A stretch of 33,240 nt of DNA from a virus: the IMG/VR virus record IMGVR_UViG_3300050821_014220, positions 1 through 33,240 of that record; one strand, 5' to 3'. How positions within the stretch are numbered: the first letter of the stretch is position 1; every line of letters starts with the position of its first letter. Both the position numbers and the translations under genes were made by a program. Shown here piece by piece: positions 1 through 33,240 of the stretch. Below the pieces are notes generated by a model that saw nothing but the letters and a program-made list of their open reading frames with translations, ran no database searches and had not been told where the DNA came from.

Positions 1-97
1 CTGATTATTCCGGTGACAAAGAGGGCGGCGAAGGGATGGCACGCGATGCTGAACGTGAATCCTCACTCGCTGGGCCCGATCCAGATCCATCTGGAAT
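1..97. repeat. terminal direct repeat, left copy (circle junction)
   Basis: These 97 bases are identical to the last 97 of the window (33144-33240). The ATPase reading frame passes through both copies without a break, so this is either an assembly overlap of a circular molecule or a terminally redundant genome. The unique length would be 33,143 bp. Confidence 0.95.
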
Positions 98-746
98 TAA
101 TGGGGAGGACGAAACTGTGTGGAAAGAAAAGTACGAAGAGCTTAAAGCGGAATACGACACGCTAGTCGAGGCGCACGACGCGCTGGCCGAGCGCGTCCGT
201 GCGCTGCAAGGGTTTCCAGCTTCCAGTCTCGAATCTTCAACTTCCAGACCTCCCTCGGGAGCATCCCGTCTGCTGGGAGCAGGCGAGGATGAAGGCGAAG
301 CGGCGGATTCTCGAAAAGGGCTGGGAGCCGCCGCTTCCGCATCTGCTGATGGGCGGCCCGCGCACTACGATCTCAATTTCATCTATGACGAAATTAAACA
401 CCGTGCCCAAAAGGATCCCGGGATCCTCGAGCTCCTCGCGCGCCGGCCGGAGCTGCGCGTCACCGTCGAGCGGCCAACAATCGAAGTGAATGGCGACACT
501 CTTCGCGGCGCCCTGGCCACGCTGATCTTGAAGAAGTTTTTCGATTCCCCGCAGAACGCTAACACTGCGTTCAACGAACTGAAGCGCCTGGGCCGCCGTG
601 TTGCCAAACCAGGCGTCTACCGCGAGCTCGATAAGCTGGCCGAGCTCGGCTTCGTCACCAAAGAGGAGACCGGCTATCAGGCCGTCGCGGGAATGAAGAT
701 TCATATCATCGAAGAAAAATCAGGAAAGGCGGTCGCCGCGCGATGA
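1..746 (+). CDS. FtsK/HerA-type ATPase, C-terminal part (continues from 32018)
   Basis: This is the C-terminal portion of the ATPase that begins at 32018; joined across the circle the protein is 623 residues. Bases 1-2 complete a codon begun at 33143. Seen here: a Ser/Gly/Pro-rich linker, a short charged coiled-coil-like helix (about residues 416-446, translated from about 120-212), a low-complexity insert, then a compact alpha/beta C-terminal region (about 496-612) with helix-helix-wing character that could be a winged-helix DNA-binding domain, as FtsK-family motors often have. The stop overlaps the next start (ATGA at 743). An ATG at 36 is internal and should not be taken as the gene start. 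Confidence 0.85.
   Translation, partial: DYSGDKEGGEGMARDAERESSLAGPDPDPSGINGEDETVWKEKYEELKAEYDTLVEAHDALAERVRALQGFPASSLESSTSRPPSGASRLLGAGEDEGEAADSRKGLGAAASASADGRPAHYDLNFIYDEIKHRAQKDPGILELLARRPELRVTVERPTIEVNGDTLRGALATLILKKFFDSPQNANTAFNELKRLGRRVAKPGVYRELDKLAELGFVTKEETGYQAVAGMKIHIIEEKSGKAVAAR
213..247 (+). repeat. CTTCCAG/TTTCCAG low-complexity patch in the ATPase linker
   Basis: A degenerate direct repeat built on TTTCCAGC / TTCCAGTC / CTTCCAG units lies in the linker between the coiled coil and C-terminal domain of the ATPase. It is followed by a GGGAGCA...GGGAGCA stretch. It reads through in frame as a Ser-rich segment, as expected for a dispersed repeat tolerated in a disordered linker. Confidence 0.5.
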
Positions 747-1015
747 CGATTCAGAGTTATCCCGATGAGCTGGACTACGTAAACGCTCGCCTTCATCCGC
801 TGAGCCAAACCGATGATCACAGTTTTCTAGGAACGTTCTGTCAGGCGGCACTTCGTGCAGATGAATTGAACTACGAAATCATCCGCCCAGCGCTCCTGGA
901 ACTTATGAAGAAATATCCTGCCAATCCGGACCGGCTTCGGATGGAGCGCCACGATCGCGGTGTTGATGAACCACGGGTAACTAATCACGAGTCACCAATC
1001 ACGGGGGCTGAATGA
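743..1015 (+). CDS. hypothetical protein, 90 aa
   Basis: I do not recognise a family. The start ATG overlaps the ATPase stop (ATGA), so it is translationally coupled to it. The first 65 residues look like a mixed helical small domain with acidic and aromatic residues. The last 15 or so are encoded by a GTAACTAATCACGAGTCACC-type low-complexity patch (about 976-1005), which looks like a short dispersed repeat that replaced or extended the original C-terminus. No signal peptide or membrane segment is visible. Position directly after the motor gene is compatible with an accessory early role, but no function can be assigned. Confidence 0.75.
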   Translation: MTIQSYPDELDYVNARLHPLSQTDDHSFLGTFCQAALRADELNYEIIRPALLELMKKYPANPDRLRMERHDRGVDEPRVTNHESPITGAE

Positions 1016-1278
1016 GCGATCAGAACCCAACTGAGAAGGGCGCTCCGAAGGAAACTCCGGTACTCCTGCCGAAATGCCCGCACTGCGGCCAGGATGTTCC
1101 GGGATTAAATGTGTCCACGATCATTTTGCCCATGCCGCAGAATCCGCAGGGAGACATGACGTTCCTTCTGCCGTGCTGCCCGCTCTGCAACAAGATCATC
1201 ACGGCGCAATACGTGGGCTACACGCCCCGCACGCCTGGCGTGGCCACTCCGCCGTCGAATCTCTGGCGGCCGAGCTGA
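1012..1278 (+). CDS. zinc-ribbon-like protein, 88 aa
   Basis: The start overlaps the previous stop (ATGA). It carries two CxxC knuckles in the pattern CPHCG ... CCPLC, about 30 residues apart, which is the signature of a small zinc ribbon. The segment between them is hydrophobic and beta-like. Phage and plasmid early regions often contain such single-domain zinc ribbons acting as DNA-, RNA- or protein-binding adaptors. No catalytic motif is visible, and the C-terminus is Pro/Thr-rich and probably disordered. Confidence 0.75.
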   Translation: MSDQNPTEKGAPKETPVLLPKCPHCGQDVPGLNVSTIILPMPQNPQGDMTFLLPCCPLCNKIITAQYVGYTPRTPGVATPPSNLWRPS

Positions 1279-1314
1279 AAAGCAGTGGCTGGTGACAATA
1301 GTGACCGGTGATTT

Positions 1315-1506
1315 GTGAGTAGTGAAATTCAAACCGGCGAGATCCGCTGCGTGGGTTGTGGCTGTACGGATTCGAACCCATGCATCGATCTCGCCGGTCA
1401 GACATGCTCCTGGTCGGTAGTGAACGAGGAAACCGGCGCCGGCCTGTGCACAGTGTGCGCGATGAAACCGCTCGATCAGCTCATCGAGCAGGGCCTGTTT
1501 TGGTAA
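1315..1506 (+). CDS. cysteine-rich small protein, 63 aa (GTG start)
   Basis: It starts with GTG at 1315, the first possible start after an in-frame stop. Seven cysteines lie in the pattern CxxCxC ... CxxxxxxxC ... CxxC, suggesting one or two zinc sites. The region around the start is itself GTGA-rich (GTGAC, GTGACC, GTGATT, GTGAG), so a dispersed low-complexity patch may have supplied the initiation region. The final ten residues are amphipathic. I cannot assign a function; a zinc-binding adaptor protein is the likely class. Confidence 0.65.
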   Translation: MSSEIQTGEIRCVGCGCTDSNPCIDLAGQTCSWSVVNEETGAGLCTVCAMKPLDQLIEQGLFW

Positions 1507-1512
1507 TTCACG

Positions 1513-1836
1513 ATGGAGATCAATTTCAACGCACGTGCAAAGGAAATTCGATGGTCCACCGGGTCGTGTGGAAAATCAGGCTGCAGCGATCCTGAATGCG
1601 TATGCGCTCTTTGCCGAAAACCTTTGGGCATTTCAGAAGACGATCGTAGCCACGATCCGGAATGCGAAGGATGCGAGCGCTGCGAGGATGACGTGCCAAT
1701 CATCGTTTTTCGCGGAGAAGGAAAGGATATGAAACAGGCCGCCTTTCATGGGAAATGCTTCGCGGCAGTGACCTTTGTTCACATGCCATCGTTCACCGAT
1801 CACGATCGACAAGGGGGTACGAATGACGCGACGTGA
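1513..1836 (+). CDS. cysteine-rich putative zinc-finger protein, 107 aa
   Basis: The N-terminal half has a dense cluster of cysteines and histidines (CxxxxC, CxCxxC, then HxxxCxxC and CxxC), consistent with two zinc sites. The second half contains a short strand-rich region with a GKCF motif, which resembles zinc-knuckle proteins with a treble-clef end. The gene overlaps the next one by 14 bases in a different frame. The C-terminal dozen residues come from a patch related to the GTTCACCGATCACGA low-complexity repeats and may not belong to the original domain. Function unknown. Confidence 0.6.
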   Translation: MEINFNARAKEIRWSTGSCGKSGCSDPECVCALCRKPLGISEDDRSHDPECEGCERCEDDVPIIVFRGEGKDMKQAAFHGKCFAAVTFVHMPSFTDHDRQGGTNDAT

Positions 1837-2137
1837 ATGGCTTCAAAAGAATCCGCCGCCGCAGCCGGCGGGGCCGCTGCTCGATCGCGCAGCCGAGCTC
1901 GAGGCACAGGGGAAAGCCACGGAAGCGGCGACGATCCGCGGCCAGGCGTCTGCGGCGCCGGCGAGGTGCCCTCTACATCCCTCGGCGCCGCTGTACCGCC
2001 ATCAGAATCGTCAGGAAGATTTGTACGTCTGCAAACAGGGCCCTCACTTCCTGATGTGGACGCCCGTCGGCGCGCGCGCGCAACTCGTCCCGCTCACGAA
2101 ACTCGATCTCCCGGATATTGATGCGGAAATGAAGTGA
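1823..2137 (+). CDS. hypothetical protein with N-terminal helix and CxxH/C pairs, 104 aa
   Basis: I chose the ATG at 1823 because a Shine-Dalgarno-like AAGGGGG sits 6 bases upstream; an upstream in-frame start at 1775 would translate repeat-like sequence. The N-terminal half is a basic and alanine-rich helical region. The C-terminal half carries the pairs CPLH and, later, YVCKQGPH, a spacing that suggests a single CxxH...CxxxxH metal site. The protein is soluble and has no signal. It sits in a run of small coupled genes. Family not recognised. Confidence 0.65.
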   Translation: MTRREWLQKNPPPQPAGPLLDRAAELEAQGKATEAATIRGQASAAPARCPLHPSAPLYRHQNRQEDLYVCKQGPHFLMWTPVGARAQLVPLTKLDLPDIDAEMK

Positions 2138-2140
2138 TCT

Positions 2141-2353
2141 ATGCCTGAGCACTACACACGGAACACGCTCACGGCGACGGCCTGGTGTGCGAAATGCCAC
2201 CGCAATACGGAGCACCGCGTGGATGACGGCCGCCGCGGCCCTTGCCTCGATCCCGATCATCCTGCGCCGCCTATCCCGCGCGCGGTGATACCGAAACTCG
2301 ATCTGCCGAAAGAACCGGAACAGGGAGATCTCTTCGGAGAGAAAAAGCCATGA
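2141..2353 (+). CDS. small zinc-ribbon-like protein, 70 aa
   Basis: The pattern WCAKCHxxTEHR ... GxC near the N-terminus is typical of small phage proteins that form half of a zinc ribbon. The C-terminal half is Pro-rich and charged, ending in a basic tail. It follows the previous stop by 3 bases and overlaps the next gene at ATGA (2350). It is probably a nucleic-acid or protein adaptor; no enzyme motif is visible. Confidence 0.7.
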   Translation: MPEHYTRNTLTATAWCAKCHRNTEHRVDDGRRGPCLDPDHPAPPIPRAVIPKLDLPKEPEQGDLFGEKKP

Positions 2354-2547
2354 CGAAGCGCCAAGCGCGGGAATTTTACTGGTTTTCGCAGGGATTCACG
2401 GATGCGGCCCTCAAATTGCGCCAGGCCGCGCTTGAGTGCGATCCGACCGGACGCAGGAAGCGAACGCACGTCGCGCGCGGCGCGTTTGCTGCCTCGATGC
2501 TCCTGGATGGTGATCTCCGCCAGAGGCAAAAACGGAAGGGAAAATAA
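2350..2547 (+). CDS. small basic helical protein, 65 aa
   Basis: The start ATG overlaps the previous stop (ATGA at 2350-2353). The protein is helical and rich in Arg and Lys, especially at the C-terminus (RQRQKRKGK), with an aromatic N-terminal helix. A DNA- or RNA-binding role is plausible but not shown. The stop overlaps the next start (TAATG). Confidence 0.65.
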   Translation: MTKRQAREFYWFSQGFTDAALKLRQAALECDPTGRRKRTHVARGAFAASMLLDGDLRQRQKRKGK

Positions 2548-3002
2548 TGGCCTCGGGGCACGGATCACGAATCGAGGGTCACGCTCCCGTGCCCTGGAGC
2601 GAGTACGACGAAAAATGGCTGCGGCGCGCGCTGTGGTTCGATTTGTACGCGATGTGGACGTTGCTCCTGGCGGGAATAGGTTTCGCGATCTGGAAAGCAT
2701 GGGTTTCCGCGTTCATCTGTTTTTGCGGAGCGCTCTTTTACCTGATCGATCTGTGCGTCCAGCAGAACAGGTTCGACCTGATGCAATTGAACAAGCCGCG
2801 CAGCACGGCGGGGTTGACCGAATGGATCCAGTTGCGGCCGTGGCAGACGGAAATCTGCTGCGCCTGCGGCTCGATCGTCCATCTCGATGGGGCCCTGTGG
2901 TTTCCTAATCCGGTCGATCCCGGAGGCGGCCGATTCTCGATCGTCTGCCCCTGCGGCATCGGTTACTTCAAGCTGAAGGTCAAGGCGGAAACCCTGGTAT
3001 GA
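2547..3002 (+). CDS. two-TM membrane protein with C-terminal zinc ribbon, 151 aa
   Basis: Two adjacent transmembrane helices (about residues 31-49 and 53-70) form a hairpin. A C-terminal domain follows with the pairs CCAC and CPCG about 30 residues apart, a clear zinc-ribbon arrangement. The N-terminal tail is hydrophilic with a WSEYDEKW segment. The likely topology puts both ends in the cytoplasm. It is the only membrane protein of this early cluster and could tether a partner to the inner membrane or the viral membrane. It is coupled on both sides (TAATG upstream, ATGA downstream). Family not recognised. Confidence 0.7.
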   Translation: MASGHGSRIEGHAPVPWSEYDEKWLRRALWFDLYAMWTLLLAGIGFAIWKAWVSAFICFCGALFYLIDLCVQQNRFDLMQLNKPRSTAGLTEWIQLRPWQTEICCACGSIVHLDGALWFPNPVDPGGGRFSIVCPCGIGYFKLKVKAETLV

Positions 3003-3334
3003 GGTCATCCCCTACAAAAAAAACGATTGTTGCCCGGCGCCCTCGGTCGAGGAAATCGGGATCTTTTCGGCCGATCGGAGCGCGTAGGGTAAAGGCGCCT
3101 CCGCCGGAAATATACGTCAAACTGCCAGTACATGACGTTTGGAGGCCCTATAGTCGCGCCCACCTGCGAAACAAACGCGGATACGTGTATCTATGCTGGC
3201 GAGACGGCGAAAAGGTCAAAAACTACTATCTAGGAAAGGCGCCCCGGAAGTCCCCTACGCCGGCGATCGCTGCAGCAGCTCCTCGAGCTCGCCGGCGCCG
3301 GCGCCAGGCGAGGCCTGCAGGATCCGCCCTGTAG
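2999..3334 (+). CDS. basic protein with GYxYLxxxxGxKVxxxYLGK hairpin motif, 111 aa
   Basis: It starts at an ATGA overlap. The N- and C-termini are Arg/Lys/Ala-rich and look disordered. The middle (about residues 55-80) contains a beta-hairpin pattern, a Tyr-rich strand, a charged turn, then NYYLGK, that I associate with short modules such as DUF6788 next to DNA-binding or recombination genes. That family link is from memory and unconfirmed. The strong positive charge favours nucleic-acid binding. It lies between a membrane protein and a PUA/ASCH-like protein. Confidence 0.6.
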   Translation: MRSSPTKKTIVARRPRSRKSGSFRPIGARRVKAPPPEIYVKLPVHDVWRPYSRAHLRNKRGYVYLCWRDGEKVKNYYLGKAPRKSPTPAIAAAAPRARRRRRQARPAGSAL

Positions 3335-3343
3335 GGCAAATAA

Positions 3344-3739
3344 ATGGCTGCCATACTCAAAACGCTGCCTACGTTCTTCGCCCGCGGGAAGATCAATGAA
3401 TTCCTGTCGACTCCGTTTTCTAATTTCTTTTTCACGCTCGGCCGGGGCCGGCCGCAGCGGCCGGATCCCGTGACGGAGATCTACTTCACGCACAACGGAG
3501 TGATCCTGGGACATTTTGATATCACCGAGATCGTCCAGAACAAGGGGCAGCTCCCGCTCCTCACGACGCTCGACGGACGTCCGTCGGAGTGGCAGATCAA
3601 GCCCGATCGCTGGGTTGCCGTCTGCCGAGGGCCGTTCCATCGGCTCGAGGAGAAGTTATTTCACAGCGGATTCCGCGGCTGGCGTTATTTCGACCTGGAC
3701 GCGTACCGCGGCACGCTCGAATCGAAAGTGCGCCTATGA
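3344..3739 (+). CDS. putative ASCH/PUA-like fold protein, 131 aa
   Basis: A small soluble alpha/beta protein. The strand pattern EIYFTHNGVILGHFDI followed by a W-containing turn, WVAVCRG and then GFRGWRYF resembles the compact beta-barrel of ASCH/PUA-like proteins, which bind RNA or modified bases. I recognise the pattern only by eye, so the assignment is tentative. It follows the previous gene by 9 bases and overlaps the next at ATGA. No signal peptide or membrane segment. Confidence 0.6.
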   Translation: MAAILKTLPTFFARGKINEFLSTPFSNFFFTLGRGRPQRPDPVTEIYFTHNGVILGHFDITEIVQNKGQLPLLTTLDGRPSEWQIKPDRWVAVCRGPFHRLEEKLFHSGFRGWRYFDLDAYRGTLESKVRL

Positions 3740-4098
3740 AGAGAAGCGGAGAGAAGGGCACGCGGAAAGCTGGGAAGGCGAGACGGGTAGCTCGATCCAA
3801 ACCCGACATCAGGCTGCGACCTCCTGTCCCTCTGTCCGCTGGGTATCAACGCAAACCAAAGAAGCTGAGTGCTCGCCGAATCATCAGAGATTTGCGATGG
3901 GCCCTCGACAATTCCACGCACAAACTTGTAGGAATGGTCGACGACCTGGCGAAGATGCACCAAGCCGCGCGGGATGCTCTGCAGTTTTACGATCGTGCCG
4001 CCGGCAATTCTCGCGCCGATCACGGATGGACCGCCGCGGACGTCGAGCGCGTGGCGGAGATCCGCGCACTGGTGACTGGAATACCTTCGCGGACGTAG
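3736..4098 (+). CDS. basic helical protein, 120 aa, last gene of the ATPase operon
   Basis: It starts at an ATGA overlap with the previous gene. The first 45 residues are very basic (KRSGEKGTRKAGKARR) and probably disordered. The remaining 75 residues look like two or three amphipathic helices. There is no recognised domain. As the last gene of the plus-strand operon, it is followed by a 300-base convergent gap. A DNA-binding or packaging-accessory role is possible but only inferred from charge. Confidence 0.6.
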   Translation: MKRSGEKGTRKAGKARRVARSKPDIRLRPPVPLSAGYQRKPKKLSARRIIRDLRWALDNSTHKLVGMVDDLAKMHQAARDALQFYDRAAGNSRADHGWTAADVERVAEIRALVTGIPSRT

Positions 4099-4107
4099 AA
4101 CCGCTCT

Positions 4108-4131
4108 TGCAAGAATAATAATTATTCTGCA
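4108..4131. repeat. AT-rich palindrome
   Basis: AGAATAAT (4112-4119), a single A, then ATTATTCT (4121-4128) form a perfect 8-bp inverted repeat, extended by TGC/GCA with one bulged base. The core ATAATAATTAT also occurs in the palindrome at 26429. It may be a regulator site, or part of the terminator of the plus operon. Confidence 0.6.
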
Positions 4132-4300
4132 TCGTCCCCGCCTCAAAATGCATGCGGATGCCCTCCCAGTGCATAAAAACCCCGGTGCGCGCGGGCGTAG
4201 CGAGGACTTCTGCATTGAGGGTAAGGTCCAAGCCTATCCCGCGATCTGATGCCTTCAAATCGGCTGTAAAGCGTTTTTCGAGGGTGTTTTTAGAAGGAAT

Positions 4301-4335
4301 CGCGCCGGCAAGGCGTAGGGGCGATTGCCGGCGCG
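4301..4335. terminator. strong GC-rich hairpin ending the minus operon
   Basis: CGCGCCGGCAA (4301-4311) pairs perfectly with TTGCCGGCGCG (4325-4335) around a 13-base loop. Read on the minus strand the stem is followed by ATTCCTTCT, only moderately T-rich. It lies 64 bases past the Tad2 stop, where the long minus transcript should end, and could serve both convergent operons. Confidence 0.6.
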
Positions 4336-4398
4336 CTGAAGGGACGGCAACCGATCTCCAGAGCGGCTGCAGTCAGATGGCGGGCGCAGAAAGAAGAT

Positions 4399-4635
4399 CT
4401 AGGCCGAAACGCCGATGTCCATTGCTTCCCAATCCTGGGCGAGCAAATCCGTCTGGCTGCACAGCCACGGAACCAGGTGATCGTCCGCGGTTTTCAAGTA
4501 GACGTAGGGCAGGGACATTTTGGAATCCACATCCGGGAGCTGCAGCGCGAGCCACATGTTCTTGCCGTTCCACCCTCTGCGGCAGACTTTCCCGCCGCTG
4601 CGCAACCGCTCGATGGCCCATCCGATTCCGTTCAT
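4399..4635 (-). CDS. tad2: Tad2-like Thoeris anti-defence protein (DUF2829)
   Basis: DUF2829/Tad2 proteins are small phage proteins that bind and sequester the cyclic ADP-ribose signal made by Thoeris ThsB, blocking ThsA activation (known for the family). At 78 residues this copy has the family's diagnostic landmarks: an N-terminal helix, then RRGWNGKNMWL, then LPYVYLKTADDHLVPWL and SQTDLLAQDW at the C-terminus. I chose the ATG at 4635, with GGGAGA 6 bases upstream. It is the last gene of the long minus operon, next to the lysis genes, which fits an accessory defence-countering gene. Its presence suggests a host range that includes Thoeris-carrying bacteria. Confidence 0.88.
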   Translation of the reverse strand: MNGIGWAIERLRSGGKVCRRGWNGKNMWLALQLPDVDSKMSLPYVYLKTADDHLVPWLCSQTDLLAQDWEAMDIGVSA

Positions 4636-4673
4636 GATGTCTCCCTAAATGAGTGAGCTTTTGGGTTTCCCGG

Positions 4674-5081
4674 CTAGGCCGCGGCTGCCGGCGAAGAAGG
4701 ATTCATCTGCGTCACGGCTCGCACATTCAGGATCCCTACCACCGCGTCCGTTAACTTCTGAATGTAGACCGTGTCGACCTTCAGGCCCTCGGCCGTCAAT
4801 AGCTGCGTCACCGTCGGCTCGACAATTGAAATCACGTCTGCGGCCTTCTGCAGCCCGGTGCCCGTTTGCATATTCGCGGCCGCCATCTTCTGCTCGGCCA
4901 TCGCTACCGCCTTTTGAATCAGGCCGACCGAATTGACGACTCCTGCGATGACAGCCTGGTCCTGCGGGAAAATTTCCGCCGCGAGCTCGGCCGCCGGGAC
5001 CAGGTATTTCTCGACCTCGGTCAAGACCTTCAGCGCGTCCTTCCCGATCTGTTCCATAATGGTCACGAACTTGATTGTCAT
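4674..5081 (-). CDS. helical virion- or lysis-associated protein, 135 aa
   Basis: The protein is almost entirely helical, with alanine- and valine-rich amphipathic stretches (about residues 10-60 and 70-115) and a disordered SSPAAAA tail. Its start overlaps the previous stop at ATGA, and GGAG lies upstream. There is no signal peptide and no segment long enough to be a confident transmembrane helix. Similar small helical proteins sit beside holin or spanin genes in many phages, but I cannot name a family. Confidence 0.65.
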   Translation of the reverse strand: MTIKFVTIMEQIGKDALKVLTEVEKYLVPAAELAAEIFPQDQAVIAGVVNSVGLIQKAVAMAEQKMAAANMQTGTGLQKAADVISIVEPTVTQLLTAEGLKVDTVYIQKLTDAVVGILNVRAVTQMNPSSPAAAA

Positions 5082-5251
5082 GCGTTTGTTCTCCTCGATT
5101 TTAGATTTTGAAGTTCTTCCTGAATCAGCTTTTTCACTTCTGGAACGAGACGGTCTATCGTGTAGCGCGCCACGCGCTCGCGCTCGATTGGCAGCACCAA
5201 TTGATCAATCACTCCGTTCAGCCGTTTTTTGATTTCGGTGTCGCGGATCAT
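5078..5251 (-). CDS. small charged helical protein, 57 aa
   Basis: The ATG at 5251 lies 5 bases past the upstream gene's stop codon. The protein is a highly charged helix-turn-helix-like hairpin with regular Leu/Ile/Val spacing, suitable for a short coiled coil or oligomeric helix bundle. The stop overlaps the next start at ATGA. Function unknown. It sits between a membrane-anchored coiled-coil protein and a helical protein, and the three probably act together. Confidence 0.6.
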   Translation of the reverse strand: MIRDTEIKKRLNGVIDQLVLPIERERVARYTIDRLVPEVKKLIQEELQNLKSRRTNA

Positions 5252-5256
5252 TTGCT

Positions 5257-5916
5257 TTACTTCGCCGACGTGGCCACCTGGGCCGCGGGGCCCGCGAAAT
5301 CCCGCAGGAACGCCTTGATCACAGTCCACGTGCCCCGCACTGGTGTTGTTTCGCGATGGACGAAAGCGTGAATGTCTCCGGTGGTGGCATCGAGGTTGCC
5401 GGCGGCGCCGTCGACATGGGCCAGCGTTTCATGGATGGCGGGATCGGACATTGCCGTCGCCGCCGCGGCTGTCGCGTGGATCCCGTTATCGATCATCGGG
5501 CGCAGCGCGTCGATCGTGTCGTCAATTTTGGCGGTCGTGTCGGTGAGATTCCGCATCGCCGACATTTCGAGACCCGTGGAAGCGTCCAGGCTCGCCGCCA
5601 CGCGCGGCACCAAGACGTCGTTCAAGCTCCGATCGGTGCGCACCATGATCTCTTTCGCATCTGTGATCAGTTTGTAGACCTGGAGCTGCGTTTTCTGCCA
5701 GTAGGCGGCTTGCTCGGTCGCCGCCTCGGAGAATCTGTCCTCCGCGGCGGTGGCTCGCGCGATCGCGTCCTGTGAGTTTTGTAGAGCGATATCTGCATCC
5801 ACTGCGATCGGGGCCACCTGGATCCTCAGTTCACGGAAGAATAGGCCGCCCTCGATCATCAGAAATGCCGCGGCGACCGTCACGATGCCGGCGCAGAAGG
5901 CTTCAAATGTTTTCAT
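5257..5916 (-). CDS. membrane-anchored coiled-coil protein, 219 aa
   Basis: An N-terminal transmembrane helix (about residues 5-25) is followed by a long Ala/Thr/Asp-rich region with heptad-like spacing (about 40-190), resembling DUF948-type or chemoreceptor-like periplasmic rods. The last 25 residues return to a hydrophobic-basic helix. I chose the ATG at 5916, which overlaps the previous stop (ATGA). The design, one anchor and a long rod, suits a protein spanning from the inner membrane into the periplasm, such as a spanin-like or virion-membrane rod, but no family match is clear. Confidence 0.65.
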   Translation of the reverse strand: MKTFEAFCAGIVTVAAAFLMIEGGLFFRELRIQVAPIAVDADIALQNSQDAIARATAAEDRFSEAATEQAAYWQKTQLQVYKLITDAKEIMVRTDRSLNDVLVPRVAASLDASTGLEMSAMRNLTDTTAKIDDTIDALRPMIDNGIHATAAAATAMSDPAIHETLAHVDGAAGNLDATTGDIHAFVHRETTPVRGTWTVIKAFLRDFAGPAAQVATSAK

Positions 5917-6101
5917 TTCACTTGGTTTCCCATGAGCAGCAAAAACCATTCGATCATTCCTAACGCGTAACAGCCTGCGATCGCCGCCGCAGCGGCCACG
6001 GCCAGCCCAAAAATCGTGCCACCCAGCAAAATAGCGGCAGTCCGAAGACGAGGATCAGGGCGATCGCAAAGAACAGTAATCCGAGCAGCAATCGAAGCCA
6101 T
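5913..6101 (-). CDS. small membrane protein, 62 aa (holin-like candidate)
   Basis: One long or two short hydrophobic segments (residues 22-58) rich in Ala, Gly and Ile, preceded by a short basic N-terminus. Small size, hydrophobicity and position directly after a lytic transglycosylase make a holin plausible. GGAG sits about 10 bases upstream of the ATG. The assignment rests on context only. Confidence 0.6.
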   Translation of the reverse strand: MASIAARITVLCDRPDPRLRTAAILLGGTIFGLAVAAAAAIAGCYALGMIEWFLLLMGNQVK

Positions 6102-6107
6102 GTCACG

Positions 6108-6728
6108 TCAGTCTCCGCTCGCGGCCGCGAGCTGTTCATAAATCTGCATCCGAGCCAGGCCGTTCGGGATGTACTGCGGATCCGCCGTGGGGGCTCCGTG
6201 CGCGCGGCCGGTGTTCCAGCAGGAAAACATCTCGGAAAAATCCCCCGCCAGGTTCAGCTCAAAGCGGATGGCAAATTGAGCGAGCATCCGCAACGTAACG
6301 AGAAAACTGAGTTCTGGAGTTTCGAGGGCGGGGGCCTTGACGGAGAAGGGAATCGCTTCGTAGCCCATTATCTGGGTAAGACCCCAAGAATTCGCAAGGC
6401 CATCCAACTGCTGCAGCGCGTCGGAAATGACAGCTCGAAATCCTGGAGCAGGAGTGGCCGCAACACCCGTGAACGGAGCGGCGAGGTAAGCAAGGATGCT
6501 GTCACGGACAATGCTTCCGTAAGCCGGCGCTCGTCCCTGTACCACTTCCCAGAGAGCTGCAAGCACACCTTTTTCAAATCGTCGGGCATTCGGATCTCCT
6601 CCGGATTCGTTGGCCACAAGTGCGGCAAGGAAAGCCGGGGGCACACTGGACTTCGCGCAAGCGGCCGCGATCGCGGATCCCCACTTTGCGTGAATCGACT
6701 GCATCAGGGTTGTGTTGGGATCCGCCAT
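6108..6728 (-). CDS. lytic transglycosylase-like protein, 206 aa (endolysin candidate)
   Basis: It has a lysozyme-fold transglycosylase pattern: the candidate catalytic Glu41 in ALVANESGGD, the substrate-cleft motif SWGLTQIMG (about residues 114-122), and CWNTGRAHG near residue 170, matching SLT-type motifs I-III. There is no signal peptide and no membrane anchor, so it is probably a soluble muramidase that cuts the glycan strand during lysis, or a virion-associated entry enzyme. A helical insert between the first two motifs makes it longer than minimal SLT domains. It is followed at 5913 by a small membrane protein that could be its holin. An AT-rich palindrome with an embedded TATAAT sits about 60 bases upstream. 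Confidence 0.75.
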   Translation of the reverse strand: MADPNTTLMQSIHAKWGSAIAAACAKSSVPPAFLAALVANESGGDPNARRFEKGVLAALWEVVQGRAPAYGSIVRDSILAYLAAPFTGVAATPAPGFRAVISDALQQLDGLANSWGLTQIMGYEAIPFSVKAPALETPELSFLVTLRMLAQFAIRFELNLAGDFSEMFSCWNTGRAHGAPTADPQYIPNGLARMQIYEQLAAASGD

Positions 6729-6785
6729 TAGAGATCCGCTCTACCTCTGGCCGGGGATACTAGAAGCGCGCATCACTCGACACAA

Positions 6786-6802
6786 CTTATAAGAATTATA
6801 AG
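6786..6802. promoter_or_regulatory. AT-rich palindrome upstream of the transglycosylase gene
   Basis: CTTATAA (6786-6792), GAA, TTATAAG (6796-6802) is a perfect 7-bp inverted repeat. On the minus strand it contains TATAAT, a possible -10 element, but I see no good -35. It occupies the only sizeable gap (about 80 bases) in this part of the minus operon, so a secondary lysis promoter or operator is plausible. Confidence 0.45.
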
Positions 6803-6807
6803 ATTTG

Positions 6808-7398
6808 TCAGATTTCATAGAGCGCCAGCCCGATACCGAGAATGGCGCCCATCACCAATGCAACCCCGCCCCAGGAAAAGCCTCCCGGTGCGGCGGATCC
6901 CGCCGGGAGGAGACCACTGGGAATCGTAAGCGTCGACGTGCCTCCACCTGGTGACGCGCCGGCGCCGGCCGCAGTGAACGCCGTCACGGCGGCGTATTGC
7001 GTCTGTACATTGTTCAGGATTTTCGCCACGTAGTTGCGAGTCCCAGCCGGAGCGCTGGAGAGCCATCCGGATCCGTTCGCCGCCATCGCATTTTGTACGT
7101 TGCCCGGGCCCCAGTTGTAAGCGGCGAGAGCGGCCGTTGGATCTCCGAATTGTGCGAGCATCATGCGGAGATAGCTGACCCCTCCCTGAATGTTTTGCAT
7201 GAGATCGGTCGGATCGACGCCGAGTTGCTGGGCCGTGGCCAGCTCGAGCTGGAAAACGCCGATCGCGCCCTTCGTGGAGACCGCGTTCTGATTGAAATTT
7301 GACTCGACGCTGGCGACCTCGAGCGCCAGAGCGGGATCCACCCCCTGGCGCTGGGCCTCGGCGATAATCGCATTGGGGATGCTGGACATAAATTTCAA
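6808..7398 (-). CDS. SLT lytic transglycosylase with C-terminal membrane anchor, 196 aa
   Basis: Residues 8-130 form a classic SLT transglycosylase: Glu32 in EVASVESNFN (catalytic acid), GAIGVFQL (cleft), and AYNWGPGNV (motif III, Tyr94/Asn95). It cleaves the beta-1,4 bond of peptidoglycan with formation of anhydromuramic acid (family knowledge). A Gly/Ala/Thr-rich linker follows, then a C-terminal transmembrane helix (about 174-194). There is no N-terminal signal. This tail-anchored layout recurs in at least four other proteins of the operon and points to a virion-membrane enzyme used for entry rather than a free endolysin. Confidence 0.82.
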   Translation of the reverse strand: MKFMSSIPNAIIAEAQRQGVDPALALEVASVESNFNQNAVSTKGAIGVFQLELATAQQLGVDPTDLMQNIQGGVSYLRMMLAQFGDPTAALAAYNWGPGNVQNAMAANGSGWLSSAPAGTRNYVAKILNNVQTQYAAVTAFTAAGAGASPGGGTSTLTIPSGLLPAGSAAPGGFSWGGVALVMGAILGIGLALYEI

Positions 7399-7399
7399 C

Positions 7400-7556
7400 T
7401 TGAGCCTAAGCGAAGGGCGATCCCTAGAAAGAAACTGCTCGAGACCCTCCCATCTCTCGATTCACCGCAAATCCGCAGCGCCAGAAACGTTTTTGTCGCG
7501 GGATGCAGCTTCTGCCTTCCCCTTACGCTTCGGGATCGCCCTTCGCTGGGGCTCAA
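7400..7556. repeat. 25-bp inverted repeat bounding a 157-bp segment
   Basis: The arm at 7400-7424 (TTGAGCC...GGGCGATCCC) matches the reverse complement of 7532-7556 at 23 of 25 positions. The enclosed segment has only a poor minus-strand frame. It looks like a MITE-like or host-genome dispersed palindromic repeat that landed between the fibre gene and the transglycosylase. Confidence 0.6.
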
Positions 7557-7580
7557 TAAAAGCAGGATGATCTTTTTCAT

Positions 7581-8804
7581 TTATCCCCCACAGGCGATGA
7601 ACGCGATATTGTCCGTGCCTGTGCCACTGAAAGTGATCGAACTTGCGCTGGCCGGAATACCATCGCTCGCATTCGCTTTTGTGGTGATGTCGTTTGTCGT
7701 GACCGTGAAACTGCTGGAGCTAGTGAATGCCGGCGAAATCCCCGTGATCGTCGAAGCTCCCGCGGAAAGGGTAGCGATTCCCGAAACGCAATGTTCGGCC
7801 GTCGTCAATGTGTTGGTGCATGCTCCATTTGCCGCCACCGTGCCGCACTGAACGCCAATCGTATTCCACGTCATCGTCTCGGTGGTCCCGCCAGGTGTAC
7901 TCAACACTTGCCCGGCGACCGGAACAACGTTCGGCCACGTGTATGTGTAAGGCACGGTGCCGATGTTGTTGAGAAATGACACATTGGGGCCGAGCGCACT
8001 TACGCCGGCCGCTGGACCTCCGGCCGCTGTAGTCACCAAGCTGACCGTCGGACCGGTGGCATTGAAGAATAGTTGGCTTACTTGCAAACCCCCAAGCCAT
8101 AAGTTGAGGCCAAAAGAACCAGAGCTGTTACTTGCTAGTCCTAGGAAAGATTGCCTGGTACTTCCTGAATTTCCGGGAGCATCAGCTTCCGCTACCGTAA
8201 AATCCCAAGCAGTCGATGTGTTCGGCGATAATTCGAAAAGTGATGGTTGCCCCTCATAGGAAAGGCTGCCGCCATTCCCGCAAACAGTAAATGAGCCTGT
8301 CGCTGTGAGATTGCATCCCCCGTTCGATACAGCGAGCGGCCCGCCGATGCTCCCGGTGGGGGTATTGGAGAGTTTCGGGCAGCCCGCATTTATATTTGAG
8401 CTCACGCTCTGGCTTGCGCCGCTGATCGAAACGGACACCACAGTGCATTGTTGCGGGCCTGTGCCGGCGGGCGGCGCGATCCCGGGCGCTTCGTTCACTG
8501 TGAATTGCCACTGCGTCCCACCGGGAGAGATCACAGCATTGCTGGCCAGATTCATGCTGAAAGTTCCGGTCACGTCCGCAGTGGCTCGAGTGAAGGATGC
8601 GACTTGCTGGCCGTTGATCGTGGGAGTGATGCCCGTGGGAATAAGCTGAGCCTGCACGGAGGCATTCGAGTACGGCAGCCCATTCGGATCCACAATCGTG
8701 GCGTTGACGGTCGTGATGTTCTGCGCTCGAGTAGGGAAGGTAAGCAGTAGGCAGGCCATGAGAATCGCCGCGACGAAAGGCCCCACATGGAATCTAGCTC
8801 TCAT
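7581..8804 (-). CDS. secreted fibre/spike-like protein A, 407 aa
   Basis: It begins with a Sec signal peptide (basic MRARFHVG, hydrophobic core, cleavage after TRAQ). The next 120 residues are nearly identical to the same part of the protein at 10124-12679, with 362 bp of near-identical DNA. That domain is Thr/Ser/Gly-rich with an NATIVDPNGLPYSNASVQAQ-type beta pattern like a carboxypeptidase-regulatory or Ig-like fold. The C-terminal 270 residues differ and are beta-rich and glycine-rich. A shared N-terminal anchor with variable C-termini is the usual design of receptor-binding fibres. The start at 8804 gives the clean signal peptide and overlaps the previous gene by 11 bases. Confidence 0.75.
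   Translation of the reverse strand: MRARFHVGPFVAAILMACLLLTFPTRAQNITTVNATIVDPNGLPYSNASVQAQLIPTGITPTINGQQVASFTRATADVTGTFSMNLASNAVISPGGTQWQFTVNEAPGIAPPAGTGPQQCTVVSVSISGASQSVSSNINAGCPKLSNTPTGSIGGPLAVSNGGCNLTATGSFTVCGNGGSLSYEGQPSLFELSPNTSTAWDFTVAEADAPGNSGSTRQSFLGLASNSSGSFGLNLWLGGLQVSQLFFNATGPTVSLVTTAAGGPAAGVSALGPNVSFLNNIGTVPYTYTWPNVVPVAGQVLSTPGGTTETMTWNTIGVQCGTVAANGACTNTLTTAEHCVSGIATLSAGASTITGISPAFTSSSSFTVTTNDITTKANASDGIPASASSITFSGTGTDNIAFIACGG
8365..8726. repeat. 362-bp duplication, copy 1
   Basis: This block matches 12249-12610 over the same 362-bp length with only scattered substitutions. It encodes the mature N-terminal domain of the two fibre-like proteins. The flanks (signal peptide on one side, fibre body on the other) differ completely, so the block behaves as a swappable module. 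Confidence 0.9.
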
Positions 8805-9042
8805 CCTGATCGTCGTCTTCCTCATCGTCATCGGCTGGCACGGGAATCTGCCCGGGATCGATCTCTTCCCACTCTTCCTCGATGCGATCTTCATCCTCGG
8901 CCGCATTCAGTCCGGAGCACGCGCCGAGATGCCTGTGAAATTCCGCGATGCATTCCGCCTTTGTGCGGCCGTAAAAAATGTGCTCGACGCGGATGATGTC
9001 TTCGCCAGGATCGACTCGATAGATGTGATAGGCCCAGGCCAT
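8794..9042 (-). CDS. small acidic protein, 82 aa
   Basis: The N-terminal half is a compact domain (AWAYHIYRVDPGEDIIRV, then a helix with RTKAECIAEFHRH), while the last 30 residues are almost entirely Asp/Glu with Pro. The acidic tail could bind a basic partner, mimic DNA or chaperone one of the basic proteins. No family recognised. It lies upstream of fibre protein A and overlaps it. Confidence 0.65.
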   Translation of the reverse strand: MAWAYHIYRVDPGEDIIRVEHIFYGRTKAECIAEFHRHLGACSGLNAAEDEDRIEEEWEEIDPGQIPVPADDDEEDDDQDES

Positions 9043-9083
9043 GTGTACTCCGCGACTCGCGATCGGCGACTTGTGAAACCGAT

Positions 9084-9263
9084 TTATCGGTGTACGCCGT
9101 TCAACAAGACCGAAAGACCGGAATCGGTCAAAAGGAATGCCAGCAGTCCCGTCCAGAACATGATCTTCCCAATTTCAATCATTTTCCCGTTGGGGGCCGT
9201 GGACAAACCGAACATCAGAAGGCCTACGATCGCTACGAGCAAACTCAGATAGATGATCATCAT
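9084..9263 (-). CDS. small two-TM membrane protein, 59 aa (holin-like)
   Basis: It has two hydrophobic helices (about residues 3-20 and 32-55) joined by a short polar loop. AAGGAGAA lies just before tandem ATGs (9263 and 9260), and the start overlaps the previous stop. Size and topology match small phage holins or virion membrane proteins; no family is recognised. Confidence 0.65.
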   Translation of the reverse strand: MMIIYLSLLVAIVGLLMFGLSTAPNGKMIEIGKIMFWTGLLAFLLTDSGLSVLLNGVHR

Positions 9264-9523
9264 TTCTCCTTTGTTGCCGGCGGCGCCGGCGGAGTGTCTT
9301 CGTGCTTTGGCGGTGGCGGGGCTTCCGAGGGCTGCGCGCCGTAGAATTTCATCACGATGCCGCGAATGTTCAGCGCTCCGTAGTAGCTCACCAGATCGAG
9401 GAATTTGTTGTATTTCGGCGAGTTGAAAAACTCGCGCGGTGGAGCAAGGAAATAAATCGCGTTCCAAAATGCTCCCCAATATACGATCACATCCATTACT
9501 TGGTGGAGCGTGATGTGGTGCAT
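9260..9523 (-). CDS. membrane-associated protein with Pro-rich tail, 87 aa
   Basis: The N-terminal 30 residues contain a hydrophobic aromatic helix (DVIVYWGAFWNAIYFLAPP). The middle is amphipathic (KFLDLVSYYGALNIRG) and the last 25 residues are Pro/Glu/Lys-rich and probably disordered. The start overlaps the preceding stop (TGATG). It is coupled with the small membrane proteins on either side, and the trio at 9084-9783 is probably one membrane complex. Function unknown. Confidence 0.65.
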   Translation of the reverse strand: MHHITLHQVMDVIVYWGAFWNAIYFLAPPREFFNSPKYNKFLDLVSYYGALNIRGIVMKFYGAQPSEAPPPPKHEDTPPAPPATKEK

Positions 9524-9783
9524 CAGTTTCTCCAGGCGTCTTCACGTAGCAATCTGGCGACTCGTCCCGCCTTTTCTTTGGGCTCGAGCTCCTCGATCTC
9601 GTTGGCGATCATGTGTTTCCAGCGGCGTTCTGCCTTGCGTTCGTTCTCTCGGCCGACTCCCGCGACGTTGTTAACATCCGACTGCGCCTTCTGAATTTTG
9701 AGGCGCATAGTGGCGTAGACGACGCCGGCTCCGAACACCGCGCCGATCGCTGCCCAGGCGAAAACCAGAATCGATTCCGTCAC
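9523..9783 (-). CDS. single-TM protein with charged coiled-coil tail, 86 aa
   Basis: The GTG start overlaps the previous stop (GTGA). An N-terminal transmembrane helix (about residues 5-26) is followed by about 55 highly charged residues with heptad-like spacing. This is the layout of an inner-membrane spanin, but also of many small virion membrane proteins. No lipoprotein partner (outer spanin) is visible nearby, which weakens the spanin reading. Confidence 0.65.
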   Translation of the reverse strand: MTESILVFAWAAIGAVFGAGVVYATMRLKIQKAQSDVNNVAGVGRENERKAERRWKHMIANEIEELEPKEKAGRVARLLREDAWRN

Positions 9784-10064
9784 GTCTCGCCGCCGTCGTC
9801 TTTTTTCTCAGGCCGCTGCACCAGAAACGGTTTCTGCGGATCGCAAGTGGCTCCCTCTATCGTGGCGCTGTGGTGCGTGCGTTCTTCGAAAATCCTCACA
9901 AATTCCTGGTGCTGGCGATTCCGCACCTCGCCCTTGATGTCAAACATGGCCGTCACCAGCTCGTCAAAATGCCCGCAGCAAAGATCGAGCCCCCCCCACC
10001 GGTGCGGCGCCGGCAAGCCGCACACGGTCCCGCGCTCCGTGCTGAATCGGCATAGAGCATCCAT
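9780..10064 (-). CDS. zinc-binding (treble-clef-like) protein, 94 aa
   Basis: Residues 5-32 have the pattern C-x(9)-C ... C-C-x-H (CRFSTERGTVCGLPA, then LCCGH), typical of a small treble-clef or zinc-knuckle site. The rest is helical and charged and ends in a disordered basic/acidic tail. GGGAGAGGG sits upstream of the ATG. It is the only obviously zinc-binding soluble protein among the fibre genes and may be a structural adaptor or fibre chaperone. Confidence 0.65.
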   Translation of the reverse strand: MDALCRFSTERGTVCGLPAPHRWGGLDLCCGHFDELVTAMFDIKGEVRNRQHQEFVRIFEERTHHSATIEGATCDPQKPFLVQRPEKKDDGGET

Positions 10065-10123
10065 GTCTTTGGCCCTCTCCCCGTGGTGTCATCGTCGCCG
10101 ATCCTTTCGATGAATCTGTTCGA

Positions 10124-12679
10124 TCAAAACGGTTCTTGGTTCCAGCTAATCACATCGTTCTGCGTGATGCTCGTTGCCGTAGCCACGCAGGTCGTCACGG
10201 AGCCCGACGTTTGCGTGATGACGTTGGCGCGAGTGGTGCGGTCGCTGAAGTTGCATTGGTGGTCGTCAGGACTGACGTTTGGGAATGTCAGAGTGATCGT
10301 GCTCGCCGCCGTTACGCCTGTGCATGTGAACTTACCGCCCCGGTCGCCCAACACAGCGGGAACTTGCGTCGTGATTGTCGCGCACGCCCCGGTCCCGGTG
10401 ACCGTTGGCGCGGTCCCAATGGAAAGGAATTGTGAGGCAAATAGCGGCGCGTCGTTGCTGTAGACGGAATCAGACCCGGTCAATGTCGGAGGATTGCCAC
10501 CGATGAAGTTAGTAGCTGCTGAACCGCCCAACACATCCTGCGACAGTTCTATGCCAGGGTTCCCACCAGTAATCGAAGAGTCAGTAACCGGATTAGGAGT
10601 GAAATTCTTGTCCAGCACGCCGTTGCGATACGCATAGAGCCAATTCCCGATGTGGTACAACTTGATAACGTCATTGGTTGCGCAGCCAACTACGGCTGTT
10701 TGACTCGCTAAGATTGTCTGCACGCCCGTAACATGCTTATAAATGCCGCTGCCGGTCGCAGCCGCCCCAGAACAAAAATACGAGTAGAAAGTATCCGCTG
10801 TTAGGCTGGCATTTGTGATTACTTGGGCGTTGGAAGAAGCGTTGGCATCTATTGCGGCCACCGTTAGCTGTGCAAATTGGTCACTGGACGGAAACTGCTC
10901 ACCGATAAACACGTTGAAGCAGTTTGTTGGTAAAGCAGTGGTACATTGCGCCCTGTTGCTGACAATCGAGAATGTATTGACACTGAACGAACCTAGATGC
11001 CACGAAGGCCCCAGACCAACGACATTCGCTCTGGTGAACGTGTCAATTCCGGGCGTACGCGAAAGATTGTGCTGCGAAGTCGCTTGCAAGACCGTGAAAG
11101 ATGTCCCACCGCCGCCATCAAAAAGATTCGGAATTCCAACCAAGCCGATATTCTGGTTTCCAACCAAATAGCTGAGTAGACCGTTAGTGGCCCCCGGATT
11201 CGTCTCTGCAAAATGGTAAACTGGAAGAAATAATGGGTATCCACCTGCTGTGGCATCCTCTAGATCGAATCCGAATACGGTTAGAGCGCTGCCGAGAATC
11301 ATATTCGGGCCGAAAGTCAGGCAACGTGCGACTTCCCCACAAGCAGGAGCAACCCAGAAAGAAGAGTGACTAATTGTAGGACCGCGCATTCCGATGTCTA
11401 TGCCGTGATTGCCGTCTAGAGCTGCGCTTTGATTGATACCAACATGCTCGCCCCGCACATCTAAACCGACATCTGCACCCATGGTGTAAGACCAATCAAA
11501 CTCAGAGTGTTCCTTGGATCCATTCACGCTAGTCAAGCCAATCAAACCACCGGGATCTGTTTCTCCCCATGCGGTACACGCGTCCTGAACTGGAAAAAGG
11601 AGCGAGCCCTGTGCGACTGCCGTATCTGCGAAAACGTGGTCATATTCGACGTTTAACCCATTCTCCATCGACGATTCAGTTTCGCAGCCGCGCTGATTTG
11701 TAGGGACTCGAATGCCTAGATTCTTCAGGCGCATACTTGCGCCGACATTGGTCGTCACGTCCTTACGCGCCCACAGAACAGTAATTTTGGTATGCAGCGG
11801 CACCGATGAAACCGCTGCCGGTGTGAGATTGATGATCGTACCGCTTGTCTGCACTGGCGTTCCGAACTGATCAACTACCTGGTCTCCAATTTCACCCTCA
11901 ACTAACCATTGAGTGACCTGCTCTGTACTCGCACTGCCGCAACCTGAAACACAGGGAGGAAACGCCATGCAGTAGGCGTTCGAGAATCCGCCCGTCGATT
12001 CCGTATCGAGGCTGTTGCAATTGTAGATACCCTGCTTCATGAAAAAGTGGCCGCCATTTGGCGTAGCTGCTACAAGACCGTCCCACAGTGCCCGAAAGTC
12101 AGTAGAAGAGGTAAGAGCTCCGGTCACATTGTTTTGCGCGCAATATGTGGTCCCGCCTATGCTGTACGTTCCGCAATTTGAGCTGCTGGCTGGAAACATT
12201 GTGAACGTGCTGCTCGGACCATTTGCGCCCGGCCCTGCAGCGGCACTGTTGGAGAGTTTCGGGCAGCCCGCATTTATATTTGAGCTCACGCTCTGGCTTG
12301 CGCCGCTGATCGAAACGGACACCACAGTGCATTGCTGCGGGCCGGTGCCGGCGGGCGGCGAGATTCCCGGAGCTATGTTCACCGTGAATTGCCACTGCGT
12401 CCCACCGGGAGAGATCACAGCATTGCTGGCAAGATTCATGCTGAAAGTTCCGGTCACGTCTGCAGTGGCTCGAGTGAAGGATGCGACTTGTTGGCCGTTG
12501 ATCGTGGGAGTGATGCCCGTGGGGATAAGCTGAGCCTGCACGGAGGCATTCGAGTACGGCAGCCCATTCGGATCCACGATCGTGGCGTTGACGGTCGTGA
12601 TGTTCTGCGCCAGGGCAGGGAAGGGAAGGAAGCAAAGCAAGCTGAGGAAGCAAAGAATTCGGGAAATCTTGAAGAACAT
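10124..12679 (-). CDS. large secreted fibre/spike-like protein B, 851 aa
   Basis: It has a clear Sec signal peptide (MFFKISRI, Leu/Phe-rich core, cleavage after PALAQ). Residues 26-140 are the same N-terminal domain as in fibre A. The middle (about 170-550) has the repetitive strand-turn character of a right-handed beta-helix (short V/I-rich strands, Asn/Gly turns). A beta-sandwich, LamG-like region follows (about 560-730) with a Trp-rich patch. This would be the main host-receptor spike. Export of a phage spike through Sec is unusual and implies that assembly or spike attachment happens at or outside the inner membrane. Two palindromic operator-like sites lie just upstream (12705-12749). Confidence 0.78.
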   Translation of the reverse strand: MFFKISRILCFLSLLCFLPFPALAQNITTVNATIVDPNGLPYSNASVQAQLIPTGITPTINGQQVASFTRATADVTGTFSMNLASNAVISPGGTQWQFTVNIAPGISPPAGTGPQQCTVVSVSISGASQSVSSNINAGCPKLSNSAAAGPGANGPSSTFTMFPASSSNCGTYSIGGTTYCAQNNVTGALTSSTDFRALWDGLVAATPNGGHFFMKQGIYNCNSLDTESTGGFSNAYCMAFPPCVSGCGSASTEQVTQWLVEGEIGDQVVDQFGTPVQTSGTIINLTPAAVSSVPLHTKITVLWARKDVTTNVGASMRLKNLGIRVPTNQRGCETESSMENGLNVEYDHVFADTAVAQGSLLFPVQDACTAWGETDPGGLIGLTSVNGSKEHSEFDWSYTMGADVGLDVRGEHVGINQSAALDGNHGIDIGMRGPTISHSSFWVAPACGEVARCLTFGPNMILGSALTVFGFDLEDATAGGYPLFLPVYHFAETNPGATNGLLSYLVGNQNIGLVGIPNLFDGGGGTSFTVLQATSQHNLSRTPGIDTFTRANVVGLGPSWHLGSFSVNTFSIVSNRAQCTTALPTNCFNVFIGEQFPSSDQFAQLTVAAIDANASSNAQVITNASLTADTFYSYFCSGAAATGSGIYKHVTGVQTILASQTAVVGCATNDVIKLYHIGNWLYAYRNGVLDKNFTPNPVTDSSITGGNPGIELSQDVLGGSAATNFIGGNPPTLTGSDSVYSNDAPLFASQFLSIGTAPTVTGTGACATITTQVPAVLGDRGGKFTCTGVTAASTITLTFPNVSPDDHQCNFSDRTTRANVITQTSGSVTTCVATATSITQNDVISWNQEPF
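12249..12610. repeat. 362-bp duplication, copy 2
   Basis: Partner of 8365-8726, same orientation and length. The substitutions are scattered, which suggests divergence or gene conversion rather than an assembly artefact. Confidence 0.9.
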
Positions 12680-12704
12680 TCGCCACTCTCCCCAAAGTTA
12701 TCTG

Positions 12705-12749
12705 CCGTTCAGCGTGAACGGTTCATCGAGAATGCGTTCACCGTGAACG
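12705..12749. promoter_or_regulatory. pair of GTTCASCGTGAAC palindromes
   Basis: CCGTTCA-GCG-TGAACGG (12705-12721) and CGTTCAC-C-GTGAACG (12735-12749) are near-identical palindromes with centres 29 bp apart. They lie in the 120-base gap upstream of fibre gene B. Two spaced copies of one dyad are typical of a dimeric repressor or activator operator. They could also fold as small RNA hairpins in the operon transcript. Confidence 0.55.
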
Positions 12750-12799
12750 GTCGATTGCCGGGGAAAGTGGCGCTCGATCGTGCGATTTCCTGCTAGGAA

Positions 12800-13993
12800 C
12801 TACTGACTCGAAACCGTGATGTCCATCGCCACGCTCGCCTTCACGCAAATCCCATTTTGAAATGCCAAATTGTAAGGAATCGTTCCGAGTGGCGCCGTAG
12901 CCGTAGCGGTGATCACCGCTACTGTGTTCGTCGCTGGAGTGCCTGTGCAGCTTGCCTGCGGAAGATCAAAAATGCTGATCGTACCGGCCGCCGGTGTGTT
13001 TACCGTGACAGAGAGCAAGACCCCGCCGATATTCTTGACGTTCTGGGCCGTAGTGGCAGTGATGTGGCTGTAGCTGCCAAAAGTGGAATTCGGTTGCCCC
13101 GGCGGCAGGAAGAGGTAGTCAAAGGCAATCGTTCCAGCTCCGCCGGTGCCCGTGATATACGTCACCGTAACCGCAGAGCATGGAAACGAGAGGACCGGAA
13201 ACTGTTGGACGTTAGTGTTGTTAGAAATCGTGAACGTCTGTAGATTGTAAGTATTCACGAGGGCTTGGGCATTGCAGGCCACGGTGAGCGTGGAGCCGCT
13301 GATCGCCGCCGTAGAATATTGAAAGACGAGCACTCCCCCCGTCATTCCGAACGGGGGAATGATGCTGGGACTCGCGAAAGTCGTGTTTTCCGGAGCTCCA
13401 TGCACCACTGCCTTGTCGATCGTTTCGCTGAGAGCAAAGCCGGCAACGGGAATGGTCCCGGAGGAAGATCCAGAATAGCTGAGGGTGAAAGTACCGCCGC
13501 TGCAGGTCACCAAAAGCTGAATATTGCTATAGGCTCCCGAACCAAAAACCGTCGCCTGACCGCCCCCTGAACTTCCAGACGCCATCGCCGTATCCGACAG
13601 CGTGTAGATGGCGCCACCGCTGTCAATGCCTTGAATTTGCAGACTTGCATTGGTATTCGCACCTGAAAATTGGGCGTTGGCCCAATGGATCGTCTGCCCG
13701 ATATTGCGAAAGCCGAGAGCATTCAGTGCAGGATTTGAAGTGACGAAAGTCTGAGCAGATCCCGTGCACGACACTCCGCTGGCCACAGTAGCTTGGATCA
13801 ACTGCGGCGAGAAGGTGCCCTGGTACTGGGCGCGTGAAACGCCCGGAACGAAAAGAAGAAAGAGAACGAGCGCCAACAGCCTGGCAAGGCGTTTCTTCAT
13901 TGATGGAAGAAAGTGCCTTGGGGTGCGAGGATTCTTCAACGCTTTGCGCAGACCGCGAATTTGTTGCTCCTTCGTGAATTTCTTCCTCTCCAT
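12800..13993 (-). CDS. secreted beta-rich virion protein with N-terminal basic extension, 397 aa
   Basis: I chose the ATG at 13993, preceded by GGAGGCAGG; a GTG at 14011 overlapping the previous stop is also possible. The first 38 residues are basic and helical with a TPRHFLPSMKKRLARL motif. They run directly into a hydrophobic core and a signal cleavage site (VPGVSRAQ), so an internal ATG at about 13900 (MKKRLARL) would give a standard signal peptide. The rest is Ser/Thr/Gly-rich and all-beta, with several cysteines, like two tandem beta-sandwiches. It lies between fibre B and the jelly-roll-like genes and is probably an exported spike or spike-base component. Confidence 0.72.
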   Translation of the reverse strand: MERKKFTKEQQIRGLRKALKNPRTPRHFLPSMKKRLARLLALVLFLLFVPGVSRAQYQGTFSPQLIQATVASGVSCTGSAQTFVTSNPALNALGFRNIGQTIHWANAQFSGANTNASLQIQGIDSGGAIYTLSDTAMASGSSGGGQATVFGSGAYSNIQLLVTCSGGTFTLSYSGSSSGTIPVAGFALSETIDKAVVHGAPENTTFASPSIIPPFGMTGGVLVFQYSTAAISGSTLTVACNAQALVNTYNLQTFTISNNTNVQQFPVLSFPCSAVTVTYITGTGGAGTIAFDYLFLPPGQPNSTFGSYSHITATTAQNVKNIGGVLLSVTVNTPAAGTISIFDLPQASCTGTPATNTVAVITATATAPLGTIPYNLAFQNGICVKASVAMDITVSSQ

Positions 13994-14007
13994 CCTGCCT
14001 CCATGCC

Positions 14008-14493
14008 TCACATCGTGGTCAGATTCGGATCCTCGTACTCGAGCGGGTAGTAGTAGCCGAGCAGGCGTCCGCCAGAAAGCTGCCCCGCGAGCACGACGCT
14101 CACATTCATGACCACCAGCGTGACCACTTGGTTTTCAAAGACGCGGAAGCCGCTGGGATGGCGCGTCGGACTTGCCGGCGAACCAAGGCTGCCCAGAATC
14201 GCGTCGTAGCCGTCGACGGGAGCCCCATCGCGTGAAATTTGCCACGTCACCGCGCCGGATCCTTCCGTCCAGCCGCCTCCGACGAAATTGTTTCCGATGT
14301 TGGTGATGATCCCGTTGTTTCCGGTGGGGATCTGAATCGAAATGATGATGGCGCTGGCGCCGATCGCCGGGAGCGCGACGTAATTGAAGAGGTCGATCGG
14401 CTGAAATTCTGCCGGCGGGTAAATCCACGGCGGCAGCCGGTAGGATCCGGCTACCAATCCGTCCTGGCCGAGCGCGAGCGGAGGAGCGCTCAT
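14008..14493 (-). CDS. beta-sandwich virion protein, 161 aa (possible vertex/penton protein)
   Basis: An all-beta protein without signal or membrane segment. Strand pattern AIIISIQIPTG, TWQISRDG, GFRVFENQVVTLVVMNVSV and GRLLGYYYP fits a single jelly-roll or Ig-like sandwich of 8-10 strands. The N-terminal 40 residues are Pro/Tyr-rich and extended. The start overlaps the previous stop (ATGA). Together with 14490-15050 and 15095-15535 it forms a trio of small beta proteins. A vertex or penton role is inferred from size, fold pattern and position. Confidence 0.65.
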   Translation of the reverse strand: MSAPPLALGQDGLVAGSYRLPPWIYPPAEFQPIDLFNYVALPAIGASAIIISIQIPTGNNGIITNIGNNFVGGGWTEGSGAVTWQISRDGAPVDGYDAILGSLGSPASPTRHPSGFRVFENQVVTLVVMNVSVVLAGQLSGGRLLGYYYPLEYEDPNLTTM

Positions 14494-15050
14494 GACGATT
14501 TACCTCCCTGAACCCCATACATCCCGAACTGGATGATGTTTGGATTCGGCTCGAGATTCACCAAGGTGATCAACACTTGCGCGTTGGTTTCCTGAAACGC
14601 GTACGGCGCCGCCTGGCGCGAGCCCGTCATCCCGCCCTGAAACAGCGGGGAACTGCCCGTGCCGGCGAGATTCTGAAAATTGATTGGCCGGTCGGTGAGC
14701 CGCAGCCGTCGGTTCACGTCATAGACGTTCACGCGGAATCCGCCCTTGGCGTTCACGCTGGCGCTGCCGAAATAGCTGAGCAGGCGGAAACTATCCGGCA
14801 TGGGGATGCGCACCCGGCCGGTTTTCAGCGAGCCGAGCGTATTGAATTCGCAGTACACCCAGATGGGGATCCCGCCCTTAATCGGAATGACCGTGCCATC
14901 GCCCAGGAGGTACGGATCCTTCTGATTATTCGCGATCGTGCCTCTGACGGCGAATTGATTGATCAGCGTGTTTACGAGACGCGCCAGCGTCAACGGCCGC
15001 AGTCTTGGAACCGCCGGCGCGGCTCCAATGTTAGGAAACCATCCGGACAT
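14490..15050 (-). CDS. jelly-roll-like virion protein, 186 aa (candidate small capsid protein)
   Basis: The N-terminal 45 residues are helical, followed by an all-beta domain with regular 6-9 residue strands (IPIWVYCEFN, GRVRIPMPD, FRVNVYDV, AQVLITLVNL, IIQFGMYGV). The length is close to the small single-jelly-roll capsid proteins of Halopanivirales, whose known members are about 170-190 residues. That comparison is by size and pattern only. No signal or membrane segment. AAGAAGAG precedes the ATG, and the stop overlaps the next gene. It could be a minor capsid, vertex or fibre-base protein instead. Confidence 0.65.
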   Translation of the reverse strand: MSGWFPNIGAAPAVPRLRPLTLARLVNTLINQFAVRGTIANNQKDPYLLGDGTVIPIKGGIPIWVYCEFNTLGSLKTGRVRIPMPDSFRLLSYFGSASVNAKGGFRVNVYDVNRRLRLTDRPINFQNLAGTGSSPLFQGGMTGSRQAAPYAFQETNAQVLITLVNLEPNPNIIQFGMYGVQGGKSS

Positions 15051-15067
15051 AGGACTCTTCTTTCTAG

Positions 15068-15089
15068 GCGGGCTGCAAATACAGCCCGC
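15068..15089. repeat. GCGGGCTG palindromic element, copy 1 (inverted, intergenic)
   Basis: GCGGGCTG (15068-15075), loop CAAATA, CAGCCCGC (15082-15089): an 8-bp perfect stem. It is in the opposite orientation to the other three copies and lies between two genes, just after the stop of 15095-15535. Confidence 0.8.
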
Positions 15090-15094
15090 ACTCG

Positions 15095-15535
15095 CTAACT
15101 GCTCGAGACCTGCAGCAACGCGAAGCCGTGATAGGCGAGCTGCACCGTGTTTTGCGCGCCACTCGAATCCGTGAACGCATGCTGGTAGGAGCGAGATGCC
15201 GGCATGACGTATGGCACGGCGATCGGAAACGCCCCATTATTCGCCACCAGGCCCGCCAGGTTGTCGATAAACACGCCGTTGAACACGGTCTGCGACGATT
15301 GCTGCGAGCCTGAAAAAACCATGGCGCGCTGCGTCGCGGCTTCCGTGATCAGCACTTTCATTGCCGCGTTGGTGCGGAACGCCGCAAGGAACCACCACTC
15401 GAAATCCGCGTCCTGGGGGATCGTGAGGATGCTGGGGAGCTGCGTATTGAGCGGCACCACAGCATCCACGATCAGAACCCGGGGAATTTTTACGATCCCG
15501 CTAGCCGTAGCTGCGGGAGTTGGTGAAGAAGTCAT
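15095..15535 (-). CDS. jelly-roll-like virion protein, 146 aa
   Basis: A small all-beta protein with strands IVDAVVPL, FEWWFLAAFRT, AAMKVLITEA, FPIAVPYVMPASRSYQHAF and NTVQLAYHGFALL. The late pattern (P-rich strand, polar loop, NxVxxxxHG) is what I associate with single jelly-roll capsid or penton proteins. AAAAGGTGA lies upstream of the ATG. It directly follows the candidate major capsid gene, separated by two RNA hairpins. Role inferred from fold pattern and neighbours. Confidence 0.65.
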   Translation of the reverse strand: MTSSPTPAATASGIVKIPRVLIVDAVVPLNTQLPSILTIPQDADFEWWFLAAFRTNAAMKVLITEAATQRAMVFSGSQQSSQTVFNGVFIDNLAGLVANNGAFPIAVPYVMPASRSYQHAFTDSSGAQNTVQLAYHGFALLQVSSS

Positions 15536-15596
15536 TGAAGTTCACCTTTTCTACCCCACCGAAGGGGCGGCTTTTTCATTTGGCCCTAAACGTTCG

Positions 15597-15622
15597 CCCC
15601 GGTTTCCTGAACGAAACCGGGG
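15597..15622. terminator. 10-bp perfect hairpin after the candidate capsid gene
   Basis: CCCCGGTTTC (15597-15606), loop CTGAAC, GAAACCGGGG (15613-15622). It lies just past the stop of the candidate capsid gene in the minus transcript. There is no T-run on the minus strand, so it is more likely an mRNA-stabilising or attenuating hairpin than a full terminator. A second, weaker stem (CCCC/GGGG at about 15554-15567) follows before the next gene. Confidence 0.6.
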
Positions 15623-15627
15623 AAGGA

Positions 15628-16437
15628 TTAAACAACCGCGACGAGCGTGATGCCCTCGAGGTAGATCCACGCGAGGACGCCCACGGAAACGTACCCGGGA
15701 ACCGTCGTCGTGCTGTTCGCCGTGGTATAGACCGTCGCTTGCGTCTGCGTCGGATCGCACACCACTTGGAACGGCTGTTGCTGCTCGAGCAGCACGCCAG
15801 TGATCGGCGTGATCGGCGGATATCCCGGAATATCCGGAACTCCGTCCGTGATCGGAGCAACGTTCTGCGCGGATGGCCAGCCATTCCCTGCGCCGAACTG
15901 CGCTTGCGGCGCGGTGAAGGTAGCTCCGCCGCTGGCGAACGTGCCCCCGCCGGCGGGCAATTTCTGGCCGTGACCGATCCAGAATTGTTTGCCGAGGGTC
16001 GAAAACGTCACCAGGTACTGCCCCGCCAACGCGTTGACGTCGGCGATGGACATGTCGGGACGCCCCATCAGCGAAATATTCTTCACCAGAAGTTTCTTCG
16101 GCGCATCGAGCGCGCCGCTGGTGAGAAGATTCGAGTGGAAGAACGTCTTGATGATCGGTCCGGCGGCGCCTGCCCCGGTGTATTGCTGCCCGAACGGAAT
16201 CGTGAAGAGCGTTTCCGCGCGGACCGCCGTGTTGATCGCTACGCTGAAGAAGTCGTAAAGAGGCTGAACGCGTGCGTCCAGTTGCCCCTGCACGATATTT
16301 TTCAGGCGCATGCGGCCATGCGGCCGGCCGATCTCATGCTCCGACATCGTACGAAGGTGGACGCGGGTGCGGGCTGTACTTGCAGCCTGCATTCCGTTTG
16401 TCCGCCTTCGCTCAAATCGATTTGCTTGTGCTTGCAT
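15628..16437 (-). CDS. candidate major capsid protein, 269 aa
   Basis: The ATG at 16437 has a strong ribosome site (AAGGGAGTGAG). The first 30 residues include an in-frame palindromic repeat, so an alternative start at 16347 (MSEHEIG) is possible. From about residue 45 the protein has helix RMRLKNIVQGQ, then strands ETLFTIPFGQQ, KKLLVKNISLMG, QYLVTFSTLGKQFWIGHG, QPFQVVCD and VSVGVLAWIYLEGITLVAVV, an all-beta architecture with one long glycine-rich loop. Features favouring a major capsid protein are no signal, mid-operon position, strong ribosome site and a hairpin after the stop. No HK97 features are visible. A single or small double jelly-roll capsid protein is the leading idea, not proven. 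Confidence 0.5.
   Translation of the reverse strand: MQAQANRFERRRTNGMQAASTARTRVHLRTMSEHEIGRPHGRMRLKNIVQGQLDARVQPLYDFFSVAINTAVRAETLFTIPFGQQYTGAGAAGPIIKTFFHSNLLTSGALDAPKKLLVKNISLMGRPDMSIADVNALAGQYLVTFSTLGKQFWIGHGQKLPAGGGTFASGGATFTAPQAQFGAGNGWPSAQNVAPITDGVPDIPGYPPITPITGVLLEQQQPFQVVCDPTQTQATVYTTANSTTTVPGYVSVGVLAWIYLEGITLVAVV
16365..16390. repeat. GCGGGCTG palindromic element, copy 2 (inside candidate capsid gene)
   Basis: Sequence GGGTGCGGGCTG, loop TACTTG, CAGCCTG, one mismatch in the stem. It is translated as part of the N-terminal extension of the candidate capsid protein (MQAASTARTR), in a different frame from copies 3 and 4. Confidence 0.8.
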
Positions 16438-16513
16438 TGAAACTCACTCCCTTCCGGATTGAATTTTTGTCCCGGCGATTTCCAAATCGCTCGGGAGATG
16501 CACTGCAAAATCT

Positions 16514-17062
16514 TTAGCCGAACCTGCCGGCGGAGAAGCGCGTCGGAGCTCCCCCACGCCCGCCGGGTCCGCTCATGCCCTTTGCAGCAGGGGCGGGAGC
16601 GAGAATCGGTTGCGGATAGGGAGAAGTCGCGGTGCGGCCGTACGGATCGGAAACGGTGGGTACCGCGAAATAACTTTGCCAGTACGCACCGAGCGTGAAC
16701 GTGGGATCGCCGGACAGGCCCTGGATTTTTGCGCCCAGGTTATCTGAGACGATACGAGTCACCGTCGCGACGGCGCCGCCGACGAAGAAGTCATCTCCGG
16801 TTTGTCCGGGGATCACCATTTTCATCAGAATGGCCGTAGCGGCATTCAACGCGTAGCCCATGATCCCGGTGTTCTGATTGGGCAGGGCCATCGCCGGAAA
16901 CGCTCGAGCCGCAATATAGCCGACAGAACCCCAGAGAACCCGGGTCATGTCTCCTGCTTGCATGCCGAACGGATTTCGGCGGCGATGATGATACTTGTGT
17001 TTCTTTGCCAATTGAATCACCCCCTCTCGTCGATAAGGATTCCAGATACGAATTTGTGCCAT
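16514..17062 (-). CDS. virion membrane-associated protein with RRRNPF motif, 182 aa
   Basis: The start overlaps the previous stop (TAATG). A basic N-terminus (KKHKYHHRRRNPFG) precedes a helical, moderately hydrophobic region (about residues 38-110) rich in Ala/Gly with a GIMGYALNAATAILMKM helix, then a Pro/Gly-rich disordered tail. I recall similar NP-motif proteins with Gly-rich hydrophobic helices among uncultivated phage structural genes, but cannot name a family. It is likely to associate with the virion membrane or line the capsid interior. Confidence 0.62.
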   Translation of the reverse strand: MAQIRIWNPYRREGVIQLAKKHKYHHRRRNPFGMQAGDMTRVLWGSVGYIAARAFPAMALPNQNTGIMGYALNAATAILMKMVIPGQTGDDFFVGGAVATVTRIVSDNLGAKIQGLSGDPTFTLGAYWQSYFAVPTVSDPYGRTATSPYPQPILAPAPAAKGMSGPGGRGGAPTRFSAGRFG

Positions 17063-18126
17063 TAGAAAGCCCTCGCAAAGACAACCCCGCCGGCAATGAG
17101 CGCGCCGATCATCAGCCAATTCGGTGAGCTCGCGGGAGCTGCAGCGGCCGGCGGAGGGATCGTGAGCGTGCTTCCGCTGGAAACAATTGGAGCGGCCGCG
17201 GGACCGGCGCCGGCGGATCCGCTTCCAGGCTGTGCGGCAGCCGAAGCCGGCGTAGCCGACTGCTGCGCGGCGAGCGCGGTATATTGCGCCTGCCAGTACA
17301 AAACCATTGCCAGCAGGGCCAGGCTCAACAAGCAATTGCTGTTACACCACGGACTATCGTTGATGGGTTGTCCGCCGCTTTGTATTCCTGAAGGGCCTGA
17401 AATGCTGCCGCCCGCGCCACCGGCTTTCATGAACTGCGAATAAATTTCCGGCAGCGCCGCTGCGGCCGCGGCCGGAGTGGTTTTACCGCTCTGCACGGCT
17501 TGCGCGATCACAGCGAACGCATTGTTGACGGCGGGAAGCGCGCTACATCCGAAATTCAGATCGCGCTTCACGGCGGCGGCGTGGTGCGCAAAGATGATCC
17601 CGATCACGCTGATGATCAGGCCCACGCCCATGGTGGCCGCGCCGAGCGCTACAGACGTGGCTACTGTGATTGCGTGGGTAGCGGTTGCGATGCCTATCCC
17701 TACTCCAGCCGATGACAAGGAGAGTCCGCTGGCCGTGGAAAATAAATTCAAGGGCTGCGCGGCGATTCCAGTGCAATCCGGACCGATCGGAGGAGTGACT
17801 GGCAACTGTCCCGATTCGACTACCGGTTCCAGCGTGGCCAGCCAGCCCGAATTTCCCGACGGCGCAGGGTTGACATGGAAACCCGAATACATCGAGAGAG
17901 CTTTCTGCAAAGCGTCGGCGGAGGTGATTGGCCCGGGAGCACCGAGGCCTCGCAGCGTGGGATTGCAGGATCCGCCGCAGCCGCATCCGCAATCGCCGCC
18001 GGGTGCGGGCTGTACTTGCAGCCCGAGGAGAGAAAGATTGCGCACGCCGAGCGGAAGAGGGACGCCCAGGACCACGTAGCCGGTTAGGTTACGTCGCGCT
18101 CTGTCGAGTTGGTATGCTCCCAGCAT
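17062..18126 (-). CDS. multi-TM virion protein with Cys-rich patch, 354 aa
   Basis: It starts at 18126 with AAAGGAAA upstream. Order of regions: an N-terminal beta region containing the in-frame palindromic element (GLQVQPAP), a CGCGCGG cluster, a predicted membrane segment (about residues 140-180, ALGAATMGVGLIISVIGIIF), a helical AHHAAAVKRDL...TTPAAAAAALPEIYSQF module, a second hydrophobic segment (about 255-275), a long Ala/Pro/Ser linker, and a C-terminal transmembrane helix ending ARAF. Membrane integration is clear, function is not. A capsid-membrane linker or DNA-delivery protein is possible. Confidence 0.65.
   Translation of the reverse strand: MLGAYQLDRARRNLTGYVVLGVPLPLGVRNLSLLGLQVQPAPGGDCGCGCGGSCNPTLRGLGAPGPITSADALQKALSMYSGFHVNPAPSGNSGWLATLEPVVESGQLPVTPPIGPDCTGIAAQPLNLFSTASGLSLSSAGVGIGIATATHAITVATSVALGAATMGVGLIISVIGIIFAHHAAAVKRDLNFGCSALPAVNNAFAVIAQAVQSGKTTPAAAAAALPEIYSQFMKAGGAGGSISGPSGIQSGGQPINDSPWCNSNCLLSLALLAMVLYWQAQYTALAAQQSATPASAAAQPGSGSAGAGPAAAPIVSSGSTLTIPPPAAAAPASSPNWLMIGALIAGGVVFARAF
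18001..18025. repeat. GCGGGCTG palindromic element, copy 3 (in-frame)
   Basis: GGGTGCGGGCTG, loop TACTTG, CAGCCCG: perfect 7-bp stem. On the minus strand it encodes LGLQVQPAP within the multi-TM virion protein. Confidence 0.85.
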
Positions 18127-18208
18127 TTTCCTTTGCGATTGCCGCTCTCCCGTTTTTCACGAGCTCTCGGAAAATCTTTCGCTCCCGCCGGCGCCGCTGC
18201 GGCGTCAT
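18089..18208 (-). CDS. possible small very basic protein, 39 aa
   Basis: An ATG at 18208 opens a 39-residue frame beginning TPQRRRRRERKIF, in the 92-base gap between two structural genes, and overlaps the start of the next gene. It has no clear ribosome site. The composition suits a DNA-condensing peptide, but Arg-rich frames are common by chance in GC-rich DNA. Confidence 0.3.
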   Translation of the reverse strand: MTPQRRRRERKIFRELVKNGRAAIAKENAGSIPTRQSAT

Positions 18209-18218
18209 TCGTACGCGC

Positions 18219-18815
18219 TTAGTCAAAAGTGAGCAGCCCTCCCACGAGAAACCCCATCTTCTTTGCGGGGCTGTACAAAAACGCGGGCTTGGTACCGTTC
18301 GCAGGATTCGTACGGCCGCGCAGGATCGGCATCGAGGCCATCACCACGATCGCGATCTGCTCCACCGGCTGCAGAACCAGGTACTTCGTCCCGTCGCGGC
18401 CGAAGATCTGCCCGCTCGCGTAATAATCCATGTCCTGGCGGATCATCGGCACGGGCGGATCGGTGGGAGACATCCGCCGGTAGCGCGGATCCGCCATCTT
18501 CGGCGCATACTCCACGCCTCGAGGGAAGAGAAAGACCTCGGTGCGGCTGGTGTGGCCGTCGGACATGTGCGCCAGGTATGGAAAACAATTTTGGTTCCAG
18601 TCCAGGGTGAGCCCCATCATCCGCGTGATGGGCGAAATGCGATCGCGCACCGCGTCCTGGAAATAGGCGCTGTCGTCAGAGATCCCGAGCTGGATCCGCA
18701 TGACCTGGCCGACAGGCGTCCAGTGCCGGTTGCGGATCGCCGCCATCTGCTGCGCGAGCTGATCGGCCAGGTTCAGCGGCGCGACTCTTTGGACCGCGGG
18801 TGCTGTGGCGCTCAT
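18219..18815 (-). CDS. putative virion protein, 198 aa
   Basis: The ATG at 18815 overlaps the previous stop (ATGA); longer upstream frames are shadows of the zinc-binding gene. The N-terminal third is helical (LADQLAQQMAAIRN). The rest is mixed with strands TRMMGLTLDWN, EVFLFPRGV, GTKYLVLQPVEQIAIVVMAS and a hydrophobic end GFLVGGLLTFD. It lacks a signal or a confident transmembrane helix. It is coupled with the conserved virion-like protein upstream. Fold unclear; it could be a minor capsid or assembly protein. Confidence 0.65.
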   Translation of the reverse strand: MSATAPAVQRVAPLNLADQLAQQMAAIRNRHWTPVGQVMRIQLGISDDSAYFQDAVRDRISPITRMMGLTLDWNQNCFPYLAHMSDGHTSRTEVFLFPRGVEYAPKMADPRYRRMSPTDPPVPMIRQDMDYYASGQIFGRDGTKYLVLQPVEQIAIVVMASMPILRGRTNPANGTKPAFLYSPAKKMGFLVGGLLTFD

Positions 18816-19033
18816 TGTTGGATCACCGGGACCCCTGGAGTTACCGGCGTCACCACCATCTTTTGCAGATGGCACTGCTCGCCTTTTTTCTTTTTCCCGC
18901 AGCCGGCGAATTCGCACTGCACGCAGAGCGAGCCCGAGGCTCCCGGTAAGGGGCGCTCGGGCGGCGAAACTGATCTCGCGGAGAACGCCCCGCAACAGGT
19001 GCACGAAATCAAAATTTGTCCTTTGTTTTTCAA
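18812..19033 (-). CDS. zinc-binding small protein, 73 aa (TTG start)
   Basis: It starts with TTG at 19033 overlapping the previous stop (TTGA), with GGATAAG upstream. Cysteine pairs CTCC and CVQCEFAGC ... C define one zinc site, split by a 10-12 residue segment (PERPLPGASGS) encoded by a palindromic repeat. The insertion falls in the loop between the two knuckles, where it would be tolerated. The C-terminal 20 residues are Val/Pro-rich. Role unknown. Confidence 0.6.
   Translation of the reverse strand: MKNKGQILISCTCCGAFSARSVSPPERPLPGASGSLCVQCEFAGCGKKKKGEQCHLQKMVVTPVTPGVPVIQQ
18932..18962. repeat. GAGGCTCCCGGTAAGGGGCGCTC palindromic element, copy 1 (in-frame)
   Basis: GCCCGAG (18932-18938) and CTCGGGC (18956-18962) flank the core CTCCCGGTAAGGGG, giving a long imperfect hairpin. 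It lies inside the zinc-binding gene 18812-19033. The same core occurs inverted at 20021-20051. Confidence 0.75.
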
Positions 19034-20010
19034 TTTCTTATCCAGGCTCCCTCGATCCGGTACGTCGCTCGATCAAGAATCAGGCGGCGCATTTTCCGGT
19101 CATACCAAATCCGCGGACAGGTCCCGCCCTCTTCTCCGAACTTGTGATCCCAGCGCGCATCTTCTCCGCGCGCGGAAGCGGGAACTTCGCTGCCGAATTT
19201 CGCCATGCCGTAGCTGATCGCGCGGCACCCGCCCAGCTCCACTCGCTCACGCTCGCTCGCCGTGAACACACGCAAATCGGCTTCGGTGAGATCCTGTCCG
19301 GTTCCGACAACGTAGAGTTGGCGTCCGGAGGGATCGCTGATCAGCTCGAGATCCCGGCCGGGGAAACTGATTTCCTGGACGACTTCCGTTTGCCCGGTGG
19401 AAGTGGGCTTCACGGCGACGGCGATGAATTCGCCCAGGTCGGTATAATCGCCGGCCGGCACGTGTGGCTCGTCCTGCACGGTGTAATGCTCACTCGCTTG
19501 GCCGGAAAAACCTTCGCGCAATTCGCGCGCTTGCTCCGCTGATGGTGAATCGAGATCTGCAGCCGGATTCGGGAACTGATTCCTCAACCGCTTCGTCTGG
19601 CGAACCATCCGCCGCGCGCGCGCCAGGTCCTCGAGAGTTCGGATATGCGCTTTTCCAATCCCCAGGCGGCCAAATGCCAGACGTTCATCCACGGGAAGGG
19701 AATCGTAGATTTGCGTCGGGTTTCTTCTGCCCCGCGATTTACTCCTGCCTGGCCCTGAGCTTCGCGAGGCTCTTCCCGGATTCGCGCCCATCAGGAGAAG
19801 CTCCGCGGGATTCTTCAACGCCACAGGGCAGGGATTTTCTCCCCGGGGATGAAGCACGCCCACGACGATCCCGGATCCTTTTACACGCTGCCCAGGAGGG
19901 AAGGCGACGCGCACCTGGTGCGTGCCCGCCCTCACCGTGCGAACTTTGTAGCCAGCAGGAACGCTGCGAACTTCCTGATGGTGGAACCGGGATGTTTCTC
20001 CGAATGGCAT
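19030..20010 (-). CDS. conserved virion-like protein with NPAELLLMGANP motif, 326 aa
   Basis: The ATG at 20010 is the first plausible start after the palindromic repeat. The N-terminal third is beta-rich and hydrophilic, ending in NPAELLLMGANPGR followed by a basic Gly/Arg-rich stretch. The middle is a helical charged region (about residues 95-165). The C-terminal third is a compact beta domain with RAISYGMAKFG, HKFGEEGG and RRLILDRATYRI. I recall this motif combination from uncultivated phage genes of unknown function, but this is from memory. The NP motif flanked by basic residues looks like a processing or binding linker. Confidence 0.65.
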   Translation of the reverse strand: MPFGETSRFHHQEVRSVPAGYKVRTVRAGTHQVRVAFPPGQRVKGSGIVVGVLHPRGENPCPVALKNPAELLLMGANPGRASRSSGPGRSKSRGRRNPTQIYDSLPVDERLAFGRLGIGKAHIRTLEDLARARRMVRQTKRLRNQFPNPAADLDSPSAEQARELREGFSGQASEHYTVQDEPHVPAGDYTDLGEFIAVAVKPTSTGQTEVVQEISFPGRDLELISDPSGRQLYVVGTGQDLTEADLRVFTASERERVELGGCRAISYGMAKFGSEVPASARGEDARWDHKFGEEGGTCPRIWYDRKMRRLILDRATYRIEGAWIRN

Positions 20011-20020
20011 CGTTTTTACC

Positions 20021-20051
20021 GCGCGAGCGCCCCTTACCGGGAGCCTCGCGC
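20021..20051. repeat. GAGGCTCCCGGTAAGGGGCGCTC palindromic element, copy 2 (inverted, intergenic)
   Basis: GCGCGAG (20021-20027) and CTCGCGC (20045-20051) flank the inverted core shared with 18932-18962. It sits between the stop of the 51-aa gene and the start of the conserved virion-like gene. Confidence 0.75.
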
Positions 20052-20207
20052 TCAATCTTTCGCGTTCTCTCCGAGGTCGCCGTGATCGCCGGTCTCGCCG
20101 ACGTCGCCGCATTCCTTCGCATGAGTCGGCGCAGCAGGCTTCTTTTTCAGATCCGCCTTCGGATCGGGCGCTGAATTTTTGGGACCAGATTTCGTTCCTT
20201 CACTCAT
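20052..20207 (-). CDS. small hydrophilic protein, 51 aa
   Basis: The ATG at 20207 follows the previous stop by 3 bases, with AGAGGTGA as ribosome site. The protein is a low-complexity chain rich in Lys, Asp, Gly and Pro, with an acidic repeat-like end (GDVGETGDHGDLGE). No fold is expected. The good ribosome site and tight spacing support a real gene. It could be a scaffold-like or charge-neutralising peptide; function unknown. Confidence 0.55.
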   Translation of the reverse strand: MSEGTKSGPKNSAPDPKADLKKKPAAPTHAKECGDVGETGDHGDLGENAKD

Positions 20208-20210
20208 GGC

Positions 20211-21389
20211 TCACCTCTTCTTTGGCATGCGTACGTAGATATCCAACCAATTCGCTACGATGGCGCGCTGCGCTTCGGCCAGGTCCATCTTTCCGTTGCA
20301 CACCTGCGCGTGCAGGTAATTCTCGACGGAATCTTTTTCGTGGGCGCCAGGGCGCGGCGTATAGGGCTCGGGCCACAGATTGCGAACGTCGTCCGCTCCG
20401 CCCAGCTCGAGGGAGATCAAATGATCGATTTCGTAGTAGGATTCCTGTCCTGCATGGCCGCCATCTTTAGAAGCGTTGCTTGGATTTTCAGTCACCGGAT
20501 TGAATTCAATCCGAACGGGTGCTGGATTTGGAAAGGAAAAGCTATGAGCAACGGCGGATATGGCCGCTGGGGACAAATCCGAGCGCACCTTTTTGTCTGG
20601 CGCATATTTTGCGGCCCAATCCCTAAAGGGAAAGAACTTGACCACATTTGCAGGAATCCCTTGTGCGTCAACCCGGATCACCTGGAACCCGTCTCCCATC
20701 GAGTGAACGTTCGCCGCGGAACCAGCCCTTGCGCGGTCAAGGCTCTCCGGACTAGATGCCCGCGCGGACATCCGTTCAGTCGAGCGAATACCTGGATTCG
20801 AAAGGATGGAACACGGCTCTGCCGGGCTTGCCATTCTTTGCGCCAGGCAAGCTACAAGCGACATGGGAAGGGGCTTTGATTTGTCGATGCCGTATTGCGC
20901 GTAAACTTTCGCCTTCATTTCGGCGGTGGTTTTTCGGAATTGCTTTGTGGATCCGCCGTGGCACACGCTTTCCAAAGTCGCATCGGGGCGAACGAGGCCC
21001 GGCGTTACGGCGGGATCCGGCAGCAGCGCAGTCAAGCCGCCTATTTTGGTTTGGGCGTAGCTTGCAGCGGGTGCGGGCTGTACTTGCAGCCCGTCGGCAG
21101 ATTGTCCCGCCGCCGGAATAGCCATGGCGACAGAGCAGAGTAGGACAATCGACAAGAACGAGTAATTGACACGTAAACGTAAGAATAGCGATACTAAAGC
21201 GCTCCCAAACTTTCCCTTTGGAGGCTCCTCAAAATGAGAGCTCAAATTGCTGCAATCGTTTTCGTGTTTCTCATGGGCATGCTGGCGGGCACGTTCGCGG
21301 ACGAGTGGGCCCAGCAGCACGATGCTGCAATCGCGCAGGGACAGGGGTTGTCTCAGCAAACTCTCCCGAATTCCGTTCGATAGCGTCAT
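20211..21389 (-). CDS. secreted HNH-type nuclease-like protein interrupted by an antisense homing endonuclease gene
   Basis: The frame is open for 392 residues. The ATG at 21389 overlaps the previous stop, but the real N-terminus may be the hydrophobic signal-like segment at about residues 76-95 (LSIVLLCSVAMAIPAAG). Downstream come the in-frame palindrome (GLQVQPAP), then a domain split in two: residues 123-171 (VTPGLVRPD, TTAEMKAKVYAQYGIDKS) and 314-392 (EIDHLISLELGGADDVRNLW, AHEKDSVENYLH, VCNGKMDLAEAQ). In relatives known to me these halves adjoin, making a small exported HNH-fold protein with the DHL metal motif. The 140 residues between are the antisense reading of the homing endonuclease, so the protein is either a fusion or inactivated. 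Confidence 0.7.
   Translation of the reverse strand: MTLSNGIRESLLRQPLSLRDCSIVLLGPLVRERARQHAHEKHENDCSNLSSHFEEPPKGKFGSALVSLFLRLRVNYSFLSIVLLCSVAMAIPAAGQSADGLQVQPAPAASYAQTKIGGLTALLPDPAVTPGLVRPDATLESVCHGGSTKQFRKTTAEMKAKVYAQYGIDKSKPLPMSLVACLAQRMASPAEPCSILSNPGIRSTERMSARASSPESLDRARAGSAANVHSMGDGFQVIRVDAQGIPANVVKFFPFRDWAAKYAPDKKVRSDLSPAAISAVAHSFSFPNPAPVRIEFNPVTENPSNASKDGGHAGQESYYEIDHLISLELGGADDVRNLWPEPYTPRPGAHEKDSVENYLHAQVCNGKMDLAEAQRAIVANWLDIYVRMPKKR
20421..20879 (+). CDS. HNH homing endonuclease, antisense inside the secreted HNH-type gene
   Basis: A classic HNH_3-type homing endonuclease: GCWIWKG, GYGRW, HLFVW, GPIPKGKELDHICRN (catalytic DH), CVNPDHLEPV (N and H of HNH), then a C-terminal zinc knuckle CPRGHPF ... 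CRACH. Start: ATG at 20421 has GGGAG upstream; ATG 20454 would begin just inside the insert and is also possible. It cuts a specific DNA site and promotes its own spread by repair (family knowledge). The stop at 20879 coincides with the inferred insertion edge in the minus-strand gene. It is on the opposite strand to the host gene and is not in a recognisable group I intron. Confidence 0.85.
   Translation: MIDFVVGFLSCMAAIFRSVAWIFSHRIEFNPNGCWIWKGKAMSNGGYGRWGQIRAHLFVWRIFCGPIPKGKELDHICRNPLCVNPDHLEPVSHRVNVRRGTSPCAVKALRTRCPRGHPFSRANTWIRKDGTRLCRACHSLRQASYKRHGKGL
21069..21093. repeat. GCGGGCTG palindromic element, copy 4 (in-frame)
   Basis: Same 23-base unit as at 18001, perfect 7-bp stem with TACTTG loop. 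On the minus strand it encodes GLQVQPAP just after the signal segment of the HNH-type protein. Confidence 0.85.
21166..21195 (+). promoter_or_regulatory. candidate sigma70 promoter for the 49-aa plus gene
   Basis: TTGACA (21166-21171), 18-base spacer, GATACT (21190-21195). It points to the small plus-strand gene at 21234 and lies antisense to the minus operon. A perfect -35 and a ribosome site at the expected distance downstream support it. Confidence 0.55.
21234..21383 (+). CDS. small exported or membrane peptide, 49 aa, antisense to the operon
   Basis: The ATG at 21234 follows GGAGG by 9 bases and a TTGACA/GATACT promoter by about 38. The first 22 residues are a hydrophobic helix with a signal-peptide look (AQIAAIVFVFLMGMLAGTFA). 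The remaining 27 are Gln/Asp-rich and polar. It overlaps, on the opposite strand, the poorly conserved 5' part of the HNH-type frame, which supports the idea that that gene really starts further downstream. Function unknown; a lysis-timing or superinfection peptide is possible. Confidence 0.5.
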   Translation: MRAQIAAIVFVFLMGMLAGTFADEWAQQHDAAIAQGQGLSQQTLPNSVR

Positions 21390-22258
21390 ATCCGTTTTTC
21401 AAAAACGATTCCGACGACAAGCATTCCGAGCAGCCCGATGCCGATCCATGGGCCCCAGCTCTGCAGAACCGCCGCAGGTGTAGGTGTTGCACCGGGAAAA
21501 GTCGGAGTTCCGATCGGGAGGATCGCAACGTTGGAAGAGGCCCCTGCCGATGGTCTACTTACAATTCCGAGCGAGTCTCCTACGATATTTCCAGTGATCG
21601 CGAGCATCGCATTGTGCAGAATGCTGTAGGCGTCATTCTGCAAGGCGAATCCGTTGCCGATCACCTGGACAGAAATTGTGATCGCGAAAGTGCTTGGGCC
21701 GTTGTCCGTGACTTGGCTTCCCGTCACGACCATCCCGTACGAGGAAATCTTGCTCGAAAGCTGGCTGATTACCGCGCTTGTCGGCAGTAGAAGATTTGCG
21801 ACGTCATAAATCGGTTCTGTATATGAAACCTGGTACAGGAGTTGCGTGCCAGATGGAATCTGTGCGCTTGACCCAGATGCAGCAGGTCCCGCGTTCGCCG
21901 GAATGGAATAGCCGGGAGTTCCCGAGCTCGAGCGTGGCGGCGGAGGAGGAACAGCGGGATTAATTGATATCCCTGAAGACGGGGCGGCCGCACTAGGAAT
22001 GCTCACGCCGTAATTCGAATAGAGCTGTGCTATGGTCACGATTCCGGACATCAGATTCGCGATGTCCTGATCAGTCGCACCCACGCTGCTTAAAAGATCG
22101 ATGTCCGATTGCGAGTAACCACTGGCGATCGCCATTGACGCCATCGTTGAGCTGATCGCGCCGAGGCCTCCGAGCATGTGACCGGCGCCGCTGAGCGTGC
22201 GTAGACGTCTCACGCCGATGGAGGTTCCTTCAAACGTGGGCATGGTCGCGTAGCTCAT
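21386..22258 (-). CDS. C-terminally anchored virion protein, 290 aa
   Basis: The ATG at 22258 overlaps the previous stop (ATGA). The N-terminal 85 residues are helical with SQSDIDLLSSVGATDQDIAN. A poly-proline linker (about residues 100-125) leads to an alpha/beta region with LLYQVSYTEP, STFAITISVQVIG and a helix DAYSILHNAM, resembling small membrane-insertion or stomatin-like folds only loosely. A second Pro/Thr linker ends in a transmembrane helix and a basic tail (VFEKRI). There is no N-terminal signal, so the bulk should face the cytoplasm or virion interior. Confidence 0.65.
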   Translation of the reverse strand: MSYATMPTFEGTSIGVRRLRTLSGAGHMLGGLGAISSTMASMAIASGYSQSDIDLLSSVGATDQDIANLMSGIVTIAQLYSNYGVSIPSAAAPSSGISINPAVPPPPPRSSSGTPGYSIPANAGPAASGSSAQIPSGTQLLYQVSYTEPIYDVANLLLPTSAVISQLSSKISSYGMVVTGSQVTDNGPSTFAITISVQVIGNGFALQNDAYSILHNAMLAITGNIVGDSLGIVSRPSAGASSNVAILPIGTPTFPGATPTPAAVLQSWGPWIGIGLLGMLVVGIVFEKRI

Positions 22259-23055
22259 TTGCGGCCCTTTACTGCCATGCCGATGATGAGCAGGACCACC
22301 AGGCCAGCTCCGCCATAAATCGCCACGTCGGGCAATCCCGAAATAATTGAGCTCTTTGTGAACCATGAACCGCCAGTCCCTCCGGCCTGTGCGAGAAGGG
22401 CATTAGCCGAAGCGGTGTACGTCGCCGCGAGTGCTGGATTCGAACTCGCGAGCGCGGCCGCCTGCGCCTGCAGCGATTGCGCTTGAGCCACGAGCGAGGC
22501 CTGCGTAGTCGGCGCGACCGGCGCGATCGCAGGATTGATCTGCGGTTGTCCCGTAGCCGCCTTTGCGATCGACGTGCCAAAAGACGTGAGCGAGCTCACG
22601 ATCTGCGCCCAGGGCGTCACCGCTTGCCCGGCAGCGGAAGGCGTCGCCGGCGAAAGAATGCTGCCTCCCGAGCTCACGATCGAGGGCGCGGCCGATATCG
22701 GCCCGGGAGTGAAGGGAGCGATCGCCGGCGCGATCGGAGGCGACATCGGATAAAGATCGACGGGCAGCGGCGGAAGAATCGGGGAAAGATTCAAGCTGGT
22801 CATGTCCACCGGTGCGAGCGGCAGATTCGAAAAATCGACCGTGTCCGTGCTGTCCTGGCCGAGGAATGATCCCATCGTCCCGCTGCGCACGATCCACGGA
22901 TTTCCCTGCGTCGCGGCGCGCGCGGAATCAAAATACGCTTTCCAATTCACGCCGTCGGCGTACCCGCGCATCGTCCCCGCGGGCAATCCGCGCAGAGGCA
23001 CGCGCGGCGGTGGGCCCGGATTGAAAACTGGCGTGGGTCGGTACAGATAGGACAC
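22255..23055 (-). CDS. C-terminally anchored Pro/Ala-rich virion protein, 266 aa
   Basis: The GTG start at 23055 shares one base with the previous stop; GGAGGG lies 11 bases upstream. The N-terminal 50 residues are basic and Pro-rich (VFNPGPPPRVPLRGLPAG), followed by a long Pro/Ile/Ser-rich low-complexity region, then helices with QASLVAQAQSLQAQAAAL, and finally a transmembrane helix with basic tail (MAVKGRK). Architecture matches its two neighbours. No enzyme motif; probably structural in the virion membrane. Confidence 0.65.
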   Translation of the reverse strand: MSYLYRPTPVFNPGPPPRVPLRGLPAGTMRGYADGVNWKAYFDSARAATQGNPWIVRSGTMGSFLGQDSTDTVDFSNLPLAPVDMTSLNLSPILPPLPVDLYPMSPPIAPAIAPFTPGPISAAPSIVSSGGSILSPATPSAAGQAVTPWAQIVSSLTSFGTSIAKAATGQPQINPAIAPVAPTTQASLVAQAQSLQAQAAALASSNPALAATYTASANALLAQAGGTGGSWFTKSSIISGLPDVAIYGGAGLVVLLIIGMAVKGRK

Positions 23056-23687
23056 TAGCGTTTCTTCCCTCCGCCCATGAGCAGCGCGAATCCCAGAACG
23101 ACTCCGCCGGCGAGCAACGCGTTCGGCACGTTCCATGTCCCGATGGCCGTCGTGCCGCCGAGCCATGCGGCCACCTGGTCCGCCACGCTCGAGGATGCCG
23201 GCGCGACCGTTATGGTGCTGGTCGTCGGGCTTTGTGTTACCGCGGGAGAATTCACAGCGGGAGCTGCCGCGGGACTCGCGGTGCCTCCGCCGCTGGTCAC
23301 CAGAACCGCGGGCGGCGGTGGCAATTCCGGCACTGTTACTTGCGGCGTGGGAGAAGATTGCGAAGAAACGGGCGGCGGATTAAAGGAAGGCTGCGCGGGA
23401 CTTGGTCCATAACGGAATGGAGCCGGGCCTTGGGGGATCGGCGAGGGCCCGACAAAGATGTGATCTCCCACATTTGGTGGTGCGGGAACCCGTACCGGCG
23501 GAGCGTATCGGACCATGTAATTTGGGAAAGCACTAAGGCTTCCCAAGTTCACGGGATTCATCGCAGCTTTCGCGGCCGGCTCCGCGGGGGCCCGATAATC
23601 GGTGTACAGATAGTTGCCGAGCGTCACGCTTTTCGAAAGATCGCGCACGCCGTTGTCATTCCGCGTTGGGAAATAAATCCGGCCCAT
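23055..23687 (-). CDS. C-terminally anchored Pro-rich virion protein, 210 aa
   Basis: I chose the ATG at 23687 (MGRIYFPT); longer frames read through the previous gene. The N-terminal 50 residues look folded (NGVRDLSKSVTLGNYLYTDY). The middle 110 are Pro/Ser/Thr-rich, and the C-terminus is a transmembrane helix with GGGKKR. The start region lies in a 27-bp tandem duplication that carries a stop codon and ribosome site. Its short folded N-domain plus long linker suggests a tether. Confidence 0.65.
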   Translation of the reverse strand: MGRIYFPTRNDNGVRDLSKSVTLGNYLYTDYRAPAEPAAKAAMNPVNLGSLSAFPNYMVRYAPPVRVPAPPNVGDHIFVGPSPIPQGPAPFRYGPSPAQPSFNPPPVSSQSSPTPQVTVPELPPPPAVLVTSGGGTASPAAAPAVNSPAVTQSPTTSTITVAPASSSVADQVAAWLGGTTAIGTWNVPNALLAGGVVLGFALLMGGGKKR

Positions 23688-23691
23688 CAGT

Positions 23692-23745
23692 TTTTCTCGC
23701 TCGTCTGTCTCGCTCTCATTTTCTCGCTCGTCTGTCTCGCTCTCA
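23692..23745. repeat. exact 27-bp tandem duplication at a gene junction
   Basis: Two identical 27-bp units (23692-23718 and 23719-23745). On the minus strand each begins with TGA and contains GAGCGAGAAAA. The first TGA is the stop of the transglutaminase-fold gene, and the last unit supplies the ribosome site of the next gene, so the junction module was doubled. Confidence 0.9.
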
Positions 23746-24663
23746 TCTGCCCCGCCTTCCGCCCAGGCCCCAGGCGACCAGGCCGAGGGCGACCAGGCCG
23801 AGGATCCACGGCGTCGCGCCGCCGCCGAGTGTGGCCACGAGCTGCCCGCTCGAGGGATATCCCACGCTTGGCGCGACCGCGCCTGGCGTGAGTCCGGTGA
23901 AGTAGCTCGAGTACGGTGACGCGCCGGATGCGTAGCTGAAGGGAATCGTGGGCTGCCCTTGCACGGCGCTGGCAATTTGCGCGGCGCCGGATTCAAGAGT
24001 TGCCAGCGCCGTGATGTCCGTCGCGGCGTCGCCCAAAACGCGATACGCGGGATCATCACCAAGGACCGCGTAGCCATTCAGCGAGCTGCAGCGGCCGCCG
24101 CTCATGTCCTGGTAGGTGCGATTCGTGAGGGACCACACGCGCTTGCGAAAATATCTTTGCGGCGCAGATCCGTAGGCGCTCCCCGGGCGCGCCACGTCCA
24201 TCGCCACCCAATTCCCGGGAACCACTTCCGCCTCGGGATAAATGTGGGAAAACTCGTCGGGCGCGGTGGGATCCGCAGCGATCGTCACCAGGCGGGAAGG
24301 AATTCCGATCGTGCCGAGCAGGGAAGCGATCAACGTGCTGGCGTCATCGCAATCGCCCGCAAAGTTTTGCAGGAGGACGCGAACCGGGCGCACAGTCTCT
24401 TTGGGCCCGAACGGACCGACCGGATCCTCGACATAGAACCAGCGGGTAGCGACAGCGTTATAAATCGCGTGCGCTTTTTGATCCCGGCTGAACTGGTCGT
24501 CAATCCCTCGAATCATTCCGATGGCAGCGACGTTGACCTCGGGATCCTTTACTGCGTTGTCCACAACCGGACGGATGAGATTGATCGTTTGCTCGACGCC
24601 TTGATCGCCCGAAAGAAGTGGCGCGCCCATCACTCCATTGAAGGTTCTCAGGTCAGGAAGCAC
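23743..24663 (-). CDS. transglutaminase-like protein with C-terminal anchor, 306 aa
   Basis: First gene of the long minus operon. Residues about 50-170 form a transglutaminase-like (papain-fold) domain with the full triad: Cys105 in FAGDCDDA, His140 in EFSHIY and Asp156 in WVAMDVA. Such domains act as cysteine proteases, crosslinkers or peptidases. A mixed region follows, then a linker and a C-terminal transmembrane helix ending GLGGRRGR. There is no signal peptide. I chose the GTG at 24663 because GGAG lies 6 bases upstream; a GTG at 24675 lacks a ribosome site. A capsid protease, crosslinker or peptidoglycan peptidase are all possible roles. Confidence 0.75.
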   Translation of the reverse strand: MLPDLRTFNGVMGAPLLSGDQGVEQTINLIRPVVDNAVKDPEVNVAAIGMIRGIDDQFSRDQKAHAIYNAVATRWFYVEDPVGPFGPKETVRPVRVLLQNFAGDCDDASTLIASLLGTIGIPSRLVTIAADPTAPDEFSHIYPEAEVVPGNWVAMDVARPGSAYGSAPQRYFRKRVWSLTNRTYQDMSGGRCSSLNGYAVLGDDPAYRVLGDAATDITALATLESGAAQIASAVQGQPTIPFSYASGASPYSSYFTGLTPGAVAPSVGYPSSGQLVATLGGGATPWILGLVALGLVAWGLGGRRGR

Positions 24664-24687
24664 TTGACACTCCACGTGACAAAACGA

Positions 24688-24712
24688 AAGGCGCGGTTTG
24701 GGGCCGCGCCTT
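24688..24712 (-). terminator. leader hairpin/attenuator before the minus operon
   Basis: AAGGCGCGG (24704-24712 read on the minus strand) pairs with CCGCGCCTT around a 7-base loop and is followed on the minus strand by TCGTTTTG. It sits 25 bases before the first gene of the structural operon, so it could attenuate transcription until late in the cycle. Confidence 0.55.
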
Positions 24713-24905
24713 CATCAGGGTCTTTCCGTTTGCGCCGCACGCGGTTTCCCCCGTCCCGCGGAGCGGGACAGTCTGCGCTCGAGTGCAGCGGCTTGAGTTG
24801 TAGCGCACAGGAGCCACGGTGCGCTTTTCGGGGTTTCACTGTAAATGGGGTCTATAGGCTATCGGTATTCTATGGGCATGTACCCGTAAATTATCCCGCT
24901 CTACG

Positions 24906-24936
24906 TTGACTAGACCGCGTTACAAAGCTGTATACT
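24906..24936 (+). promoter_or_regulatory. candidate promoter for the 442-aa gene
   Basis: TTGACT (24906-24911) and TATACT (24931-24936) are separated by 19 bases, longer than optimal. It points to the gene at 25009, about 65 bases downstream. Confidence 0.45.
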
Positions 24937-25008
24937 CCCTGAACACACTGCACGCGCGAGGGCCACTTTCCCCGGCATTCGACGGCAGAACATCTTTCGG
25001 AGCAATTC

Positions 25009-26337
25009 ATGCCAGTGAAACCCGCCGCGGGCGAAACACTTGTTGAGGAACGACGCACAAGACTCGAATCAGCATCGGATCCACAGGAAAAAACAGGCGG
25101 CAGAAAGCATCCGCCGATGTGGGACTTCATCGATACGCTCACTCCCGCCGATTGGAACACCAAAGATTACGAGATGACTCTCTACCGCGGATCGAAAGCA
25201 AACCGCGGCCCATGGTGCGGAAAGTTTTTTGAGCCGATGACTCCGGACAAAATTCAAGAGAAGTTCGGCGGTGGCGGTTACGTGATCTACATGAAGGTGC
25301 CGCCGGGGAATCAGCTTCGCTACTTTGAGGAAATCGAAATCGTGGGCGCGCCGAAAAACGATTTCATTTCGTCAACGACCGGGCCGACCGCGATGGATGC
25401 GACCTCACAATTGATCGCACTTTTTCGCGAGGAAATGCGCGCTATGCGGGAAGAGATGAAAGCCTCGCGCGGCGGAGACATGGGCATCGAAGCCGTCAGG
25501 CAAGCAATGCAGTTGAACGGCCAGGTGTTTTCTTCCGCGGTGCCGGCGGTGACGAATGCAATCAGCGGAGCCAACGGTTCGGGACATCGCGATCCCGGAC
25601 CGATGGACGAACTCACGAAAACATTTATGCAGGCGGCGATCGCAAAGATGCTCAACCCCGCCGATCCGATCGAGCAGTTCGCTAAGATGGCTACGGCGAT
25701 GGGAACCCTCGGATATAAAATGGGCGGCGCTAACGCTTCGGGGAGTGTGGCCGCTGAACTTGCGCGAGGATTGCTGAACGCCCTCCCGCAGCTCGCCAGC
25801 CACGTCGGTGGCATCATGGATCAATATCGCCGCGCCGAGGAAGCCAAGCTGCAGCAAGTGGCGCTGATGCGCGGAGCTCCCGGGGCGCGTGTAATTACTC
25901 AGCCGGCCGCGCCGGCGGCACCTGCCGAGCCAGGTCCGGGAACGAACGTGATCGAAATGCCGGCCGCGCCGGCAACGGAAGCGAATCCCGCGGCCGCAGC
26001 AGGGAATCTAACTTCGGAGCAAACCATTCAAGCGGAACAGCTCTTTCAATTCGTGGAAACAAAAGTGGTCGAGCTCCTGCTGAACACGGATCTCACTCCC
26101 GAGGAAGCAGCGAATGATGCCCTCACGTTCATCGATGTGACGGACAAGAACCTGGTCGACGAGCTCCTCCGCCACGGCGAGGCAGGCCTGCGCTGGGCAT
26201 TCTCCCATCGCGAGATCTTGCAGCGCGTTCCCCTCGGCCCGCGCCTGGACACCTTCATCGCCGAATTCATCAAGAACGGCCGCAAGGTCGCCATGCCGAT
26301 CCCGGCGATGCCAAATCCGAACATCCCGCCGGCCTGA
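25009..26337 (+). CDS. hypothetical protein, 442 aa, upstream of the replication genes
   Basis: The ATG at 25009 has GGAG 6 bases upstream. Residues 35-115 form a small domain with aromatic and Gly-rich strands (WDFIDTLTPADWNTKDY, GPWCGKFFEPM, GGGYVIYMKVPPG). The next part is a helical, methionine-rich charged region (about 125-160) with coiled-coil character, then an Ala-rich helical region (about 210-290), a Pro/Ala linker (about 295-330) and a helical C-terminal domain (about 340-430). No membrane segment or catalytic motif. It has its own promoter and could be a replication or packaging accessory, or a scaffold. Family not recognised. Confidence 0.7.
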   Translation: MPVKPAAGETLVEERRTRLESASDPQEKTGGRKHPPMWDFIDTLTPADWNTKDYEMTLYRGSKANRGPWCGKFFEPMTPDKIQEKFGGGGYVIYMKVPPGNQLRYFEEIEIVGAPKNDFISSTTGPTAMDATSQLIALFREEMRAMREEMKASRGGDMGIEAVRQAMQLNGQVFSSAVPAVTNAISGANGSGHRDPGPMDELTKTFMQAAIAKMLNPADPIEQFAKMATAMGTLGYKMGGANASGSVAAELARGLLNALPQLASHVGGIMDQYRRAEEAKLQQVALMRGAPGARVITQPAAPAAPAEPGPGTNVIEMPAAPATEANPAAAAGNLTSEQTIQAEQLFQFVETKVVELLLNTDLTPEEAANDALTFIDVTDKNLVDELLRHGEAGLRWAFSHREILQRVPLGPRLDTFIAEFIKNGRKVAMPIPAMPNPNIPPA

Positions 26338-26428
26338 GTTCCGAAAACTTTTCGAGGTTGGATTGAACAAACCTCCAATTTCCAGAACTCCACAGGATTT
26401 CCACAGCTTCATTGCCGCACCTGCAATC

Positions 26429-26443
26429 TTATAATAATTATAA
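26429..26443. promoter_or_regulatory. TTATAAT-A-ATTATAA palindrome upstream of the replication promoter
   Basis: A perfect 7-bp dyad around a single A, 13 bases before the -35 of the replication promoter. The core ATAATAATTAT is shared with the palindrome at 4112-4128. A good candidate operator. Confidence 0.5.
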
Positions 26444-26455
26444 TGGCCCTGCCCC

Positions 26456-26484
26456 TTGACAGGCCTTCCTGATATTTTTAGTAT
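26456..26484 (+). promoter_or_regulatory. sigma70 promoter of the replication genes
   Basis: TTGACA (26456-26461), exact 17-base spacer, TAGTAT (26479-26484). The predicted start near 26491 would give a leader of about 97 bases that contains the interleaved stem structure. Confidence 0.75.
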
Positions 26485-26510
26485 CGCGGCCTCTCGGACT
26501 AAACCGTCTT

Positions 26511-26583
26511 GCGCGGAGGGTTGAGTTCAGGGTCTCGCAGCTCGTGGCTCAACCCTCCGGCGCTTTTCGGAAACGAGCTGCGA
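26511..26583 (+). promoter_or_regulatory. interleaved two-stem leader RNA (attenuator/pseudoknot)
   Basis: Arm A, GGAGGGTTGAG (26515-26525), pairs with CTCAACCCTCC (26548-26558); with flanking bases and one bulge the stem reaches 15 bp and is followed by TTTT (26564-26567), like an intrinsic terminator. Arm B, TCGCAGCTCGT (26535-26545), lies in its loop and is perfectly complementary to ACGAGCTGCGA (26573-26583), which ends 4 bases before the ATG. The order A-B-A'-B' is that of an H-type pseudoknot. It could control termination, ribosome access, or both, and so copy number. Confidence 0.7.
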
Positions 26584-26587
26584 AACC

Positions 26588-27025
26588 ATGACGATTCTCC
26601 AATTTCCCGGCACACGCAATCTTCCATCCTACCCAGATATCGAGAGAGCAGTGCTCGGAGCGATTCTTCACAATCCCTCGATTCCTAACGCTGCATTGAA
26701 AGCAGCGATCGAGATCGAGCACCTGCACTCCCTAGCCTTCACGATTCCAGCACATATAAAAATTTTCCAACGTATGGTCAAGATTCATTGGGGAGGGAAG
26801 CTCCCAATCAATCTGGAGACATTGACGGAAGCCTTTCTCGCTAAACTGGTCGAGGAATCTCCCGAGTTTTTCAGAGGACTTTATACAGAAGTCGAATTCG
26901 CCAGAAAAGTGCTGGAATACGCAAGGATTATTCGAGAGGCGAGTCAAGCGCGGGGGCTCGTCGCGGTTGACGTCAATGAGTTTTTACTGATGAAGTTTCC
27001 GAAGCGCTCACACCGTTCGGTTTAG
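26588..27025 (+). CDS. DnaB N-terminal-domain protein without helicase domain, 145 aa
   Basis: Residues 10-75 match the N-terminal primase/loader-interaction domain of DnaB-type helicases: PSYPDIERAVLGAILHNP, then a helix with HLHSLAFTIPAHIKIFQRM. There is no Walker motif and the protein ends after about 145 residues. The same domain opens the next gene, so this is a stand-alone paralogue, possibly a regulator of the helicase, a loader, or a helicase-ring subunit. Its ribosome site is weak and lies next to the leader stem B', so its translation is probably controlled by that RNA. Confidence 0.75.
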   Translation: MTILQFPGTRNLPSYPDIERAVLGAILHNPSIPNAALKAAIEIEHLHSLAFTIPAHIKIFQRMVKIHWGGKLPINLETLTEAFLAKLVEESPEFFRGLYTEVEFARKVLEYARIIREASQARGLVAVDVNEFLLMKFPKRSHRSV

Positions 27026-27037
27026 AGAGATTCCCCT

Positions 27038-28513
27038 ATGGCTACAGTTGCTTTTCGTCGTGACAAACCTCTCCCAGTAGACATCGCAAAAAAACTTCCA
27101 TCAAATCCAGATGCAGAGAGGTACGTGCTCGGCGCCGTGCTGGTGGACGAGACGAACCCCAATGCAGCTCTCGCTGCAGTACGCGAGCACCTATGGGTTG
27201 ACGATTTCCATGTGCTGGAGCATCAGGTGATCTTCCGTCACATGCTCGGCCTGGCCGTGGCCCAGGCGCCGATCGAAACCGTGGCATTGATCGAGGCCAT
27301 CGAGCACGGCGGCGACCTGGGTAAGTTGGAAGAGGCTGGCGGAATCGCCTACCTCCTGAAGATACAAGACGGAATGCCGCGGGTATCCAACGCCGCACAC
27401 TACGCGAAAATCGTTAAGGAAAAGTCAATTCAGCGGCAGCTCGCACGCGAAATGTACCGCCTGCACAATGAGGCGATCGAGGGGCACACTTCCGCGGAAG
27501 ACTTAACAAGGCAGGTCGCCGAATTAGGGAAACCATCGGCGCCCAGCGAGAATCCCGCCGTGGTGGTTGGGTTTTCGTCGGTGTTGCAACGCGAATGCTC
27601 GCCAGTCGAGTACGCCATCCAGCCGCTACTCTCTAGCCACGGCACAGGAGAGATCTACGCATGGCGCGGCACAGGTAAGAGTTTTATAGGAACGCAGATG
27701 GCCGTCGACATCGCCCTGGGAAAATCGATGATGTTCGGCGGGCACAGGGGAGGCGGCGGCCACTGGCCGATTTCCCGGCCGTTCCGCGTGCTGTACGTCT
27801 ACGGCGAGATGGACGATTCAACGATCAAGGAACGCAGCCTGGCGATCGCGCGTATATGCGGCGGCCAGGCTCCCACCGACGAGCAGCTCGGGACGATGTG
27901 CAAGGACTACCAGAAAACCTGGCGGCCGAAACTTTCTACCGCGCGCGACAGAAAATTTATTGAGGATCGGGTCTTCGGCTACGGATATGAGGGACTGATT
28001 TTGGATAACGTGTCAACGCTGTGGCCCACAGCGCAAGAGGCGCAGTCAGATCGCAGCGCGGTCCTGGCCGAATGGTACACGGATCTCAATCAGCGCGGCG
28101 TATGGGTGATCTTCCATCACCATGCCGGCAAGAGCGGTGAGCAGCGTGGCGACTCCGAAAAGGAAGACATGCTGGATTTCGTTATGAAACTGCGCCGGCC
28201 GGCGAACTACAAAGCGGAGGAAGGATTGCGCGTCGAAGTCCACATCGAGAAAAATAGATTCAAGCCGGAGAACGGGCAATGGCTGATGCCCTTTGAGATT
28301 CACTTGACCCGCGATGTGAACAATGAACCGGTGTGGATCACACATCCAGCCCACGAAGCGCAGCGCCGTGCAGCGTTTGAAATGTTCAAAAACGACATGC
28401 CGGCGATGTTTGTGGGCCAGGAAGTAGGCGTATCGAGGGCCACGATCTACCGCTGGAAAAAGGAATTTGACGAGAACCAAAACCCAGACTTCCACACCGA
28501 GCCGGAAGAGTAA
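27038..28513 (+). CDS. DnaB-N / RepA-like helicase / HTH fusion, 491 aa
   Basis: Domains in order: DnaB N-terminal domain (about residues 15-135; NPDAERYVLGAVLVD), a linker, a RecA-fold ATPase of the plasmid RepA type (about 185-425) with Walker A RGTGKS (211-215), a Glu in VYGEMDD (257), Walker B GLILDNVS (Asp323) and the HHHAGKSG sensor (360-367), then a C-terminal helix-turn-helix (about 456-477; VGQEVGVSRATIYRWKK). It would unwind the template as a hexamer during initiation and could bind the iterons through the HTH. No polymerase is encoded, so host polymerase is probably used. It lies immediately upstream of the iteron region. Confidence 0.85.
   Translation: MATVAFRRDKPLPVDIAKKLPSNPDAERYVLGAVLVDETNPNAALAAVREHLWVDDFHVLEHQVIFRHMLGLAVAQAPIETVALIEAIEHGGDLGKLEEAGGIAYLLKIQDGMPRVSNAAHYAKIVKEKSIQRQLAREMYRLHNEAIEGHTSAEDLTRQVAELGKPSAPSENPAVVVGFSSVLQRECSPVEYAIQPLLSSHGTGEIYAWRGTGKSFIGTQMAVDIALGKSMMFGGHRGGGGHWPISRPFRVLYVYGEMDDSTIKERSLAIARICGGQAPTDEQLGTMCKDYQKTWRPKLSTARDRKFIEDRVFGYGYEGLILDNVSTLWPTAQEAQSDRSAVLAEWYTDLNQRGVWVIFHHHAGKSGEQRGDSEKEDMLDFVMKLRRPANYKAEEGLRVEVHIEKNRFKPENGQWLMPFEIHLTRDVNNEPVWITHPAHEAQRRAAFEMFKNDMPAMFVGQEVGVSRATIYRWKKEFDENQNPDFHTEPEE

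Positions 28514-33240: not shown

Follow-up and report, generated by a model that had tools for sequence, protein, structure and literature searches.

We have identified, in an uncultivated bacterial virus, an arrangement that is best explained, with good confidence, as a bare HNH_3 homing endonuclease ORF inserted in reverse into a gene for a secreted HNH-type nuclease. The window, that is, the whole stretch of DNA analysed, is an IMG/VR record of 33,240 bases. The interrupted gene is the minus-strand ORF 20211–21389 (392 aa), whose ATG at 21389 overlaps the stop codon of the upstream gene 21386–22366 (ATGA). The first-pass annotation had read this frame as two halves of an HNH-fold domain separated by the antisense of a complete HNH_3 homing endonuclease, and both parts of that reading were borne out. 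The N-terminal half of the host domain (20880–21047, minus strand; about residues 115–170) runs LLPDPAVTPG...CHGGSTKQFR...VYAQYGIDK, and the C-terminal half (20214–20453, minus strand; residues 313–392) carries the conserved E-x-DHL, N-L-W-P and L-H positions. The host protein also has a putative signal-peptide-like hydrophobic stretch (21089–21155, minus strand; LSIVLLCSVAMAIPAAGQ...), called from the sequence.

The whole 392-aa frame has no family match in Pfam or PHROGs. Unlike a search with the whole protein, which returned no relative because the patterns came largely from the divergent and inserted parts, a search with the two halves joined (127 aa) recovered relatives: 248 viral stretches, 531 genome stretches and 48 plasmid records, most of the latter matched end to end, with identity up to 45%. 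The annotated phage collection gave zero matches to the joined halves. The joined halves thus have over 160 uninterrupted relatives across viruses, plasmids and genomes. The nearest viral ones (L089 and L090) are 61–63% identical over aligned host positions, the N-terminal half is 54–61% identical to those of its subfamily, and the relatives have a signal-peptide-like start at the same place as the window copy. The core that defines the family, YE-x-DHL ... N-L-W-P ... K-D..E..LH ... C, is kept in the host, and the invariant columns E, D, H, N, P, K-D, E, C and W are all present in its C-terminal half. The score against PF01844 (HNH) is 15.1–15.6 bits, below the gathering cut-off of 21.4, so the host is HNH-like and is not filed as PF01844. 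An uninterrupted relative was modelled by AlphaFold with a mean pLDDT of 88, and a fold search with it gave weak HNH matches only (Rhs2-CT and Cas8f-HNH, E-value at least 0.2), which indicates an HNH-like family fold to which no solved structure is closely related. In L089, L091 and L092 the host-type gene is preceded by a stretch of about 60 nt (AACGTTTCTGGCGCTGCGGATAGCGGTGAA...) that is nearly identical in these otherwise diverged viruses and is more conserved than the gene that follows it.

In alignments with the relatives a single clean insertion is seen, lying between ‘YGI’ and ‘YEIDHL’; the window carries about 142 extra codons at a point at which every relative examined runs on without a break. 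The uninterrupted homologues that the first-pass annotation had suggested seeking thus exist, and none of them, from viruses, plasmids or genomes, has the middle ∼140 residues, the observation set beforehand as counting against the insertion. When 20454–20879 (426 nt) is cut out, the host is left with a linker of nine residues (IDK-AGQESY). The corresponding linker of the relatives, between ‘YG’ and ‘YE-x-DHL’, is most often eight residues long (80 of 138) and mostly seven to nine, with a range of 6–22 that leaves out two longer values produced by regular-expression mis-parses. The longest linkers (21–22 aa) belong to the closest viral relatives, which shows that this loop varies in length. 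It is the sole length-variable loop of the host domain; it lies directly before the catalytic His and adjoins the part of the host gene whose DNA is most conserved.

Across the observed linker lengths the insert measures 387–435 nt. Its span is best placed at 20454–20879, with edges uncertain by about 13 codons in total owing to the length variation of the host linker; within that margin, the earlier claim that the endonuclease stop at 20879 coincides with the edge of the insert holds. This stop is the complement of host Ser171, and the start is the complement of His312. In essence, the insert is thus the endonuclease ORF alone. No near-identical empty allele was present among the homologues found; the junction is therefore placed approximately, and homing in the recent past is conjectural. 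Other carriers were not found either: a scan with the subfamily-specific N-terminal half gave only five loci, all uninterrupted. A 216-aa plus-frame match to L005, which would have pointed to a further antisense insertion in this gene, was rejected as a gapped extension containing a stop.

The inserted segment (20454–20879, plus strand; 141 aa, ATG to TGA) was identified as an HNH_3 homing endonuclease ORF by Pfam, by a phrog match and by alignment with its relatives. It matches PF13392 (HNH_3) with E-value 6.7e-14, at 51.7 bits and above the Pfam gathering cut-off of 24.8, and phrog_826 with E-value 6.4e-41. In alignment with more than 35, close to 40, viral relatives it is complete from the N-terminus through the C-terminal Cys/His zinc-ribbon, and the catalytic His/Asn residues and the motifs ELDH, CVNPDHLEPV and RCPRGH...CRACH are intact. 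The endonuclease had been annotated at 20421–20879; its strand and stop stand, and judging by the start positions of the relatives ATG 20454 is the more likely start. The alternative in-frame start at 20421, which gives 152 aa, has the better Shine-Dalgarno-like sequence, GAGGGAG. This sequence and its ATG (20409–20423, plus strand) lie opposite the host codons for DHLISLE. On that strand the invariant host His codon always reads ATG or GTG, and a Shine-Dalgarno-like stretch is found there in 27 of 163 relatives too. The endonuclease may possibly have borrowed its start signal from host-antisense DNA, and it may be actively homing, as the term ‘parasitised’ in the first-pass annotation implied. 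One of its relatives, L060, has a single ORF (1813–2736) with two tandem HNH_3 domains.

Codon boundaries coincide in the two genes, and only a TTA, CTA or TCA codon of the endonuclease could therefore put a stop into the host frame. The endonuclease has none of these three, and the host frame reads through as an insert of 142 residues. The statement that the insert keeps the host frame open is correct in this respect, but the openness is unremarkable for the register. When the endonuclease codons were resampled with the codon usage of the virus, the antisense frame was open with a probability of 0.14 in the codon-aligned register and in 0.8% and 0% of cases in the other two antisense registers, and it is open in three of the 27 endonuclease relatives with 50–60% GC. 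Read-through is expected in about 2% of random insertions (one half for the strand, one third for the register and 0.14 for openness). The open frame is weak evidence of selection on read-through, and biased evidence, since openness is why the case was noticed; it could have arisen by chance. Among 81 endonuclease relatives screened for an antisense frame that spans the endonuclease and extends at least 50 codons on each side, two had one (L018 and L060), and both were rejected as proteins because they read as GC-driven non-proteins.

The chief competing explanation, to which we would give a little less than an even chance, is that the host gene is dead, a dispensable gene inactivated by the endonuclease, and that its frame is open by coincidence, owing to the register and the GC content. 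The resampling and the GC-matched relatives speak for it, as do the position of the insert immediately ahead of the catalytic His and the lack of a clear start codon with a ribosome-binding site in the host ORF. The candidate starts (ATG, GTG or TTG) ahead of the signal-peptide-like stretch are only at residues 1, 11, 24 and 49, and there is no good ribosome-binding site at any of them; as all of them are far upstream of that stretch, the N-terminus of the host (residues 1–78) is uncertain. The N-terminal part of the host frame is overlapped on the other strand by the plus-strand ORF 21236–21385 (MRAQIAAIVFVFLMGMLAG...), which has a GGAGG site and, at 21166–21195, a promoter-like 10/12 match; it is plausible that this ORF is a small gene, and, like the unclear start codon of the host, it counts against the preferred explanation. 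Standing against a dead gene are the low expectation of read-through for a random insertion and the state of the two halves, which show no frameshift, stop or loss of conserved residues and retain 32 of 34 conserved positions, a count that falls inside the spread seen in intact relatives. The AlphaFold model of the interrupted host gives pLDDT of about 80–98 for both halves and about 34–62 for the insert. The host is probably translated as a single enlarged protein, with an HNH fold predicted to be able to close around the insert.

A more far-reaching proposal, which we regard as unlikely, is a splicing-free lifestyle of homing endonuclease genes (HEGs), with codon-aligned antisense insertion into a length-tolerant loop, avoidance of TTA, CTA and TCA, and expression of and selection on both genes. 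Less likely still are true antiparallel overlapping genes, with the endonuclease and the 142-residue insert both under selection and the insert having a function of its own. That the frame is open and in phase and that motifs are kept in both genes agrees with this proposal; the peptide has no family match and low model confidence, the case is the only carrier found, and openness is no rarer than chance in this register.

An exact direct repeat of 97 nt is found at the window ends (1–97 and 33144–33240), which makes it probable that the record represents a whole circular genome of some 33.1 kb; the terminal repeat also fits a terminally redundant genome. There is scant room, accordingly, for the suspicion that a virus record of this kind may invite, namely that the junctions are a metagenome assembly chimera of a host-gene contig and an endonuclease contig: the terminal repeat is as in a complete circular assembly, the host halves are collinear and in frame on both sides of the insert, and the GC content of the insert (55.6%) is near that of the flanks (58–60%). 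We consider a chimera very improbable. The genome has other repeats. A 300-nt duplication (8365–8664 versus 12249–12548; 96% identical) lies in the N-terminal parts of ORFs 7581–8906 and 10124–12679 and is a module common to two otherwise different, probably structural, proteins. A hairpin-forming repeat of the type CGGGCTG-CAAGTA-CAGCCCG occurs at 15069, 16364, 18000 and 21068, with three copies pointing the same way and the fourth inverted; that at 21068 is within the host gene and codes for LQVQPAP, which is also present near the start of ORF 17062–18126. A 50-nt inverted repeat (18925–18974 and 20009–20058; 84%) is situated close to gene starts, and an exact direct repeat of 44 nt is found at 29368–29411 and 31160–31203.

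Removal of the insert by splicing of RNA (an intron) or of protein (an intein), which the first-pass annotation had suggested checking and which the frequent residence of gene-interrupting HEGs within introns or inteins would favour (PMC3943268, PMC10448857), can be set aside as the least probable explanation of all: the endonuclease ORF alone fills the insert and leaves no room for an intron or ribozyme, an Rfam search gave no group I or other intron (a single irrelevant match at E-values up to 10), the read-through peptide, being the antisense of the endonuclease, has zero Pfam or NCBIfam matches and no intein splicing domain, and the frame stays open, which splicing would make needless.

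No related virus was found with the 851-aa protein or the transglutaminase-like protein as query; the helicase as query gave one, L249, a distant relative that is collinear with the window virus (helicase 53% identical; 32.5 kb; region 1–19178). In the syntenic slot of L249, flanked by a homologue of the 19030–20112 gene and an apparent homologue of the 21386–22366 gene, a different secreted-type protein takes the place of the interrupted gene, and the host-family gene has no match in L249. The slot thus appears to hold exchangeable, variable cargo. Both appear to be members of a virus group that has been little described and that has many secreted or membrane-anchored proteins. In another viral relative, L159, an HNH_3 gene is located directly upstream of the host-type gene, a single hint of a recurrent association between the two.

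Several known systems resemble parts of this arrangement. The mobE gene splits nrdA of phage Aeh1, with the resulting polypeptides reassembling, and mobA is inserted in the T4 topoisomerase gene (60/39) (PMC2988022). As in these cases, an HNH-type, free-standing, intron-less HEG lies within a phage coding sequence at a functionally critical region; however, in Aeh1 and T4 the gene is split into separate reassembling polypeptides and the hosts are essential enzymes, whereas here the endonuclease is antisense, the host frame is continuous and the interrupted gene is cargo encoding a secreted nuclease-like protein. Antisense homing endonuclease genes occur in nuclear rDNA group I introns (PMC9548176), likewise on the strand opposite to the interrupted gene; those introns are self-splicing and the genes eukaryotic rRNA genes, in contrast to the intron-less, protein-coding host described here. 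In the wasp Campsomeris insertional fission turned mitochondrial cox2 into two genes (PMC5374615). That case shares with ours the in-frame insertion, an HNH-like nuclease ORF, antiparallel overlapping ORFs and a protein-coding target, but its insert is a 3-kb gene cluster, and ours is one bare ORF in a bacterial virus. The endonuclease itself has the domain and the two-part architecture, N-terminal HNH_3 and C-terminal zinc finger, of the HNH_3 (PF13392) endonucleases of the ICP1 gp28/gp80/gp179 or Mob type (PMC10448857); only its place and orientation are unusual. None of the open-access papers searched describes an antisense insertion into a phage gene that has no intron and keeps the frame.

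The insertion of a bare, reversed endonuclease ORF, which we prefer, may have proceeded as follows. A free-standing HNH_3 gene, with little beyond its start-to-stop ORF and no intron or intein around it, would have entered the host gene in reverse, landing in the length-variable linker beside the most conserved host DNA. Likely, an uninterrupted allele was cleaved near the conserved stretch by the endonuclease or a relative, and the endonuclease ORF was then copied in during repair of the break. The codon-aligned register and the missing TTA, CTA and TCA codons would let the host frame read through. That the insertion persists is probably due to the dispensable nature of the secreted cargo in this slot and to the tolerance of the loop for changes in length, and the host would probably still be made as one enlarged protein with the HNH fold predicted to close around the insert.

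Gene parasitism of this general kind is known, and the present example of it is unusual. As there is just one case, its weight depends on more carriers or evidence of expression. When a homing endonuclease occupies a coding gene, it normally either resides in an intron or intein or splits that gene; a bare, reversed endonuclease gene in a loop-coding stretch, with the host frame continuous, would be a third possible outcome. It would also be a natural test of the size of random-sequence loop that an HNH fold can bear.

Follow-up and report, generated by a model that had tools for sequence, protein, structure and literature searches.

Interlocked stems before a viral replication helicase suggest a leader pseudoknot kept by shape in a clade of uncultivated viruses

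The leader of the replication genes in an uncultivated virus was found to contain four complementary arms in the interlocked order A-B-A′-B′, and nine further virus records carried the same layout, in different letters, before a related helicase gene. The arrangement looks like an unlisted family of cis-regulatory pseudoknots placed before the replication helicase of one clade of uncultivated bacterial viruses. A constant shape with changing letters at this place points to an RNA device that may time the translation of the gene, and the leader pseudoknot probably fills the ribosome-loading tract and regulates how the replication helicase is translated.

The stretch of DNA analysed, here called the window, is the IMG/VR virus record IMGVR_UViG_3300050821_014220 with its full length of 33,240 bases. 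All evidence presented is drawn from sequence; the viruses are uncultivated and the contigs may be fragments. The leader lies between a gene for a 442-aa protein (25009-26337) and the ATG at 26588. An initial annotation had assigned it to replication genes, which agrees with the domain search, since a DnaB N-terminal domain gene is followed by a helicase with DnaB-N and AAA_25 domains. The features are as follows.

26456-26484, plus strand: sense promoter TTGACA-17-TAGTAT, 12.2 bits, with a predicted RNA start at about 26492
26511-26513, plus strand: outer extension of stem A, GCG, 5′ side, pairing with CGC at 26561-26563 (read from the sequence)
26514-26525, plus strand: arm A, 5′ strand of stem 1, with all 12 nt complementary to 26548-26559
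26526-26534, plus strand: loop L1, 7 nt when stem A is taken to include two U.G pairs
26535-26545, plus strand: arm B, 5′ strand of stem 2, 11 bp with 26573-26583
26546-26547, plus strand: loop L2, 0-2 nt
26548-26559, plus strand: arm A′, 3′ strand of stem 1
26560-26563, plus strand: bulged G (26560) and outer extension of stem A, CGC (read from the sequence)
26564-26572, plus strand: loop L3, beginning with TTTT (26564-26567)
26573-26583, plus strand: arm B′, 3′ strand of stem 2, at the usual Shine-Dalgarno place
26588-26590, plus strand: start codon, ATG, of the unit's first gene
26588-27025, plus strand: 145-aa protein, a DnaB N-terminal domain alone (PF00772, E 4.9e-11)
27038-28513, plus strand: 491-aa replication helicase with DnaB-N, AAA_25 and a sub-threshold HTH_23 match (domain search)

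The initial annotation had described two perfect 11-bp pairs, which is correct for B/B′, while A/A′ is a perfect 12 bp. Its account of a stem of 15 bp with one bulge, then TTTT, was borne out when GCG/CGC was added to stem A, and so was the four-base spacer (26584-26587) between B′ and the ATG. With mismatches allowed, B/B′ extends to 17 of 19 paired positions (26527-26545 with 26573-26591) and reaches over the ATG. The same annotation had called stem A terminator-like, a label that did not hold. The window stem is followed by TTTT only and is not listed among the predicted terminators, and an intrinsic terminator or attenuator was rejected because the relatives share no U-tract after A′, the sequence continuing there as GGAAAAG in L002 and CCAGTG in L079.

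The interlocked layout before the start codon, as first annotated, was confirmed from the sequence and exceeded chance. By a score for interlocked pairs that requires the end of B′ near an ATG, the window leader reached 24.8, against a maximum of 17.0 among 1000 dinucleotide shuffles, none of which attained its score. The same result, 0 of 1000, was obtained for L002, L006, L044, L079 and L088, while the weak leaders of L004 and L005 were equalled by 11 and 5 of 1000 shuffles, respectively. The z-score of the nested fold of the window leader was only −2.23, a modest value because a nested fold cannot count both interlocked stems.

Among 1199 ORF starts, with 14 repeat loci left out, eight scored at least 24; these were the window, L044, L002 and L006 together with L011-L014, four copies of one unrelated locus. 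The stem pair of the latter (L011 8428-8538, also in L012-L014) is another interlocked pair before a replication-like gene of 275 aa. It lies within an ORF of 31 codons, the stop of which overlaps the ATG of that gene, and its alternative pairing would cover a GAGGT sequence. When every distinct ATG context of the loci, 71,754 over both strands, was ranked, seven of the top ten were the leaders described here, with 4 observed contexts against 0 shuffled at scores of at least 21 and 9 against 2 at scores of at least 20 (every second context was shuffled and the counts scaled by two). L223 and L004 scored 17.2 and 16.2, levels at which chance matches also occur.

By a criterion fixed beforehand, a set of 80 helicase loci, eight of which had an open 5′ end or lacked a start, yielded L216 as a new leader; it and seven copies of known leaders scored at least 16.2, and every other locus 14.8 or less. 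L223 was missed by the in-frame test of these loci, was recognised by eye and then obtained its score in the ATG scan. When the search took in every ATG within 1500 nt upstream (1731 contexts, 73 loci; known copies collapsed into earlier loci), the only cases besides the known copies were L216, L223 and the marginal L271 (14.8).

Eight of the relatives (L002, L004, L005, L006, L044, L088, L216 and L223) were obtained by helicase searches of viral contigs, the last of which returned the best 80 of 140 relatives, and L079 was found through its transglutaminase-like neighbour. The helicase of L002 is 53% identical to that of the window. In all ten records A-B-A′-B′ sits before the start codon of the unit's first ORF. 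This ORF is the 145-aa gene in the window; in L223 it has 29 codons and a stop that overlaps the ATG of the helicase, and in the others it is the helicase itself. Since the leaders of L004 and L005 are identical, the ten records represent nine leader types. The arms pair in all ten clade members, weakly in L004 and L005, and relatives with non-complementary arms, which the initial annotation had named as refuting evidence, were not found among them. L005 shares about 91% helicase identity with L006 but carries the leader of L004, and the leader and gene front have apparently been swapped by recombination among these three. The 145-aa gene of the window is extra; in the closest relative, L002, no lone DnaB-N gene is found at the like place and the leader stands directly 5′ of the helicase.

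The ten helicases formed one clade with a support of 100/99 in a tree of 29 rows, and the 19 outgroup rows, hand-picked from relatives without the element, all fell outside it. One scan covered 66 hand-chosen loci. No such leader was found behind TTGAC(A/G) sites in L069-L073 and L075, virus relatives without this helicase, or by reading in L094 (27% identical). The element belongs to a virus record and not to a known plasmid, and 135 isolate phage records and 731 plasmid records matched the helicase, none of either over 80% of its length. The 145-aa protein as first query found no relative, nor did the genome scan with query A1. The scan with query A5 gave mostly matches to the DnaB N-domain (best 80 of 499), and its loci were included in the ATG-context scan. 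Acidobacteria MAGs head the DnaB matches among these best 80, which is weak evidence for Acidobacteria as a possible host.

Also in the window, a transglutaminase-like protein (PF01841) with a hydrophobic C-terminus is encoded on the minus strand at 23743-24675; the gene stays beside the helicase unit in relatives, and the protein had no match among isolate phage records. Two copies of a sequence of about 45 nt (ccctttgcggcgatgccggccggggccccgccgacgaagatcgt) lie at about 29372 and about 31157, the second after short gacatc repeats.

Pairing was compared by exchanging arms between viruses. In nine leader types, L005 being left out as identical to L004, the mean energies of the own duplexes were −19.7 kcal/mol for A and −17.1 kcal/mol for B, against a cross-virus mean of −7.1 kcal/mol, and none of the 72 cross pairs of either stem reached the own value. 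Covariation, suggested as a check at the outset, is thereby evident for both stems. L079 and L088, the flanks of which align well, illustrate this: arm B changes from TGGCAGGTTGG to TGGCAGCCAG and B′ from CCGACCTGCCA to CTGGCTGCCA, so that the arms are altered on both sides and the pairing is kept. No sequence core was shared across the leader types, and the MAFFT alignment of seven leaders, which is not structural, served the promoter region only. A metabolite riboswitch was ruled out by inference from this lack of a common core. A known Rfam family was ruled out as well, with 0 matches to Rfam 15 at gathering score in the whole window; the best matches in 26400-26700 had E values of 0.66 and 0.92, far below gathering.

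Which strand folds was addressed by a strand-symmetric count of wobbles, made, like the promoter analysis, on seven leader types (L005 left out, L216 and L223 not included). It gave 7 G.U against 1 A.C, an excess that fits folding of the sense RNA. The support is modest, a single helix of L044 contributing three of the seven G.U pairs. Against sense folding, the window scored 26.3 on its antisense strand and 24.8 on its sense strand, and the two strands of L088 tie; L216 and L223 lie outside this comparison as they do outside the shuffle and geometry sets.

A strong sense promoter was detected in all seven leader types scored, with TTGACA at a like place and predicted starts at −79 to −104. 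By reading, L216 and L223 have TTGACC at that place, and TTGAC(A/C) is present upstream in all ten leaders. A Shine-Dalgarno (SD) core (GGAG, GAGG, AGGA or AAGG) was absent from positions −18 to −1 in 10 of 10 leaders; an AGAGGA in L002 lies just 5′ of this 18-nt span. The tract where such a site is expected is taken by B′, which is placed at about −15 to +1 relative to the ATG. Arm A begins at about −67 to −83, and B′ ends at −2 to −5, or at +1 in L004 and L005, leaving 1-4 nt between stem 2 and the AUG in eight records and an overlap with the AUG in these two.

Across the leaders L1 measures 3-9 nt, L2 −1 to 5 nt and L3 2-25 nt, and the geometry is that of an H-type pseudoknot, with interlocked helices, L1 and L3 long enough and L2 near 0. 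Coaxial pseudoknots require such L1 and L2 lengths and arms A and B that barely overlap. A simple A-form estimate places the spans within reach, with two exceptions: for the complete outer stem of L002 and for the 17-bp stem of L044, L3 is too short, and fraying would be required if stem 2 forms. A-form coordinates, a pseudoknot penalty of 9.6 kcal/mol, promoter weights, stacking energies and the anti-SD letters entered these calculations as background values. In crude energies, all nine types gained 5.6-14.4 kcal/mol when stem 2 was added to the A hairpin.

From this we infer that both stems are formed in one molecule. The leader RNA of the helicase unit would fold during transcription into an H-type pseudoknot, the hairpin A:A′ forming first and B′ then pairing with B in the hairpin loop, nearly coaxial with stem A as L2 is about 0. 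Stem 2 would fill the tract needed for loading of the 30S subunit, and translation of the helicase (in the window, of the unit's first gene) would be blocked or low until something opens the structure, possibly ribosomal protein S1, a viral or host RNA-binding protein or the gene product itself. As to the sign of the effect, default repression is more likely than recruitment through S1, because the stems are strong and adjoin the AUG.

An exclusive two-state switch, in which A:A′ would be the ON form and B:B′, covering the start, the OFF form, with a blocker of A or A′ making the selection, is an unlikely but not baseless reading. In the window, L079 and L088 the two folds are close in energy, B alone being at least as stable as A alone, and stem 2 is sterically difficult to reconcile with the complete outer stem in L002 and L044. 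For the remaining six types, however, the same crude energies put the A-only fold ahead by about 5-18 kcal/mol, so that B:B′ would rarely form unless as a pseudoknot, and yet its complementarity is kept. The arms of a switch usually compete for the same bases, whereas A and B here share at most one nucleotide.

A bolder form of the pseudoknot reading, structure-only control, seems rather unlikely too: the pseudoknot, kept by shape alone while its letters change deeply and lacking an SD, would gate ribosome loading independently of an SD. S1 or the viral helicase itself would open it, and RNA unfolding would time the onset of replication. Improbable in turn is a loading element of the opposite sign, with the pseudoknot recruiting the 30S subunit, for example through S1, and aiding translation. 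S1 reportedly unfolds pseudoknots, as the title of one referenced study has it. The missing SD core suits such recruitment, and pseudoknots are described as high-affinity S1 targets in the part of the literature consulted (PMC10931766), but so strong a stem beside the AUG would itself hinder loading.

The initial annotation had seen a resemblance to RNA-based copy-number control of plasmids. An antisense element of the IncI/IncB plasmid type shares with the leader the replication gene, the loop-to-leader pairing and the drift of sequence under a constant shape, and the part of that proposal concerning RNA structure in a replication-gene leader stands. The antisense part is not supported: opposite the leader, where a promoter search had been advised, a scan for sigma-70-like sites gave none of the 7 types an antisense site better than the best of 60 shuffles, and a short leader ORF overlapping the helicase start was seen, by reading, in L223 only of the ten. 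Antisense RNA was ruled out on these sites, and this type of control is very improbable.

Equally improbable is a DNA element (origin, primosome site or operator), which would fit the adjoining replication genes and the equally good pairing of the antisense strand of the window, but arms that differ among relatives, the surplus of G.U over A.C, a place fixed between promoter and ATG and an iteron-like array behind the helicase gene instead all speak against it. This array, a candidate origin in the window, comprises 12 of the window's 15 TGAGAC/GTCTCA sites within 28500-29060; the region 3′ of the helicase gene (28514-29031) is non-coding and AT-richer (GC 0.43 vs 0.58). TGAGACA is among the commonest 7-mers 3′ of the helicase in L002, L079 and L088, and CCGCACA takes its place in L004 and L044.

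Three known systems come nearest to the proposed leader pseudoknot in working principle. The repZ gene of the IncIα plasmid ColIb-P9 reportedly has a pseudoknot, according to the title of Asano and Mizobuchi 1998, and would be alike in using it as a translation switch of a replication gene. The I-complex replicons require translation of a leader peptide and the antisense RNAI, as stated in the portion of PMC10286972 consulted, neither of which was found in the window. The autogenous translational operator of gene 32 in phages T4 and RB69 likewise concerns a phage DNA-replication protein and a leader pseudoknot; there, as far as the sections consulted describe it (PMC535899), a component of about 28 nt at the 5′ end is followed by a little-structured tract of more than 40 nt that includes the ribosome site as well as UUAAA/UAAA repeats. 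Here, in contrast, the pseudoknot is about 65-75 nt with stems of 8-17 bp, abuts the AUG without an SD, and has no UUAAA/UAAA tract of that type between it and the start, as stem 2 adjoins or overlaps the ATG. In the E. coli rpsO (uS15) and alpha-operon (uS4) leaders a pseudoknot at the ribosome-binding site similarly controls initiation; it embraces that site and is bound by the ribosomal protein, in uS15 via a U-G/C-G motif, according to the text available to us (PMC10931766), whereas no sequence is common across the leader types described here. On the features tested, and within the portions of these sources consulted, the element is a member of none of the three.

Such an element was undescribed in the literature searched, subscription journals being mostly outside its scope. 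Because the arm letters change freely and the pairing stays, sequence-based RNA searches miss it. The natural arm swaps at hand would allow a study of how a pseudoknot adjacent to the AUG controls initiation without an SD, and the element may offer a means to study how a virus times its replication.
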